Assembly (NCBI RefSeq): GCF_009659535.1
Contig: NZ_VJZZ01000024.1
Location: forward strand, 1 to 64,000
Source: Aggregicoccus sp. 17bor-14
Lineage (GTDB): Bacteria; Myxococcota; Myxococcia; Myxococcales; Myxococcaceae
Direction of reading: 5' to 3'
Length of the DNA: 64,000 bases
Shown: positions 1 to 64,000 of the stretch, piece after piece
How positions within the stretch are numbered: position 1 is the stretch's first letter
Layout of the letters: every line of letters begins with the position of its first letter
Notes under the pieces: generated by a model
The model's database searches: none
Seen by the model: the letters and a program-made list of their open reading frames with translations, nothing else
Told to the model about the DNA's origin: nothing
Translations under genes and position numbers: made by a program

Positions 1-1
1 C

Positions 2-118
2 CTCGGCGGACACCTCAAGCGCAACGGCCCCCCCGGCTGGCAGACGCTGGCCCGCGGCCACGAAGCCCTCACCGCCGCTCTCGTCGGCTTCCGCGCCGCA
101 ACATGTGATCAATCTTGA
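2..118 (+). pseudogene. C-terminal remnant of an IS4/Tn5-like transposase (cut by window edge)
   Basis: Thirty-eight codons remain before a TGA at 116-118. The peptide contains GGHLKRNGPPGWQTLARG, which resembles the C-terminal dimerisation region of IS4/Tn5-type transposases, where a GG-F/H-L ... G-P-GW-x-T-L-x-RG pattern is usual. The rest of the gene, if any, lies to the left, so it cannot be said whether the element is intact. It sits next to the metal-resistance cluster, which fits acquisition of that cluster by transposition. The family call is from memory of the motif only. Confidence 0.55.
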
Positions 119-137
119 GGAACACTTCGTCCACGCG
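111..137 (-). pseudogene. Possible nine-codon scrap of an IS6-type transposase
   Basis: Read on the minus strand, this stretch gives RVDEVFLKI. The pattern (W/R)-x-(V/L)-DEVFLKI surrounds the first catalytic Asp of IS6/IS26-type transposases. No further matching residues continue on either side in the same frame, so at best it is a junction scrap abutting the transposase tail that ends at 118. Chance is a real alternative for so short a match. Confidence 0.25.
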
Positions 138-360
138 CGGTCGGCTCCGGAAGGTGTCCGTGGGCCGGCATCCCCGTGCGCCCCCGGAGCGTGGCGCGGT
201 GGCGACGCCCTTTCGGGCTGGGCGCAGGCGCGCCGCATCTGTCCCTCCTGGGTCCACCCGGAGCCGCGCGCGACGCCGTGCCGGACTGCCCGCGGCGCAC
301 GGCCTTCCGCCGCGGACCTGGCATCGGAGTCGTGCCCGGATCGCCCCTGTGGATCTGGGC
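138..360. other. Gene-free stretch between transposase remnants and the P1B ATPase
   Basis: No frame here shows a recognisable protein. The stretch lies downstream of the metal ATPase, whose TAG is at 361-363. It probably holds the 3' untranslated end of that operon and old insertion debris. No T-tailed hairpin was seen. Confidence 0.5.
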
Positions 361-2475
<2,115 letters not shown>

Positions 2476-2496
2476 CGGTTCTCCAGAGAAAGGGGT

Positions 2497-2775
2497 TCAG
2501 CGCAGGTAGGTGCGCAGCGCCTCGAGCAGCTCGCGGGTGGCCTCGGCCTGCGCGGAGGCGGGGCGGCGGCTCGGATCCACGATGTGGTGGCGCACGTGGC
2601 CCTCGACCACCTCGGTCATCAGGCCTCCCGTGGCTCCGCGCACCGCGGCGATCAATTGCAGGAGCTCACCGCACTCGCGCTCCTCGGTGAGTGCGCGCTC
2701 GATCGCCTCGACCTGGCCGCGCAGCCGCCGCACCCGCTTGAGCAGCCGGTCCTTGTCCTGCGTGGTGTGTGCCAT
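2497..2775 (-). CDS. CsoR/RcnR/FrmR-family metal-sensing repressor (RcnR-like ligand set)
   Basis: 92 residues, all-helical DUF156 family. The start MAHTTQ is chosen because it gives the family's usual length and puts the potential ligands exactly at H3, C35, H60 and H64. This is the published RcnR (Ni/Co) fingerprint. Copper CsoR uses C-H-C and FrmR has Glu at 64. An earlier in-frame ATG at 2811 would add 12 residues and would read through the operator. The gene heads the operon with the P1B ATPase. A near-perfect G-tract palindrome 10 bases upstream of the ATG should be its own operator. The expected behaviour is repression without metal and release on metal binding. Confidence 0.9.
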   Translation of the reverse strand: MAHTTQDKDRLLKRVRRLRGQVEAIERALTEERECGELLQLIAAVRGATGGLMTEVVEGHVRHHIVDPSRRPASAQAEATRELLEALRTYLR

Positions 2776-2787
2776 GTCCACGCCCCT

Positions 2788-2804
2788 ATACCCCCGGGGG
2801 GTAT
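2788..2804. promoter_or_regulatory. Putative CsoR/RcnR operator palindrome
   Basis: ATACCCCCGGGGGGTAT is an almost perfect palindrome. It has the AT-flanked G/C tract typical of CsoR and RcnR operators. It lies between the repressor ATG (2775) and the divergent small secreted-protein gene (2982), so it could control both directions. This is direct sequence observation plus family knowledge; binding is inferred. Confidence 0.75.
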
Positions 2805-2981
2805 GTGGCAAGCGGTGCGTCCGGGACAGGCTCCTGCCGCAGGAGATCTTCTGGTGCGAAGAAGGCGTGGGAGGGATTCCACCTCGGGCACCTGCGGCGC
2901 TGAAACTTCTGTAGGCCTGCGCTCACCCTTCTGCGCGCTGTCTCGTTGAACCCCTCTCATCCGGCCCGTACACTCTTGCTC

Positions 2982-3380
2982 ATGCGGTTGCGCTCGCTTG
3001 CCTCCCTGCTGCTCCTGGTCGTGACCGCCTGGACGGCCACGCCCGCGCAGGCGTTCGTGCGCTGCAGCGCGAGCGCGCAGGTGGCGGCGGCGAGCAAGTC
3101 CGCGTGCAGGCGCCCCTGTGGCCACTGCAAGCAGTCCCCGGGCCCCACGCTGGCCGCCGCCTCCGAGGCGAGCTGCTGCACCCTGCAGGCACCTCCTCCG
3201 CAGTCCGCCGGTGACAATCGGCAGGGCGCCACGTCCGAGGTGCAGGGGCCGCAGCTCGCCCTCCTGCCCTCCGCCGCCGTCGCCGTCCTGGCGGCTCCCC
3301 GCCCGCTCCCCGCTCCACAGCCCGTGGCGCAGCGGGCCCTCGCTCCACCGCTGCAGCGCTGCCGTCCCCTCCTGAGATGA
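2982..3380 (+). CDS. Small cysteine-containing secreted protein upstream of the efflux operon
   Basis: 132 residues, not recognised as a named family. It begins MRLRSLASLLLLVVTAW with cleavage likely after AQA, so a Sec-exported periplasmic protein is expected. The first half of the mature part carries scattered cysteines (RC, AC, CGHC, CC), and the rest is Ala/Pro/Gln-rich low complexity. The in-frame ATG at 2946 is passed over because 2982 begins the signal peptide. Its position at the head of a metal-efflux cluster suggests a periplasmic metal-binding or sensing accessory role, which is only inference. Translation of the tail is low in complexity, so a non-coding origin cannot be fully excluded. 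Confidence 0.55.
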   Translation: MRLRSLASLLLLVVTAWTATPAQAFVRCSASAQVAAASKSACRRPCGHCKQSPGPTLAAASEASCCTLQAPPPQSAGDNRQGATSEVQGPQLALLPSAAVAVLAAPRPLPAPQPVAQRALAPPLQRCRPLLR

Positions 3381-3385
3381 GCCCA

Positions 3386-3419
3386 CTTCGTCCGCGGCGC
3401 CCGCGTGCCGTGGACGAAG
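3386..3419. terminator. Hairpin after the small secreted-protein gene
   Basis: CTTCGTCC at 3386-3393 pairs perfectly with GGACGAAG at 3412-3419, with additional GGC/GCC pairing inside the loop. It begins 6 bases after the stop codon. There is no T-run, so a Rho-independent terminator is uncertain. It could instead separate the small gene from the CusC-like gene. Confidence 0.4.
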
Positions 3420-3619
3420 GCCCGTGAGCGGTGCGCTGCGAGTCCCGGCCCTACGTGCGGCCCGGGCGCCCGTCCGCATCCCGCTCCACAGCCGCGCCAG
3501 GATCTGAGCTCCGGACGCGCAGCGCTGCTGCGTGAGCCCGTGGCTCCGAGTCCCTCGCGCGCATGACGGCAACGGCGGCGCCCTCGCGAGAGGAGCGCCC
3601 GTGGACTCCTGGAGTGGAC

Positions 3620-4930
3620 ATGTTTCTCGCAGTGGTGGGCAGCGCCGCGCTCGTGCTCGCGGCGCAGGTGCCTGGAGAGAGCGCGGGGGGAGCCCGTGAC
3701 GCCGCGATGAGCGACGGCGCGCTCGCGGGCCCCGCGCTCGAGCGGACCTCGCTCGTGCAGGCGGTGCTCGCGCACAACCCCTCGCTCGCGCAGGCGCGCG
3801 CCGGTTGGCAGGCCGCGGCGGCCCGAGGCGCGCAGGCGAGCGCGCTCGAGGATCCGATGCTCAGCTACAGCGTCGCACCGCTCAGCCTCTTCAGCGACAG
3901 CGTGCGCTTCGGCCAGGTGGTGGAGCTCTCGCAGTCCCTGCCCTTCCCGGGCAAGCGCCGGCTCGCGGGCGAGGTGGCCGGCGCGGAGGCATCCGCCGCG
4001 CGCGGGGAGTGGGAGGTGGCGCGCGCACGGCTCGCCCTCGCGGCCTCGCAGCTCTACGACGACTGGACGGTGGTGCACCGCGCGCTCGCGCTCACCGACG
4101 AGCACGAGGCGCTGCTCGTCGCCCTGAAGAAGAGCGCCGAGGCCCAGTACGTCGCAGGCCGCGCCACCCAGACGGACCCGCTGCAGGCCGAAGTGGAGTT
4201 GAGCGAGCTGCTGCACGAGCGCGCGATGCTCGAGTCGCGCCGCACGAGCGTGCGCGCGCGGCTCAACGGCCTGCTGCACCGCGCCCCGCAGCTGCCTCTC
4301 CCGCCGCCTCCGGCGCAGCCGCCCGAGCCGCAGGTGGCGGCGCTGCCGGAGAGTGAGGTGCTGCAGGCGGAGGCCCTGCGCCTGCGCCCCGAGCTCGCGG
4401 CGGTGCGCGCGCGCCTCGGTGGAGGGGAGGCCGCGGTGCGGCTCGCCCAGAAGAACGCGCTGCCGGACCTGCGCGTGATGGGCTCCTACAACTCCATGTG
4501 GATGGAGACGCAGCACCAGTTCATGGCGGGCGTCTCCGTGTCGCTTCCCCTGCAGCTGGGGGCGAAGCGGGCCGCGCGCGAGGAGGCGCGAGCTGCGCTG
4601 CAGGGGCTGCAGCAGGACGAGGCCCGGCTCGCGGACGAGGTGCGCGTGGAGGTGGAGGAGGCGCGCGCGGGGCTGCTCGAGGCCCACCACGGGCTCGCCA
4701 TCTTCCGCGAGCGCCTGCTGCCCGCCGTGCGCGACCAGGTCGCGGCCGCCCGCGCGGGCTTCGCCGCAGGACGCATCCCCTTCAGCACCGTCCTCGAGGC
4801 CGAGCGCGCCCTGCGCAGCGCGCAACTGCGCCTCGAGGAGGCGCGCAGCGACGTGTCCCGCCGCCAGGCGGAGCTCGCACGCGCCACCGGACACATCCCC
4901 GCGCTGCCCTCCGAAGGGGGCGCCCGATGA
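3620..4930 (+). CDS. TolC-family outer-membrane efflux protein (CusC/CzcC-like)
   Basis: 436 residues. It would form the trimeric outer-membrane channel of a tripartite metal efflux pump. The sequence shows two OEP halves rich in Ala/Glu/Leu coiled coil, with the NPSLAQAR element near the first helix, ELSQSLPFPGKR, and the ATGH... motif near the C terminus. The ATG at 3620 is chosen because GGAG lies 8 bases upstream and a signal peptide (MFLAVVGSAALVLA) follows. The ATG at 3563 has no ribosome site. The stop overlaps the next ATG as ATGA. The last 50 bases are part of a threefold imperfect repeat spanning the junction to the adaptor gene. Confidence 0.88.
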   Translation: MFLAVVGSAALVLAAQVPGESAGGARDAAMSDGALAGPALERTSLVQAVLAHNPSLAQARAGWQAAAARGAQASALEDPMLSYSVAPLSLFSDSVRFGQVVELSQSLPFPGKRRLAGEVAGAEASAARGEWEVARARLALAASQLYDDWTVVHRALALTDEHEALLVALKKSAEAQYVAGRATQTDPLQAEVELSELLHERAMLESRRTSVRARLNGLLHRAPQLPLPPPPAQPPEPQVAALPESEVLQAEALRLRPELAAVRARLGGGEAAVRLAQKNALPDLRVMGSYNSMWMETQHQFMAGVSVSLPLQLGAKRAAREEARAALQGLQQDEARLADEVRVEVEEARAGLLEAHHGLAIFRERLLPAVRDQVAAARAGFAAGRIPFSTVLEAERALRSAQLRLEEARSDVSRRQAELARATGHIPALPSEGGAR

Positions 4931-5126
4931 CGTTCCACACCCGCCGGCAGGCGAAGCGCACGCGCGCCACCGGCCACATGTCTGCACTGCCCTCCGTAAT
5001 GAGCCTCCCGATGACGCCGCGCACTCGACGCCTGCTGCTGCGGGGGCTCGGTCGCATCCCCGCGCTGCCTTCCGAAGGAGGCTCCCGATGACGCCGCACT
5101 CCCGACGCCTGCTCCTGCGCGGGCTC
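4874..5126 (+). repeat. Imperfect tandem repeats across the efflux-gene junction
   Basis: Three related copies of the sequence encoding G-H/R-I-P-A-L-P-S-E-G-G followed by CCCGATGACG occur at about 4880-4934, 4964-5018 and 5049-5095. Two copies of the following ACGCCTGCTSCTGCGSGGGC segment lie near 5029-5048 and 5104-5123, about 75 bases apart. The copies have diverged, so this is not an assembly echo of identical sequence. Confidence 0.75.
4927..5091 (+). CDS. 54-codon ORF made of duplicated gene-junction sequence
   Basis: This open frame overlaps the CusC-like stop (ATGA at 4927-4930) and the adaptor start (ATGA at 5088-5091), so it could act as a translational bridge. Its peptide is a patchwork. 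GHMSALPS and GRIPALPSEGGSR repeat the CusC-like C terminus (GHIPALPSEGGAR), and MTPRTRRLLLRGLG repeats the adaptor N terminus (MTPHSRRLLLRGLG). No known family. It probably arose by two rounds of slippage or duplication across the junction; any function as a protein is doubtful, although the reading frame has been kept open and coupled on both sides. Confidence 0.45.
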   Translation: MTFHTRRQAKRTRATGHMSALPSVMSLPMTPRTRRLLLRGLGRIPALPSEGGSR

Positions 5127-6821
5127 GGCCTGCTCTCGCTGCTGCTCCTCATCGCGCTCTTCTGGCGCCCCCTCGTCGCCTGGTTCAGGGGCTCTCCGGC
5201 GCCGCGGATGGCGGTGCACGCGCCCGCGCCCACTGCCCAGGCGCAGGCCGCGCTTCCGCCCGCGGCGCTCGACGCGGTGCGCACCGCCTTCGCCGCGGCC
5301 GAGGGCGTCCGCACGCTGCTCGCGCGCGACAGCGTGGAGGGCCTCGCGCCGCGCGCCGAGGCCACCGTGCAGGCGCTGCGCACGGCGACCGGTGCCCTGC
5401 CCGCCGGCAGCGCGCCCTCGCTCGCGGCCGAGCTGAATGCAGGGACCGAGGCCGCCTCGCGGCTCGCCCACGCGACGGCGCTCCCCGAGGCGCGTACCCA
5501 CTTCGCCGCCCTCTCGCAGCGGCTCGAGGCACTCGCGCGGATGGACCCGCGGCTGCAGCAGGGCTGGGTCATCTACTCCTGCCCGATGACGAAGGGCCCC
5601 GCGCGCTGGGTGCAGCGGCCCGGTGCGCTCGCCAACCCGTACATGGGCGAGAAGATGCTCGCCTGCGGCACGGCGGTGGCGTGGAGCGAGCCTGCCGCCC
5701 CGCACGCCCACGCGGGCGAGGTCGCCTACTACACCTGCCCGATGCACCCCGCGGTGCGCCAGGCGCAAGGCGGGCAGTGCCCCATCTGCGGCATGGACCT
5801 CACCGCCGTCACGCGCGCGGACGTGGACGAGGGCGTCATCCGCGTGGACGAGGCGCGCCGCGAGCGCATCGGCGTGCGCACCGCCGTGGTCGCGCTCGCG
5901 CCCTTGCACCGCGCGGTGCGCGCCTTCGGCCGCGTCACCTACGACGAAACGGCGGTGCAGGACGTCACCCTCCGGCTGGACGGCTACATCGAGGGCCTGC
6001 ACGCCTCGGCCACCGGCCAGCAGGTGAAGCGCGGCGACGTGCTCTTTCGCCTCTACAGCCCGGAGCTCTACGCCGCCCAGGCCGAGTACCTCCTCGCGCG
6101 CCAGGGGCAGAGCGCGGCGAACGCCTCGCTCGTGGCGGCGAGCCGGCAGCGCCTGAAGCTGTGGGGCCTCACGGACGCGCAGGTGGCGCAGCTCGCCGAG
6201 CGTGGCCGCCCCGCGGAGCGCGTGCCCTTCTTCGCCCCGGCGAGCGGCTACGTGCTGGAGAAGAACGTGGCGGAAGGGGCCGCGGTGAAGGCGGGGGAGC
6301 GGCTCTTCCGCATCGTGCCCCTCGAGCGCGTGTGGGTGGAGGCCGAGGTCTACGAGCAGGACCTCTCGCAGGTGAGGGCGGGCCAGGCGGTGGAGGTCAC
6401 GCTGCCGGCGCTGCCGGGCAAGCAGCTGCGCGGCACGGTGGGCGCGGTGCTCCCCACGCTGGACCCCTCGACGCGCACGGGCCGGGTGCGCGTCGTCCTC
6501 GCCAACGAAGGGCTCGCGCTCAAGCCGAGCATGTTCGCGGACGTGCGCTTCGAGGTGGCGAGCGGCGAGCGCCTGCAGGTGCCCGAGGAGGCGGTGCTCT
6601 ACACGGGTCCGCGCACGCTGGTCTTCGTGGACCTGGGGGACGGAAGGCTCGCGCCCCGCGAGGTGCGGCTGGGCCTGCAGGGAGAGGGGACGTGGGAGGT
6701 GCTCTCCGGGGTGAAGGCGGGAGAGCGCGTGGTGACGCAGGGCAACTTCCTGCTCGCCGCCGAGAGCCGCATCCGCTCGGGCGCGGAGTACTGGGGGGAG
6801 GGCGCGGATGACGCCCGCTGA
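5088..6821 (+). CDS. Periplasmic adaptor of a metal RND pump (CusB-like, with DUF3347-like and heavy-metal-binding modules)
   Basis: 577 residues. It links the RND pump to the TolC channel and may hand over metal. The order is an N-terminal membrane anchor (residues 7-27), then a DUF3347-like helical module ending in a CPM ... NPYMGEKMLACG segment at about 160-195. A heavy-metal-binding module YTCPMHP ... CPICGMDL follows around 215-240, then the CusB barrel/lipoyl/hairpin core to the C terminus. Methionine- and cysteine-rich inserts favour Cu(I)/Ag(I). The gene is translationally coupled to the junction ORF upstream and overlaps the RND gene by 14 bases. Fusion of both metal-binding modules to the adaptor suggests it doubles as a metallochaperone (inference). 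Confidence 0.88.
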   Translation: MTPHSRRLLLRGLGLLSLLLLIALFWRPLVAWFRGSPAPRMAVHAPAPTAQAQAALPPAALDAVRTAFAAAEGVRTLLARDSVEGLAPRAEATVQALRTATGALPAGSAPSLAAELNAGTEAASRLAHATALPEARTHFAALSQRLEALARMDPRLQQGWVIYSCPMTKGPARWVQRPGALANPYMGEKMLACGTAVAWSEPAAPHAHAGEVAYYTCPMHPAVRQAQGGQCPICGMDLTAVTRADVDEGVIRVDEARRERIGVRTAVVALAPLHRAVRAFGRVTYDETAVQDVTLRLDGYIEGLHASATGQQVKRGDVLFRLYSPELYAAQAEYLLARQGQSAANASLVAASRQRLKLWGLTDAQVAQLAERGRPAERVPFFAPASGYVLEKNVAEGAAVKAGERLFRIVPLERVWVEAEVYEQDLSQVRAGQAVEVTLPALPGKQLRGTVGAVLPTLDPSTRTGRVRVVLANEGLALKPSMFADVRFEVASGERLQVPEEAVLYTGPRTLVFVDLGDGRLAPREVRLGLQGEGTWEVLSGVKAGERVVTQGNFLLAAESRIRSGAEYWGEGADDAR

Positions 6822-9800
6822 CACGGAAGCGCCGAAGCACGGGCCCATCGCGCGGCTCATCGCGGCGAGCGCGCGCAACCCCCTGCTCACGCTGCTGCTC
6901 ACGCTCGCGCTCGCAGCGTGGGCCGCCTTCGCGCTGCACGGCACGAAGCTGGACGCGGTGCCGGACCTCTCCGACACCCAGGTCATCATCTTCACCGAGT
7001 GGATGGGGCGCTCGCCGGACCTCGTCGAGGATCAGATCACCTACCCGGTCTCCTCTGCGCTGCTCGCCGCGCCGCGGGTGAAGGCGGTGCGCGGCCAGTC
7101 CATGTTCGGCATGTCCTTCGTGTACGTCATCTTCGAGGACGGCACGGACCTGTACTGGGCGCGCAGCCGGGTGCTCGAGTACCTCAACACCGCCCAGGGC
7201 AAGCTCCCGCAGGGCGTCACGCCCACGCTGGGTCCCGACGCCACCGGCGTGGGCTGGGTGTTCGAGTACGCGCTGCGCGACCGCAGCGGACGGCACGGGC
7301 TCGCGGAGCTGCGCAGCCTGCAGGACTGGAACGTGCGCTACGCGCTCTCCAGCGTGCCTGGGGTCGCGGAGGTGGCGAGCCTGGGCGGCATGGTGCGCCA
7401 GTACCAGGTGCAGGTGGACCCGCAGCGGCTGCGCGCACAGGGCCTGATGCTCTCGGACGTGGCGCGGGCGGTGCGCGCCTCGAACGGGGACGTGGGCGGC
7501 CGGGTGCTGGAGCTCGCGGGGCACGAGCACGTGGTGCGCGGGCGCGGCTACGTGAAGAGCGTGGCGGACCTGGAGAACGTGCCGCTCAAGGTGGGCAGCG
7601 GGGGCGCCCCGGTGCTGGTGAAGCACGTGGGCACGGTGTCCCTGGGGCCGGACCTGCGCCGCGGCGTGGCGGAGCTGGACGGCGAGGGCGAGGTGGCGGG
7701 CGGCGTCGTCGTGATGCGCTACGGCGAGAACGCGCTGCAGGTCATCGAGCGGGTGAAGGCGCGGCTCGAGGAGGTGAAGAGGAGCCTGCCCGAGGGCGTG
7801 GAGCTGGTGGTCACCTACGACCGCTCCGGGCTCATCCAGGAGTCCGTCCACACGCTCACCCGCGCGATGGTGGAGGAGCTGCTGGTGGTGAGCCTCATCA
7901 TCTTCCTCTTCCTGCTGCACGTGCGCAGCGCGCTCGTCCCCATCCTCACGCTGCCCGTGGCCGTGCTGCTCGCGTTCCTGCCCATGTACTACCAGGGGCT
8001 CACCGCGAACATCATGAGCCTGGGCGGCATCGTGGTCGCCGTGGGCGCGATGGTGGATGCGTCCATCATCCTCATCGAGAACGTGCACAAGCGGCTCGAG
8101 GAGTGGGAGGAGTCAGGAAGGCCCGGCGCGCGGCGCGAGGTGATCATCTCCGCGATGCAGGAGGTGGGGCCCAGCATCTTCGGCTCGCTGCTGGTGCTCA
8201 CCGTGGCCTTCATCCCGGTGTTCACGCTGGAGAGCACCGAGGGCCGGCTCTTCAAGCCGCTCGCGTACACGAAGACCTGGTCCATGGGCTTCGCCGCGGT
8301 GCTCGCGGTGACGCTCACCCCGGCGCTCGCGGCGCTCTTCATCCGCGGGCGCATCCGGCGTGAGGACGAGAACCCGGTGAACCGGCTGCTCATCCGGCTG
8401 TACACGCCGGTGGTGCGCTGGGTGGTGCGCCACCCGCGGCGCGTCGTCGCCTTCTCGCTGCTCGCGATGGTCTTCACCGTCCCGGCCTTCCTGCGGCTGG
8501 GCAACGAGTTCATGCCGCCGCTCAACGAGGGGGCCATCCTCTACATGCCCACCGCGCCCCCGGGCATGAGCGTGACGGAAGCCGCGCGCGTGCTGCGCAG
8601 CATGGACGCGGAGCTCAAGCGCATCCCCGAGGTGGTGAGCGTGTTCGGCAAGGCGGGGCGCGCGGAGAGCCCCACCGACCCCGCGCCTCCCTCCATGTTC
8701 GAGACCACCGTGGTGCTCAAGCCGCGCGGCGAGTGGCGCCCGGGCCTCACGTGGGAGGGCCTGCTGCGCGAGATGGACGAGCGGCTGCAGTACCCGGGCA
8801 TGCCCAACATCTTCTGGATGCCCATCCAGACGCGCACCGAGATGCTCGCCACGGGCATCCGCAGCCCGCTGGGCATCCAGGTGTACGGCGACAGCCTGCA
8901 GGACATCGAGCGCGCGGCGGTGGCGGTGGAGCGCGCGGTGGCGCAGGTGCCGGGCACGCGCAGCGCGTTCGCCGACCGGGCCACTGGCGGCCTCTACCTG
9001 GACGTGACGGTGAAGCGCGAGGAGGCGGCGCGCCTCGGCCTGAGCGTGGAGGACGTGAACGAGGTGGTGTCGGGCGCCATCGGCGGCGAGACGGTGAGCC
9101 AGACGGTGGAGGGGCGCGAGCGCTATCCCATCAACGTGCGCTACGCGCGCGAGTACCGCGACACGCCGGCGGCGCTCGGCGAGGCGCTGGTGGCCACGCC
9201 TTCCGGCGCCCAGGTGCCGCTCTCGCAGGTGGCGGAGGTGAAGAGCGTGCAGGGCCCGCCGATGCTGCGCAGCGAGGGCGGCAAGCTGCTCACCTCCGTG
9301 TTCGTGGACACCGAGCGCCCCATCGCGGACTACGTGCAGGAGGCGCGCGCCGCGGTAGAGCGCGAGGTGAAGCTGCCCTCCGGCGTGCGGCTCGAGTGGA
9401 GCGGGCAGTTCACCTACTTCGAGCGGGCGAAGGAGCGGCTGCGGCTGGTGGTGCCCGCGACGCTCTTGCTGGTGGTGCTGCTGCTCTACCTCAGCACGCG
9501 CTCGTGGGCGGAGACGGCCATCGTGATGCTCGCGGTGCCCTTCAGCCTCATCGGCGCGGTGTGGCTGCTCTACCTGCTCGGCTACAACATGAGCGTGGCG
9601 GTGTGGGTGGGGCTCATCGCGCTCGCGGGGCTGGACGCGGAGACGGGGGTCATCATGCTGCTCTACCTCACGCTCGCGCACGGCAAGGCGAGCGCGGAGG
9701 GGCGCATGCGCAGCGCCGCGGACCTCGAGGCGGCCATCCTGGTGGGCGCGGCCCAGCGCATCCGCCCGAAGCTGATGACGGTGGCGGTGGACATGATCGG

Positions 9801-10002
9801 CCTGCTGCCCGTGCTCTGGGCCACCGGCACCGGCTCGGACGTGATGAAGCGCATCACGGCGCCGCTGGTGGGCGGGCTCGTCACCAGCTTCCTGCTCGAG
9901 CTCACCGTGTACCCGGCCGTCTTCGCGCTCTGGAAGCGGAGGGGGCTGGCGCGCGAGAGCGCAGCGGCCGAGGAGGCGGTGCCCGCTATCCCTCGTCCTT
10001 GA
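6808..10002 (+). CDS. CusA/CzcA-family heavy-metal RND efflux pump
   Basis: 1064 residues, the usual length for HME-RND pumps. It exports metal from periplasm or cytoplasm using proton influx. Twelve membrane helices are in the RND pattern. Family signatures include [10 protein letters not shown] near the N terminus, [17 protein letters not shown] in helix 4, and [14 protein letters not shown], which contains the Met equivalent to the copper-binding Met672 of Cus[24 protein letters not shown]-like sequence lies in helices 10-11. These points favour Cu(I)/Ag(I) over Zn/Co. The gene is last of the CusC-B-A-like operon. Its 3' end overlaps the convergent bacterioferritin gene by 17 bases. Confidence 0.9.
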
Positions 10003-10462
10003 CCTGCTGGGCGAGGTAGTTCGCCTCGCCCAGCTGCTTCATCAGCTCGAGCTGGCCCTCGATCCAGTCCACGTGCTCCTCGCTGTCCACGAGGATGCGC
10101 TCGAGCAGCTCGCGGCTGCCGTTGTCGTTCACGCTGCGGCACAGCGCGATGCCGTCGTTGAGCGACTTCACGCTGTCGAGCTCCACCTGCAGGTCGAGCC
10201 GGAACATCTCCGCGACGCTCTCGCCCACGTTCACCTTGCCGAGGCGCTGCAGGTTGGGCAGCCCGCCCAGGAAGAGCACGCGCGCGACCAGCCGGTCCGC
10301 GTGCTTCATCTCCCCGATGGACTCGTCGCGGATCTTCTTCCAGAGCCGCGCGTAGCCCCAGTTCTCCACGATGCGCGCGTGGAGCCAGTACTGGTTGACG
10401 GCCGTCAGCTCGGCCGTGAGCACGTCGTTGAGGAGGGCGATGATCTGCGGATGGCCGTTCAT
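9986..10462 (-). CDS. bfr: Bacterioferritin
   Basis: 158 residues, exactly the family length. It stores iron as a 24-mer shell. Residues E18, Y25, E51, M52 (axial haem ligand), H54, E94 and H130 align without gaps with E. coli Bfr. Position 127, a di-iron bridging Glu in E. coli, is Ser here (VDSEEH). The ATG at 10462 is set by the alignment and by its 4-base overlap with the bfd stop. bfr is co-transcribed with bfd and transcribed away from an inverted repeat that may be an iron-responsive operator. The 3' end runs convergently into the RND pump gene. Confidence 0.95.
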
Positions 10463-10698
10463 GCTGCCGTGGACGCTAGGGCCGGCACGCTCACCGCGCC
10501 ATTGCCCTCCGGCCGCGCCGTCGCGGGCCCGGCAATGGGCGTCACGCCCTGCAGCAGCTGGCTGATCTGCGCCTTGCACGTCCCGCAGTCCGTCCCCGCG
10601 CCGCACGCCGACCCCACCTGCCTCACCGTGCAGGCCCCCGCATCGATGGCTCGACGGACGACGCGGTCGGACACGGCACGGCAGACGCAGACGATCAT
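10459..10698 (-). CDS. bfd: Bacterioferritin-associated ferredoxin
   Basis: 79 residues. Bfd-type [2Fe-2S] proteins donate electrons to bacterioferritin haem to release stored iron. The cysteine pattern is C-x-C (VCVCRAV) followed about 32 residues later by C-x2-C (DCGTC), as in the Bfd/Fer2_BFD fold. A variable Ala/Pro-rich tail follows the core. The start MIVCVC is preferred over upstream ATGs because family members begin directly at this motif. The stop overlaps the bfr start, so both should be translated together. Confidence 0.9.
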
Positions 10699-10776
10699 TG
10701 CTTCCCCTGAAGCGCGCGGCGACCACCGACGTGGCGGCCCACTCCGCTCGCCCTGCCATGCTCCCATGTGCGATAT

Positions 10777-10791
10777 TGACTTTGCAAGTCA
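10777..10791. promoter_or_regulatory. Inverted repeat between bfd-bfr and the barrel/cytochrome pair
   Basis: TGACTT-TGC-AAGTCA is a perfect 6-3-6 inverted repeat in an unusually AT-rich patch of a GC-rich sequence. It lies between two divergent transcription units, one being the iron-storage pair. The TGA...TCA ends match the outer parts of a Fur 7-1-7 site (TGATAATNATTATCA) but the centre does not, so Fur is only one candidate. Confidence 0.45.
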
Positions 10792-10863
10792 CTCTCAACT
10801 ATGTGCGGGCTGCTCGCCGGTAGGGCGAGCGAACGCCCTCACCCCGAGACGAGACCCACCCCG

Positions 10864-11670
10864 ATGCTGCGCCCCCTGCACCTGCTCCCCCTGCTGCTCG
10901 CGCTCGCCGCGCTGGTCCCCGCCGCGGCCCACGCGAACGAGCGCCACTTCACCTACAGCTACGAGACGGCGGTGCTGCCGCCGGGCGCGCGCGAGATCGA
11001 GATGTGGACCACGCTGCGCGCGGGCCGCGACGCGGGGCGCTACGTGGCCTTCGAGCACCGAGGCGAGTTCGAGCTGGGCCTGACGGACCGGCTGCAGACC
11101 TCGCTGTACCTGAACTTCAGCACCGTGAGCCAGGAGGTGGTCCCCGGCCAGCTCGCGACCACCACCCGCTTCGACAGCGTGAGCAACGAGTGGAAGCTCA
11201 AGCTGCTGGACCCCGTGGCGGACGCGGTGGGCCTCGGCCTCTACGGCGAGGTGGCCTTCGGGCCCGAGGAGGCCGAGCTCGAGCTGAAGCTGCTGCTGGA
11301 CAAGCGCGTGGGACAGCTGCTGCTGGTGGGCAACCTGGTGCTGGAGAACGAGCTGGAGTTCGAGCTCGAGGAGACCGAGCCCGAGTTCGCCGCCGAGCTC
11401 ACCCTGGGCGCCACCTGGTTCTTCACCCCCGGCTTCAGCGCGGGCGTGGAGCTGCGCAGCGTGAACGCCTTCCCGGAGGGCGAGGGCTGGCGGCACTCGG
11501 CCCTCTACGCAGGCCCCGTGGTCGCCTACGCGCAGCCCGGCTGGTGGGTGGCCCTCAGCGTGATGCCCCAGCTGCCCGCGCTCAAGAAGCCCGAGGGCAC
11601 CACCAGCAGCCGCATCCTCGACGAGCAGGAGAAGCTCAATGCACGCCTCCTCTTCAGCTTCGCCATCTAG
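10864..11670 (+). CDS. Predicted outer-membrane beta-barrel protein (DUF6662-like)
   Basis: 268 residues. A signal peptide of about 23 residues ends in AHA. The mature chain alternates short amphipathic strands rich in aromatic and acidic residues and ends in a Phe-containing strand ([10 protein letters not shown]), as expected of an outer-membrane barrel. It resembles uncharacterised proteins of the DUF6662 type, so no substrate is assigned. The ATG at 10864 begins the signal peptide; an earlier in-frame ATG at 10801 adds an unlikely leader. Its 3' end overlaps the next gene by 32 bases. The divergent bfd-bfr pair and shared palindrome suggest iron- or metal-related control. Confidence 0.65.
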   Translation: MLRPLHLLPLLLALAALVPAAAHANERHFTYSYETAVLPPGAREIEMWTTLRAGRDAGRYVAFEHRGEFELGLTDRLQTSLYLNFSTVSQEVVPGQLATTTRFDSVSNEWKLKLLDPVADAVGLGLYGEVAFGPEEAELELKLLLDKRVGQLLLVGNLVLENELEFELEETEPEFAAELTLGATWFFTPGFSAGVELRSVNAFPEGEGWRHSALYAGPVVAYAQPGWWVALSVMPQLPALKKPEGTTSSRILDEQEKLNARLLFSFAI

Positions 11671-12022
11671 GCGCGCGCTGCGCACCGTCCTCGGCGCCGC
11701 AGCGCTCGCGGCCGCGGCCTGCGCGGGCGCCCGGGTGCACCTGCCCGAGCCCACCGAGGCGCTCGCCGCGCACGTGCCGGGCACCAGCGTCGCCGAGCTG
11801 GGCGAGGGCCGCCGCCTCTTCGTCGGCCGCTGCTCCGGCTGCCACAACCTGCCCGACCCCAAGGCCTACCGCGCCGACGAGTGGCCGGCGCAGGTGTCGG
11901 AGATGGGCGCGCGCGCCCGCCTCTCCGCCGAGCAGCAGCAGCTCGTCGCGCACTACCTGCAGGCGGCCGCGCTCGATGTGCCCGCCCCGGCTCCGGCTTC
12001 GCAGCCCACGGCTGCGCGCTAG
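11639..12022 (+). CDS. Small c-type cytochrome lipoprotein
   Basis: 127 residues. The N terminus has a basic stretch, a hydrophobic core and a lipobox-like ALAAAAC, giving a lipid-anchored periplasmic protein. One haem-binding CSGCH lies near residue 67. A single Met after the haem site (EMGARARL) may be the sixth ligand. Such short cytochromes are electron carriers or are attached to outer-membrane complexes. The gene begins inside the 3' end of the barrel gene, so the two are translationally coupled and may form a unit. The 3' end meets copA convergently, with overlapping stop codons. Confidence 0.75.
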
Positions 12023-14484
12023 AGCTGCGCGCGCCGCAGCCGCAGCGCGTTGCCGATGACCGAGACGCTGGAGAGGCTCATCGCGGCGCTCGCCACCATG
12101 GGGCTGAAGAGCAGCCCCGTGAAGGGGTAGAGCGCCCCGGCGGCGAGGGGCACGCCCAGCGAGTTGTAGACGAAGGCGAAGAAGAGGTTCTGCCGGATGT
12201 TGCGCACGGTGGCGCGGCTGAGGCGGCGCGCGCGCACCAGCGCCCGCAGGTCTCCCTTCACCAGCGTGACGCCCGCGCTCTGCATCGCCACGTCGGTGCC
12301 GGTGCCCATGGCCACGCCCACCTCGGCCTGCGCGAGCGCCGGCGCGTCGTTCACCCCGTCGCCCGCCATCGCGACGCGGCGCCCCTCGGCCTGCAGGCGC
12401 TTCACCCACGCGCTCTTCTGCTCGGGCAGCACCTCCGCGTGCACCGCCTCGAAGAGGCCGCCCAGCTGCCGCGCCACCGCGTCCGCCGTGGCCTGGCTGT
12501 CGCCGGTGAGCATCACCAGGCGCAGCCCCTCGCGCCGCAGCGTGCGCAGCGCCTCGGGCGTGGTGGCCTTCACCGGGTCCGCGACGCCGAGCAGCCCCGC
12601 GAGCCGCCCGTCCGCCGCGACGAACATCACCGTCTGTCCCTCGCGCCGCAGCGCCTCCGCCTCGGCGACCGCCGCGCCCGGCTCCACGCCCAGCTCCGCG
12701 AGCAGCCGCGCGTTGCCCAGCGAGACCTGCACGCCGTCCACGCGCCCCGTCACCCCGCGCCCGGTGAGGGACTGGAAGTCCTGCACCTGTGAGAGCGCCA
12801 CGCCGCGCTCCTGCGCACCCCGCACGATGGCGTCCGCGAGCGGGTGCTCGCTGCCGCGCTCGAGGCTCCCCGCGCGCCGCAGCAGCTCTGACTCATCGTG
12901 GCCCGCGAGCGGCTGCACCGAGACGAGGCGCGGCTTGCCCTCGGTGAGGGTGCCCGTCTTGTCCAGGACGAGCGTGTCCACGCCAGCGAGCGTCTCCAGC
13001 GCTTCGGCATCGCGCACGAGCACGCCGGCCTGCGCGCCGCGCCCCATGCCCACCACGATGGAGATGGGCGTCGCGAGCCCGAGCGCGCAGGGGCACGCGA
13101 TGATCAGCACCGCGACCGCGTTGACCAGCGCGTGGGCGAGCCGCGGCTCCGGCCCCCACACGCCCCACAGCAGCGCCGTGACGAGCGCCACCGCGATCAC
13201 CGTGGGCACGAAGATGCCGGAGACCGTGTCCGCGAGCCGCTGGATGGGCGCGCGGCTGCGCTGGGCCTCGGCCACGCGCGCCACGATCTGCGCGAGCAGC
13301 GTGTCCTTGCCCACGCGCTCGGCGCGCATCACCAGGCCGCCCGTGCCGTTCACCGTGCCGCCCGTCACCCGCGCGCCCGCGGCCTTCTCCACCGGCACGC
13401 TCTCGCCCGTCACCATGGACTCGTCCACGCTGCTCGTGCCCTCCAGCACGGTGCCGTCCACGGGCACCTTCTCGCCGGGGCGCACGCGCAGGCGGTCTCC
13501 CACCTGCACGCGCTCGAGCGCCACGTCCTCCTCGTGCCCGTCCTGCCCGAGCCGCCGCGCCGTCTTCGGCGCGAGCCCCAGCAGCGCCCGGAGCGCGCCG
13601 GAGGTGGCGTGGCGCGCGCGCAGCTCCAGCACCTGCCCCAGCAGCACCAGGGTGGTGATGACGGCGGCCGCCTCGAAGTACACGTGCACGCCGCCCGCGC
13701 CGGTGTGGCCTCGGAATGCAAGCGGCAGCGTGCCGGGCAACAGCGTCGCCCAGAGGCTGAAGGCGTAGGCCGCGCCCGTGCCCAGCGCGATGAGGGTGAA
13801 CATGTTGAGGTGCCCGGTGCGCACCGAGCGCCAGCCGCGCGCGAAGAAGGGCGCGCCGCCCCAGAGCACCACGGGCGTGGCGAGGAGCAGCTGCACCCAG
13901 CTGAACTCCAGGCCGGGCAGCAGGCGCTGCACGCGCGGGCCCACCAGCATGTCGCTCATGCCCAGCAGGAAGACGGGGAAGGTGAGCGCGAGGCTCACCC
14001 AGAAGCGCCGGCGCATGTCCACCAGCTCCGGGTCCGGCGCCTCCTCCAGCGTCACGGTGCGCGGCTCGAGCGCCATCCCGCAGAGGGGGCAGCTGCCCGG
14101 CGCATCGCGCACGATCTCCGGGTGCATGGGGCACACGTACTCGGTGCGCGTGGCGAGGAGCTGCGGCGTCTCGGGCTCCAGCGCCATGCCGCACTTCGGG
14201 CACGGGCCAGGCTCGTCCTCGCGCACCTCGGGGTCCATCGGGCACACGTACGCGGCGCCCTCCGGAGCGGGCTCGGGCTCGGGGCGTGGGGCGGGCGAGA
14301 GGTAGCGCGCGGGCTCGGCCGCGAACCGCTCGCGGCAGCGCGGGTTGCAGAAGAAGTGCGCGTGCCCTGCGTGGGTGTGGCTCCCGCCCTTCGCGTGCGC
14401 GGGGTCCACGGTCATCCCGCACACGGGGTCGATCGCCGTGGCCTGCGCAGGCTGAGGAAGCGTTGAGGAGTGGCGGTGGGTCAT
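12019..14484 (-). CDS. copA: Copper-exporting P1B-type ATPase with YHS and two heavy-metal-binding modules
   Basis: 821 residues. ATP-driven Cu(I) export from the cytoplasm. The N terminus holds a YHS-type module (DPVCGM ... FFCNPRC, about residues 17-60). Two CPM(H/D)PE ... CPxCGMAL modules follow at about 75-150, replacing the usual CxxC domains. The core shows TGES, CPC at 464-466, DKTGTLT with phospho-Asp 508, and GDGVNDAP. The last helices carry YN and MSLSS, the Cu(I)-site residues of subgroup P1B-1. The start at 14484 follows a ribosome-site-like AGGACCC. It is transcribed divergently from the methyltransferase/ECF-sigma operon, whose sigma factor is a plausible regulator. Confidence 0.92.
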
Positions 14485-14536
14485 GGGCTGCTGGGTCCTT
14501 TCACACAGGGCCAACGCCGCTTCGATTCCGCTCTTA

Positions 14537-14548
14537 CACCCCCGGGTG
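14537..14548. promoter_or_regulatory. Candidate operator in the copA/methyltransferase divergent region
   Basis: CACCC-CC-GGGTG is a short perfect inverted repeat about 52 bases upstream of the copA ATG, in the 130-base space between divergent genes. It vaguely recalls the C/G-tract operator of the CsoR-type repressor at 2788. The match is weak and could be chance in such GC-rich DNA. Confidence 0.25.
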
Positions 14549-14614
14549 CACCCCCTCTTGAAGCCCGCCCGCCTTGTGGGCAAGTGTGCGCGGCCGCAAC
14601 CCCGGGGGGACGAC

Positions 14615-15478
14615 ATGGGCTCGAAGCCGCAGCAGCAGCGCTACATGACCAGCGCCGTGCAGATGGTGTACCGCAAGCTGGGCAACCGGGCCGTGGTGGG
14701 CCCGCTGCTCGAGCGCCACTACGAGGCGCTCTTCGCGGGCAACCGGGAGCAGAACCTCTTCCGCGGCGCGTACGACTCCTTCGAGGCCGCGCAGGCGAGC
14801 GCGCCCCGCTCGCGCCCCGTGGGCTACGACCACCCCGAGCCGGCGAAGATGTACCGCGACCGCTTCGAGCGCGTCTTCACCAACGACTACCCGATGATGC
14901 TCTGGCTCGAGCGCGCACTGCAGGCCTCGGGCGAGGCGCCGCGCGTCTTCGACTTCGGCGGGCACGTGGGCTTCGCGCGCTACACCTTCGCGCGCTACCT
15001 GCGCTTCCCCGCGGGGCTGCGCTGGCAGGTGTGCGACGTGCCGGCGGTGGTCGCCGAGGGCGAGGCCATCGCCCGCGAGCAGGGCATGCCGGGGCTCAGC
15101 TTCACCACCGACCGCGCCCAAGCGGACGGAGCGGACGTGTTCTTCGCCTCCGGCTCGCTGCAGTACGTGCCCACTCCGCTCGCCGAGATGCTCGGCGCGC
15201 TGCGGCAGCCCCCGCCCCACCTGCTGCTCAACATGCTCTCCCTGCACCCCACGCGCTCCGCCGTGACGCTGCAGAGCATCGGCACCGTGTTCTGCCCCTA
15301 CGCCATCTTCCAGCGCGACGCCTTCGTGCAGTCGCTCGCCCCGCTGGGCTACCGGCTCGTGGACAGCTGGGACAACCCGGACAAGGGCTGCACCATCCCC
15401 TTCCACCCCGAGGTCTCGGTCAGCGGCTACACCGGCCTGTACCTCTCGCGCGTGGCGCCGGGGGCCGCAGCGGCGTAG
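14615..15478 (+). CDS. TIGR04325-type methyltransferase
   Basis: 287 residues. A predicted SAM-dependent methyltransferase of the TIGR04325 group, whose substrates are unknown. The SAM-binding strand reads [13 protein letters not shown] near residue 110, followed by an acidic strand end ([15 protein letters not shown]). The start at 14615 follows a GGGGGGA ribosome site. An in-frame ATG at 14483 would overlap copA's start and adds unlikely sequence. The ECF-sigma gene begins 10 bases after the stop, so the two form an operon, divergent from copA. A link to copper is positional only. Confidence 0.75.
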
Positions 15479-15488
15479 AGGAGGGGGC

Positions 15489-16064
15489 ATGGACGCCACC
15501 ACCGAGCGTGTCTCCCCCGCGCTGCTGGCCAACCACCAGCGCTTCCTCGCCTTCCTCGAGCGGCGCGTGGGCAGCCGCGCGCGCGCCGAGGACATCCTGC
15601 AGGCCGCCTTCGTGCGCTCGCTGGAGAGCGGCCGCGTGCCCGACGACGAGGAGAGCGCCGTGGCGTGGATGTACCGCACCCTGCGCAACGCGCTCGTGGA
15701 CCAGTACCGCCGCGAGGGCACCGAGGCGCGCGCGCTCGAGCGCGAGGCCCGGGGGGCGGACGAGGCCGCGCCCGACGCCGAGCTGCACGCCACCGTGTGC
15801 GGCTGCATGAAGGACCTGCTGCCCGAGATGAAGCCCGAGTACGCGGAGCTGCTGCAGCGCGTGGACCTCGAGGAGCGCCCCCTGCCCGAGGTCGCCCGCG
15901 AGCTGGGCATCACCGCGAACAACGCTGGCGTGCGCCTGCACCGTGCGCGCGCGGCGCTGCGCCGGGAGTTGCAACGCAGTTGCGGGAGCTGCGCGACGCA
16001 CGGGTGCCTGGACTGCGGGTGCGCGCGCAAGCGGGCCGCGGCGCAGGGGGCGGCGGAGCGCTAG
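15489..16064 (+). CDS. ECF sigma factor with C-terminal cysteine-rich domain (CorE-like)
   Basis: 191 residues. The sigma2 region (ARAEDILQAAFVRSLE, then WMYRTLRNALVDQYRR) and sigma4 region (LPEVARELGITANNAGVRLHRARAALRREL) are clear. A CGC lies at the sigma2-sigma4 linker. The tail CGSCATHGCLDCGC has six cysteines and a histidine. This layout, linker CxC plus Cys-rich tail, is that of CorE-type sigma factors, which in Myxococcus sense copper directly without an anti-sigma factor. No anti-sigma gene is next to it, as expected. GAGGGGG precedes the ATG. Likely targets include the divergent copA, by inference. Confidence 0.85.
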   Translation: MDATTERVSPALLANHQRFLAFLERRVGSRARAEDILQAAFVRSLESGRVPDDEESAVAWMYRTLRNALVDQYRREGTEARALEREARGADEAAPDAELHATVCGCMKDLLPEMKPEYAELLQRVDLEERPLPEVARELGITANNAGVRLHRARAALRRELQRSCGSCATHGCLDCGCARKRAAAQGAAER

Positions 16065-16071
16065 GGGCAGG

Positions 16072-16096
16072 CTCCCTCTCCCAGAGGGAGAGGGAG
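16072..16096. terminator. Bidirectional terminator-type hairpin between ECF sigma and ribA
   Basis: CTCCCTCTCCC and GGGAGAGGGAG form a perfect 11-base stem with a three-base loop. The hairpin starts 8 bases after the sigma-factor stop and ends 8 bases before the ribA stop on the other strand. The position between convergent genes is ideal for a shared terminator, although no T-run flanks it. Confidence 0.65.
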
Positions 16097-16103
16097 GACA
16101 CGG

Positions 16104-16874
16104 TCAGTCGTTCGTGGGCTCTGGCGCAGCGGCGGGTGCGTCCGCGACGAGCACCGGCTCGCCCTGCTCGGGCAGGTGCGGCTTGCCGGTGAAGTCGATG
16201 AAGTGGCCGCTCTTGGCCGCCTTCGTCTCCAGGTAGAAGCGGTTGTGCGCGTTGGGCGGCATCACGTGCGGGATGCGCCCCGTCACCTTCACGCCGTGCT
16301 GCTCGAGCTGGCGCACCTTGTCGGGGTTGTTCGTGAGCAGCGCCACCGAGCGCACCCCGAGGCTCTGCAGCATGTGCGCCGCCACCGCGTAGTCGCGCTC
16401 GTCGTCGCGAAAGCCCAGCGCGCGGTTGGCCTCCACGGTGTCCAGCCCGCGGTCCTGCAGCGCGTAGGCGCGCACCTTGTTGAGCAGGCCGATGCCCCGG
16501 CCCTCCTGGCGCAGGTAGAGCAAGAGCCCCCGCTCCTGCGCGCCCAGTTGCCGCAGCGCCGCCTCCAGCTGGTCGCGGCAGTCGCAGCGCAGGCTTCCCA
16601 GCGCATCGCCGGTGAGGCACTCGGAGTGCAGCCGCGTGGGCACCGCCTCCGCGCCGACCACGTCTCCGTGCACCAGCGCCAGGTGCTCCTTGCCGTCGCG
16701 GTTGTTCCAGAAGGCCACGATGCGGAAGGTGCCGAAGCGTGTGGGCAGATCCGCCACCGCGTCCACCCGCACGCACACGTGCTGCGCGCCGAAGCCCGCG
16801 CAGTCGTGGGTGCGGTCGCGCTCGACGAGATCCTCGAGCCGCACCGCCTTCGCCGCCTCGCCGCCGCTGGTCAT
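16104..16874 (-). CDS. ribA: GTP cyclohydrolase II
   Basis: 256 residues. First step of riboflavin synthesis, converting GTP to the 2,5-diaminopyrimidine with release of formate. Zinc cysteines appear in SECLTGDALGSLRCDC. The RQEGRGIGL motif and the GVRSVALLTNNPDK segment are diagnostic. It is a stand-alone GCH2, not fused to a RibB domain, with an N-terminal extension of about 30 residues and an Ala/Pro/Glu tail. The start at 16874 is preferred over 16907 because GAGGGG lies 10 bases upstream. No other rib gene is nearby. Confidence 0.93.
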   Translation of the reverse strand: MTSGGEAAKAVRLEDLVERDRTHDCAGFGAQHVCVRVDAVADLPTRFGTFRIVAFWNNRDGKEHLALVHGDVVGAEAVPTRLHSECLTGDALGSLRCDCRDQLEAALRQLGAQERGLLLYLRQEGRGIGLLNKVRAYALQDRGLDTVEANRALGFRDDERDYAVAAHMLQSLGVRSVALLTNNPDKVRQLEQHGVKVTGRIPHVMPPNAHNRFYLETKAAKSGHFIDFTGKPHLPEQGEPVLVADAPAAAPEPTND

Positions 16875-17045
16875 CGCGTCTGTCCCCTCTGCCTGAGTCC
16901 CTGCCACACACCCAGGGTAAGCCTCCGGCGCGGGCCCCGCTCGCTCCGCGTGCCCCCAAGTGTCGGTGGACGGCGCCGCACGGGGGCTCCCCGGGTGCCT
17001 CCTGCCTGGCTGCCCTGCAGTGGAGCAGGCCCGCGCGGGCGCGCA

Positions 17046-18461
17046 CTAGGCGCAGGCGAGCGGCAGGCGCAGGGTGAAGGTGGAGCCCTCGCCGGGGCGG
17101 CTCTGCACCTCCACGCTGCCGCCGTGGGCGCGGGCAATCTCACGGGTGATGTAGAGCCCCAGCCCCAGGCCGCTCACCTCGCTGGGGCTGATGGCGCGCT
17201 CGAAGCGCTCGAAGATGCGCGTGAGGTCCTCGGCGCGCACGCCCAGGCCGTGGTCCTGTACCTCGAGCAGCGCGTGGCCTGCGTGCACGCGCGCGCGCAC
17301 CTGCACCGGCCGGCCCCGCCCGTACTTGAGCGCGTTGCTCAAGAGGTTGGTCACCGCCTGCTCGAGCCGGCTGCGGTCCCACACCCCGATAATCGGCGCG
17401 CCGCGCCCCCGCTGCAGCTGGATGCGGCCCGCGTCGAGCGAGGGCTCGTCGGAGGCGTGGTCCACCGTCTCCTCGAGCAGCTCGCCCAGGTCCACCGGCG
17501 CGCGCCGCAGCGCGAGCTGGTGTGCGTTGATGCGCGAGACGTCCAGCAGGTCGCTCACCAGCTGCGAGAGCCGGCGCACCTGGCGGTCCGTGCGCCCCAG
17601 CGTGCGCGCGAGCTTCTCCTCCTCGGGGCTGCGCGCCTGGTCCATGCGCTGCGCGAGCAGCCGCTGCAGCCCCTGCACCTGGAGCTTGAGGCTGGTGAGC
17701 GGCGTGTTCAGCTCGTGGCTCGCCACGCCGAGGAACTCGTCGCGCGCCTGCACCGCGCGCTCGAGCCGCTCCTCGGAGGCGCGGAAGTGCTTCAGCTGGT
17801 GCACCATCCAGTCCACCCGCCGCTCGGCGCTCTCGCGCCCCAGCACCATCGCCGGCGTCTCGTAGAAGAGGTTCGCGCACACCTGGTCCCCGAGGATGGC
17901 GATGGGGTGGGTGCGCAGCACGTCGCGGATCAGGTCCGCGCCGAAGCGGCGCCGGTTGTACTGGCAGATGGCGAGCGCGGGCTGGCCCGGGAAGAAGTCG
18001 TTGAGCAGCGCCTCGTACTCCACCAGGTCCTCGCACCCGCACTCGCGCCCCAGCGCCCAGGTCATCTCGCCGGTGACGCGGAAGCCCGAGAAGCCGCGCT
18101 CGGCCGCCTCGCGCACCGTGTCCCCGAGGAAGGAGATCATCCCCGGCGGGTTGAAGCTGCCCTCGCGCAGGTAGGCCTCGCGCTTCGAGAGGAACACGAG
18201 CGCGCCGCGCGCCACGTGCCGCTCCACCTCCACGCCGTGCGCCTGCAGCGCGTGGCGCACCTCGTCGATGCTGTGCTCGTCCGTGATGTACGCGCAGGCC
18301 TCGTTGCGCGCGAGCCCCGCCGTGAGGAAGGGCACCACCGCCGCCCACTGCTCCTCGGGCGTCTCGTACACGAGGCAGTAGTGCTCGCCGTGCTTCATCG
18401 CCTCCACCTGCGAGTCGAGGGGCGCGGGCTTCGCGAGGGAGGGGGGCTGGCTCTGGAGCAT
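17046..18461 (-). CDS. MEDS-domain sensor histidine kinase
   Basis: 471 residues, with no membrane helix, so cytoplasmic. Residues of about 20-205 form a MEDS/DcmR-type sensory domain (HYCLVYET ... FLTAGLARNEACAYI ... EYEALLNDFF ... ICQYNRRRF). A coiled linker follows. The HisKA box is FLGVASHELNTP with phospho-His 249. An HATPase domain carries NLLSNALKYG, DHGLGV and GLGLGLYITREI. The MEDS ligand is unknown; in other bacteria the fold is linked to C1 compounds and redox cues. The gene diverges from a degenerate receiver gene across 142 bases, an obvious candidate partner. Confidence 0.88.
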   Translation of the reverse strand: MLQSQPPSLAKPAPLDSQVEAMKHGEHYCLVYETPEEQWAAVVPFLTAGLARNEACAYITDEHSIDEVRHALQAHGVEVERHVARGALVFLSKREAYLREGSFNPPGMISFLGDTVREAAERGFSGFRVTGEMTWALGRECGCEDLVEYEALLNDFFPGQPALAICQYNRRRFGADLIRDVLRTHPIAILGDQVCANLFYETPAMVLGRESAERRVDWMVHQLKHFRASEERLERAVQARDEFLGVASHELNTPLTSLKLQVQGLQRLLAQRMDQARSPEEEKLARTLGRTDRQVRRLSQLVSDLLDVSRINAHQLALRRAPVDLGELLEETVDHASDEPSLDAGRIQLQRGRGAPIIGVWDRSRLEQAVTNLLSNALKYGRGRPVQVRARVHAGHALLEVQDHGLGVRAEDLTRIFERFERAISPSEVSGLGLGLYITREIARAHGGSVEVQSRPGEGSTFTLRLPLACA

Positions 18462-18603
18462 GTGGGGCCGAACGGGGAGCCCCGCTGGAAGATTTCGGGA
18501 TGCCCGAGGCCAGGTGGGCGAGCAGGCGGAGGGCCGCTGCGTCCGGGGATCGTACCGGCGTACGGAGCGGAAAGTCCCCGGCGCGGCACTTACCTTCACG
18601 GCC

Positions 18604-19029
18604 ATGCGACCCCGGGTGCTGGTGCTGAGCGACAGTGAGGAACTCCTGCCGGAGCTGACGAAGGTCCTGGACCGCGTCGGCTTCGAGACCGGGTGCGCGC
18701 GCGTGGCGGAGCTCGAGCGCGACGAGGTGGACCTGGGCACCCTGCTGCACGGCTTCGACCCGCAGGTGGTGGTGCTGGAGCTCGCGCTGCCCTACGCGCG
18801 CAGCGGCGCCTTCCTGCGCGAGCTGCGCGCGCGGCCCGAGGCCCACGGGCGCGGCGTGGTGCTCGTCTCGGCCAACGCGCGCGCCGCCGCACGGCTCGCC
18901 GGACTGGATCCGCGCGAGCCGGTGCTCGAGCTGCTGCTCGCTCCCGAGGACCTCGCCCAGCTCGTTACCCGCGTGGCCGCGGCCGCGCGCGTGCCGGCAG
19001 GCGAGGACCTGCACGCCGGCTCGCCCTGA
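18604..19029 (+). CDS. Degenerate receiver-domain protein (phospho-Asp replaced by Glu)
   Basis: 141 residues, a single receiver-like fold. The beta1 strand VLVLSDSEE supplies one acidic residue. The site after beta3 reads VVVLELALP, with Glu59 where phospho-Asp should be. Beta4 ends VLVSAN. The conserved Lys before Pro in beta5 is Ala (LLLAPEDL). It therefore probably cannot be phosphorylated normally, and Glu may mimic the active state. There is no output domain. The start follows a CACGGCC stretch without a strong ribosome site. It is divergent from the MEDS kinase, so it may be its atypical partner or an adaptor. Confidence 0.7.
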   Translation: MRPRVLVLSDSEELLPELTKVLDRVGFETGCARVAELERDEVDLGTLLHGFDPQVVVLELALPYARSGAFLRELRARPEAHGRGVVLVSANARAAARLAGLDPREPVLELLLAPEDLAQLVTRVAAAARVPAGEDLHAGSP

Positions 19030-19661
19030 GACTGTGCGCTGCTCGGGATCACCTGGGCTGCAGCCGCGGGGAGCGCTGAGAACTCTCGCATGGGGCATCG
19101 CTCCTGCGCCGCAGCAGCCTCGAGGGGCGTCAGGACCGGAAGGGTGGCGGTGCGCTGCGGCCGCTCGCGGTGGGGCGTCGCCGGCTCCGCAGCGCTCAGG
19201 GGTGACACGCTGGCAGTCCTCGCGTCTTCCTCGCGGCCGTCGCCTGGAATGAAGCTTCCTTCTGCGCACCGTCCGCGCTGCCTGCCGAGGGCCCTCGCGT
19301 GGAGCGAAACGTCCATTCCACGTGGGAGGTCTCTGGCCCCCGAGCTCCGCTTCACTCTGAGTGTGTCCCCCCTCGGGAGCGGCGGCCCGCGTCGCGCAAA
19401 AACGTAAAATAGGATTTTACCTTTTTGCATCGCGCGCCGGTCCGCGCCCGGGAGGGGCGTCCCCTTTCGAGACAGCAGTCCACGCGTCGTGGACGGTTTC
19501 ACCCTCTTTGAGAAGCCCCGTCCCCTCCCGGCCTCTCCTGCTCGAGGCCGTGCGCCCCGCGCCACTCTCGCGTGTCCGTGCAGTGCTTCTACAGGTGGTG
19601 ACGCAGCGACGCGACGCGGGGGCAGGGACGCGGCCGGCGCACGCCTCCAGGCCTGCGCGGC
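19030..19661. other. 632-base gene-free stretch between convergent genes, with AT-rich palindromes
   Basis: No frame shows a recognisable protein. The codon pattern of real genes here (third-position G/C) is absent. The stretch holds a strong AT-rich palindrome at 19396-19428 and a smaller perfect inverted repeat GTCCACG-CGT-CGTGGAC at 19478-19494. It could hold a small RNA, long 3' ends or a site for a DNA-binding protein. Confidence 0.6.
19396..19428. repeat. AT-rich 15-base-arm palindrome
   Basis: The left arm GCAAAAACGTAAAAT, a three-base centre AGG, and the right arm ATTTTACCTTTTTGC pair at 14 of 15 positions. About three quarters of these bases are A or T, in a region otherwise overwhelmingly G+C. 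It does not match dif or parS consensus sequences that I know. It is not followed by a T-run, so a simple terminator is not obvious. Function unknown. Confidence 0.8.
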
Positions 19662-20528
19662 TCAGGACAGGGCATGGACCTGGCCTCCGAGCGCGCGCAG
19701 GCGGCGCACGCGCTCCTCCGTCTGCGGGTGGGTGCTGAACAGCGCCATCAGCCCCTGCGCGCCGGTGAGCGGGTTGACGATGAAGAGGCTCGCGGTGGCG
19801 GGCTGGGCGGCGCCCGGCTGCGCGAACACCTGCGCCCCGTGCTGCAGCTTGAGCAGCGCGCGGGCGAGCCCCTCGCTGTCCCCCGCGATGCGCGCGCCGG
19901 TGCGGTCCGCCTCGTACTCGCGCGAGCGCGAGATGCCCAGCTGGATGAGCGTCGCGGCGAGCGGCGCCACCAGCGCGAGCAAGAGCAGCTGCAGGGGGCC
20001 GGGGCCCTCCTCGTCACTGCCGCGGCCGGTGAAGAGGTGGCCTGCGAAGCCGGCCGCGTGCGCGAGGTAGGTCACGGCCGCGGCCACGGTGGCCGCGATA
20101 GAGGAAAGCAGGATGTCGCGGTTCTTGATGTGCGCGAGCTCGTGGGCAATCACCCCGCGCAGCTCGCGCTCGTCGAGCAGCCCCAGCAGGCCGGTGGTCA
20201 CCGCCACCACGCCGTGCGCGGGGTCGCGCCCCGTGGCAAACGCGTTGGGCTGCGGGTCCTGCATGACGAAGAGGCGCGGCATCGGCAGGCCCGCGCGCGC
20301 GCTCAGCTCCTCCACGAGCCGGCGCAGCCCCGGGGCCTCGCCGGGAGAGAGCTCGCGCGCGCCGTGCATGCGCAGCACGAGCTTGTCCGAGAAGAAGTAG
20401 GCGCCCACGTTGAGCGCCACCGCCAGCACCGCGGCGAAGCCCGCGTAGCCGGGGCCGAGCAGGCTCCCGGCGGCGATGAAGGCCCCCGACAGCAGGCCGA
20501 GCAACAGGACCGTCTTCAGCTGGTTCAT
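19662..20528 (-). CDS. htpX: HtpX-type membrane zinc metalloprotease
   Basis: 288 residues. An M48-family protease that degrades misfolded membrane proteins with its active site facing the cytoplasm. Two N-terminal membrane helices (about 7-46), HELAH with H129, E130 and H133, two further helices (VAAAVTYLAHAAGF; LLLLALVAPLAATLI), then SREYEADRTGA with the third zinc ligand. PNAFATGRDP is the substrate-groove segment. The start is next to a divergent LysR gene (nhaR), with 83 bases between them, so NhaR could influence it. No heat-shock promoter was identified by eye. Confidence 0.92.
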   Translation of the reverse strand: MNQLKTVLLLGLLSGAFIAAGSLLGPGYAGFAAVLAVALNVGAYFFSDKLVLRMHGARELSPGEAPGLRRLVEELSARAGLPMPRLFVMQDPQPNAFATGRDPAHGVVAVTTGLLGLLDERELRGVIAHELAHIKNRDILLSSIAATVAAAVTYLAHAAGFAGHLFTGRGSDEEGPGPLQLLLLALVAPLAATLIQLGISRSREYEADRTGARIAGDSEGLARALLKLQHGAQVFAQPGAAQPATASLFIVNPLTGAQGLMALFSTHPQTEERVRRLRALGGQVHALS

Positions 20529-20553
20529 GGACCTTCTATTTGCGGCCCACCCG

Positions 20554-20592
20554 GCCCATCGGCCAGGAGATAAATCGGGCGAAGCCCATCGG
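20554..20592. promoter_or_regulatory. Directly repeated GCCCATCGG in the htpX/nhaR divergent promoter
   Basis: GCCCATCGG occurs at 20554-20562 and again at 20584-20592, exactly 30 bases (about three helical turns) apart, flanking the more AT-rich GATAAATC. The spacing is compatible with binding of a LysR-type protein on one DNA face. A classical T-N11-A site was not confirmed. Confidence 0.3.
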
Positions 20593-20611
20593 GAGCGCCT
20601 ATAGGAGCCGC

Positions 20612-21520
20612 ATGTCCGCCTGGCTCAACTACCACCACCTCTTCTACTTCTGGACCACGGTGCGCGAGGGCAGCGTCTCTGCGGCGAGCCGCAAGCTGCG
20701 GCTCGCGCAGCCCACGGTGAGCGAGCAGCTCAAGAGCCTGGAGGAGAGCCTCGGGGTGGAGCTGTTCAGCCGCGTGGGCGGCAAGCTGGTGCTCACCGAG
20801 CTGGGGCGCCACGCCTACCGCTACGCGGACGAGATCTTCACCCTGGGGCGGGAGCTGCAGGACTCGCTGCAGGGGCTGCCCACGCGCCGCGGAGAGCGGC
20901 TGGTGGTGGGCATCGCGGACGTGGTGCCCAAGCTGGTGGCGAGCCGGCTGCTGGAGCCTGCGCTGCAGCTGCAGCCGGAGGTGCACCTCGTCTGCCGCGA
21001 GGACCGCCAGGACCGGCTGCTCGCCGAGCTCGCGGTGCACGCGCTGGACGTGGTCATCACGGACGCGGCGGTGCCCGCGGGCAGCGCCGTGCGCGCCTAC
21101 AGCCACCTGCTGGGCGAGAGCGCCGTCACGCTCTTCGCGCAGAAGACGCGCGCCGAGCGCCTGCGCCGCCACTTCCCCAGGTCGCTCGAGGGCGTGCCCA
21201 TGCTGCTGCCCACCGAGGGCACCAGCCTGCGCCGCCAGCTCGCCGCATGGATGGAGGGCGAGCGGGTGCGCCCGCGCATCGTGGGCGAGTTCCAGGACGC
21301 CGCCCTGCTCAAGACCTTCGGGCAGCTGGGGATGGGCGTGTTCCCGGGCACCGCGGTGCTCGAGGAGCAGATCTGCGCCCAGTACGGCGTGGCGGTGGTG
21401 GGGCGCCTGGAGAGCGTGCGCGAGCGCTTCTACGCCATCACCGTGGAGCGAAAGCTGCGCCACCCCGCGGTCGTCGCCGTGTCCGAGGCCGCGCGCAACA
21501 GCCTCTTCCCCCGGCCCTGA
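20612..21520 (+). CDS. nhaR: LysR-family transcriptional activator, NhaR type
   Basis: 302 residues. The N-terminal winged helix begins NYHHLFYFW and continues with SAASRKLRLAQPTVSEQLKSLE, typical of NhaR. The remaining residues of about 95-300 form the LysR effector-binding domain. In E. coli, NhaR activates nhaA in response to sodium, and NhaR homologues are widespread in other settings. The start at 20612 is set by the conserved N terminus and the ATAGGAG ribosome site. No nhaA lies in the window; a CPA1 antiporter lies 20 kb away. The divergent neighbour is htpX. Confidence 0.88.
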   Translation: MSAWLNYHHLFYFWTTVREGSVSAASRKLRLAQPTVSEQLKSLEESLGVELFSRVGGKLVLTELGRHAYRYADEIFTLGRELQDSLQGLPTRRGERLVVGIADVVPKLVASRLLEPALQLQPEVHLVCREDRQDRLLAELAVHALDVVITDAAVPAGSAVRAYSHLLGESAVTLFAQKTRAERLRRHFPRSLEGVPMLLPTEGTSLRRQLAAWMEGERVRPRIVGEFQDAALLKTFGQLGMGVFPGTAVLEEQICAQYGVAVVGRLESVRERFYAITVERKLRHPAVVAVSEAARNSLFPRP

Positions 21521-21662
21521 GGCCCGCGTCCGCCCCTGGGACGCGCCCTTCCCAGCGCCGGTCACCCCCGCGGGACCCGGTCCCACCCGGCCGAGTCATC
21601 CCGCGCACTTGGGCCCCGGGCACGGCGCTTGCGAGAGGGTGGGGCCACGGAGGAGTGCGCGC

Positions 21663-24134
21663 GTGATCGACGAACTCGGACAGGACCTGCGCTACGCCCT
21701 GCGCATGCTGCGCCGCCAGCCGGGCTTCGCCCTGGTGGCGGTGCTCACGCTCGCGCTGGGCATCGGGGCGAACACCGCCATCTTCAGCGTGGTGGACGCG
21801 CTGCTGCTCAAGCCGCTGCCCTACGCCGGCGAAGAGGCGCTGGTGATGGTGTGGGAGACGAACCGCGAGGGCAAGGCGGGCACCACCAGCCCGATGAACT
21901 TCCGCGACTGGCGCAAGGCGGACGCCTTCAGCGGGCTCGCGGCCTTCTCCAACCTCGCCTTCAACCTCGCCGGCAGCGGCGAGGCGCCCCCCGAGCGCGT
22001 GCAGGCGAGCAGCGTCTCGAGCAACTTCTTCGAGGTGCTCGGCGTGCGCCCGATGCTGGGCGCCACCTTCGAGCCCGCGCCGGACGGCGTGGCGGACGCG
22101 CGCACCGTGGTGCTCAGCCACCGGCTGTGGCAGCGGCGCTTCGGCGGGGACCCGGGCATCGTGGGGCGCACCGTGCGCCTGGACGATGCGCCCTACACCG
22201 TGCTCGGCGTGATGCCCGCGGGCTTCGAGTGGGCGCAGATCGCCCCGAAGGGCGCGAGCGCGCGCGACGCCGCCGAGCTGTGGACGCCCGCGCCCCACCA
22301 CGACGTGCCCCAGCTGGGGGTGGACACCGGCGTGGAGCTCTCCAGCTCGCGCGGCACCGGCTACCTGCGGGTGGTGGGGCGGCTCGCGCCGGGGGTGAGC
22401 CTGGCGCAGGCAGGCAGCCGCATGCAGGCGCTGGGCGCGCAGCTCGCGCGCGATTTCCCCGAGGACAACGCGGGCTCGAGCATCCGGGTGCTGCCGCTGC
22501 GCGAGCAGCTCTACGGCAGCACGCGCCCCATGCTGCTGGTGCTGCTCGCGGCGGTGGGGCTGGTCCTGGCCATCGCCTGCGCCAACGTGGCCAACCTCTT
22601 CCTCGCGCGCGCGGCCGGACGGGGGCGCGAGCTCGCGGTGCGCACGGCGCTGGGGGCGCGGCGCGGGCGGCTCGTGCGCCAGCTGCTCACCGAGAGCCTG
22701 CTGGTGGCGCTCGCGGCCGGCGCGCTCGGGCTCTTGCTCGCGGCGTGGGGCGTGGACGCGCTGCTCGCGCTGGAGCCGGCGGACGTGCCGCGCCTCACCG
22801 ACGTGGGGCTGGACGGCGCGGTGCTGCTCTTCACGCTGGGCGTGTCGCTGGGCACGGGGCTGCTCTTCGGCCTGCTGCCCGCGCTGCACGCCTCGGACCT
22901 GGACCTGCACGCCACGCTGAAGCAGGGCGCGGGGGTGAAGGGCGGCGGGCGCGGGAAGCGCTCGCGCGCGGCGCTGGTGGTGGCCGAGACGGCGCTCGCC
23001 CTGGTGCTGCTGGTGAGCGCGGGGCTGCTCTTGCAGGGCTTCTGGCGCCTGCAGCACGTGGACCCGGGCTTCGAGCCCGACCGCCTCCTCAGCTTCGCCG
23101 TCAACCTGCCGAAGCAGCCCTACTCGGACGAGGCGCGCCAGACGGCCTTCTACCGCCAGGTGCTCGAGCGGCTCTCGGCGCTGCCCGGCGTGGAGCGCGC
23201 GGGCGCGGTGCTCACGCTGCCCTTCGGGCGCGACAACATCGGGCTCACCCTCAACGTGGAGGGCCGCCCGCCGCCTCCGCCGGGGCGGGAGCAGCCCACG
23301 GCCGGCTACCAGGTCGCCTCGCAGGACTACTTCGCCACGCTCGGCATCCCGCTGCTGCGCGGGCGCGGCTTCCTGCCCACGGACGTGGACGGCTCGCTGC
23401 CCGTGGTGCTGCTGAGCGAGGCCGCGGCGAAGGCGAACTTCCCCGGCGAGGACCCGGTGGGCCGGCGCATCCGCATGGGCGGCGAGGGCAACCGCTGGCT
23501 CACCGTGGTGGGCGTGGTGGGGGACGTGCGCCACGGCGGGCTCGGCGAGCCGCCGCGCGCCGAGGTCTACCGCCCGTTCGAGCAGGACGGCTGGGCCTTC
23601 CTCACCTTCGTGCTGCGCACGCGCGGCGAGCCGACGGCGCTCGCCCAGGCGGCGCGCGACGCGGTGCGCGCGGTGGACGGGCAGCTGGCGATCGCCCGCG
23701 TGCAGCCGGTGCGCGCGCTGGTGGACGCCTCCATCGCGCGCGAGCGCTTCCTCTCCCTGCTGGTGGGGGTGTTCGCCGCGGTCGCCCTGCTGCTCGCGGC
23801 GGTGGGGCTCTACGGCGTCATCAGCTACGCGGCGCGCGGGCGCACGCAGGAGATCGGCGTGCGCATGGCCCTGGGCGCGCGCCCCGCGGACGTGCTGCGG
23901 CTCGTGCTGGGCTCGGGGCTGCGCCTCGCGCTCGGGGGCGTGGCGCTGGGGCTGGTGGGCGCGTGGGGCGCGGGGAGGCTGCTCGCGAGCCAGCTGCCGG
24001 GGGTGCGCGCCGCGGACCCGCTCACCCTCGCCGCGCTCGCGCTCGCGGTGTGCGCCGTGGCGCTCGCCGCCACCTGGCTCCCCGCGCGCCGCGCGATGCG
24101 CGTGGACCCGCAAGAGGCGCTGCGCGCGGAGTAG
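21663..24134 (+). CDS. ADOP-family (MacB/FtsX-like) ABC transporter permease
   Basis: 823 residues. It begins with the ADOP signature DELGQDLRYALRMLRRQPGF. One membrane helix (LVAVLTLALGIGANTAIF) precedes a periplasmic MacB_PCD-type domain, then an FtsX block of three helices (about 280-415). A second periplasmic domain and second FtsX block follow, giving the duplicated layout of acidobacterial duplicated orphan permeases. The GTG start at 21663 has GGAGGAG 8 bases upstream; the ATG at 21609 has none. No ATPase or adaptor gene is adjacent, as the 'orphan' label implies. Such proteins are thought to act mechanically with a separate ATPase; the substrate is unknown. Confidence 0.87.
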   Translation: MIDELGQDLRYALRMLRRQPGFALVAVLTLALGIGANTAIFSVVDALLLKPLPYAGEEALVMVWETNREGKAGTTSPMNFRDWRKADAFSGLAAFSNLAFNLAGSGEAPPERVQASSVSSNFFEVLGVRPMLGATFEPAPDGVADARTVVLSHRLWQRRFGGDPGIVGRTVRLDDAPYTVLGVMPAGFEWAQIAPKGASARDAAELWTPAPHHDVPQLGVDTGVELSSSRGTGYLRVVGRLAPGVSLAQAGSRMQALGAQLARDFPEDNAGSSIRVLPLREQLYGSTRPMLLVLLAAVGLVLAIACANVANLFLARAAGRGRELAVRTALGARRGRLVRQLLTESLLVALAAGALGLLLAAWGVDALLALEPADVPRLTDVGLDGAVLLFTLGVSLGTGLLFGLLPALHASDLDLHATLKQGAGVKGGGRGKRSRAALVVAETALALVLLVSAGLLLQGFWRLQHVDPGFEPDRLLSFAVNLPKQPYSDEARQTAFYRQVLERLSALPGVERAGAVLTLPFGRDNIGLTLNVEGRPPPPPGREQPTAGYQVASQDYFATLGIPLLRGRGFLPTDVDGSLPVVLLSEAAAKANFPGEDPVGRRIRMGGEGNRWLTVVGVVGDVRHGGLGEPPRAEVYRPFEQDGWAFLTFVLRTRGEPTALAQAARDAVRAVDGQLAIARVQPVRALVDASIARERFLSLLVGVFAAVALLLAAVGLYGVISYAARGRTQEIGVRMALGARPADVLRLVLGSGLRLALGGVALGLVGAWGAGRLLASQLPGVRAADPLTLAALALAVCAVALAATWLPARRAMRVDPQEALRAE

Positions 24135-24142
24135 GACGTGGC

Positions 24143-24166
24143 GCCCTGCGTCTTACCCCGCAGGGC
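24143..24166. terminator. Hairpin just after the ADOP permease gene
   Basis: GCCCTGCG at 24143-24150 pairs perfectly with CGCAGGGC at 24159-24166 across an eight-base loop, starting 8 bases after the stop codon. There is no T-run. It is probably a transcript 3'-end structure. Confidence 0.5.
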
Positions 24167-24202
24167 AGGTGGCCTCCGGCGGGGGGCGCGCCCACCGTTG
24201 GG

Positions 24203-24222
24203 GTGTCGCCGAGAGGCGACAC
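24203..24222. other. Stable hairpin with GAGA tetraloop upstream of the hybrid kinase
   Basis: GTGTCGCC-GAGA-GGCGACAC is a perfect eight-base stem closed by a GNRA-type loop, about 180 bases before the kinase start. It could be a second terminator or part of a leader RNA; nothing decides which. Confidence 0.4.
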
Positions 24223-24398
24223 ACACGGGCCCCTCAGAGGGCTCAGGCCAGAGGCACAGGGGCTGTCTTCCTCCGGGAAGCGGCCCCTTCTCTTTTGCCG
24301 CATGCCCGCCGCACGCGGGCCGCCCAGTGTCCGGGCGTGCAACCTCGCGCCACGCCGGGGCTTCCCGCAGCCGGGCCGGGGGGTATGAGCTTCTCTGC

Positions 24399-26453
24399 GT
24401 GCACCTCCCGCCCTCCCACCGCGCGGCGCCGCCCGCGAGCATCCTCCTGGTGGACGACCACCCCGCGAGCCTCCTCGCGCTCGAGGCGGTGCTCGAGCCG
24501 CTGGGCCAGCGCCTGGTGCGCGCGCAGAGCGGCCGCGAGGCGCTCGCGGCGCTCTTGCACGAGGACTTCGCCTGCGTGCTGCTGGACGTGCAGATGCCGG
24601 AGCTGGACGGCTTCGAGACGGCGCGCCTCATCCGCGAGCGCCCGCGCACGCGCAGCCTGCCGCTGCTCTTCCTCACCGGCGTGCACCGCGAGGAGGCGGC
24701 GGTGCTGCGCGGCTACGCGCACGGGGCGGTGGACTACATCCTCAAGCCCTTCAACCCGGACATCCTGCGCACGAAGGTGGCGGTGTTCGTGGACCTCTTC
24801 CAGCAGCAGCGCGCGCTGCGCGAGGAGGCGCGGGTGCGCGCGGACCTCGAGCGCGAGGTGATGGAGCGCGAGCGCGAGGCGCGCTTCGCCCCGGCGCTGG
24901 ACTCGGCGCTGGACGGCCTGCGCCGCGACCTCGCGCCGCTCACCCTGGTGGACGCGATGGTGGCCGCGGCGCCCGTGGGGCTCGCGGTGATAGACCCCGC
25001 GCTGCGCTACCTGCGCGCGAACGAGGCGCTCGCGCGCCTCCACGGCGTGCCCATGCAGGCGCTGCCCGGCCACACGGTGCAGGAGGTGGCCCCGGACGTG
25101 GCGGAGCGGGTGGCCGAGCGCGTGCGCGAGGTGCTGCGCACCGGGCAGCCCGCGCTGGGGCTGCCCTTCGTGCGCGAGCGCGTGCCCGGCGAGCGCCGCC
25201 ACCTGCTCGCGAGCTACTACCCCCTGACCTTGCCGGACGCGACGCGCGCGCCGGGCGCGGCCGTGGCGGTGGGCGTGGTGGCCATGGACGTGACGGCGCT
25301 GAAGGAGGCCGAGGAGGCCCAGCGCGCGAGCGAGGAGCGGCTGCGCGTGGTGCTCGCCGCGCTCACCGAGGGCGTGGTGGTGCAGGACGCCGCGGGCGTG
25401 CTGCGCATGGCCAACGCGAGCGCCCAGCGCCTCTTCGGCGAGCCCGCGGCGAGGCTCGCCGGGCGCACCTCCTACGACGCGGAGTGGGGCGCGGTGGACG
25501 AGGAGGGCCGCCCGCTGCCCGGCGCGCTGCACCCGCCCATGGTGGCGCTGCGCACGGGGCAGCCGGTGCTGGGGCGGGTGATGGGCGTGCGGGGCGCGGA
25601 GGGCCGCACCGTGTGGCTCTCGGTCAACGCCCAGCCCCTCTTCGCCGAGGACGGGCGCACCCCCACGGGGGTGGTCTCCTCCTTCGTGGACGTCACCGAG
25701 ACGCGCGCGCTCGCGGAGGAGCGCGCGCAGCTGCTGCGCGAGGCGCAGGCGGCGGTGCGCCTGCGCGACGAGTTCCTCAGCGTGGCGAGCCACGAGCTGA
25801 AGACGCCCCTCACCCCGCTGCACCTCAAGCTCGCGGGGCTGCAGCGCCAGGCGCAGGCGGGCGGGCTGCTCGAGGCCGGGCGCGTGCAGGCGGACCTCGC
25901 CGTGGCGCAGCGCCAGGTGCGCCGGCTCGCGAGCCTCGTGGACGACCTGCTGGACGTGAGCCGCCTCACCCAGGGCCGGCTCACCCTCAGCCCGGAGCCG
26001 GTGGAGCTGGGCGCGCTGGTGCGCGACGTGGTGGGAGGCCTCGAGGCGGAGGCCGCGTGGAGCGGCTGCAGCGTGGCGCTGGAGGTGGAGGAGCCGGTGG
26101 AGGGCGCGTGGGACCCGGTGCGCCTGGAGCAGGTGGCGAGCAACCTGCTCACCAACGCGCTCAAGTACGGGGCGGGCCGGCCGGTGCAGGTGCGCGTGGG
26201 GCGGCGAGAGGGGCGCGCGCTGCTGAGCGTGCGCGACCACGGCATCGGCATCGAGGAGGAGGCGCTGCCGCGGCTCTTCGGCAAGTTCGTGCGCGCCGTG
26301 AGCGAGCGGCACTACGGGGGCCTCGGGCTCGGGCTCTTCATCACCCGGCAGATCGTGGAGGCGCACGGCGGCAGCGTGAGCGTGCAGAGCCGGCCCCACG
26401 AGGGCGCCCTCTTCGAGGTGCTGCTGCCCCTCGCCGCAGGTGGGACCCCGTGA
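24399..26453 (+). CDS. Hybrid histidine kinase: receiver, two PAS domains, HisKA, HATPase
   Basis: 684 residues from the GTG at 24399. The receiver domain (14-135) is canonical: LLVDD, phospho-Asp 63 in LLDVQMPELDG, T93 in FLTG, and K116-P. Then come PAS1 (about 185-300), PAS2 (about 312-435), and a HisKA box FLSVASHELKTP with His465. The HATPase motifs are NLLTNALKYG, DHGIGI and GLGLGLFITRQI. The start is uncertain. The well-placed ATG at 24385 after GGGGGGT is in a different frame, and no other start gives a sensible N terminus. The stop overlaps the next gene's GTG as GTGA, so this kinase and the following one are co-translated. Confidence 0.87.
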   Translation: MHLPPSHRAAPPASILLVDDHPASLLALEAVLEPLGQRLVRAQSGREALAALLHEDFACVLLDVQMPELDGFETARLIRERPRTRSLPLLFLTGVHREEAAVLRGYAHGAVDYILKPFNPDILRTKVAVFVDLFQQQRALREEARVRADLEREVMEREREARFAPALDSALDGLRRDLAPLTLVDAMVAAAPVGLAVIDPALRYLRANEALARLHGVPMQALPGHTVQEVAPDVAERVAERVREVLRTGQPALGLPFVRERVPGERRHLLASYYPLTLPDATRAPGAAVAVGVVAMDVTALKEAEEAQRASEERLRVVLAALTEGVVVQDAAGVLRMANASAQRLFGEPAARLAGRTSYDAEWGAVDEEGRPLPGALHPPMVALRTGQPVLGRVMGVRGAEGRTVWLSVNAQPLFAEDGRTPTGVVSSFVDVTETRALAEERAQLLREAQAAVRLRDEFLSVASHELKTPLTPLHLKLAGLQRQAQAGGLLEAGRVQADLAVAQRQVRRLASLVDDLLDVSRLTQGRLTLSPEPVELGALVRDVVGGLEAEAAWSGCSVALEVEEPVEGAWDPVRLEQVASNLLTNALKYGAGRPVQVRVGRREGRALLSVRDHGIGIEEEALPRLFGKFVRAVSERHYGGLGLGLFITRQIVEAHGGSVSVQSRPHEGALFEVLLPLAAGGTP

Positions 26454-29400
26454 GCGGCGAGCCGAGCGCGCGGCCCCCGGTGGCCGACTTCCTCGAGCGC
26501 CACCTGGACGCGCTGTGCGAGCGCTACCGGGAGCAGGTGGGGCAGGCGGAGAGCGCGCGCGGCCTGCGCCCCGCGGAGCTGCTGGACTCGCTGCCCGAGT
26601 TCCTGCGGGTGCTCGCGCGCCGCTCGCGCGAGGGGAACACGCCGGAGCTGGCCGAGGAGCGGCGCCGGCTGCAGGAGACGCACCTCGCGCTGCGGCTGCG
26701 CCAGGGCTTCCGGCAGGAGGAGGTTACGGGTGAGTACGTGACGCTGGGGCGGCTGGTGGCGGGGCTGTGGGAGGGCCTGCCGCCCGCGCAGCAGCCCCCC
26801 ACCGAGGACACCGCGCGCTTCTTCGAGGCGCTGCAGGAGGCGATGGACGCCGCGGTGGGGCTGTTCACCGGCTACAGCGTCGCGGACCGGCAGCGCGAGA
26901 AGCGCGCCCTGCGCCAGCTGGACGCGCTCGCCCCCGAGCTGCTCGCGCGCACGGACAGCCCCGCGCAGCTCGTCTCGCGCATCGCGCCGCTGCTGCAGGT
27001 GGTGTGCGACGCGCTCGCCCAGGACGGCGCCGAGCTCTTCCTCGCGGACGAGGCGGGCGCGCAGCTCATCGCCTCGGTGGGGGTGGGGCTGTGCCGCGGC
27101 GCCGCGCCGCCTCCGGCCCGGCAGCCCCTGCCGATGGGGCGCTTCCTCGCGCGGGTGGCCGGCTCCGAGGACCCGGTCGCGCTCGCGGACGCGGCGCTCG
27201 CGCCGCCGGAGGAGACGGCCGGGCAGCAGTGCTCGGGGCTGCGCTCGCTGCTGGGCCTGCGCCTGTGGCCGCACGGCAGGCTGCTGGGCGTGGTGTACGT
27301 GGGCAGCCGGCACCTGCGCCCCTACGAGCCGCAGGCGCGCCGCTACCTGGAGACGCTGGTGGAGTACCTCTCCGGCATCCTCGACCGCGCGCTGCTCTTC
27401 CAGAAGCTGCACGAGGCCACGCGCCTGCACGCCCAGGGCGAGACGCACTGGCGCCAGCTGGTGGAGAGCATGCAGAGCTACGCCACGCTGTGCCTGCTGG
27501 ACCCGGAGGGCCGCGTGGCCACCTGGGACGCGGGCGCCGAGCGCCTCACGGGCTACGGCGCGGACCAGGTGCTCGGCCAGCACCTGCGCCTCTTCTACCC
27601 GGAGGGCGCGCGCCACGACGCGGACGCGCACCTGCGCGAGGCCGCCCGCAGCGGGCGCTTCAGCGGCGAGGGCTGGCGGGTGCGCGCGAAGGAGCCCAGC
27701 CCCTTCTGGGCGGAGATGACGCTGCTCGCGCGGCGCGACGCGGGCGGCGCGCTGCTGGGCTTCACCAAGATCACCCGCGACCTCACCGAGCGCCAGAGCG
27801 CCGAGGCCGAGCGCGCGCGCCTGCTCGAGCGCGAGCGGCGCCGCGGCGCGCAGCTGCGCGAGCTGGCGGAGGTGGCGGTGGCGCTGCACGCCGCCGAGGG
27901 CGTGCCCGCCGTGCTGCAGCTCATCACCGACCGCGCGCGCAGCGTGATCGGCGCCCACCAGAGCGTGACCTCGCTCAGCGCGCGCACCGGCCACGAGATC
28001 CGCGCCATCTCGCTCTCCGAGCAGTACCGGGCCTGGAAGGACTACAGCGAGCCGCCGGACGGCAGCGGCATCTACGCGCTGGTGCTCGAGCAGGGCCGCC
28101 CCCTGCGCCTCACCCAGGCCGAGCTCGAGGCCCACCCGCGCTTTCGCCACTTCGGAGGCCGGGAGGAAGCGCACCCGCCGCTGCGCGGCTGGCTCGCGGT
28201 GCCGCTGCTGGACCACGCGGGGCAGCCCTTCGGCCTCATCCAGCTCTCCGACCGCGAGGAGGGCGACTTCACGCCGGACGACGAGGCGATGCTCGTGCAG
28301 CTCGCGCAGCTCGCCAGCGTGGCAGTGGAGAACGCGCAGCTGCTGCGGCGGCTGCGCGAGAGCGAGGACCGGCTGCGCCTGAGCCTCGCCGCCGCGGAGC
28401 TGGGCACCTGGGACTACGACCCGCTGGGCGGTGCGCTGAGCTGGGACGAGCGCACCCGCGCCCTCTTCGGCCTCCCGCCCGACGCGACCGTCACCCGCGA
28501 CACCTTCTTCTCGGTGGTGCACCCGGAGGACCGCGAGCGCACGCGGGAGCAGGTGCGCCGCGCGCTCGCGGGCGAGGGGGGCGGCCTCTACGACGCGGAG
28601 TACCGCGTCGCCGAGCCGCCGGAGGGGCGCGAGCGCTGGGTGTCCGCGCACGGCCGCGCCTTCTTCGACGCCGAGGGCCGCCCGCGCCGCTTCCTCGGCA
28701 CCGTGCGGGACGTGACCGAGCACAAGCGGTGGGACGAGGAGGCCGCGCGCCGCCTGCAGTTCGAGGAGCAGCTCATCGGCATCGTGAGCCACGACCTGCG
28801 CAACCCCCTCAACGCCATCCTCCTGTCCACCGGCGCGCTGCTGCGCCGCGCGGACCTGGACGCGCAGGCGCGCGAGGGGCTGCTGCGCACGCTCGGCTCC
28901 GCGGAGCGCATGGTGCGCCTCATCCGCGACCTGCTGGACTTCACCCAGGCGCGGCTCGGCGGCGGGCTGCCGCTGCGCCGCGGGCCGCTGGACCTGCACG
29001 CGCTCGCGCAGCAGGTGGTGGACGAGGTGCGGCTCGCCCACCCGGAGCGCGTGCTGCAGCTCGCACAGGAGGGCGAGGGCCACGGCGTGGGGGACGCGGA
29101 CCGGCTCGCGCAGGTGCTCACCAACCTGGTGACCAACGCCCTGCAGTACAGCCCGGCGGATGCGCCCGTGCAGGTGCGCACGCGCGGCAGCGCCGGCGGC
29201 GAGGGCGGCCCCGGCGAGCTCACCCTCACGGTGCACAACGCGGGCGAGCCCATCGACCCCTCGTTGCTGCCGCGGCTCTTCCAGCCGCTCGAGCGCGGGC
29301 CGGGCGCGGGGCGGGCCTCGGGCGGCGCGCGCCGCAGCATCGGGCTGGGGCTCTATATCGTGGAGCACATCGTGCGCGCGCACGGCGGGCGCATCGAGGT

Positions 29401-29500
29401 GGACTCGCGCGCCGGGGCAGGCACCACCTTCACCGTGCGCCTGCCGCGCGAGCCGCCTACCGCCGCGCCGCGAACAGCTCCAGCCGCCGCGCCGCCGTGA
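26450..29500 (+). CDS. Multi-domain sensor kinase: RsbRD-like N domain, GAF, PAS, GAF, PAS, HisKA, HATPase
   Basis: 1016 residues, with no membrane helix. An N-terminal all-helical domain (about 10-145) contains THLALRLRQGFRQEEVTGEY, resembling RsbRD/RsbR-type stressosome sensor domains. It is followed by GAF (about 165-320), PAS (about 332-450), a second GAF (about 470-635) and a second PAS (about 640-760). The HisKA box GIVSHDLRNPL has phospho-His 781. The HATPase domain has NLVTNALQYS and GLGLYIVEHIV. It starts with a GTG overlapping the upstream kinase stop. No receiver is attached, so the receiver of the upstream hybrid kinase is a possible phosphate acceptor (inference). The 3' end overlaps the convergent GAF gene by 44 bases. 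Confidence 0.87.
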   Translation: MSGEPSARPPVADFLERHLDALCERYREQVGQAESARGLRPAELLDSLPEFLRVLARRSREGNTPELAEERRRLQETHLALRLRQGFRQEEVTGEYVTLGRLVAGLWEGLPPAQQPPTEDTARFFEALQEAMDAAVGLFTGYSVADRQREKRALRQLDALAPELLARTDSPAQLVSRIAPLLQVVCDALAQDGAELFLADEAGAQLIASVGVGLCRGAAPPPARQPLPMGRFLARVAGSEDPVALADAALAPPEETAGQQCSGLRSLLGLRLWPHGRLLGVVYVGSRHLRPYEPQARRYLETLVEYLSGILDRALLFQKLHEATRLHAQGETHWRQLVESMQSYATLCLLDPEGRVATWDAGAERLTGYGADQVLGQHLRLFYPEGARHDADAHLREAARSGRFSGEGWRVRAKEPSPFWAEMTLLARRDAGGALLGFTKITRDLTERQSAEAERARLLERERRRGAQLRELAEVAVALHAAEGVPAVLQLITDRARSVIGAHQSVTSLSARTGHEIRAISLSEQYRAWKDYSEPPDGSGIYALVLEQGRPLRLTQAELEAHPRFRHFGGREEAHPPLRGWLAVPLLDHAGQPFGLIQLSDREEGDFTPDDEAMLVQLAQLASVAVENAQLLRRLRESEDRLRLSLAAAELGTWDYDPLGGALSWDERTRALFGLPPDATVTRDTFFSVVHPEDRERTREQVRRALAGEGGGLYDAEYRVAEPPEGRERWVSAHGRAFFDAEGRPRRFLGTVRDVTEHKRWDEEAARRLQFEEQLIGIVSHDLRNPLNAILLSTGALLRRADLDAQAREGLLRTLGSAERMVRLIRDLLDFTQARLGGGLPLRRGPLDLHALAQQVVDEVRLAHPERVLQLAQEGEGHGVGDADRLAQVLTNLVTNALQYSPADAPVQVRTRGSAGGEGGPGELTLTVHNAGEPIDPSLLPRLFQPLERGPGAGRASGGARRSIGLGLYIVEHIVRAHGGRIEVDSRAGAGTTFTVRLPREPPTAAPRTAPAAAPP

Positions 29501-29960
29501 GCGCGAGCGCCTCGAGCGCGCGCCGCTCCGCCGCGCCCAGCTGCCGCGGCAGGGAGTCCACCACCGCGAGCGTGCCGGTGGGGCCGTCGTGCAGGCGCAC
29601 CGGGACGCCCGCGTAGGCGCGCACCCCGTGGCGCTCCGCGAGCGCGGTGGGCAGCCCGGCGTCCTCGCGCGCGTCGCGGACGTGCAGCGGCGCGCCGCTC
29701 ACGCCCACGCAGCGGCAGAAGGCATGGGCGCGCGCCGTGCGCTCGCCCGTGGCGTCGTCCGGCAGCACGCCGCGCGCCACCGAGGCCTGGGCCCCCTCGA
29801 GCACGAGGTTGAGCGTGGCCACGGGAAAGCCCGTCTGCTGCAGCGCCTGCTCCAGCAGCGACTCGAGCAGCGGCTCGAGCGCGGCGGCTCCCGGTCCCCG
29901 TCCCAGCGGGACGTGGGGAGGAAGGGGCAGCAGGCGGGCGATGGCAGGAGGAGGAGGCAT
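29457..29960 (-). CDS. GAF-domain protein
   Basis: 167 residues. A single GAF domain takes up most of the chain: AFCRCVGVSGAPLHVRDAREDAG, then YAGVPVRL, GTLAVVDSLPR, and a closing helix rich in Ala/Leu. This is the layout of small soluble GAF proteins of unknown ligand. FCRCV near the centre supplies two cysteines that could serve redox sensing. The ATG at 29960 has GGAGG close upstream; an earlier in-frame ATG at 30050 would add 30 unlikely residues. It overlaps the end of the convergent kinase gene and lies next to another kinase, so a signalling role is likely. Confidence 0.72.
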   Translation of the reverse strand: MPPPPAIARLLPLPPHVPLGRGPGAAALEPLLESLLEQALQQTGFPVATLNLVLEGAQASVARGVLPDDATGERTARAHAFCRCVGVSGAPLHVRDAREDAGLPTALAERHGVRAYAGVPVRLHDGPTGTLAVVDSLPRQLGAAERRALEALALTAARRLELFAARR

Positions 29961-30126
29961 GGCGGAGTTCCCTGTCCCTTTTTCTATACGCGCTCCGCGG
30001 CGCGCGGGATGCGGGGGTGCACCGCGGGACGAGAGGGCAAAGGGCCACATGCCCGCACCCGGGCGCAGTCCCCGTGTCGCCTCGCGGACGCCGCGCCCGC
30101 GCGCGTTGTCCCGCAGGGCAGGTGCG

Positions 30127-31635
30127 TCAGGACGCGGCGGGTGCGGCGGGACCCAGCGGCAGGCGCAGGGTGAAGGTGGACCCCTCGCCGGGCGCGCTGC
30201 GCAGCGAGATGCTGCCGCCGTGCGCGAGCGCGATGCGCCGCGCGACGGAGAGGCCCAGCCCCACGCCCGGGATGCTCTCGCGGCTCGCGCGCGCGCGGCG
30301 GAAGGGCTCGAAGATGCTCTCGTGCTCCGCCTCGGGGATGCCCACGCCCGCGTCCTGCACGTCCACGCGCGCCCACTGCGCGGCGCCGGCGCCCGGCTCG
30401 CCCTGGGGCTCCATCGACAGCCGCACCTGCACGCTGCCGCCCCCGGGGCTGTACTTGATGGCGTTGGAGAGCAGGTTGTTGAGCACCTGCGAGACGCGCG
30501 TCGCGTCGCAGCGCACGCGCAGGGGCCCCTCGGGCAGCACGAGCAGCAGCGCGTGGCGCTCCGAGACGTCGCGGTGCAGCTCCACCGCCTCCTGCACCAG
30601 CTCCGCCAGGTCGTGCTCGCGCACCTGCAGCGCGAGCTGCCCCGCCTCCACCCGCGTGGTGTCCAGCAGGTCCTCCACCATGCGGGCGAGGCGGTCCGCC
30701 TGCCTTCCGACGAGCGCGAACTTCTCGCGCACCTTGTCCTCCGGCGGCAGCGCGCGCTGCGGGCTCATCAGGTGGGCGGTGGCCTTGAGCGCGCTCAAGG
30801 GGTTGCGCAGGTCGTGCGCCACGCCGGCGAGGAAGCTCAGCTGCGCCTCGCGCTCGCGGGCGAGCCGCGCCGCGAGCACGTTGAAGGCGCTGGAGATCTC
30901 CCGCAGCTCGGCCGGGCCCGCCTCGGGCACGCTGCGCACCGGGCCGGTGGGGCTGAAGCCGTGCAGCGCGTGGCGGAAGTCCTCCAGCGGCCGCAGCAGC
31001 TGGCGGCGCGCGGCCCACAGCAGCGTGGCGAGCCCGCCCAGCAGCAGCAGGCCGCTGCCCACGCCCGCCGCGTTGGCCACCGAGCGCCAGCGCTGGGCCT
31101 CGGCGATGGCGCGCTGGGCATCGCGGAAGTTCTGCTCGCTCAGCGCCTCGGCCGCCGCCACCGCCCGGCTGAGGGCTGCCTGCGCGTCCGCCGCCGAGGC
31201 GGGCCCGGAGGCGCGCGCCAGGTACTCCTGCACGCTGCTGCGCAGCGCCTCCACCGCCGCCGCCTTCTGGGGCGGGGTGCGCTCGCGCGGGAGCCGGTCG
31301 AGCCAGCCGTGCAGGCCGTCCGCCGCGCGCTGCACGGCCGCCACGCGCTCGGGCGCGGCGGTGGCCTCCAGCAGCTCGCGCTCGCGGTCGTGCAGCAGCA
31401 GCGCCACCTCCACCTCCTCGGCGGCGCCCAGCTCCTGCAGCGTGCGCGTGAGCTCGTCGCTCGTGCGGCTGAGCTGGCGGGTGATGAGCAGGGGGGCCAC
31501 GGACACGGCCAGCGCGAGCGCGAGCAGGCCCACCGTGGCCAGCACCATCAGCCTGCGCAGGCTCAACGCTCCGCCCTCTGCTCCACCCGCCACCAAAGGC
31601 CTCCTCGCCCTGCGTGCTCCGTCCCTGCCCCGCAT
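30127..31635 (-). CDS. Membrane sensor histidine kinase with four-helix (CHASE3-like) sensor and HAMP
   Basis: 502 residues. Two membrane helices (about 29-52 and 184-208) flank a periplasmic helical sensor of about 130 residues with heptad-like Ala/Glu/Leu pattern, similar to CHASE3 or four-helix-bundle sensors. HAMP (about 208-265) leads into the HisKA box FLAGVAHDLRNPLSALK with phospho-His 274. The HATPase domain carries NLLSNAIKYSPGG, DAGVGI and GLGLSVARRI. No response regulator is adjacent. The ligand is unknown. It is followed upstream by a 129-base gap before the AI-2E-family gene, which ends in the same direction. Confidence 0.87.
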   Translation of the reverse strand: MRGRDGARRARRPLVAGGAEGGALSLRRLMVLATVGLLALALAVSVAPLLITRQLSRTSDELTRTLQELGAAEEVEVALLLHDRERELLEATAAPERVAAVQRAADGLHGWLDRLPRERTPPQKAAAVEALRSSVQEYLARASGPASAADAQAALSRAVAAAEALSEQNFRDAQRAIAEAQRWRSVANAAGVGSGLLLLGGLATLLWAARRQLLRPLEDFRHALHGFSPTGPVRSVPEAGPAELREISSAFNVLAARLAREREAQLSFLAGVAHDLRNPLSALKATAHLMSPQRALPPEDKVREKFALVGRQADRLARMVEDLLDTTRVEAGQLALQVREHDLAELVQEAVELHRDVSERHALLLVLPEGPLRVRCDATRVSQVLNNLLSNAIKYSPGGGSVQVRLSMEPQGEPGAGAAQWARVDVQDAGVGIPEAEHESIFEPFRRARASRESIPGVGLGLSVARRIALAHGGSISLRSAPGEGSTFTLRLPLGPAAPAAS

Positions 31636-31764
31636 CGCGCGGCAGCCTACGCCCGCGCGGCGCGGCGCGGGGTCGCGAAGCGACGCCCCCGCGCCCCGGG
31701 CGCCCGGCCGCGGCGCCGCCGGCGTCCGGTGTGCAACGCCCGCCGCCCGGGGGAGGGCGGCGCC

Positions 31765-32949
31765 TCAGTGGGGCCCGTGCTCCGCGCCCGCGGCCGGCAA
31801 TGCCGCGCCGGGCGGGCGGGCGCCGGCGTCGCGCACGCCGGCCACCTCCGGCGGCCCGGTCGCCTCGCGCTCGCGCGCCGCCGCCTCCAGCCGCCCCTGC
31901 ACGCCCGCCTGGCGCCAGCGCGCCTCGCGCCGGGCGAGCGCGTCCTGCAGGAGCACCTGCACCGCGCCCGCCACCGGCAGGGCGAGCAGCGTGCCCAGCA
32001 CGCCCGCGAGCGCCGTGCCCACCAGCATCACCAGCGCCGTGACGAGCGGGTTCATGTGCAGCGTGTGGCGCTGCACCAGCGGCTGCAGCAGGTGGTTCTC
32101 CACCTGCTGGTAGCCCAGGAAGACCCCTGCGCTGATGAGGCCCGCGTGCGTGCCGGCGGTGGCGAAGGTGGTGCCCACCACGAGGATGCCGCCCAGCAGG
32201 CTGCCCACGAAGGGCACGATGCTCAGCAGCACCATGGAGAGGCCCAGCGGCAGGTAGTAGGGCACGCCCAGCAGCAGCAGCGCCACGGTGGTCACCGCGC
32301 CCGCCACCATCGCCACCACGCAGGTGCCCGCCACGTAGCCGCCCACCGCGTGGCGCATGCGCCCGAGCAGCGCGCGGGTGTGCGCGCGCCGCTGCGGGGG
32401 CACCCACGCGAGCGCGCGCCCGTAGAGCGCCGGGCCGAAGAGCAGCATGAAGAGCGTGAGCACGACCACGCTCACCAGCGCCGCGAGCCCCTCGAGCGCG
32501 CCGGTGGCGAGCCCCACCGCGCGCCCCGCCGCCCGCGGCGCCCGGCTGCGCAGCTCCGCCTGCGCCCGCTCCAGCAGGTGGAAGTGCTCCTCGCCCCACT
32601 GCACCGCGCGCGTGTGCCGCAGGCGCTCGAGCAGCTCGGGCCCCGCCGCGACCAGCTGCTGCCCCTGGTCCACCAGCATCGGCACCAGGGTGAAGAGCGT
32701 GGCGGCCACCAGCCCCAGCGCCGCGAGCAGCACGAGCGCCACCGCGAGCCCGCGCGGCACTCGGTGCCGCTCGAGCCACGCCACCGCCGGGTGCGCCGCG
32801 AGCGCGAGGAAGAGCGCGACGAGCGCCCACCCGAGCACCGTGCGCGCCGCGTGCAGCGTGAGCACCAGCGCCGCGAGCGCGAGCAGGTTCAGCCCCACCG
32901 TCCACACCGTGCGCGGCGTCACCTGGGAGCGGGGCGGGGCAGGAGCCAT
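31765..32949 (-). CDS. AI-2E-family (PerM-like) membrane transporter
   Basis: 394 residues with about eight membrane helices. Family marks include LFTLVPMLVDQGQQL after helix 2-3, the GYVAGT segment, and the repeat of helices in YYLPLGLSMVLLSIVPFVGSLLGGILV and the C-terminal VTALVMLVGTALAGVLGTLLALPVAG. The name derives from E. coli TqsA/YdgG. Most members are not proven AI-2 exporters, and some exchange sodium and protons. A polar tail of about 60 residues ends in low complexity. A second family member lies at 62416-63465. Confidence 0.85.
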   Translation of the reverse strand: MAPAPPRSQVTPRTVWTVGLNLLALAALVLTLHAARTVLGWALVALFLALAAHPAVAWLERHRVPRGLAVALVLLAALGLVAATLFTLVPMLVDQGQQLVAAGPELLERLRHTRAVQWGEEHFHLLERAQAELRSRAPRAAGRAVGLATGALEGLAALVSVVVLTLFMLLFGPALYGRALAWVPPQRRAHTRALLGRMRHAVGGYVAGTCVVAMVAGAVTTVALLLLGVPYYLPLGLSMVLLSIVPFVGSLLGGILVVGTTFATAGTHAGLISAGVFLGYQQVENHLLQPLVQRHTLHMNPLVTALVMLVGTALAGVLGTLLALPVAGAVQVLLQDALARREARWRQAGVQGRLEAAAREREATGPPEVAGVRDAGARPPGAALPAAGAEHGPH

Positions 32950-32996
32950 GCCCTACGCTGGGCACCCGCCGCGCGCGCCGCAAGGCACGGCGCCCG

Positions 32997-33251
32997 CTAC
33001 TCCTCGAGCATCAGCTCGTTCTGCTCGAGGTGCGCCCCCATCACCGGCCACACCCAGAAGGCGGCCTGGGCGCGCGCGGCCTGCTCCTGCTGCGAGGCGG
33101 GCGGCGTCGGTGCAGGAGCCGGAGCGGGCTTCGGCGCGACCCTCGCGGGCGCGGGCCTCGCATGGGCCCCGGCCTGCGCGGGCGAGAGCACGGCCACCCC
33201 GAGCCCCAGCGCGAAGGCGGAGACCAGCCCCACGCCCCAGCGCCGCTGCAT
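32997..33251 (-). CDS. Small secreted Ala/Pro-rich protein
   Basis: 84 residues, no family recognised. A signal peptide (VGLVSAFALGLGVAVLSPAQAGA) is followed by a Pro/Ala/Lys-rich linker (about 30-55). A short C-terminal segment ends FWVWPVMGAHLEQNELMLEE, which looks structured and conserved-like. The ATG at 33251 starts the signal peptide properly; 33281 is an alternative. It lies between a transporter and a CLC gene in the same direction. No function can be assigned. Confidence 0.5.
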   Translation of the reverse strand: MQRRWGVGLVSAFALGLGVAVLSPAQAGAHARPAPARVAPKPAPAPAPTPPASQQEQAARAQAAFWVWPVMGAHLEQNELMLEE

Positions 33252-33329
33252 CACCGGGTCCTGTGCTCGCCTTCGCCGCATCGCCGCTCCTCGCCGTTCC
33301 TGTCGTTGGGGGTCAAATAATGAGATGCC

Positions 33330-35120
33330 CTAGTAGCGGCCCCGTTTCAACACGTCGCTCTTGGAGACGGTGCCCACCAGCCGCCGCTGCGCATCCACCA
33401 CGGGCAGGTACTCGAGCGCCGTCTCGCTGAAGCGGGCCGCCACCTCGGCGAGCGAGAGCTCGGGGGTGATGGGCACGATGCCGGTGTCCATCACGTCCGC
33501 CGCCACCGTCATCTCCAGCAGCGAGTGGTCCGGGAGGTGTCCCTTGAGCCGCTCGAGCACCACCACCCCGAGCAGCCGCCCGTGCGGGTCCACGACGTAG
33601 AGGTCTCCGCCCGCCTGCTGCTCGAGCAGCCGGACGACCAGCTCCTGGAAGGGGGTGGAGGGGGAGACCGTCTGCGGCTCGGGCACCACGATGGCGCGCA
33701 CGCCCTCCGCGCGCAGCCAGGTGGGGGTGATGGCGGGCGGCAAGGGCACCTTGCGCCGCCGCAGCACCGCCGTGTAGAGGCTCTCCGGCTCGAGCCGCCG
33801 GCTCACCGCCGCCGCGAGGACCGCGGAGAGCATGAGCGGGAGGATGAGGCCGTAGTCGCCGGTGAGCTCGAAGATGATGAGCACCGCGCTCACGCTCGCG
33901 TGCGTCGTGCCCGCGAGCACCGCGCCCATGCCCAGCAGCGCGTAGGCGCCCGTGGGCGCGCCGCCCGGCGCCACCAGCCCCGCCAGGTGCCCGAAGGCCC
34001 CGCCCAGCAAGGCCCCGTAGAAGAGCGACGGGGTGAAGAGCCCGCCCGGCACGCCTGCGCCCGCGGCCACCGAGGTCACCAGCAGCTTCGCCAGCGGCAG
34101 CAGCAGCAGCAGCGCGAGCGACACCTGGCCCAGCAGCGCCGCGTTCACCACGTCGTAGCCGTTGCCCAGCAGCTGCGGCGCGACCAGTGCGCTCGCGCCC
34201 ACGCCCGCCATCGCCACCAGCGGCAGGTAGGGCGCGACGATGCGCGGCGCGTCCTCGAGCATCACGCTGAGCGCGTTGATGCCGCGCACGTAGAGGGCGC
34301 TCGCCACGCCCAGCAGCGCGCCCAGCAGCAGCGCCAGCACCAGCTCGCGCGGGTGGGTGAGCTGGTAGTGGGGGATGACGTAGCTGGGGTGGTCCGCGAT
34401 GAGCGTGCGGCTCACCAGCGTGGCCACCACGCACGCCACCACGATGGGGCCGAAGAGCTCGAGCGCGAAGGAGCCCAGCAGCACCTCCAGCCCGAAGAGG
34501 GCGGAGCCGATGGGTGCGTTGTAGGCCGCCGCCATCCCGGCCGCGGCGCCGCAGGCCACCAGCAGCCGCGTCTGGTCCGCGGGCGTCTTCCAGCCGCGCG
34601 CGAGCGCCGAGCCGCTCGCGGCCCCCGTGGACAAGAGCGCGCCCTCGCGGCCGAGCGGCGCGCCGCAGGCCACCGCGAGGATGGACACCGTGCCGCGCAG
34701 GAGCGCGCGCGGCAGCGGCATGCGCCCGCTCTTCACCCAGATGCTCTCGATGATGCCGGCCGTGCCGTGGCCACGCAGCGGCTGGCCCACCAGGAGGCTG
34801 GTGAGGGTGACGAGCGCGCCGCCCAGCAGCGGCACCGCCACGCGCCGCCAGTGGGGCGCCGCGTACACGCCCGGCAGGAAGCCCTCGCCCGAGTGGCGCC
34901 AGAGCAGGTGCTGGGCAAAGCGCAGCACCTCGATGAGCAGCGCCGCGCCCGCGCCCGAGATGAGCCCCACCAGCACCACCAGCACCCAGAAGCGCTTGGC
35001 CACGCCGGGCAGGTCGCGCAGGAAGTCCCCCACCGAGTGGTGGAAGCGGCGCGGCGGCGTGAAGCCGGGCGCGCGCGCGGGCGTCGAGACCGGAGGCTCG
35101 GGCAGGGGGACTTCGCTCAC
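33330..35120 (-). CDS. CLC-family chloride protein with C-terminal CBS pair
   Basis: 596 residues. The CLC core (about 40-430) shows GAPLGREGALLSTG with the gating Glu, and PGGLFTPSLFYGA, which contributes to the anion site. Where antiporters have an EE pair after helix H, this protein has FGLEVLLG. The internal proton-relay Glu (E203 of CLC-ec1) is therefore Val, as in channel-type CLCs. The first anion motif GSGIP is altered to GHGTA. Two CBS domains (about 455-590) follow, probably binding adenine nucleotides. This suggests passive chloride conduction rather than H+/Cl- exchange, by family comparison. The start at 35120 faces a divergent small membrane-protein gene. Confidence 0.87.
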   Translation of the reverse strand: MSEVPLPEPPVSTPARAPGFTPPRRFHHSVGDFLRDLPGVAKRFWVLVVLVGLISGAGAALLIEVLRFAQHLLWRHSGEGFLPGVYAAPHWRRVAVPLLGGALVTLTSLLVGQPLRGHGTAGIIESIWVKSGRMPLPRALLRGTVSILAVACGAPLGREGALLSTGAASGSALARGWKTPADQTRLLVACGAAAGMAAAYNAPIGSALFGLEVLLGSFALELFGPIVVACVVATLVSRTLIADHPSYVIPHYQLTHPRELVLALLLGALLGVASALYVRGINALSVMLEDAPRIVAPYLPLVAMAGVGASALVAPQLLGNGYDVVNAALLGQVSLALLLLLPLAKLLVTSVAAGAGVPGGLFTPSLFYGALLGGAFGHLAGLVAPGGAPTGAYALLGMGAVLAGTTHASVSAVLIIFELTGDYGLILPLMLSAVLAAAVSRRLEPESLYTAVLRRRKVPLPPAITPTWLRAEGVRAIVVPEPQTVSPSTPFQELVVRLLEQQAGGDLYVVDPHGRLLGVVVLERLKGHLPDHSLLEMTVAADVMDTGIVPITPELSLAEVAARFSETALEYLPVVDAQRRLVGTVSKSDVLKRGRY

Positions 35121-35254
35121 AGCCTCTCAAGGTGGGGAGCGGCAATTTCATTCGCCTCGCCGCGCCTGTACGCCCGCTCCCCGTGCGAGCCCAGCGGAGG
35201 CGTTGCGGGCCGCCCTCCCGCTCTCGACCTTGAGGGAAGAGGGAGGGTTCACCA

Positions 35255-35425
35255 ATGAAGCCCATCATCTCGTTCGCCATCGCGCTCGCCGTCGTCTGGT
35301 TCGTGTGTGTCGCCGTCCTCAAGGTGGCGGGGCTCGCCATCCACCTGGTGCTGCTCGCCGCGGCGCTGCTGCTCATCACCGGCATCGTGCGGGGCGCCAT
35401 GTCCCGCGGCCGCGCCAGCGTCTGA
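35255..35425 (+). CDS. Small lmo0937/DUF5670-like membrane protein
   Basis: 56 residues with two membrane helices (ISFAIALAVVWFVCVAVL; AIHLVLLAAALLLITGIV) and a short basic tail. Size and layout match the lmo0937/DUF5670 family of tiny membrane proteins, often found among stress-induced genes, although the name is tentative. A strong AGGGAGGG ribosome site lies 9 bases before the ATG. It diverges from the CLC gene and precedes the helical repeat protein by about 100 bases. Confidence 0.65.
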   Translation: MKPIISFAIALAVVWFVCVAVLKVAGLAIHLVLLAAALLLITGIVRGAMSRGRASV

Positions 35426-35523
35426 GCCGGCGCGCGCGCACCGCGTCATGCGCTGCGCGACACGTTGCGAGCGCCCGCGGCGGTCCCCACCGTGAGGGGT
35501 GCGCCTACTCCGGGGAGACCTCC

Positions 35524-36432
35524 ATGGCAGATGCGCGGCGCTCGCGCCCCACCGAGATGATCCGCAGCCTCGCCCTGTCCATCGGGGACCTCGCCACGCA
35601 GGGGGCCACGAGCGGGGTGGTGCACGGCCTGCGCAGCGCGATGCCCGAGCTGGACGGGCAGGTGCGCCAGCTGCTGCAGGACACGATCGTCGCGCTGGGC
35701 CGCATCGCGCACGAGGCCGCCGAGGCCGAGTCCGCGGCGCCGAAGGAGACCGCGCACGCGCTCGCCGCGGCGGCCGCGCGCGGCGCGCTCGAGGAGCTGG
35801 AGCGCGAGTGGAACGACGGCGGCATGCCGCTGCACGCCTTTGCCGGGCGCATCAATGGGCTGCTGGACCGGCTGGACCAGTACCTCGGCTCGCGCCACCG
35901 CGCCTTCCAGAGCCCGGACGAGTTCTCGCGGGGCGTGGTGGCCGGCGCCGCGCAGCAGCTGCGCGAGGAGCTGCCCGCGTTCGCGGACTCGCTGCGCGCC
36001 ATCACTCCGGTGAGCGCGGAGGTGGCGGAGCAGATCGGCCGCGGCATCGTCTCGGGCGTGCAGGCGCAGCTGCGCGAGGACCCGCAGGCCTTCGCCGGCC
36101 TCATCGACCGAATGCTCGATGGCACCATCGAGCGCGCGGGGCGCGAGCTCGCGCGCGGACTCGCCGCGGGCCTGCGCGAGGAGCTGAAGAGCTCGCCGCA
36201 GGCCGCCGAGCACCTCGTCGCGCGGCTCGAGGAGCTGGCCGAGCGCAGCGCCGCGGCGGCCGTGCGCGGCGTGCGCAGCGGCCTGCCGGATGCGGCCTCG
36301 GTGCGCACGACGACGGCCGCCCTCACCCGCGGCATCTTCGACTCGCTGCGCCGCCCGCTCGCCGCCGTCGCCGGGGCCACCGGGCTGCTGCTCACGGTGG
36401 GGCTCTTCACCCTGCGCCCGCGCCGCGCGTAG
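35524..36432 (+). CDS. Helical repeat protein with C-terminal membrane anchor (unrecognised)
   Basis: 302 residues, no known family. It is almost entirely helical and rich in Ala, Arg, Glu and Leu. A unit starting RG-x3-4-G and continuing with an LRE(E/D)-type helix recurs at residues 136, 173, 211 and 248, a spacing of about 37 residues. Earlier diverged units are suggested at about 30 and 86. A single hydrophobic helix (PLAAVAGATGLLLTVGLFTL, about 278-297) followed by RPRRA ends the protein, giving a tail-anchored membrane protein facing the cytoplasm. The start has GGGGAGACC upstream. Its neighbours are a tiny membrane protein and an M48 protease, suggesting an envelope or stress role. Confidence 0.7.
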   Translation: MADARRSRPTEMIRSLALSIGDLATQGATSGVVHGLRSAMPELDGQVRQLLQDTIVALGRIAHEAAEAESAAPKETAHALAAAAARGALEELEREWNDGGMPLHAFAGRINGLLDRLDQYLGSRHRAFQSPDEFSRGVVAGAAQQLREELPAFADSLRAITPVSAEVAEQIGRGIVSGVQAQLREDPQAFAGLIDRMLDGTIERAGRELARGLAAGLREELKSSPQAAEHLVARLEELAERSAAAAVRGVRSGLPDAASVRTTTAALTRGIFDSLRRPLAAVAGATGLLLTVGLFTLRPRRA

Positions 36433-36558
36433 CCGGGCCTTCTGCCCAGTAGCCGACCCGGCAGACGCGCGCCCGCTCGTGCCGGGCTGCCCTGCGCCCA
36501 CGGCCGTGCTGACCTTTACCGCCTGTGCGGGCCGGCGAGCGGCCTGCGGGAGGGCACG

Positions 36559-38028
36559 ATGAAGCGGCTCGGCATCTGCGCGGTGCTCCTGTTGACCCAG
36601 GTTGCGCTGTCCTGCGTGCGCAATCCGGCCACGGGCAAGAAGCAGTTCTCGCTCGTGTCCGAGTCGCAGGAGATCCAGCTCGGGCAGCAGGGGGCGGAGG
36701 AGGCGCGCCAGAGCATCGGCCTGTACGACGACGCCAAGGTGCAGGCCTACGTGGCGCAGCTGGGCAAGAAGCTGCTCGTGCACGCGCAGCGCCCGAACCT
36801 GCCCTGGAGCTTCCAGGTGGTGGACGATCCATCCGTCAACGCCTTCGCGCTGCCCGGCGGCCCCGTCTTCGTCACCCGCGGCATCCTCACGTACATGAAC
36901 TCGGAGGCGGAGCTCGCGGGCGTGATGGGCCACGAGATCGGCCACATCACCGCGCGCCACTCGGCGAACCAGCTCTCGAAGGCGGAGATCGCCCAGGTGG
37001 GGCTCGGCGTGGGCAGCATCTTCGTGCCCCAGGTGGCGCAGCTGGGCGGCGCGGGCCTGCAGCTGCTCTTCCTCAAGTACGGGCGCGACGCGGAGACGCA
37101 GGCCGACGAGCTGGGCTTCGGCTACATGCTGCAGGCCGGCTACGACCCGCGCCAGATGGGGGACATGTTCGTCACCCTGCAGCGCGTGGGCGAGGCGGCC
37201 GGCGGCGGGCTGCCCGAGTGGCTCAGCACGCACCCGGACCCCGGCAACCGCCTGCAGAAGACCGAGCAGCGCGTGGCGGCGCTCAACCGCGACCTCTCCG
37301 GCCTCGCGGTGGACCGCGACACCTACCTCGCCATGGTGGACGGCATGGTGTTCGGCGAAGACCCGCGCCAGGGCTTCTTCCGCGGCCAGACCTTCTACCA
37401 CCCCTCGCTCAAGCTGAAGCTGGAGTTCCCCCCGGGCTGGAAGACCCAGAACACGCCCCAGTCGGTGGCGGGGATGAGCGAGAAGCAGGACGCGCTGGTG
37501 GGCATGTCCGCCGCGGGCAAGCTCAGCCCCGAGCAGGCCGCGCAGAAGTTCTTCCAGCAGGAGGGCGTGCGCCAGGCGGCCGGCGCGAGCCAGGGCGACG
37601 TGAACGGCCTTCCTGCGGTGACCAGCTACTTCGAGGCGCAGACCCAGCAGGGCGCGATCGCGGGCATCGTCTCCTTCGTCTCCTACGGCGGCGCCACCTG
37701 GCAGCTCGTCGGCTACACCAGCGCGCAGGCCCTGCAGGGCTACGACTCCACCTTCCGCCACTTCATCACCAGCTTCGGGCCCGTCACGGACAAGAGCGTG
37801 CTCGACGTGCAGCCCGCGCGCGTGAAGCTGGTGAAGCTCACCGAGAGCATGACGCTGCAGCAGTTCCAGCAGCGCCACCCCTCCACCATTCCCATCGAGC
37901 AGCTCGCCATCATCAACGGCGTGAAGGCGACCGACAGCATCCCGGCGGGCACCACGCTCAAGCAGGTGGTGGGCGGTCCGGGCCCCGCCGTCAGCTCGGG
38001 CTCGGGTGCGAGCGGCGCCGCGCGCTGA
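36559..38028 (+). CDS. M48-family metalloprotease lipoprotein (BepA/LoiP-like)
   Basis: 489 residues. A lipoprotein signal ends VALSC. The M48 core carries HEIGH with H125, E126 and H129, followed by RDAETQADELG with the third zinc ligand, and STHPDPGNR, a hallmark of this subgroup. After residue 270 comes a region unlike BepA's TPR repeats: a globular domain (PGWKTQNTPQSVAG ... ) and a C-terminal segment with a LysM-like sequence (VKLVKLTESMTLQQFQQRHPSTIPIEQLAIINGV). A periplasmic role in outer-membrane protein quality control is likely. Its 3' end overlaps the convergent DUF2127 gene by 38 bases. Confidence 0.88.
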   Translation: MKRLGICAVLLLTQVALSCVRNPATGKKQFSLVSESQEIQLGQQGAEEARQSIGLYDDAKVQAYVAQLGKKLLVHAQRPNLPWSFQVVDDPSVNAFALPGGPVFVTRGILTYMNSEAELAGVMGHEIGHITARHSANQLSKAEIAQVGLGVGSIFVPQVAQLGGAGLQLLFLKYGRDAETQADELGFGYMLQAGYDPRQMGDMFVTLQRVGEAAGGGLPEWLSTHPDPGNRLQKTEQRVAALNRDLSGLAVDRDTYLAMVDGMVFGEDPRQGFFRGQTFYHPSLKLKLEFPPGWKTQNTPQSVAGMSEKQDALVGMSAAGKLSPEQAAQKFFQQEGVRQAAGASQGDVNGLPAVTSYFEAQTQQGAIAGIVSFVSYGGATWQLVGYTSAQALQGYDSTFRHFITSFGPVTDKSVLDVQPARVKLVKLTESMTLQQFQQRHPSTIPIEQLAIINGVKATDSIPAGTTLKQVVGGPGPAVSSGSGASGAAR

Positions 38029-38476
38029 GGCGCAGGCGCACGAGGTAGACGGCGATCGCCACGTTCACCACCAGCACCAGCACGCGCAGGGGCGTGGGGT
38101 GGTGCGCGAGCCCCCACAGCTCGAAGGGCACCAGCGCGCTCACGCCGGCCACCACCAGCCACTCGCCCCACGCGTAGCCCAGCCACAAGAGCACGCCCTC
38201 GAGCAGCGTGGTCGCGCCGTCCAGCCACGCGAAGGGCGCGCCCCGCTGCAGCGCGGAGGCGGTGACGTGCAGGTCCAGCCACGCCGCGAGCCGGTGGAAG
38301 AGCGCGCCCCACTCGAGCAGCTCCGCCGCGAGCCGCTGCTCGAAGCCCAGCACCCGGTCGGGCGCGAAGGTGAGCCACGCGGCGAGGAAGAGCACCGCGG
38401 GGGCCTTGAGGAACTTGTAGGCGACGATGAGCTTCAGCCCCGTCGGCCCCTGCCTCCCGTGTGGCTCGCGTTCCAT
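37991..38476 (-). CDS. DUF2127 membrane protein
   Basis: 161 residues, with four predicted membrane helices. The N-terminal GLKLIVAYKFLKA is typical of DUF2127, a small family of unknown function. It continues with LLEGVLLWLGYAWGEWLVV and a final FELW ... VLVLVVNVAIAVYLV pattern. It is encoded 22 bases downstream of the PoxB-like gene in the same direction, so the two are probably an operon. It overlaps the 3' end of the convergent M48 gene. Confidence 0.8.
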   Translation of the reverse strand: MEREPHGRQGPTGLKLIVAYKFLKAPAVLFLAAWLTFAPDRVLGFEQRLAAELLEWGALFHRLAAWLDLHVTASALQRGAPFAWLDGATTLLEGVLLWLGYAWGEWLVVAGVSALVPFELWGLAHHPTPLRVLVLVVNVAIAVYLVRLRLSARRRSHPSPS

Positions 38477-38498
38477 GAGCGCGGTGCTAGCGCGCTTC

Positions 38499-40289
38499 TC
38501 ACTTCTTGTCGTGGTGGGGCAGCACCGTGTCCACCATCCCCTTGAGGCTCTGCTTGATGAAGCCCCCGCGGTCCGGGTCGCCCCTGAGCACGCTCGCGGC
38601 GAAGGACTTGGCCTGCTCCAGGGTGATGTGCGGCGGGAGCGGGGGCACGTCCGGGTCGGTGTAGGCCTCGAGCACCACGGGGCGGTCGGCGCGGAAGGCC
38701 TCGTCCCAGGCGGGCCCCAGCTGCTCGGGGCGGTCCACGCGGATGCCCTTGAGCCCGAGCGACTCGGCGTACTTCGCGTAGGGGAAGTCCGGCAGGTCCT
38801 GGCTCGCCTCGTACTTGGGGTTGCCCTCCATCACGCGCATCTCCCACGTCACCTGGTTGAGGTCGCGGTTGTTGAGCACGAGCACGATGAGGCGCGGGTC
38901 CTGCCACTCCTTCCAGTACTTCGCGATGGTGACCAGCTCCGCGTTGCCGTTCATCTGCATCGCGCCGTCGCCCACCAGGGCCACCACCGCGCGGTGGGGG
39001 AACGCGAACTTCGCCCCGATGGCGTAGGGCACGCCGCAGCCCATGGTGGCGAGGTTGCCGGAGAGGCTCGCCAGCATGCCCTTGCGGATCTTCACGTCGC
39101 GCGCGAACCAGTTGGCGCTGCTGCCGGAGTCGGCCGCGAGGATGCAGCCGTCCGGCAACCGCGGGGACAGCTCCCAGAACACGCGCTGCGGGTTGATGGG
39201 CTTCGCGGACTCCATCGCGCGCGCCTCCAGCACCTTCCACCACTGCCGCACGCCCTTCTCCACCTCCTCGCGCCAGCCCCGGTCCTGCTTGCGCTGCAGC
39301 AGCGGGAGCAACGCGCGCAGGGTCTCGCGCGCATCGCCCGTGAGGTTCACGTCCATCGGGTAGCGGATGGAGAGCATGCGGCCGTCCAGGTCGATCTGCA
39401 CCGCCTTCGCCTGCCCCTCCTTGGGGAGGAACTCGGAGTAGGGGAAGCTCGAGCCCACCATCAGGAGCGTGTCGCAGCCCATCATCAGGTCCCAGCTGGG
39501 CTTGGTGCCCAGCAGGCCGATGGCGCCCGTCACGAAGGGCAGCTCGTCCGGCAGCACCGCCTTGCCCAAGAGCGCCTTGGCCACGCCCGCGCCGAGCACG
39601 TCGGCCACCTCCACCAGCTCGTCCGCCGCGCCGAAGGCGCCCGCGCCCGCGAGGATGGCCACCTTCTTGCCGGCATTCAGCAGCTCCGCCGCGCGCCGCA
39701 GGTCTCCTTCCGTGGGCAGCACGCGCGGGTCGCTGTAGCCCACGCCCGAGTGCACGGTGCCGTGCGCGCGCTCCGGCGGGCTGTAGGGCAGGTCCTGCAC
39801 GTCGTTGGGCAGGATGATGCAGGTGACGGTGCGCTCGGCGCGCGCGATGCGCACCGCGCGGTCCACCACGTGCCGCACCTGCGAGGGCTCGGTGACCATC
39901 TGCACGTACTCGTGCGCCACGTCCTTGAAGAGCGTGGGCAGGTCCACCTCCTGCTGGTAGTGCCCGCCCAGCGCCGCGCGCGCCTGCTGCCCCACGATGG
40001 CCACCACCGGGCGGTGGTCCAGCTTCGCGTCGTACAGGCCGTTGAGCAGGTGGATGGCGCCGGGGCCGCTGGTGGCGAGGCACACGCCCACCTCGCCGGT
40101 GAACTTGGCGTGCGCGCACGCCATGAAGGCCGCCATCTCCTCGTGCCGCGTCTGGATGAACTGGAAGTCGGGGTGGCGCCCCAGCGCGCCCATGATGCCG
40201 TTGATGCCGTCGCCCGGGTAGCCGTAGAGCCGGTGCACGCCCCACTGCGAGAGGCGGAAGAGGAGGTAGTCGGCGACGGTGGCGCTCAT
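38499..40289 (-). CDS. Thiamine-diphosphate enzyme, pyruvate oxidase (PoxB)-like
   Basis: 596 residues with the three-domain layout of the acetohydroxyacid synthase/pyruvate oxidase family. The activating Glu is in QTRHEEMAAF near residue 50. The central domain (about 190-330) would bind FAD. The C-terminal ThDP motif runs from VALVGDGAMQMNG to VLNNRD. A C-terminal amphipathic segment (FIKQSLKGMVDTVL) resembles the membrane-binding tail of E. coli PoxB, which decarboxylates pyruvate to acetate and passes electrons to quinone. Substrate remains inferred, since related enzymes act on other keto acids. It sits upstream of DUF2127 and diverges from a CPA1 antiporter. Confidence 0.82.
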   Translation of the reverse strand: MSATVADYLLFRLSQWGVHRLYGYPGDGINGIMGALGRHPDFQFIQTRHEEMAAFMACAHAKFTGEVGVCLATSGPGAIHLLNGLYDAKLDHRPVVAIVGQQARAALGGHYQQEVDLPTLFKDVAHEYVQMVTEPSQVRHVVDRAVRIARAERTVTCIILPNDVQDLPYSPPERAHGTVHSGVGYSDPRVLPTEGDLRRAAELLNAGKKVAILAGAGAFGAADELVEVADVLGAGVAKALLGKAVLPDELPFVTGAIGLLGTKPSWDLMMGCDTLLMVGSSFPYSEFLPKEGQAKAVQIDLDGRMLSIRYPMDVNLTGDARETLRALLPLLQRKQDRGWREEVEKGVRQWWKVLEARAMESAKPINPQRVFWELSPRLPDGCILAADSGSSANWFARDVKIRKGMLASLSGNLATMGCGVPYAIGAKFAFPHRAVVALVGDGAMQMNGNAELVTIAKYWKEWQDPRLIVLVLNNRDLNQVTWEMRVMEGNPKYEASQDLPDFPYAKYAESLGLKGIRVDRPEQLGPAWDEAFRADRPVVLEAYTDPDVPPLPPHITLEQAKSFAASVLRGDPDRGGFIKQSLKGMVDTVLPHHDKK

Positions 40290-40495
40290 CAGGGGCTCCA
40301 GAGCAAGGGGGTGCTTTGAGGAGAAACTAGGTATGCAGGGCCGCCCCTTCAGGTCCGGGCCGCCCGTCCTACTGCACGCCGCCGGGGGCGGGCGAGGGCC
40401 CGGCCCCCGTCCGGCAGGGCGTGCGGGCGTCCGCTGAAGGGCAGTGTGCCCCGCGCGCTGCCGGCCGGGCGCGCGCCGTGCCTAGCTTCGGGGGA

Positions 40496-41716
40496 ATGGT
40501 CGCGGTCCTCGTCTACGCCGTCGCGCTGGTGCTGGCCGCGCTCTTCTCCTCGCTCGCGCGCCGCAGCGTGCTCTCCACCTCCGTGCTCTTCCTCGGGGCC
40601 GGGGTGGTGACGGGGCCGGGCGTGCTCGGGCTGGTGGACGTGCAGCCGGACTCGCCGCTGGTGATGTGGCTCGCCGAGGTCGCACTCGTCACGGTGCTCT
40701 TCAGCGACGGGATGCGCACCCCGCTGCAGGAGCTGACGCGCGCGGCCTCGCTGCCGGCGCGCGCGCTGCTGGTCGGAATGCCCCTCACCTTCGGGCTGAT
40801 CGCGCTGCTCGGCCACCTGCTCGCGGACCTGCGCTGGCCCGAGGCGCTGCTGCTCGCCGCGGTGCTCAGCCCCACGGACCCCGTCTTCGCCTCGGCGCTC
40901 GCGGGCGAGCGCGCGGTGCCGCGCGGGCTGCGCCAGCTGCTCAACGTGGAGAGCGCGGTGAACGACGGCATCGCCCTGCCCGCGGTGGTGGTGCTGCTGG
41001 AGCTGTGCAGCCGCGATCCGCTGCGCCCCCTGCCCCTGCTGCTGGAGGTGGCGGGCGGGGTGGCGCTGGGGTTGGCCATCCCCTGGCTCGTGCTGCAGTT
41101 GGCGCGGCTGAGGGCGCTGGGCGCGAGCGACGACTACCTGCCCCTCGGCTCCTTCGGCCTCGGGCTCACGGTGTTCGCGGTGGCGAAGCTCACCCACGCG
41201 AACGAGTTCCTCGCGGTGTTCGCCGCCGGCGTCACCATCAGCACTGTGGCACCGCGCGCGCGCCCCGCCTTCGCGCGCTTCGGCGAGCTGCTCACCGAGC
41301 TGTTCAAGCTCGCGGCCCTGCTGCTCTTCGGCGCGCTCATGTCCCCGCACCTGCTCAAGGGCCTGTCCGCCGGTGACTGGGCCTTCGCGCTGCTCGCGCT
41401 GCTGCTCGCGCGCCCGGTGGGACTCCTGCTCTCGCTCGTGGGCAGCCCGCTCACGGGCAAGGAGCGGCTCGCGGGGGCGTGGTTCGGCCCGCGCGGCTTC
41501 GCCACCGTGGTGTACAGCCTGCAGGTGCTGCAGAGCGGCATCCCGGGCGCCCGCAAGCTCTTCCACCTCGCGGCGCTGGTGGTGGCCGCCTCGGTGATTG
41601 CCCACTCCTCCACCGACACCGTGATTGCCCGGCGCTTCATGGGCCCCGAGGAGGAGGAGCCCGAGCCGTCCGACCCGGACGCGGGCAGCTCAGGCGAGGA
41701 GCCGGTGCCACGCTGA
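40496..41716 (+). CDS. CPA1-family sodium/proton antiporter
   Basis: 406 residues, about twelve membrane helices. CPA1 marks are LSPTDPVFASAL in helix 4-5, NVESAVNDGIALP with the Asn-Asp ion-binding pair, and FGPRGFATVVYSL near the end. The ND pair marks the electroneutral CPA1 type rather than CPA2. A short acidic tail (EEEEPEPSDPD) faces the cytoplasm. The start at 40496 has GGGGGA upstream. It diverges from the PoxB-like gene and its end overlaps the convergent dehydrogenase gene by 27 bases. NhaR, 20 kb to the left, is the only visible Na+-type regulator. Confidence 0.87.
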   Translation: MVAVLVYAVALVLAALFSSLARRSVLSTSVLFLGAGVVTGPGVLGLVDVQPDSPLVMWLAEVALVTVLFSDGMRTPLQELTRAASLPARALLVGMPLTFGLIALLGHLLADLRWPEALLLAAVLSPTDPVFASALAGERAVPRGLRQLLNVESAVNDGIALPAVVVLLELCSRDPLRPLPLLLEVAGGVALGLAIPWLVLQLARLRALGASDDYLPLGSFGLGLTVFAVAKLTHANEFLAVFAAGVTISTVAPRARPAFARFGELLTELFKLAALLLFGALMSPHLLKGLSAGDWAFALLALLLARPVGLLLSLVGSPLTGKERLAGAWFGPRGFATVVYSLQVLQSGIPGARKLFHLAALVVAASVIAHSSTDTVIARRFMGPEEEEPEPSDPDAGSSGEEPVPR

Positions 41717-44700
41717 GGCGCGGCGGCGGCGGTGCGCGAGCTCGCCCAGGGCCCCGCGCAGCCGCTCGCGCGCGGAGGCCGGACGGCGGCGCGGGCGCAG
41801 GGCGAGCGCCCCCGCGAGCGCGGCCCCGAGCCCTCCCGCCAGCAGCGCGGAGAGGGGCAGGGGCGGCGCCTCCTCGTTCGGCAGCGCCTTCGTCTCGGGC
41901 GCCTCGCCCGGGCGCAGCCGGGCGCCGCTCAGCGCGAGCCGCAGCACCTGGGCGAGGTGCAGCGCCTTGCGGCCGGTCCCCTGGGCTATTTGCTCGCGGC
42001 AGCTGAAGCCGTCCGCCACCACCAGCGCGTCCGCGCCCGCGTGGCGCACCGCCGGCAGCAGGTGGCGCTCGCCGCAGCGCTGCGAGACGTCGTAGTGCCC
42101 TGCCTCGAAGCCGAAGGCCCCCGCCATGCCGCAGCAGCTGGACTCGGGGACCGCGGCCTTCACGCCCGCGCGCTCCAGCACCTTCAGCTCGGAGTCGAAG
42201 TCCAGCACCGAGCGGTGGTGGCAGTGGCCCTGCACCACCGCGCGGCGCTCGAGCGCCGGCATCTGGAAGTCCTTCGCCTCCTTCTGCAAGAGCTCGCTCA
42301 GCGCGTAGGTCTGCTGGCTCAGCCGCTTCGCGTTCTGGTCGTGGGGGAAGAGCCCGGTGAGCTCGTCGCGGAAGACGGCGGCGCAGCTGGGCTCGAGCAC
42401 CACGAAGGGCACGCCCGCCTCGATCTCCTTCGCGAAGCGGGTGAGCACCTGCTGCAGCAGCCGCTTCGCCGTGTCCAGCATCCCGTAGTCGTAGAGGGGA
42501 CGCCCGCAGCACAGGAAGCCCTGCGGCACGCGCGGCGAGAAGCCCGCGGCCTCCAGCACCTCGAGCGCGCTCTGCCCGGTGTCCGGGTGGAAGTGGTTGT
42601 TGAAGGTGTCCGGGAAGAGGATGACCTCGCGCCCCTTCGCGCTCTGCACGGGACGCCCGCGCGCGAGCTGCTGCAGTGTGGCGCGCGCGAAGGCCGGGAT
42701 GCGCCGCTCCGGGTGCACGCCGGCGGCCCACCGCGCGAGCCGCGAGAGGCCGCGCGTCTGGGTGAAGGTGTTGGCGAGCCGCGGCACGAGCGCCGCGGCG
42801 CGCGCCCAGAACATGATCAGCCCGAAGGCGTAGGCGTGGCGGGGGCGCAGGCGGCCCTCGTAGTAGTGGCTGAGGAACTCGGCCTTGTAGGTGGCCATGT
42901 CCACGTTGACGGGGCAGTCGCTCTTGCAGCCCTTGCACGCGAGGCACAGGTCCAGCGCCTCCTTCACGCTCTCGCTCCTCCAGCCCTCCTTCAACGGGTC
43001 TCCCTGCAGCATCTCGAAGAGCAGGTGGGTGCGGCCGCGCGTGGAGTGCTGCTCCTCGCGCGTGACCATGTAGCTGGGGCACATGGTGCCCCCTTCCGTG
43101 CGCCGGCACAGCCCCACCCCCACGCAGCGGGTGGTGGCGCGCGCGAAGCTGCCCTGGTCGTGCGGGAACTGGAAGTGAGTGCGCAGCGGCGGCGGCTCGT
43201 AGTGCGTGCCCAGGCGCAGGTTCTCGTCCAAGCGGTAGGGGTCCACCACCTTGTGCGGGTTCATCCGGTTGAGCGGGTCCCACAGCGCCTTGAACTCGCC
43301 CATGGCGCGCACCAGCTCATCGCCGAACATCTTCGGCAGCAGCTCCGCGCGCGACTGCCCGTCCCCGTGCTCTCCCGAAAGGCTGCCGCCGTAGCGCACC
43401 ACCAGGTCCGCCGCCTCCTCGGCGAAGCGGCGGTAGTTGCGCAAGCCCTCCTTCGAGCGCAGCCCGAAGTTGATGCGGCAGTGGATGCAGCCCTGACCGA
43501 AGTGCCCGTAGAGCGCCGCGTGGTAGCCGTGACGCCCGAGCAGCGCGCGGAAGTCGCGCAGGTAGCCGCCCACCCGGTCCGGCGGCACCGCAGCGTCCTC
43601 CCAGCCAGGCCAGGCGTCCGGCTCGCCGGGGATGAAGGCGGTGGCGCCCAGGCCGCTCTCGCGCACCTCCCACAGGAGCTTCTCCTGCGCCGGGTCGTCG
43701 AAGAGGGACATGTGGGGCGCGTGCGGCTCGCGCTTCAGCGCCTCCATCAGCGCGCGCGCCTGCGCGTCCGCCTCCTCGCGCGAGTCCCCGCCGAACTCGA
43801 CCATCAGCCAGCCGCGCCCCTCCGGCAGCAGCGAGAGGTCGCTCACGTCGAGCCCCTTGCGCCGCATGCCATCCAGCAGCACGTCGTCCAGCCCCTCGAG
43901 CGCGATGGGGCCGCTCTGCAGCACGCGCGGCAGGTGGTCCGCGGCGCGGTACACGTCCGGGTAGCCCAGCACCAGCAGGCTGCGCACCCGCGGGTTGGGC
44001 ACGAGCCGCAGCGTCGCCTCCAGGATGGTGACGAGCGTGCCCTCGCTGCCCACCAGCGCGCGCGCCACCTGGAAGCCCTTCTCCGGCAGCAGCTCGTCCA
44101 GGTTGTAGCCGGAGATGCGGCGGGGAATGTCCGGGTAGCGCTCGCGGATGAGGGGCGCGTAGCGGTCGCGCAGCCGGCGCATGCCGCGGTACAGCTCGCC
44201 CACCCGGCCCCCCTGCCGCTCGAGCCGCGCGAGCTCCTCCTCCGAGGTGGCGCCCACCTTGAGGCGCAGCCCGTCGTAGGTGAGCACCTCCAGCGCCTCC
44301 ACGTTGTCCGAGGTGCGCCCGGCCATCTGCGCGTGCATGCCGCAGCTGTTGTTGCCCAGCATCCCGCCCAGGGTGCAGCGGTTGTGGGTGGCCGGGTCCG
44401 GGCCGAAGGTGAGCCCGTGGCGCTGCACCGCCACGCTGCGCAGGTCGTCCAGGACGATCCCCGGCTGCACGCGCGCGGTGCGGCGCTCCGGGTCGATGGA
44501 GAGCAGCCGCCCGTAGTGGCGCGTCAGGTCCATCACCACCGCCACGTTGCAGCACTGCCCTGCGAGGCTGGTGCCCCCGCCGCGGCTGAGCACCGGCGCG
44601 CCGAACTCGCGGCAGGTGCGCACCACCTGCGCGATGTCCTCCGCGCTGCGCGGGCGCACCACGCCGAGCGGCACCTGGCGGTAGTTGGAGGCGTCCGTCG

Positions 44701-44887
44701 CGTAGAGGGCGCGCGCGCCCGCGTCGAACTGCACGTCGCCCTCCTCCCCGCCGCGCAGCCTGCGGCGCAGCGCCCTCTCCAGCCCGCGCAGGTCCAGCGC
44801 GCGCCTCTCCTCCTGCGCATGGCGCACCGGGGGTGTGGAGGGAGAGGGCGGCGGAAGGGTGGGCTGCTGCGGGGGCTCGGGCCTCAT
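41690..44887 (-). CDS. Fused FAD-linked dehydrogenase and iron-sulfur subunit (GlcD-GlcF/D-lactate dehydrogenase type)
   Basis: 1065 residues. The N half (about 50-530) is an FAD-binding_4 plus FAD_oxidase_C dehydrogenase: PRSAEDIAQVVR, LSRGGGTSLAGQ, GNNSCGMHAQMAGRT, and GHFGQGCIHCRINF, YGGSLSGEHGDGQ. The C half has two 4Fe-4S clusters (CVGVGLCRR ... MCPSY; CLACKGCKSDCP) and two CCG domains (FLCCGRPLYDYG; SSCCGMAGAFG). A membrane helix close to the C terminus (LSALLAGGLGAALAGALAL) would anchor it. It oxidises a 2-hydroxy acid and passes electrons to quinone; the exact substrate is unclear. It is coupled by ATGA overlap to the enolase-superfamily gene upstream. Confidence 0.88.
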   Translation of the reverse strand: MRPEPPQQPTLPPPSPSTPPVRHAQEERRALDLRGLERALRRRLRGGEEGDVQFDAGARALYATDASNYRQVPLGVVRPRSAEDIAQVVRTCREFGAPVLSRGGGTSLAGQCCNVAVVMDLTRHYGRLLSIDPERRTARVQPGIVLDDLRSVAVQRHGLTFGPDPATHNRCTLGGMLGNNSCGMHAQMAGRTSDNVEALEVLTYDGLRLKVGATSEEELARLERQGGRVGELYRGMRRLRDRYAPLIRERYPDIPRRISGYNLDELLPEKGFQVARALVGSEGTLVTILEATLRLVPNPRVRSLLVLGYPDVYRAADHLPRVLQSGPIALEGLDDVLLDGMRRKGLDVSDLSLLPEGRGWLMVEFGGDSREEADAQARALMEALKREPHAPHMSLFDDPAQEKLLWEVRESGLGATAFIPGEPDAWPGWEDAAVPPDRVGGYLRDFRALLGRHGYHAALYGHFGQGCIHCRINFGLRSKEGLRNYRRFAEEAADLVVRYGGSLSGEHGDGQSRAELLPKMFGDELVRAMGEFKALWDPLNRMNPHKVVDPYRLDENLRLGTHYEPPPLRTHFQFPHDQGSFARATTRCVGVGLCRRTEGGTMCPSYMVTREEQHSTRGRTHLLFEMLQGDPLKEGWRSESVKEALDLCLACKGCKSDCPVNVDMATYKAEFLSHYYEGRLRPRHAYAFGLIMFWARAAALVPRLANTFTQTRGLSRLARWAAGVHPERRIPAFARATLQQLARGRPVQSAKGREVILFPDTFNNHFHPDTGQSALEVLEAAGFSPRVPQGFLCCGRPLYDYGMLDTAKRLLQQVLTRFAKEIEAGVPFVVLEPSCAAVFRDELTGLFPHDQNAKRLSQQTYALSELLQKEAKDFQMPALERRAVVQGHCHHRSVLDFDSELKVLERAGVKAAVPESSCCGMAGAFGFEAGHYDVSQRCGERHLLPAVRHAGADALVVADGFSCREQIAQGTGRKALHLAQVLRLALSGARLRPGEAPETKALPNEEAPPLPLSALLAGGLGAALAGALALRPRRRPASARERLRGALGELAHRRRRASAWHRLLA

Positions 44888-46011
44888 GCGCTTCCTCTCA
44901 CGGCGAAGGGCGCGGCGTCCGCGCGCTTGAAGGTGAGCCCCAGGCCGGGGCGGGAGAGGTCCGGCGCGAGCGCGCCGTCCACCGGCTGCACCACGCCGTC
45001 GAAGAAGCGCTGCTCGAGCCGCGCGTGGTCGTGGAAGTACTCGAGGTGCACGAGCCTGCGCGCACACGCCGCCGGGTGCAGGTGCAGGCTGGGGGCGCAG
45101 TGCGCGGAGAGCGGCAGCCCCCACGCCTCGCACAGCGCGTCCGCCTGCAGGAAGCCGGTGACGCCGAGGCAGCGCGTGGCGTCCGCCTGCAGCACGTGCA
45201 CGCTGCCCTGCTCCAGCATGCGCCGGAAGTAGGGGGGGCGGTCCCCGTACTCGCCCGCGGCCACCTGCATCCCCGGCGGCACGCGCGCGCACAGGAGCGC
45301 GAGCCCCGGCAGGTCATCGCTGCTCACGGGCTCCTCGAACCAGCGCACGCCCTGCGCGGCGAAGCGCTCGGCGAGCGCGAGCGCCTGGGCGCGCGAGTAC
45401 GCGCCGTTCGCGTCCACGAAGAGCTCGGTGCCGGGGCCCACCGCCTCGCGCGCCGCCGCCACGCGCGCCGGGTCCTCCGCCGGCGCGCTGCCCACCTTCA
45501 TCTTCACGCGGCTCAAGCCCTCCTCCACCCAGCCGGCGAGCTGGCGCTGCAGCTGCACCACGGAATACGAGGTGAAGCCGCCGCTGCCGTACGCGGGCAC
45601 GCGCGAGCGCGCGGCGCCCAGCAGCCGCACCAGGGGCACGCCCAAAGCGCGCGCCTTCGCGTCCCACAGGGCCGCGTCCAGCGCGGAGAGCGCCATGGCC
45701 ACCAGGCCTCCGCTGCCGAGGTTGCGCACCTGGGTGAGCAGCCCCGCCATGCAGGCGGGCACGTCGAAGGCGTCCTCGCCCACCAGGTGGGGAGCGAGCG
45801 TGCGGGCGATGAGCTCCGCCGCGCTCGCGTCCGCGTAGGTGTAGCCCAGCCCCGCCGCGTCCCCCGCCTCGAGCTCCACCAGCACCAGCGTGGTGGCGCT
45901 CCACGCGAGGGTGCCGTCCGCCTCGGGCGCATCCGTGGGCAGCGTGTACGCGCTCGGCGTCACGCGCGTGACGGGCAGGGCGCCGCGGTGCTTCGGAAAT
46001 GACGGGGCCAT
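44884..46011 (-). CDS. Enolase-superfamily enzyme, mandelate racemase/muconate cycloisomerase type
   Basis: 375 residues. Mandelate-racemase subgroup residues are visible: K-x-K in RVKMKVG, metal ligands in FVDANGA, WFEEPV and AAGEYGD, then QADATRCLGV and SAHCAPSLHLH as the Asp-His dyad. With both K-x-K and Asp-His acid/base pairs it fits racemases and sugar-acid dehydratases rather than muconate enzymes. Its coupling (4-base overlap) to a hydroxy-acid dehydrogenase suggests that a hydroxy or sugar acid is racemised or dehydrated and then oxidised. The start at 46011 is the first ATG upstream of the conserved core. Confidence 0.85.
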   Translation of the reverse strand: MAPSFPKHRGALPVTRVTPSAYTLPTDAPEADGTLAWSATTLVLVELEAGDAAGLGYTYADASAAELIARTLAPHLVGEDAFDVPACMAGLLTQVRNLGSGGLVAMALSALDAALWDAKARALGVPLVRLLGAARSRVPAYGSGGFTSYSVVQLQRQLAGWVEEGLSRVKMKVGSAPAEDPARVAAAREAVGPGTELFVDANGAYSRAQALALAERFAAQGVRWFEEPVSSDDLPGLALLCARVPPGMQVAAGEYGDRPPYFRRMLEQGSVHVLQADATRCLGVTGFLQADALCEAWGLPLSAHCAPSLHLHPAACARRLVHLEYFHDHARLEQRFFDGVVQPVDGALAPDLSRPGLGLTFKRADAAPFAVRGSA

Positions 46012-46374
46012 GCGGGCCTTCCGCTCGGGGGGCCCCGGCGCGCGCAGCCAGGGTGGGGAGGGTGTGGAGGGCGGGGGTCGCCGGGGCAGGGCCACGTGCG
46101 CGCGCACACTCCGAGCGCGAGGCCCTGCGCCGTCCACGAGGGGTGCGGCGCTCCGTCCACCCCTGAAAGTGTGACCACAAAACAATGCGTGCAAGGGTGC
46201 ATCCGGTCGCGCCCGCGGGTCCGCCTGCCCTGCAGGCGGCGGCGCCGTGCGCGCAGCGGAGCGGAATCTCGCGCGAGCCGTGCACGGCAGGCCCGCGCGA
46301 GTGTCCTCCGCTGGGCCCGCGCGGGCGCGGAGGGCTTCCGCGCGGGGGCCTTCGCACATAGCTCGGCGGGCATC
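46012..46374. other. 363-base divergent promoter region of the enolase operon and TIGR02587 gene
   Basis: No protein is evident. The one AT-rich island, about 46164-46187, contains TGTGACCACA (46170-46179), a perfect 4-2-4 inverted repeat that could be an operator half-set for a GntR- or CRP-like protein. The remainder is GC-rich without clear features. No regulator gene is adjacent. Confidence 0.4.
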
Positions 46375-47220
46375 GTGGCGCGTGCGCAGGCGACAGACGG
46401 CGGGCAGGGCCTCGAGCGGAGCTTCGGGGTGGGGCTCGCGCGCGCCTTCGGGGGCGCGCTGCTCTTCGCGCTGCCCATGCTGATGACGATGGAGATGTGG
46501 GAGCTGGGCTCCACCATGGCGCGCGGGCGGCTGCTGCTGCTGGTGCTCGCGCTGCTGCCGCTGCTCTACGGGCTCGCGCACTTCATGGGCTTCGAGGAGG
46601 CGGACGCCTTCCGGCAGGCGGCGGTGGACGCGCTGGTGGCCTTTGCGGTGGGCGTGCTCTCCAGCGCCCTCTTCCTCTTCCTCTTCGGGCTGCTCACGCC
46701 GCAGATGTGCGCGAGCGAGTGGGTGGGGCGCATCGCGCTGCAGGCGGTGCCCGGCAGCATCGGGGCGCTGCTCGCGCAGGCGCAGCTGGGGCAGGGCCGG
46801 GGCGAGGAGGGGCGCAAGCGGCGACAGGCGGGCCCCGCGGGCGAGTACTTCTACCTCGCGGCCGGCGCGCTCTTCCTCAGCCTCAACATGGCGCCCACCG
46901 AGGAGATGGTGCTCATCACCTACCGGATGGGGCCGGGGCGGGTGCTCGCGCTCGCGCTGCTGAGCGTGGCGGTGATGCACGCGTGGGTGTACGCGCTCGA
47001 GTTCCGCGGGCAGGAGCAGATGCCCGAGGGGACGCCGCGCGGCGGCGCCCTGTGGCGCTACACCGTGCCGGGCTATGCGATCTCGCTGCTCATCAGCGCC
47101 TACGTGCTGTGGACCTTCGGCAGCTTCGACGGGATGTCCTTCGCGGACATGCTGCAGTCCAGCGTGGTGCTGGGCTTTCCCGCGTCGGTGGGCGCCGCGG
47201 CGGCCCGCCTCATCCTCTGA
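46375..47220 (+). CDS. TIGR02587-family integral membrane protein
   Basis: 281 residues from a GTG at 46375. It begins ... GLARAFGGALLFALPMLMTMEMW, the conserved opening of this uncharacterised family, and contains seven or eight membrane helices. It also has LFLSLNMAPTEEMVLI and a final SVVLGFPASVGAAAARLIL. The start is chosen as the nearest start before the conserved region; upstream ATGs add a basic, non-conserved leader. It is followed after 9 bases by its usual partner, TIGR02588, supporting a two-gene operon. Molecular function is unknown. Confidence 0.82.
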   Translation: MARAQATDGGQGLERSFGVGLARAFGGALLFALPMLMTMEMWELGSTMARGRLLLLVLALLPLLYGLAHFMGFEEADAFRQAAVDALVAFAVGVLSSALFLFLFGLLTPQMCASEWVGRIALQAVPGSIGALLAQAQLGQGRGEEGRKRRQAGPAGEYFYLAAGALFLSLNMAPTEEMVLITYRMGPGRVLALALLSVAVMHAWVYALEFRGQEQMPEGTPRGGALWRYTVPGYAISLLISAYVLWTFGSFDGMSFADMLQSSVVLGFPASVGAAAARLIL

Positions 47221-47229
47221 GGCCCCGCG

Positions 47230-47640
47230 ATGACCGAGCTGCTCGCCCCCTCCTCTCCACCCCGCAGCCGCATCTCGCGCCTCGAAGCGCTCGGGGCCGT
47301 GCTCGGAGGGCTGCTGGTGCTCGGGACGCTGGGCTTCCTCGTGCGCGAGGTGCTCACCGAGCAGGACGCGGTGGGCGGGGTGCGCGTGTCCCTGCGGCAG
47401 GTGCAGCGGGTGGAGGGCGGCTGGCTCGTGCAGTTCGAGGCGCACAACCTGGGCACCGCGGCGCTCGCGAACGTGGGGGTGCAGGGCCGGCTGCGGCTTG
47501 CCTCGGGCGAGGTGCAGGTGCGCGAGGCGCAGCTGGACTACCTGCCGGGCCACTCGGCGCGCGAGGGCGGGCTGTACTTCACCGAGGAGCCGCGCCCCTC
47601 CGCGCTCGAGCTCGTGCCGAACGGCTACCAGCTGCCCTGA
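47230..47640 (+). CDS. TIGR02588-family membrane-anchored protein
   Basis: 136 residues. One membrane helix (LEALGAVLGGLLVLGTLGFLVREVL, within residues 18-45) precedes a beta-rich external domain (GGWLVQFEAHNLGTAALANVGVQG ... REGGLYFTEEP). This is the architecture of TIGR02588 proteins, known almost only as neighbours of TIGR02587. Together they may form a small membrane complex facing the periplasm; no activity is known. Confidence 0.8.
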   Translation: MTELLAPSSPPRSRISRLEALGAVLGGLLVLGTLGFLVREVLTEQDAVGGVRVSLRQVQRVEGGWLVQFEAHNLGTAALANVGVQGRLRLASGEVQVREAQLDYLPGHSAREGGLYFTEEPRPSALELVPNGYQLP

Positions 47641-47766
47641 GACGCGCGCGTGTGGCCGGGCGCTCGTCCGAGGCCAAGGTCGCGCAGGCTGCGCTCCGGC
47701 GCGCGGGTCCCCACTGTGGAGGGCCGGCGCACTCACGCCTGCCGGCACCTGTGAGGAGGCCTGACC

Positions 47767-48327
47767 ATGCTGGAGAGGATGGCGAGAAACAGCCGGGAGA
47801 AGACGCTCGACTTCCTGAACGAGCGGCTCGCGTTCGAGCGGGCGGGAGTGAAGCTGTACGACCGCGTGCTCGAGGTGATGGCGAGCCGCGCCTCCGAGGA
47901 CACCGAGCGCATCCGCAGCACGATGCAGCAGCACCGCGACGAGGAGAAGGAGCACGAGGAGTGGCTCGAGGCGCAGGTCCGCTCGCTGGGCGGAGACGCG
48001 CACGCCACCACCGAGCGCTCGGAGTTGGTGACGCGCGAGTCCAAGGGCATCGAGGAGGTGGTGATGAGCGATGCGCAGCTGCCGCACCTCTTCCACGCGC
48101 TGCTCGCGGCGGAGTTGGTGGACAACGCGGGGTGGGACCTGCTCGCGCAGCTGGCGGACGAGGCGGGGGACCACGAGGCCGAGCGCGCCTTCAAGAAGCG
48201 GCTGCACGAGGAGGAGGACCACCTGGTCTACGTGCGCAAGATCGTGGAGAAGCTCTCCCTGCGCGACCTGCTCGGCGAGGACGCGAAGCTGCCGCGCTCC
48301 GACGGGCTGCTCGGCATGCTGAGCTGA
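47767..48327 (+). CDS. Ferritin-like diiron-domain protein
   Basis: 186 residues, a four-helix bundle. Acidic/histidine sites occur in FLNERLAFERAGVKLYDR, QQHRDEEKEHEEWLEAQV, LLAAELVDNAGWDLL and KKRLHEEEDHLVYV. This spacing is consistent with a ferritin-like diiron centre. It resembles stress-induced ferritin-like proteins rather than Dps or bacterioferritin. GAGGAGG lies 10 bases before the ATG. It comes after the TIGR02587/88 pair with a 126-base gap. A role in iron or peroxide protection is inferred. Confidence 0.75.
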   Translation: MLERMARNSREKTLDFLNERLAFERAGVKLYDRVLEVMASRASEDTERIRSTMQQHRDEEKEHEEWLEAQVRSLGGDAHATTERSELVTRESKGIEEVVMSDAQLPHLFHALLAAELVDNAGWDLLAQLADEAGDHEAERAFKKRLHEEEDHLVYVRKIVEKLSLRDLLGEDAKLPRSDGLLGMLS

Positions 48328-48429
48328 GCCTGGGTGCTGGGCGTGCGGGCAGGCGGCTGCGGGCCGCCTGCGCGGGACGCCCCTACCCTTGAGGGAGGGC
48401 GCCGGGCGCCCGGGAAGGCGAGGGACGGC

Positions 48430-48993
48430 ATGAGCAGCCTGCGCGAGGCGTGGAGGGTGGAGGAGGACACGCCGGAGCCCGAGCGGCACCGGCACCTGCT
48501 GCGCGACGTCCTGCTGCCCGGCGCGCTGGTGGGGATGGTGGGGGCCGTGCTGATGGCGCTCGTGTGCATCGGGCTCTCGCTCATCGCGGGCGCAGGCCCG
48601 GCGCGCCCCGCCGAGCTCGCCGCGGGGCTCTTCTTCCGCGACGCGGTGCCCTCGGGGGCGCTCGCGGTGGTGCTGGGGCTCCTCGTGCACGGGGCGGTGG
48701 CAGGCGGCGTGGGCACGCTCTTCGCGCTGCTGTGCCCGCGCGGCGGCACGGCGGTGGCGGCGCTCGCGCTGGGGATGCTCCTCGCGCTCTCGCTGCAGGC
48801 GCTGATGCCCACGCTGGTTCTCTACTGGGCAGCGCCCCCGCTCGCGCGCAGCGTGCCGTCGCTCGCGCTCGCTCCCGGGCACCTCGCGTTCGGCGCGGCG
48901 CTGGGGCTCCTGCCCGCGGCGCGCCGGCTCACCGGGGGCCTCGACCGTGGCCGCCGCCGGGTGCTGCAGCTCGCGCACGCGGCGCTCGAGTAG
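48430..48993 (+). CDS. Hypothetical membrane protein with four or five helices
   Basis: 187 residues, no family recognised. A charged N terminus (about 30 residues, VEEDTPEPERHRHLL) is followed by hydrophobic segments. These include LLPGALVGMVGAVLMALVCIGL, GALAVVLGLLVHGAVAGGVGTLFALL, GTAVAALALGMLLALSLQAL and LAPGHLAFGAALGLL. It looks like an integral membrane protein of unknown role. The ATG at 48430 is preferred over 48334 because AGGGACGGC precedes it and the upstream frame is low-quality. It is co-directional with the ferritin-like gene 102 bases away. Confidence 0.6.
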   Translation: MSSLREAWRVEEDTPEPERHRHLLRDVLLPGALVGMVGAVLMALVCIGLSLIAGAGPARPAELAAGLFFRDAVPSGALAVVLGLLVHGAVAGGVGTLFALLCPRGGTAVAALALGMLLALSLQALMPTLVLYWAAPPLARSVPSLALAPGHLAFGAALGLLPAARRLTGGLDRGRRRVLQLAHAALE

Positions 48994-49453
48994 CGCTGCA
49001 GGCGGGGCGCTCGGGCGCGGCGTGAGTGCGTCGTGGCCCGCGTCACAGCGCTCGGAAGGGGAACGGGCGGGACGGGTCCGTCTCGCCCTCGCCGAGCGCG
49101 GGCGGGCGCCGGCCTGCGTAGCGCTCCGGGGAGGCTCGGGTGCGGACCCACTCCCGACAGGAGCCGCGCAGTGTTTCGAGGTCCTCCGCGCTCCGGTCGC
49201 CGAAAGAGCACGCGCGTGCGGGTTCGGCGGGCGCAGGTCGGTGCGCTCCTGAAGACAAACCTCGGGACTTCTGAAAACTCCCGAGGTTTGTATTTAGCGC
49301 CGCACAGCACCTCGCCCGACACCCCCTCCTCTCCACTCGGCCAACCCCGGAGCGATGCGCAGGGCAACGCCCGGGCGCGCTGGGCCAGAGCGACAGGAGC
49401 CCGTCCCGTCCTGGCTTCCCATCGAGCCTGCCGCGCCCTCGGGCCCAGGGTGT
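48994..49453. other. 460-base gene-free stretch with a perfect inverted repeat
   Basis: No frame carries a recognisable protein. It contains the inverted repeat at 49255-49291 and a short AT-richer patch around it (TTTGTATTTAGC). It probably holds the end of the upstream transcript and the promoter of the GST gene. Confidence 0.5.
49255..49291. repeat. Perfect 13-base inverted repeat
   Basis: ACAAACCTCGGGA at 49255-49267 is the exact reverse complement of TCCCGAGGTTTGT at 49279-49291, with an 11-base centre (CTTCTGAAAAC). The right arm is followed by ATTTAG. It may be a terminator for the upstream gene, an operator, or a remnant of a small mobile element. It shares no sequence with the palindrome at 19396. 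Confidence 0.75.
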
Positions 49454-50107
49454 ATGACCCTCGACATGCTCACCCTCTACGGATTCTCCCGCGTCAACCG
49501 CATCGCCCACGGCAGGACCCGCGACCTGCGCATCCTCTGGGCGTTGGAAGAGATGGGCCTGCCCTACCGCATCGAGGGCATGGACCACCCGGCCGGGGAC
49601 TTCTCCTCGGAGGCGTTCCGAGCGCTCAACCCCTTCCAGCAGCTCCCGGTGCTCGACGACGACGGCGTCGTGCTGAGCGAGTCCGGAGCCATCCTGCTCC
49701 ACCTCGCGCGCAAGTCCGGCAAGCTCTACGCGCCGGACGAGGCCGGGCAGGCCAGCGTGCTGCGCTGGTGCTTCGTGGCGCTCAGCACGCTGGAGCCGCC
49801 GCTCGCCTTCTTCGACGTGCTCTCCTGGGACATGATGAAGGGCCCCGCGCAGCAGCGCGACTTCGTCCAGGGCTGGGCGGGCCGCCACCTCGGCGGGCTC
49901 GAGCGCTGGCTCGAGGGCCGCGAGTTCGTGGCGACGGAGGAGTTCACGGTCGCCGACCTCCTGGTGTCGCACGTGCTCAGCCTCGCGCAGGAGCCGGCGC
50001 TGCTTGCGCCCTGCCCGCGCGTGGCGGCCTACCGCGAGCGCTGCCTCGCGCGTCCCGCCTGGGCGAAGGTGCGCGCGGCGTACGAGGCCCGCGTCCAGAA
50101 GGACTGA
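49454..50107 (+). CDS. Glutathione S-transferase
   Basis: 217 residues. The N-terminal thioredoxin-like domain has LYGFSRVNRI (active-site Ser likely), ALEEMGLPYRI, NPFQQLPVL with the cis-Pro, and LSESGAILLHLA for glutathione binding. The C-terminal helical domain contains FTVADLLVSHVLS, the conserved Asp capping box. It conjugates glutathione or a related thiol to electrophiles. ATG 49454 is chosen, and ATG 49466 (MLTLYGF) is equally plausible. The 3' end stops 4 bases before the convergent coxD. Confidence 0.87.
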   Translation: MTLDMLTLYGFSRVNRIAHGRTRDLRILWALEEMGLPYRIEGMDHPAGDFSSEAFRALNPFQQLPVLDDDGVVLSESGAILLHLARKSGKLYAPDEAGQASVLRWCFVALSTLEPPLAFFDVLSWDMMKGPAQQRDFVQGWAGRHLGGLERWLEGREFVATEEFTVADLLVSHVLSLAQEPALLAPCPRVAAYRERCLARPAWAKVRAAYEARVQKD

Positions 50108-50111
50108 CGGC

Positions 50112-50522
50112 TCACGGCGAGAGCTTCGGGTCCGGCGGCATGCCGGGGACGGGCGCTGCGGGCGGCAGCGGCTCGTTGCCGTGGGCCGAGATGGGCGGCA
50201 CGCGGAAAGGGCCGGGCGGCCGGGTGGGCTCGAAGCGGGTGGCGCTCTCCAGCGAGGCGAGCCCCGCGAGCAGCGCGACGAAGAGCACCGCGGTGGCGGC
50301 GATGAGGGGCGCGCTGCCGCGCCGCTCGTGCAGGTGCATGTAGATGGCGGCGATGAGCCCCGCCTTCGTCGCGGCGATGGCGAGCGCCACCGGCACCGCC
50401 CACCTGCCCAGCTCCACGTGCGAGAGCGCATAGGTGAGCGTGGTGAGCGCGAGCAGCGCGACGCCCACGAGCAGGAGCAGCCCGGGCCCGGCCTCCTTCT
50501 TCTCTGGCGCCTCAGCGGACAT
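50112..50522 (-). CDS. coxD: Cytochrome c oxidase subunit IV
   Basis: 136 residues, the last gene of the respiratory operon. Three membrane helices (LLLVGVALLALTTLTYAL; VALAIAATKAGLIAAIYM; LIAATAVLFVALLAGLA) match prokaryotic subunit IV, with the ATKAGLIAAIYMHLHE hallmark. A Pro-rich external tail of about 35 residues follows. It assists assembly of the CuB site in known oxidases. The 18-base gap to coxC is the only non-overlapping junction in the operon. Confidence 0.87.
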   Translation of the reverse strand: MSAEAPEKKEAGPGLLLLVGVALLALTTLTYALSHVELGRWAVPVALAIAATKAGLIAAIYMHLHERRGSAPLIAATAVLFVALLAGLASLESATRFEPTRPPGPFRVPPISAHGNEPLPPAAPVPGMPPDPKLSP

Positions 50523-50540
50523 GGACGAGGGCCTCCCGGT

Positions 50541-51191
50541 TCACACGAGGTAGAGCAGCGGCCAGACGAAGAGCCAGATGACGTCCACGAGGTGCCAGTA
50601 CATGCCGCCCAGCTCCAGCGGCGTGTGGTAGCGCCCGCTGTACTTGCCCCACGCGGTCTGCACGGTGAGCACGCTGAGCACGCCCACCCCGACGAGCACG
50701 TGCAGCGCGTGCACGCCCGTCATCACGAAGTAGAGGGTGAAGTAGAGGCTCGCGCCGGGCCGGGGGAACTCCTCCAGCGCGTACCAGCGGCCGGGCAGCG
50801 CGCCCTCGCGCACGTGCGCCGCGTACTCCACGCCCTTGAGCGTGAGGAAGCCCAGCCCCAGCACCACCGCGCACAAGAGCAGGAAGGTCGCGAGCCCCGT
50901 GCGCTCCTGGCGCACGCTCCACACCGCGAAGGCCACGCAGATGCTGCTGGTGACGAGCAGGTAGGTGTTGGCGGTGCCGATGCCCACCTTCATGTGCTCG
51001 CGCGCGGCGCGGAAGGTCTCGGGGTAGTCCACCCGGTACACGGCGTACGCGGTGAAGAGCGCCGCGAAGAGCAGCACCTCGGTCGCGAGGAACACCCACA
51101 TCCCCACGTGCGCCGCCTGCTCGCGCGCCGCGTCCGAGCCGAAGTGGCTCGCCTGCGGGACCACCGGTGGAGACGCGGGCTCAAGAGACAT
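50541..51191 (-). CDS. coxC: Cytochrome c oxidase subunit III
   Basis: 216 residues with five membrane helices. Family marks include HVGMWVFLATEVLLFAALF near the start, REHMKVGIGTANTYLLVTSS, FVMTGVHALHVLVG, and MYWHLVDVIWLFVWPLLYL at the end. It is the short form lacking the first two helices of mitochondrial COX3. It overlaps coxA by 11 bases, consistent with coupled translation. It stabilises the oxidase and may guide oxygen access. Confidence 0.93.
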   Translation of the reverse strand: MSLEPASPPVVPQASHFGSDAAREQAAHVGMWVFLATEVLLFAALFTAYAVYRVDYPETFRAAREHMKVGIGTANTYLLVTSSICVAFAVWSVRQERTGLATFLLLCAVVLGLGFLTLKGVEYAAHVREGALPGRWYALEEFPRPGASLYFTLYFVMTGVHALHVLVGVGVLSVLTVQTAWGKYSGRYHTPLELGGMYWHLVDVIWLFVWPLLYLV

Positions 51192-52818
51192 GGGGCACCC
51201 CCGGCACGTCGTACTGGTGCGGCCCGTCCGGGTGGCGCGGCACCTCGTGGAAGTTGTGCGGCGGGGGCGGCGACTGCGTCATCCACTCGTAGCCGCGGCT
51301 CGCCCACGGGTTCGCGCTGGCCACCGCGCCGTGGCGCAGGCTCCACACCAGGTAGATGAGGATGGCGAGGAAGCCGAAGCCCAGCAGGCTCGCGCCCGCG
51401 GTGCTCGCCACGTGCAGGGACTGGAAGCGCTCCGGGTACTCGGCGTAGCGGCGCGGCATGCCCATGTTGCCGAGCAGGAACTGGGGCACGAAGGTGGCGA
51501 TGAAGCCGAAGACGATGAGCATCGCCACGCCCACGCCCAGCCCCTCCGGGTAGCGGCGGCCGAACATCTTGGGGAACCAGTAGTGCAGCGCGGCGAGGAA
51601 GGCCATGAGGCTCGCGCCCACCATGATGAAGTGGAAGTGCGCCACGACGAAGTAGGTGTCGTGCCAGTGCTGGTCCAGCGAGGCCACGGCCACCGCCACG
51701 CCGGTGAGCCCGCCGAAGACGATGAAGAAGATGAAGCCCAGCACGTAGGCGAGCGGTGCGGTGATCGCGATGCTGCCGCGGTACAGCGTGCCCACCCAGG
51801 CGAACACCTTGATGGCGGTGAAGATGGCCACCAGCATGCTCAAGACCGAGAACACCCCCACGCCGAAGGTGCTCTGCCCGGACACGAACATGTGGTGGCC
51901 CCAGGTGAAGAAGCCCACGAAGGCGATGCCCAGCGTGCTCCAGACGATCATCCGGTAGCTCAGCGCGTTCTTGCGGCTGCACGCGCACACCAGCTCGCTC
52001 ACCACGCCCATGCCCGGCAGCACCATGATGTAGACGGCCGGGTGGCTGTAGAACCAGAACAGGTGCTGGTAGAGCAGGGGGTCGCCGCCGCGCGCCGGGT
52101 CGAAGAGCCCCACGCCCGCCACCCGCTCGAAGGCGACGAGCAAGAGCACCATCCCCAGCACCGGCGTCGCCAGCACCTGGATGATGGAGGTGCCGTAGAT
52201 GCCCCACACGAAGAGCGGCATCTTCATCCACGTCACGTCCGGCGCGCGCATGGTGTGCACGGTGGCGATGAAGTTGAGCCCCGTGAGGATGGTGCTGAAG
52301 CCCACCACGAACACGCCCAGCAGCACCGGCAGCACCTCGCTCGGCGTGCTGGTGCTGAAGGGGGTGTAGAAGGTCCAGCCGGTGTCCGCGCCGCCCTGCA
52401 CCAGCGCCCACACCACCATCACCGCGCCGAGCACGAAGAGGTAGAGCGAGAGCAGGTTGAGGCGCGGGAAGGCCACGTCCTTCGCCCCCACCATCAAGGG
52501 CAGCAGGAAGTTGCCGAAGGAGGAGGGGATGGAGGGGATGAGGAACAGCCACACCATGATCACCCCGTGCAGGGTGAAGGCGCGGTTGTAGGCCTCGTGG
52601 CTCATGATGGTGCGCCCGGGCGTGAGCAGCTCCACGCGCAGCGCGAGCGCGAACACGCCGCCCAGGAAGAGCATGAACACGAGCAGCCCGAGGAACATCA
52701 CCCCGATGCGCTTGTGGTCGTGCGTGGTGAGCCAGCTCCACACCGTGCGCTCGGAGTCGAGGTAGCTCACGGCGGGGTGGCTGTGCGCGCGCGGCGGGTC
52801 ATTTGCGGGCGGGAACAT
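51181..52818 (-). CDS. coxA: Cytochrome c oxidase subunit I, A2-type haem-copper oxidase
   Basis: 545 residues, 12 membrane helices. It reduces oxygen to water and pumps protons. Haem/copper ligands: HGVIMVW (low-spin haem), YSHPAVY (CuB His and cross-linked Tyr), WGHHMF (CuB His pair), HFHFIM (both haems). The Glu of the D-channel HPEVY motif is replaced by Ala within YSHPAVY, the Tyr-Ser signature of A2-type oxidases such as those of Rhodothermus. The ATG at 52818 overlaps the coxB end by 20 bases. It lies directly downstream of the ACIII genes, so it probably receives electrons from that complex. Confidence 0.95.
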   Translation of the reverse strand: MFPPANDPPRAHSHPAVSYLDSERTVWSWLTTHDHKRIGVMFLGLLVFMLFLGGVFALALRVELLTPGRTIMSHEAYNRAFTLHGVIMVWLFLIPSIPSSFGNFLLPLMVGAKDVAFPRLNLLSLYLFVLGAVMVVWALVQGGADTGWTFYTPFSTSTPSEVLPVLLGVFVVGFSTILTGLNFIATVHTMRAPDVTWMKMPLFVWGIYGTSIIQVLATPVLGMVLLLVAFERVAGVGLFDPARGGDPLLYQHLFWFYSHPAVYIMVLPGMGVVSELVCACSRKNALSYRMIVWSTLGIAFVGFFTWGHHMFVSGQSTFGVGVFSVLSMLVAIFTAIKVFAWVGTLYRGSIAITAPLAYVLGFIFFIVFGGLTGVAVAVASLDQHWHDTYFVVAHFHFIMVGASLMAFLAALHYWFPKMFGRRYPEGLGVGVAMLIVFGFIATFVPQFLLGNMGMPRRYAEYPERFQSLHVASTAGASLLGFGFLAILIYLVWSLRHGAVASANPWASRGYEWMTQSPPPPHNFHEVPRHPDGPHQYDVPGVPHVS

Positions 52819-53833
52819 ACGCAGGCTCCTGCGGCGTCGCGGGCGGGGGCCCGGAGGGACGCAGCGACTTGATGTACTCCACGAGCGAGGCCACCTCGCC
52901 CACCGAGAGCCGCCCGAAGTAGCTGGGCATCACGGGCAGGTAGCCGCGCACCACGCGGGCCGCGGGCTGCATCATCGACTCCGTGAGATAGGCCTCGTCC
53001 ACGCGCACCCGGCCGTCCTCCAGCACCTCCTCGCGCCCGTAGAGCGCGAGGAAGGTGGGGCCGATGTGCGCCGAGCCGTCCACGCTGTGGCACTTGAGGC
53101 AGCCGGCCTCCGCCGCCACGCGCTCGCCGCGCGACGCCATCGGCGGGCTCGCGGCTTCCTGGGCCTCGGGCGGGTGCTGCTGGCGCTGGCGCTCGCCCTC
53201 CTCGCTGCGCCAGCGCTCGAAGTCCTCGGGCGAGAGCACCTCCACCTGCGCGCGCATCAGCGAGTGGTCCAGCCCGCAGTACTCCGCGCACAGCACCTCG
53301 TGGCGGCCGGGCCTGGGCGCCTCGAACCACAGCTGCGTGTAGCGCCCGGGCACCGCGTCCTTCTTCATCCGGAAGTCTGGCACGAAGAAGGAGTGCACCA
53401 CGTCGCGCGAGGTGATGAGCAGCCGCACGGGCCGCCCCGCGGGCACCTTGAGCACCCCGGCCTCCGAGGGGCCGTCCGGGTAGCTGAACTTCCACATCCA
53501 CTGCTTGCCCGTCACGTACACGTCCATCGCGTCCGCCGGCGGCTCGTTCGCCCACGTGTAGTCGCGCAGGCCGAGCACGAACCAGAGGAGGAAGAAGGCC
53601 AGCGGCACGCCGATGAAGATCCCCTCCAGCCAGGGCGGCGCCTCGAGGTGCGGCGTGATGGCCAGCTCCTCGCGCTTTCGGTAGCGCACCAGGAACACCA
53701 GGCCCACCGCTCCCACCAGGAAGGCCCCGGTGAAGCTCACCACCAGGATGAAGAAGTGCAGGTGGTCCGAGCGCAGCGCGAGCGTGGAGCCCTGCTCGGG
53801 CAGGAAGAGCAGCCGGCGGATGAGCTCGTTCAC
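52799..53833 (-). CDS. coxB: Cytochrome c oxidase subunit II with C-terminal cytochrome c domain (caa3 type)
   Basis: 344 residues. Two N-terminal membrane helices (about 30-55 and 72-95) precede the cupredoxin domain with CuA ligands (VVHSFFVPDF; CAEYCGLDHSLM). A Gln/Glu-rich linker leads to a cytochrome c domain with CLKCH near residue 250 and a likely axial Met in LPVMPSYF. The GTG start at 53833 has GGAAGGGGG 9 bases upstream and overlaps the previous stop as GTGA. The fused haem makes this a caa3-type enzyme, able to take electrons directly from ACIII or from a carrier. Confidence 0.94.
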   Translation of the reverse strand: MNELIRRLLFLPEQGSTLALRSDHLHFFILVVSFTGAFLVGAVGLVFLVRYRKREELAITPHLEAPPWLEGIFIGVPLAFFLLWFVLGLRDYTWANEPPADAMDVYVTGKQWMWKFSYPDGPSEAGVLKVPAGRPVRLLITSRDVVHSFFVPDFRMKKDAVPGRYTQLWFEAPRPGRHEVLCAEYCGLDHSLMRAQVEVLSPEDFERWRSEEGERQRQQHPPEAQEAASPPMASRGERVAAEAGCLKCHSVDGSAHIGPTFLALYGREEVLEDGRVRVDEAYLTESMMQPAARVVRGYLPVMPSYFGRLSVGEVASLVEYIKSLRPSGPPPATPQEPAYVPARK

Positions 53834-54204
53834 GGCGTGCCCCCTTCCGGAGCAGGCCCCGGAGCAGGCCCGGGCGCGAGCTGCTCCATCGCGCGCTCCA
53901 CCGGCACGTGGATGAGCCCCGCGTCGCGGTCCGCCCAGCCGTAGCCGGAGAGCCGCGCGCGCTGCGCCGCGTGAAGCCTCTCGGCTCCGTCCTCGAGCGG
54001 GAAGGGGCGCTGGTTCACGATGCCGATCTCCGCGCGTCCCAGCTCGGCGGGGGCCCCCGCCGCGGCTTCCGGCCGCGCGCCCTTCGAGATGAGCCACGCG
54101 CCCCAGGAGGCGAGCGCGAAGAGCGCCACGGCGGCGAGCGCCACCCCCACCACCTTGGGGGCGGCCACGTTCTCGGGCTGGGGAACAGGGGGCGGGGCGC
54201 TCAT
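53830..54204 (-). CDS. Small membrane-anchored protein of the ACIII-oxidase operon
   Basis: 124 residues, not a named family. One membrane helix (VVGVALAAVALFALASWGAWLIS, about 17-40) is followed by a periplasmic segment. That segment has the motif LSGYGWADRDAGLIHVPVERAMEQLA, which I recall from short genes found between act and cox genes in other bacteria. It overlaps actF and coxB by 4 bases each. The Pro-rich tail is low complexity. The conserved placement argues for an assembly or subunit role in the ACIII-caa3 complex (inference). Confidence 0.72.
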   Translation of the reverse strand: MSAPPPVPQPENVAAPKVVGVALAAVALFALASWGAWLISKGARPEAAAGAPAELGRAEIGIVNQRPFPLEDGAERLHAAQRARLSGYGWADRDAGLIHVPVERAMEQLAPGPAPGPAPEGGTP

Positions 54205-55400
54205 GGCTTGGAGGCGTGCAGCGAGTGGAAGAGGTAGGGGTCCTTCACCGGCACCGCGTAGTCGCCGCGCGCGCGCCACAGCGTCCACGCGAGCGCGAGG
54301 CCCCCGACGCCGACGAAGGCGCTGAGGCTGCTCCAGTGGAAGTGCGCGCCCGCGGGGTGCAGCGCCGGGAGCACGAGCCAGTAGGTGTCCAACGCGTGAG
54401 CGAAGAGCACCAGCAAGGCCACCGCCGCGAGCCCGCCGCGCCGCCGCTTCAGGCCCCGCGAGAGCAGCAGGAAGAAGGGCAGCACGAAGTGCAGCAGGCC
54501 GATGGCGACCGCCAGCGTGCCCCAGCCTCCCGCCTGCCGCGCCACGTACCAGGGCACCTCGCGCGGCAGGGAGGCGATCCAGATGAGCAGGTACTGCGAG
54601 AAGCCGAGGTAGGCCCAGAAGCACAGCATCGCGAAGAGCAGCGTGCCGAGGCGCAGCAGGTGCGTCTCGCCCACGAGCGCCCCGAGCGCGCCCGACTCTC
54701 CGCCCGCCGCCACCGCCGCGAGCGCGAGCAGCGCGAGCGCGCCGGCGTAGGCCCCCGAGAGCACGTAGAGCGCGTACACCGAGCTCTCCCACAGGGGCTC
54801 GAGCGACATGAGCCAGTCCTGCACCGCGAAGCTGAGGCTGATGCCCAGCAGCGGCAGCGCCCCGGTGGCGAGCCGCCGCTGCCATACGAGCAGCCGCAGG
54901 TCCCCCTCGCGGTCCTGGCGCCGGCTCCAGCGCAGCAGCAGCGCCCCCACCGCCCACCACGCGGCGAGGCAGAGGCCTGCGCGCACGAGGAAGAAGGGGG
55001 CATTGAGGTAGGGCCGCTTGTGCGCGAGCAGGTGCAGCGCGTGCTCGCCCAGCTCCGGCGTGGGCCGCATCCACAGGTACAGCTCGCGCATGCCGAGGGC
55101 GACTGGCACGAAGAGCAGCACGAAGAGCGGCAGGCTCCCGGCCATCAGCTCCAGCGCGCGCCGCAGCACCACCGCCCAGCGCGCCCCGGTGGCATGAAAG
55201 GTCGCGAGCAGGAGCAGCGCTCCGGCCGCGAGCCCCAGCCAGTACGCGTAGGCGAAGAGGTAGTTGAAGAGCACCTCGCGCGCTGACCCCGGGCCTCCGA
55301 GCAGCCCGCCCACGAGCGTCGCGAGCAACCCCACCGCGCCCACCGCGCCCGAGACCCGCGCCAGGCGCCGGCCTCCCTCGAACCTCAGCAGCGGCGTCAT
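54201..55400 (-). CDS. actF: Alternative complex III subunit ActF
   Basis: 399 residues with ten predicted membrane helices. ActF is one of the two NrfD-like integral subunits of ACIII. Segments such as VLFNYLFAYAYWLGLAAGAL, RPYLNAPFFLVRAGLCLAAW, QDWLMSLEPLWESSVYALYVL and FSQYLLIWIASLPREVPWYV are characteristic. It probably contributes to quinol binding or proton handling. Overlaps of 4 bases with actE and the following small gene show tight coupling. Confidence 0.92.
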   Translation of the reverse strand: MTPLLRFEGGRRLARVSGAVGAVGLLATLVGGLLGGPGSAREVLFNYLFAYAYWLGLAAGALLLLATFHATGARWAVVLRRALELMAGSLPLFVLLFVPVALGMRELYLWMRPTPELGEHALHLLAHKRPYLNAPFFLVRAGLCLAAWWAVGALLLRWSRRQDREGDLRLLVWQRRLATGALPLLGISLSFAVQDWLMSLEPLWESSVYALYVLSGAYAGALALLALAAVAAGGESGALGALVGETHLLRLGTLLFAMLCFWAYLGFSQYLLIWIASLPREVPWYVARQAGGWGTLAVAIGLLHFVLPFFLLLSRGLKRRRGGLAAVALLVLFAHALDTYWLVLPALHPAGAHFHWSSLSAFVGVGGLALAWTLWRARGDYAVPVKDPYLFHSLHASKP

Positions 55401-56017
55401 CGTCCCTCCTCCCGCAGCCGCGCCTGCACGTCCGGTGGGGCGAGCGCGAGCGGCGCCGCCTGGCTCAGCGCGAGCGCCTGCAGGTAGGCCACCACCGCCC
55501 AGCGCTCGCGCGGCGCGAGCGTCTCGGCGTACGAGGGCATCAGCCCGTAGCCCTCCGTCATCACCGCGAAGTAGTAGCCGGGCGGGTGCGGCAGCGCGCC
55601 CGGGCCCCCCGCGCCTCCGTCCGGCGCGCCGCGCTGCGCCCGCGGCCCCACCAGCGCCGGCGGGAGGCGCAGCGCCATGTTCTGCGCGACCACGCTCTGC
55701 CCATCCGCGAGCAGCCCGTGGCACGCGGCGCAGTACACCTCGTAGCGCGAGCGGCCCTCCTCCATCAGCGCGCGGGTGAGGGGCAGGGGCAGCGCGGCCG
55801 GGTAGCCCGCGTCCGGCGTGCCGGTGGGCGGCAGGCCCCGCTCGTGGCGGTAGCCCTCCTGCGACACCGTGCCCGCCACCAGCGGCCGCATCACGCGCCC
55901 GTCCTCGAAGAAGTCGCTCGGGCGGTACGCGTCGTCGCGCGCCTGCCGCGTCATCGGCTCGCGGTCCTCGCACGCGGCGAGCAGGAGCAGCAGGGGGAGA
56001 AGAGCGCGCGCGCTCAT
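55397..56017 (-). CDS. actE: Alternative complex III subunit ActE, mono-haem cytochrome c lipoprotein
   Basis: 206 residues. A lipoprotein signal (LLPLLLLLAAC) gives a membrane-anchored periplasmic cytochrome. One haem site CAACH follows RYEVYCAACHG near residue 98, and an axial Met is likely in YGLMPSYAE. In ACIII, ActE carries electrons from ActA toward the oxidase. A Gly/Pro-rich insertion (about 130-145) is unusual-looking but probably a loop. Four-base overlaps flank the gene on both sides. Confidence 0.92.
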   Translation of the reverse strand: MSARALLPLLLLLAACEDREPMTRQARDDAYRPSDFFEDGRVMRPLVAGTVSQEGYRHERGLPPTGTPDAGYPAALPLPLTRALMEEGRSRYEVYCAACHGLLADGQSVVAQNMALRLPPALVGPRAQRGAPDGGAGGPGALPHPPGYYFAVMTEGYGLMPSYAETLAPRERWAVVAYLQALALSQAAPLALAPPDVQARLREEGR

Positions 56018-56556
56018 GCCGGCTCCTCCAGCACGCTCACCTGCCGTGCGCCCTGCGTGCGCAGCGCCTCGAGCGCGCGCTCCACCTCGGGAGCCTGCGC
56101 CGTGTCGGCGGTGTCGAAGGTGATGCTCACCCAGAAGCCGTCGCTGGTGGCGCTCTTGAAGGCCTCCAGCTCGAACACCGGGTGCGCCACGCGCGGGAAG
56201 CCGAACAGCGCCATCAGCCCGAAGAAGATGCCCCCGGAGGCGCTGAGCACCGCCAGCTCGAAGGTGATGGGGATGAAGGCGGGGGCCGCGTGCATCGGCC
56301 GGCTGCCCACGATGAGCGGCCAGTCCACCGCGTTGGTGAAGGCCTGCGCCACGTAGGCGAAGAGCGCCCCGCCCAGCCCCGCCGCCAGCGCCACCCAGCC
56401 GATGCGCGAGGGGGGAAGCCCCAGCGCCTCGGGCGCCTCCTCCAGCGGGAAGGGGGAGTAGAGGTCCAGGCGGCGAAAGCCCTTCTGCCGCAGCGCCCGC
56501 ACGCAGGCGAGCAGCGCCTCGGACGAGGTGAACTCCGCGAGCACCCAGCGCCTCAT
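56014..56556 (-). CDS. actD: Alternative complex III subunit ActD
   Basis: 180 residues. DUF3341-type subunit with two membrane helices (IGWVALAAGLGGALFAYVAQAF; ITFELAVLSASGGIFFGLMALFGF) between cytoplasmic segments. RRLDLYSPFPLEEAPEALGL and the C-terminal GFWVSITFDT are family marks. It packs against ActC and ActF in ACIII structures. The ATG at 56556 overlaps the actC stop by 4 bases. Confidence 0.92.
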   Translation of the reverse strand: MRRWVLAEFTSSEALLACVRALRQKGFRRLDLYSPFPLEEAPEALGLPPSRIGWVALAAGLGGALFAYVAQAFTNAVDWPLIVGSRPMHAAPAFIPITFELAVLSASGGIFFGLMALFGFPRVAHPVFELEAFKSATSDGFWVSITFDTADTAQAPEVERALEALRTQGARQVSVLEEPA

Positions 56557-57995
56557 GCCCGCGCCTCCTGCTGCTCCCTGTCCTTCAGCTCGCGCTCGAG
56601 GCGCTCCCGGAACGCAAGCGAGCCGTCCACCTCGCGCTGCAGCTCCTTGAGCTCGCTCACGGGCACCGGGGGCACCAGCTTGAGGAAGACGAGGAAGGCG
56701 GCGCCGAAGAAGCCCAGCGTGCCCACCAGCAGCCCCCAGTCCACCCAGGTGGGATGGAAGAGCTGCCAGCTGGAGGGCAGGAAGTCGCGGCTGAGACCCG
56801 GCACCACGATGAGGAAGCGCTCGGTCCACATGCCCACGTTCACCAGCACCGAGGCCACCCACAGCACCAGCGGCGCGGCCCGTGCCCGCGCGCTCCAGAA
56901 CAGCTGCGGCACCAGCACGTTGCAGAAGAGGATGAGCCAGAAGAGCGGCTGGTAGGGCCCGGTGCGCAGCTCCGAGAGCACGCGCATCTCGAAGTCGTCC
57001 CCGCTGTACCAGCCGAGGAAGTGCTCCTGCAGGTAGCCGTAGGCCACCATCCAGCTGGTGGCGAGCAGCACGCGCGCCATCATGTCCAGGTGCCGCGCCG
57101 TCACCACGTGGCGCACGCCCAGCGCGGCGCGCGCCGGGATGACCAGGGTGAGCACCATGGCGAAGCCGCTGAACACCGCGCCCGCCACGAAGTAGGGCGG
57201 CATGATGGTGCTGTGCCAGCCCGGCAGCTGCGCCACCGCGAAGTCGAAGGACACGATGGTGTGCACGCTCACCACCAGCGGGGTCGCGAGCCCCGCGAGC
57301 AGCAGGTAGCCCTTGCGCCAGTGCTGCCAGTGCCGCGCGCTGCCGCGCCAGCCCAGCGCGAACACCGCGTAGGCGCGCTGCGCGAAGCGGCTCTTCGCCG
57401 TGTCGCGTGCGGTCGCCAGGTCCGGCATCAGCCCGAGGTACCAGAACAGCAAGGACACGGTGAGGTAGGTGCTCACCGCCGCGATGTCCCAGGTGAGCGG
57501 CGAGCGGAACTGCGGCCACATGTGCAGCACGCTGGGGTAGGGGACCAGGTAGTAGAACTTCCACGGGCGGCCCAGGTGCAGCAGCGGAAAGAGCCCCGCG
57601 CACATCACCGCGAACAGCGTCATCGCCTCCGCCATGCGGTTGATGGAGCTGCGCCACTTCTCCTGCATCAGCAGCAGGATGGCGCTGATGAGCGTGCCGG
57701 CGTGCCCGATGCCGATCCACCACACGAAGTTGGTGATGGCGAAGCCCCAGGCCACCGGGATCTGCACGCCCCAGGTCCCCACGCCCTTCACCAGCGTCAC
57801 CGTGATGGTGACCACCAGCAGGGCGGTGCCCGCGAGGCACAGCCCGAAGAGCACCCACCACGCGCGTGACGGCGGCGCGTGCACGTAGGCGAGCAGCGAG
57901 CGCGTGTACTCGGCGTCCGAGTGGCGCCCCTCGATGAGTGGGGCGTCCAGCAGCGGGTCGCCCGGCGCGGGCACGTCCGGCTTGGGCTCGCTCAC
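56553..57995 (-). CDS. actC: Alternative complex III subunit ActC (NrfD-like)
   Basis: 480 residues, about ten membrane helices. The NrfD/PsrC-like subunit holds the likely quinol site near ActB. Typical segments are VAWGFAITNFVWWIGIGHAGTLISAILLL, HLGRPWKFYYLVPYP, VSVHTIVSFDFA and WMVAYGYLQEHFLGWYSG. It starts with GTG (57995) overlapping the actB stop as GTGA, a start type also used by coxB in this operon. The C-terminal charged helix (LKELQREVDG ... ) is cytoplasmic. Confidence 0.93.
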   Translation of the reverse strand: MSEPKPDVPAPGDPLLDAPLIEGRHSDAEYTRSLLAYVHAPPSRAWWVLFGLCLAGTALLVVTITVTLVKGVGTWGVQIPVAWGFAITNFVWWIGIGHAGTLISAILLLMQEKWRSSINRMAEAMTLFAVMCAGLFPLLHLGRPWKFYYLVPYPSVLHMWPQFRSPLTWDIAAVSTYLTVSLLFWYLGLMPDLATARDTAKSRFAQRAYAVFALGWRGSARHWQHWRKGYLLLAGLATPLVVSVHTIVSFDFAVAQLPGWHSTIMPPYFVAGAVFSGFAMVLTLVIPARAALGVRHVVTARHLDMMARVLLATSWMVAYGYLQEHFLGWYSGDDFEMRVLSELRTGPYQPLFWLILFCNVLVPQLFWSARARAAPLVLWVASVLVNVGMWTERFLIVVPGLSRDFLPSSWQLFHPTWVDWGLLVGTLGFFGAAFLVFLKLVPPVPVSELKELQREVDGSLAFRERLERELKDREQQEARA

Positions 57996-60976
57996 GTGCG
58001 CCTCCGGGTGGGGTGCTTCACGCGCACCAGGTGCACCGTGCGCGGCCGGGTGCCCAGCTCGTTGAGCAGCCGGTAGTGGCGCGCGTCCGCGTGGCGGCGG
58101 CTCACCTCGGCCTCGGGGTCGTTGAGGTCGCCGAACACGATGGCGTCCGTGGGGCAGGTCTGCTGGCAGGCGGTGCGCACCTCGTCGCGCCCGATGCGCC
58201 GGCCGCGGCCCCCGGCGTCGATGCGCGCCGCGATGCGCGCGCGCTCGATGCGCTGCACGCAGTACGTGCACTTCTCCATCACCCCGCGGCTGCGCACGCT
58301 CACCTCGGGGTTCTGGTGCATGCGCGCGAGCGCCCCCTTCGGCGTGTAGTCCAGGAAGTTGAAGCGGCGGACCTTGTAGGGGCAGTTGTTGCTGCAGTAG
58401 CGCGTGCCGATGCAGCGGTTGTAGACCATCTCGTTGAGCCCCTCGTCCGAGTGCACCGTGGCATTCACCGGGCACACGTACTCGCAGGGCGCGTACTCGC
58501 AGTGCACGCACATCACGGGCTGGTGGATGACGGCCGGGTCGCTCTCCTCGCCCAGGAAGTAGCGGTCGATGCGCAGCCAGTGCATCTCGCGCCCGCGCCG
58601 CACGCCGTCCCTCCCCACCGAGGGGATGTTGTTCTCCGCCTGGCAGGCCACCACGCACGCGCTGCAGCCGGTGCAGCGGTGCAGGTCGATGGCCATGCCC
58701 CAGCGGTAGCCCCCCTCGCGCGTGAGCGACGGGTAGAGGTGCTGCTTCTCCTCGCGCAGCCCCTCGAGCAGCTCGGGCTTCCTCTCCAGTTCCTCCTGAG
58801 GCACCTGCAGTGCGATGGGGCGCTCCAGCATGCGCCCGTGCAGCTGGCGCACCGCGAGCTCCGAGCGCGCGGAGAGCGGGTGCAGCTGCAGCCCGGCCGC
58901 GAACCAGGGCTCGGCCTGCGTGCGCAGCCGGTAGGCGTTCACGCCCACGCCGCGCGCCACGTGCTCGCCGCCCTCGCGCCCGCCCCCCAGCGCGAGCGTC
59001 ACCGTGTCCTCCGCGTGGCCCGGGGCGAGCAGCGCCGGCACCTCCACCGAGCGCCCGGGCAGGGAGAGGCGCACGTGCTGGCCGTCCTCCACGCCGAGCC
59101 GCCGCGCGGTGTCCGGGCTGAGCAGCGCGGCGTTGTCCCAGGTGAGCTGGGTGAGCGGGTCGGGCAGCTCCTGCAGCCAGGCGTTGTTCGCGAGCCGCCC
59201 GTCCAGCACCCGCGCATCCAGCGCGAGCGCGAGCTCCAGCCTTCCGGCGGGCTCCGGCTCGGGCAGGGGCCGCTCGAGCAGCGGCTGCAGTGCGCGCGCC
59301 TCCAGCGCTGCGCGGGTCGCGGGAGCGGCCGTATCGGGCACCACCCCTTCCGCGAGCCAGCCCTCCCACTTCGCCTCGAAGCCGGCGTCCCCTGCGCGCG
59401 TGCGCCACAGCCGCTGCAGCTGCGCGTGCGCATCGAGCGGCTCGCCCACCAGGGCCGAGAGCAGCGCCACCTCGTCGAGGCAGCCGGGGAAGAGCGGGGC
59501 GATGAGCGGCTGGAGGATGCTCGCGGTGCCGTCCAGCGCGCGCCCGTCCGCCCAGCGCTCGAAGGGGTGGGTGGCGGGGGCGAACCAGGCGCAGCGCGCG
59601 GACGTCTCGTCCTCGTGCAGGCCGAGATAGAGCGCGTGCGGCGCGAGCGCGAGCGCGCTCCCGAGGTCCAGGTCCGCGGGCGCGGCGTAGACGGGGTTCC
59701 ACGCGGTGACGAGCAGCGTGTCCACCTGGCCCGCGCGCAGCTCCTCCACCAGCCGCGCGAGCGCACCCGGGTCCGGCGCGGGCTGCAGCAGGGGCTCGGT
59801 GAGGAGCACCGTGTGACCTGTGTTGCCCAGCGCCTCGTTGAGCGCGAAGGCGAGCGCGTGCAGGGTTGCACCGTGGCGCTCGCCCACCGCCACCAGGCCA
59901 CGGCCGCGCGCGGAGAGCAGGTCCTGGGCCGCCGCCTGCACCCACGCGCGCTCGGGCTCGCTCAGGCCCCCGGGCGCGGCGCCCGCCCGCAGCCCCACGG
60001 AGGAGAGCGCCGTGGAGAGCTCGGCCGCGAGCGCGCGCAGCAGCCGCTCCACCTGCGAGGGGCGCACGCGCAGCCGGCTGTCCGCGTACGCGCCGGTGAG
60101 GCTGTAGGCGCTCTCGGCCACGTGCAGGCGATGCGAGGGCGAGGCCGCGCGCGCCTCGGCCAGCTCGCGGTTTGCCCTCAGCGCGCCGGGGCGCTCGGTG
60201 AGCAGGTCCGCGTCCAGCGCCACCACCACCTCGGCGGCCGCGAGCGCGCGCTGCGCCTGCAGCGGCCGGCCGTAGGCGAGCTGTGCGCCCTGCAGCGAGG
60301 CCGCCTGTGCGGGGCCGAAGGGCACGAGGCGCGCGGAGGGAAAGCGCGCCTGCAGCCGCGCGTAGAGGTCCTGCACCAGCGGCGAGGCGGTGGGCTCCAC
60401 CAGCAGGCGCAGCCGCTCGCCCGTGCCCAGCGCGCTGCCCCACGCGCGCACGAAGTCGAGCAGCGCCTCGCGCGAGGTGGGGCCGCCGGGCCCGCGCGCC
60501 GTGCGGGCACGGTCCGGGTCGTAGAGGCCCAGCAGGCTCGCCTGCTCCTGCGCGAGCGCGCGCCCGCGGCTCTCCGGGTGCGCGGGGTTGCCCTCCACCT
60601 TGAGGGGGCGCCCCTCGCGGCTCTCCACCACCAGCCCCGTGGTGAAGCCGCCCAGCACGAGGCCGGTGGCGTAGTGCAGGGGCACGCCGGGGGTGAGCCC
60701 CGCGGGCGCCTGCGCGTAGGGCATCACCTTCTCCGCCGGCGGGCGGAAGCAGCCGGAGAGCCCCGCGGCGGCGAGGGAGGCGGCGGCGAGCTGCAGCAGC
60801 GTGCGCCGCTCGATTCCCTGCGGCGCCTCGTCCTCGCCCGGGAGGAACTCGCCCCCGTCGCCCATCGTGCTCGGTGACGCCTGGCGCTCCGCGAGGCTGC
60901 GCCACGGACGCGACGGTGCGCCCCCGGCGTCGGACGGGAGCACGGGCAGGGGGTAGCGGTCGCTCAGCGGTGGCAT
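57992..60976 (-). CDS. actB: Alternative complex III subunit ActB, fused molybdopterin-like and iron-sulfur domains
   Basis: 994 residues. The N part (about 1-690) is a molybdopterin-oxidoreductase-like domain that in ACIII lacks the cofactor. The C part (about 720-960) is a ferredoxin-like subunit with four cysteine clusters: [31 protein letters not shown] and [11 protein letters not shown] with later CQQTCP. The N terminus has a twin-arginine-like signal, [23 protein letters not shown], so Tat export and possibly lipidation are likely. It takes electrons from quinol and passes them toward ActA. It overlaps actA by 13 bases and actC by 4. Confidence 0.94.
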
Positions 60977-61617
60977 GTGGTGCAGTTCGTCCTGGGCTCG
61001 ACGTGCAGCGCCTGCTGCACGGCGCGCCCCGTCTCGGCGGGGTCACCCGGCGCGCGCCAGGTCATGCTCGTAATGGCCTCGCGCGGGCGCAGGTGGGGCG
61101 TGGGGTTGCGGTGGCAGTCGAGGCACCAGCCCATGGTGAGCGGCGCCTGCTGCGAGACGAGCGGCATGCTGTCCACGCGGCCGTGGCAGGTGACGCAGCC
61201 CACGCCCTTGTTCACGTGGATGGAGTGGTTGAAGAAGACGAAGTCCGGCAGCCGGTGCACCCGGTTCCACGGGATGCTCTGGCCGCTGAAGTAGCTCGCG
61301 CGCACCGGCTCGAGCAGCGGGCTCTCGTTCCACACCTGGGAGTGGCAGCCCATGCAGCGCGAGGTGGGCGGCAGGCCCGCGGACGCGGAGCGCTCCACCG
61401 CGTCGTGGCAGTAGCGGCAGTCCAGCCCCTCGTCGCCCGCGTGGTGGCGGTGGTCGAACTGCACCGGCTGGTGCACGGGCTCGTGCGAGCCCACGCCCAG
61501 CGGGCTGCGCGCGAGCACCATCAGCAGCACGAGGCCCCCGAGCGGCAGCACCGCCCCCGCTGCGAGCAGCAGGCGCAGGATGCTGTCGGCGGTGGGGGTG
61601 AAGAGCGGCCGCTTCAC
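60964..61617 (-). CDS. actA: Alternative complex III subunit ActA, pentahaem cytochrome c
   Basis: 217 residues, first gene of the operon. One N-terminal membrane helix ([23 protein letters not shown]) anchors a periplasmic domain with five haem motifs: CRYCH, CMGCH, CVTCH, CLDCH and CTTCH, the number expected for ActA. Many additional His residues supply axial ligands. It relays electrons from ActB to ActE or the oxidase. The start at 61617 follows a GAGG-containing stretch, and the operon promoter should lie in 61618-61758. Confidence 0.94.
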
Positions 61618-61758
61618 GCGGGGAGCCTCGGGGAAGAGCGCGGTTGGAGCTCCAATCTCCGGCGACCCGCACGCTGCGACTACGGCCCCGTGGGCAGCGC
61701 GTCGGCTATCTCACGCGATGGGGCACTTTGCTGTCGCACGCCGCACAGCGCTGCGCTC

Positions 61759-62253
61759 TCACGCGCGGGCGCGCTGCAGCGCGGCGGCCGTCACCAGCCC
61801 GAAGGCGAGCGCCTGCAGCGGCAGCGCGAGGCGCTCGGCGCGGCTCCAGCGGCGCGCCGGCGGCGTCGCGCCCGTGAGCGGCAGGGTGAGCCGCTCCATC
61901 GCGCTCAGCGCCGCGCCCGCCGCGAGGCCGCGGGCGGGCAGGGGCCAGCGCGCGGTGTGGCGCGAGGCGCGCGCCTGCAGTACGCCGAGCAGCGGGCCGT
62001 AGCCGTAGCGCAGCGCCGTGCCGCTCCAGCGCGCCGCGCGCGGGGACAGGCGCACGCGTGCGAGGCGCCAGGCGAGCCGCTCGGCGATGCGGCTCGCGGC
62101 GTAGGGCGCGCGGTGGCCGAGGAGGCGGTCTCGCACCGCCTCCACCGCGCTGATGCCGAGCGTGCCGCAGAGTCCCGCGGCGAGGCCCTGCTTCCAGCTC
62201 GCGAGCCCGCGCCCCATCGGGGTGTGCTCCAGACGCTGCTCCTGCACGCTCAT
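61759..62253 (-). CDS. Hypothetical membrane-associated protein upstream of the act operon
   Basis: 164 residues, no family recognised. It is rich in Ala/Arg/Leu, with hydrophobic stretches at GLASWKQGLAAGLCGTLGISA, ARGLAAGAALSAMERLTL and LPLQALAFGLVTAAAL. It may span the membrane three or four times, and resembles DUF1440-type small membrane proteins only loosely. The ATG at 62253 has GGAGACC upstream. It points the same way as the act operon but a 141-base gap follows, so a separate promoter for actA is likely. Confidence 0.55.
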   Translation of the reverse strand: MSVQEQRLEHTPMGRGLASWKQGLAAGLCGTLGISAVEAVRDRLLGHRAPYAASRIAERLAWRLARVRLSPRAARWSGTALRYGYGPLLGVLQARASRHTARWPLPARGLAAGAALSAMERLTLPLTGATPPARRWSRAERLALPLQALAFGLVTAAALQRARA

Positions 62254-62415
62254 GGTCTCCTCCGAGACCTCAAAGCTGAGCGTCGTGAGGCCATCTCGCA
62301 CGGGACGCGCGGCGCTCGCCCTGCCGCAGGGCAGGCCGGCGCGGGTGTCGGCTCGCGGGCAGCCCGGGTGCCGCTGCGCGCTCGCCCCCTGGCCGGACCT
62401 GCTACAGCTGCGCGC

Positions 62416-63465
62416 ATGAGCGAAGCGCCGAGCCGCCCCCCGGACCCCGCCGTGCGCCGCGCCCTGCGCGTGGGCGTGCTGCTCATCGGCCTGCTCGTGC
62501 TACTCGCCGCGCTGTGGCACGTGCGCGACGTGCTGATGCTCGCGTTCCTCGCGGTGCTGCTCGCGCTGGTGTTCTCCTTCCCGGTGGGCTGGCTGCAGCG
62601 GGTGATGCCGCGGGGGCTCGCGGTGCTCGCGGTGCTGCTGCTCTTCCTCGGGGGCCTGGGGCTGCTCGGCTGGCGCGTGGCGCCGGTGCTCGCGGAGCAG
62701 GCGCGCGAGCTCACCCGCAGCGCGCCGCAGGCGCTGCAGGACGCGCGGCAGTGGCTCGAGCACGCCCAGCGCAGCATGGGGCCCGAAGGCGGAGGCGCGC
62801 AGAAGCCGGCGCAGCCCGCGCCCGCGGTGACAGTGAGCCGCGCGGCCCAGCTCGCGCTGCCCGCGGCCTTCACGCTCGCCGAGGCTGCCACCACGCTGGT
62901 CCTCCTGGTGGTGCTCGCCGCCTTTCTCGTGCACCAGCCGCAGGCGTACGTGCGCGGGGTGCGCCGGCTGGTGCCGCGCGCGCACGAGCCCGTCTTCGAC
63001 GAGGCGGTGGCGCGGCTCACCCACGCGCTGCGCCAGTGGGTGGGTGGCATCCTCGTCTCCATGCTCATCATGGGCACGCTCACCGGCGCGGGGCTCGCGA
63101 TCGCGGGCATCCACAACTGGCTGCTGCTGGGCTTCATCACCTTCCTGGGCACCTTCGTGCCCTACGTGGGCGCTATCGCGAGCGCAGTGCCCGGCCTGCT
63201 CGCGGGGCTCGCGCAGTCCTCGCACCACCTGCTGCTGGCGATGGCGGTGTACCTGGGCATCCACGTGGTGGAGGGCTACCTCGTGCAGCCCTACGTGATG
63301 CGCCGCGCGGTGGAGGTGCGCCCCGCGCTGCTGCTCTTCGGCCAGTCGGTGGCGCTCGCGCTGCTCGGGGTGATGGGCGCCGTGGTCGCCACGCCGCTGC
63401 TCGTGTGCGTGCAGGTGCTGGTGGGCTACCTCTGGGTGGAGCGGCGCCTTCACAAGCAGGGCTAG
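62416..63465 (+). CDS. AI-2E-family (PerM-like) membrane transporter, second copy
   Basis: 349 residues, eight membrane helices in the AI-2E layout. It shows GWRVAPVLAEQARELTRSAP after the first helices, a central region before LRQWVGGILVSMLIMGTLTGAGLAIAGI, then FITFLGTFVPYVGAIASAVPGLLAGL and a final GVMGAVVATPLLVCVQVLVGYL. It shares architecture but clearly not close sequence with the one at 31765-32949. The substrate is unproven. Its stop overlaps the convergent SDR stop. Confidence 0.85.
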   Translation: MSEAPSRPPDPAVRRALRVGVLLIGLLVLLAALWHVRDVLMLAFLAVLLALVFSFPVGWLQRVMPRGLAVLAVLLLFLGGLGLLGWRVAPVLAEQARELTRSAPQALQDARQWLEHAQRSMGPEGGGAQKPAQPAPAVTVSRAAQLALPAAFTLAEAATTLVLLVVLAAFLVHQPQAYVRGVRRLVPRAHEPVFDEAVARLTHALRQWVGGILVSMLIMGTLTGAGLAIAGIHNWLLLGFITFLGTFVPYVGAIASAVPGLLAGLAQSSHHLLLAMAVYLGIHVVEGYLVQPYVMRRAVEVRPALLLFGQSVALALLGVMGAVVATPLLVCVQVLVGYLWVERRLHKQG

Positions 63466-64000
63466 GTCGCGCGCGAGAGCCGCCAGGCACCTGCCACGGC
63501 CGCGAGCCCCAGCGTGGCGGCGAGCCCCACGCGCGCGCGGTGCAGGCGCAGCCACAGCTCCACGTTGTGCGAGCGCGCCCGGTCGTCGAAGTCCCCGTGC
63601 GCGCCACGGTCTCCGGGCAGGGGCGCATCCACGTTGTCCTGCGGCGTGCGCTCCACCTCGTTCGTCTGCTGGCCGCTGTAGGCCTTGCGCGCGAGGTAGT
63701 GGTCCAGGAGCCCCGGGATGAACTTCTGGCCGAGGATGGCTTTCATCGCGCTCCAGCCCACCCACAGCTCGCGCGAGGGGTGCTCGGCGGCGTAGAGGGC
63801 CGCGCGCGCGATGACCTCGGGCTGGTAGATGGGGGGCACCGGCTGCGGGTGCTGCGGGAGGCGGTTTCTCACCACGTCGAACTGCGGCGTGTTCACCGCG
63901 GGCAGCTGCAGCATGGTGACCTTCACCTTGCTGCGGTCGTGGATGAGCTCGCTGCGCAGTGAGTCGGTGAAGCCGCGGATGGCGGCCTTGCTACCGCAGT
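63462..64000 (-). CDS. Short-chain dehydrogenase/reductase, C-terminal part (5' end beyond window)
   Basis: About 179 codons are present. At the window edge the frame reads YCGSKAA, the SDR active-site Y-x3-K. It is followed by IRGFTDSLRSEL, VKVTMLQLPAVNTPQFD and QPEVIARAALYAAEH, all typical of classical SDRs. After the Rossmann fold comes an extension with a hydrophobic C-terminal segment (VGLAATLGLAAVAGAWRL), which may anchor it to the membrane. NAD(P)-dependent oxidation or reduction of an unknown substrate. Confidence 0.87.
   Translation of the reverse strand, partial: CGSKAAIRGFTDSLRSELIHDRSKVKVTMLQLPAVNTPQFDVVRNRLPQHPQPVPPIYQPEVIARAALYAAEHPSRELWVGWSAMKAILGQKFIPGLLDHYLARKAYSGQQTNEVERTPQDNVDAPLPGDRGAHGDFDDRARSHNVELWLRLHRARVGLAATLGLAAVAGAWRLSRAT

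Follow-up and report, generated by a model that had tools for sequence, protein, structure and literature searches.

The window, namely, the entire 64,000-nucleotide stretch of Aggregicoccus sp. 17bor-14 DNA considered here, contains a gene encoding a CorE-type ECF sigma factor that is preceded on the same strand by a methyltransferase gene and, across a divergent promoter region, by copA (Table 1). The sigma factor comprises sigma-70 regions 2 and 4 (PF04542 and PF08281, both above the Pfam cut-off), in agreement with an earlier reading of this DNA made from the sequence alone (hereafter, the sequence-only reading). Because 79 of 145 genomes from the order contain a homologue (E <= 1e-20; 126 matches, including the window's own), the gene is not a chance open reading frame. 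The neighbour across the promoter region proved to be a copper ATPase, as also proposed earlier: CopA scored 590 bits against TIGR01511 (cut-off 397), its CPC motif was read in the sequence and its gene runs divergently from position 14484. Downstream of the sigma gene lies ribA (NCBIfam), in convergent orientation. Profile searches of the direct neighbours, i.e., the methyltransferase gene, copA and ribA, found no anti-sigma gene, again as had been claimed. About 1 kb further on, a gene on the minus strand (17049-18740) encodes a histidine kinase that has a MEDS domain at its N-terminus and that scored 93.6 bits against the model of RsbA-type anti-sigma regulators, below the cut-off of 210.

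Table 1. Features of the copA-sigma factor region and the basis of each assignment.
Feature	Position	Strand	Basis
copA, copper P1B-type ATPase of 821 aa with two HMBD domains and a CPC motif	12019..14484	-	TIGR01511, Pfam, sequence
CorE-type promoter-like element TGTAAG-N16-CGTT, aimed at copA	14513..14538	-	Pattern and matrix scans; conserved upstream of copA
TIGR04325-family methyltransferase gene, 287 aa, start inferred	14615..15478	+	NCBIfam; model pLDDT; PDB Rossmann methyltransferases
AGGAGG, likely ribosome-binding site for the sigma gene, right behind the methyltransferase stop	15479..15484	+	Read in sequence
Gene for the CorE-type ECF sigma factor (191 aa)	15489..16064	+	Pfam Sigma70_r2 and Sigma70_r4_2; homologues in the order
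Linker CGC between sigma2 and sigma4	15798..15806	+	C-x-C in aligned relatives
Cys-rich tail C165-x2-C168-x4-C173-x2-C176-x-C178	15981..16022	+	CorE/CorE2 spacings (accessible parts of PMC9023288 and PMC3107203)

The CGC motif assigned to the linker of the sigma factor was confirmed at residues 104-106, and C-x-C is present in all 39 of the relatives aligned. The tail, said earlier to hold six cysteines, was found to hold five (residues 165, 168, 173, 176 and 178). According to the accessible parts of the two reports on the Myxococcus xanthus proteins, the tail of CorE reads C184-x4-C-x2-C-x-C (PMC9023288), cysteines 181, 184, 192 and 194 of CorE are invariant across 21 factors, C189 is the main cysteine for activation, and C206, the sixth tail cysteine, has a minor role (PMC3107203). 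By spacing, the four invariant cysteines correspond to residues 165, 168, 176 and 178 of the window factor and C189, of the copper type, to C173; an equivalent of C206 is missing from the tail. In CorE2, which senses Cd/Zn, the tail is C173-C-x3-C-x2-C-x-C, with C174 setting the metal (accessible part of PMC9023288). Such a CC-x3-C sequence is absent from the window tail, where C168-x4-C173 is found instead, and occurs in three of the 39 aligned relatives (L069, L072 and L074). At the level of sequence, the assignment of the window factor as CorE-like with a copper-type tail is thus supported; a search of solved structures returned general ECF factors only. It can still be argued that the factor senses another metal (Zn or Cd) or redox stress, with copA being one of several targets, since CorE itself also responds, albeit more weakly, to Cd and Zn (accessible part of PMC3107203) and since the window tail lacks the sixth cysteine. 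Given, however, the CorE spacing, the lack of CC-x3-C and a copper-type ATPase as the conserved target, this is rather improbable.

Of the other 125 matches to the sigma factor, 39 were taken together with their flanking sequences, having been hand-picked from closer and more distant ones, and the stretch around the methyltransferase gene of one further genome (G007) was added to the set of fetched loci. In a tree of 40 factors, the window protein, on a long branch, fell into a group with 19 further proteins (the fork, unstarred, having a support of 90/92). The fetched stretches of 18 of these 19 clade mates contain a copA relative, located 0.3 to 8.4 kb from the start of the factor match, with 17 of the encoded proteins sharing 70.8-74.8% identity with the window CopA and that of L062 sharing 67.7%. 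L062, from a different family, shows the divergent arrangement of copA and factor seen in the window; its stretch yielded no methyltransferase relative. Four loci in which an oxidase gene lies upstream and an HMA gene lies beside the factor, i.e., the published CorE neighbourhood, formed a separate clade (99/95). These loci were recognised by gene content, with the sequence of CorE itself (MXAN_3426) being outside the tree, and by that criterion of tree and neighbours the window factor, which does not group with them, is not CorE proper.

The upstream regions of copA relatives were found to have in common a promoter-like element, TGTAA[GT]-N16-CGT[CT], which in the window begins 54 bases before the copA start. 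When the 330 bases upstream of copA were scanned at the 23 loci where the copA match reaches at least 60% identity, an exact element was seen in 20, the window included. One-mismatch versions were present at L057 and L081, and at L058, where copA is present, no element was found within the 330 bases. The density of the element in the same loci (57 sites, including copA's own) predicts 0.012 sites per 330 bases. The 64-kb window contains a single exact site, with shuffled sequences giving a mean of 0.05 for the TGTAAG form. A matrix assembled from 19 sites of other loci scored the window copA site at 24.4, the next best position in the 64 kb reaching 11.2. When one mismatch was allowed, one site was found in the window versus 1.88 expected; as this count is not enriched, support for the element comes from position and conservation and not from number. 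Indeed, across the whole genome there are three exact N16 sites and none of the reversed pattern, a pattern of looser spacing occurs three times versus three for its reversed control, and most of the 145 genomes contain more copies of the reversed TGTAAG pattern than of the motif. Since the reversed pattern equals or exceeds the motif in these looser or wider counts, the number of sites is no evidence. One of the three exact sites of the genome falls, most likely by chance, where an unrelated coding region begins. Overall, copA is well supported in silico as the likely target of the sigma factor via this conserved promoter-like element.

No element was found ahead of the methyltransferase-sigma operon, where the best plus-strand matrix score is 3.4. 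Across the relatives, the element lies upstream of the sigma gene itself at two of 40 loci (L066 and L075), such that autoregulation through the element was rejected as a general rule. When the regions behind sites at 22 loci were translated, HMA, P-type ATPase and efflux genes were found behind sites other than those of copA; at several sites in relatives (e.g., L061, L070 and L082), no metal gene was recognised. At L064, L065, L068 and L073, loci of CorE-like synteny, the element lies ahead of HMA and P-type ATPase genes. AAC stretches are seen slightly downstream of it in some of these cases, and the element and the AAC stretch may both belong, side by side, to a single promoter. At L069 (10039-11107), the element lies ahead of a Cation_efflux gene of the zinc-transporter type, beside a factor with the CC-x3-C tail, an arrangement that fits Cd/Zn sensing. 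At L072 and L074, the other loci with such tails, no exact site was found in the stretches scanned.

The element differs from the published CorE site, which, in the accessible part of PMC3107203, was sought around AAC. This, together with the indication in the same source that M. xanthus copA seems to have a second copper-dependent regulator, would suit an explanation in which the element belongs to another regulator of copA, with the sigma factor being tied to copA for some other reason. Such an explanation is unlikely, given that the element has a -35/-10-like layout with N16, that in several genomes it is also found ahead of metallothionein-like, HMA and efflux genes with a link to CorE-like factors, and that it precedes the factors themselves at the two loci named above.

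A second predicted target was found on another contig of the same genome (C11, 135357-135607; L175 and L176), where the element begins 80 bases before an ORF (135437-135607) encoding 57 residues, of which 12 are Cys. Like bacterial metallothioneins, the predicted peptide is short, Cys-rich and contains many C-x-C pairs; unlike them, it has no Pfam or NCBIfam family match. The relatives searched likewise had no Pfam match, and no solved structures were found for the peptide. Its likeness to metallothioneins is one of composition only, with no match to a described metallothionein family. A protein search of the 145 genomes yielded nine matches at E <= 0.01, including the peptide itself. The element was found upstream of all four of the better matches (E <= 6.2e-4; G012, G005, G123 and G011), and at the four weaker ones (G143, G038, G120 and G126) no Cys-rich ORF was recovered at the match itself. 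In G005, G012 and G123, the ORF is convergent with a CorE-like gene, the match to which starts 600-762 bases away. The metallothionein-like ORFs behind the element (that on C11 and those at L076, L078, L082 and L180) encode 46-57 residues where the start is clear, including 10-12 Cys.

When 40 loci (759 kb) were scanned for short ORFs (25-75 residues) rich in Cys (8 or more, amounting to no less than 18% of the residues), five were found, four of them within 800 bases of the sigma gene; the element is present with three of these four. At the fourth, L075 (G143), an ORF of 53 residues and 14 Cys lies 423 bases upstream of the sigma match, in line with the CorE-like gene; no element was found directly upstream of it, and it has no Pfam match. 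At L077, a Cys-rich ORF of 31 residues, below the threshold of the scan, is found behind another site. As for metallothioneins and CorE-type factors, a mostly open-access literature search returned PMC10141476, which, in its accessible part, ties metallothionein to RicR only. The sigma group, the element or the link to the peptide may have been described earlier, with subscription literature and the CorE2 paper lying mostly outside that search.

The presence upstream, on the same strand, of a methyltransferase gene of the TIGR04325 family was upheld, its product scoring 213 bits (cut-off 80) over the whole of the family model, with no Pfam match. The stop codon of the gene (15476-15478) is separated by 10 bases from the ATG of the sigma gene and, given this gap and the likely ribosome-binding site behind the stop, the two genes are probably co-transcribed. 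A start at 14615 is more likely than one at 14483-14485, judging from relatives and from the copA promoter region, over which the longer reading frame would extend. The predicted fold is confidently that of a class I Rossmann methyltransferase (pLDDT 92.6), and a fold search retrieved assorted methyltransferases, with TM scores to the query of 0.39-0.48 among the matches listed, providing no hint of the substrate. Residues D113, G115, G116 and G119 are invariant in 40 aligned methyltransferase sequences. A foreign base composition was considered for the gene and rejected, since its third-position G+C (0.983) lies within the range of six other window genes (0.944-0.986), and a search of a phage collection found no match.

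The check proposed with the sequence-only reading, namely, a search for TIGR04325 genes next to Cys-rich ECF factors, revealed that, among the genomes examined, the pairing is not conserved, which counts against the methyltransferase but not against copA. The TIGR04325 model detected members in four of the 145 genomes of the order at E <= 0.001, two of them above the cut-off (this genome and G007). Because the other three all lie outside the 79 with a homologue of the sigma factor, both families occur together in one genome of 145. Likewise, no CorE-like factor was found near the TIGR04325 genes at 80 loci (the best 80 of 160 relatives in named genomes), in flanks of up to 10 kb, several contigs being shorter and records of this or near genomes possibly being left out; all statements on the neighbours of TIGR04325 loci rest on tblastn panels and on 20 neighbour proteins compared with Pfam. 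With counts of 1/145 and 0/80, a conserved sigma-methyltransferase module was rejected. The pairing could be conserved within the genus, of which one genome was covered.

Elsewhere, several TIGR04325 genes are found beside copper genes. On a plasmid of Variovorax WDL1, three such genes surround a cluster of TolC, copper oxidase, cupredoxin and copper-binding genes, and a similar arrangement is seen on the RA8 plasmid and at L166. In PBL-E5, one TIGR04325 gene is found behind the gene for a copper-binding protein, on a Bacteriovoracaceae contig another lies behind CopB and an oxidase-like gene, on a second contig of this group (L101) oxidase and P1B ATPase genes lie several kb away, and on a Rhizobium plasmid a pseudoazurin gene is nearby. 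At 12 of the best 80 of 160 loci, an HMA gene lies directly upstream of the TIGR04325 gene. As 11 of these 12 share their flanks, the twelfth being too short to compare, they largely represent one Variovorax locus, and the adjacency was rejected as strong evidence. At three loci (L091, i.e., Variovorax WDL1 plasmid 3, 210000-240000, as well as L087 and L166), PKS or NRPS genes occur together with two or three TIGR04325 genes and a copper cluster, a group that possibly directs synthesis of a copper-linked natural product.

Such copper neighbours (Variovorax WDL1, PBL-E5, Bacteriovoracaceae and the HMA loci), along with the short gap to the sigma gene, could be taken to mean that the methyltransferase takes an active part in the circuit, its substrate being the sensor itself, a surface glycan or a small molecule that binds copper, and that the pair was assembled since the functions fit. 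We regard this as unlikely. The HMA loci mostly have common flanks, other relatives inspected are found by NRPS genes (matches at 14 of the best 80 of 160 loci), polysaccharide genes, two-component genes or unrelated genes, none of the 80 loci contains a CorE-like factor, and, in a quick tree with many open forks, the window methyltransferase forms a lone long branch apart from the copper-linked ones; moreover, its gene has no element upstream.

We favour instead, with a probability of roughly 0.7, a reading in which the sigma factor, as a self-contained copper sensor of the CorE type, acts on copA and on the metallothionein-like gene, the methyltransferase being a bystander. Copper would bind the Cys-rich tail and the linker CGC of the factor, which would then work with RNA polymerase at TGTAA[GT]-N16-CGT[CT] promoters. 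The predicted targets are the divergent copA, serving export, and the gene for the 57-residue metallothionein-like peptide, serving copper binding. The methyltransferase gene, which separates the sigma gene from the divergent promoter region and is probably co-transcribed with that gene, would have arrived here in this lineage and would not be an output of the circuit.

Hence, of the copper-responsive circuit first envisaged, the CorE-like portion is supported, given the copper-type tail and the element at copA, whereas the inclusion of the methyltransferase is not, as the pairing occurs in one genome of those examined and no element lies upstream. It is well supported, as far as sequence comparison goes, that the locus is largely an ordinary CorE-like pair of copper sensor and pump, the sensor belonging to a clade separate from that of CorE. 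A methyltransferase beside this pair is common to no other genome examined. A broader proposal, in which TIGR04325 proteins are recurrent in copper defence, methylating a copper-binding metabolite or glycan, and in which a CorE-type factor drives a two-armed export and metallothionein-like response through a peptide family absent from the libraries searched, is quite doubtful. What emerges is a copA-linked group of sigma factors, apparently sensing metal themselves, beside CorE and CorE2; the group gains a promoter element that can be tested, and its predicted regulon gains a metallothionein-like peptide gene, this arm being the new lead.

In terms of known systems, the window methyltransferase resembles TIGR04325 (MTase_LIC12133) proteins in matching the whole HMM and in its class I fold. 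It differs in that, at the protein level, it was found in one of 195 genomes of the phylum (E <= 1e-8), namely, this one, its closest named relatives (47-50% identity over the best segment, among the best 80 of 160) being from Lysobacterales/Rhodanobacteraceae and betaproteobacteria. The sigma factor shares with CorE of M. xanthus, formerly of group ECF44 and unclassified in a newer scheme (accessible part of PMC8999054), the sigma2-sigma4 architecture with a CxC linker, the spacing of the tail cysteines and the lack of a linked anti-sigma factor, and copper ATPase genes are among the CorE targets. Yet the CorE tail contains six cysteines and that of the window factor five, and no oxidase match, as would be expected of the CorE neighbourhood, was found within positions 6001-24000 of the window. 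The window factor shares 48-55% identity with the factors of the four loci of CorE-like synteny, and the CopA proteins of these loci are 51-53% identical to the window CopA, as compared to mostly 71-75% in the window clade. Finally, CorE2 of M. xanthus is of the same architecture as the window factor but differs in the CC-x3-C pair, which the window tail does not contain.
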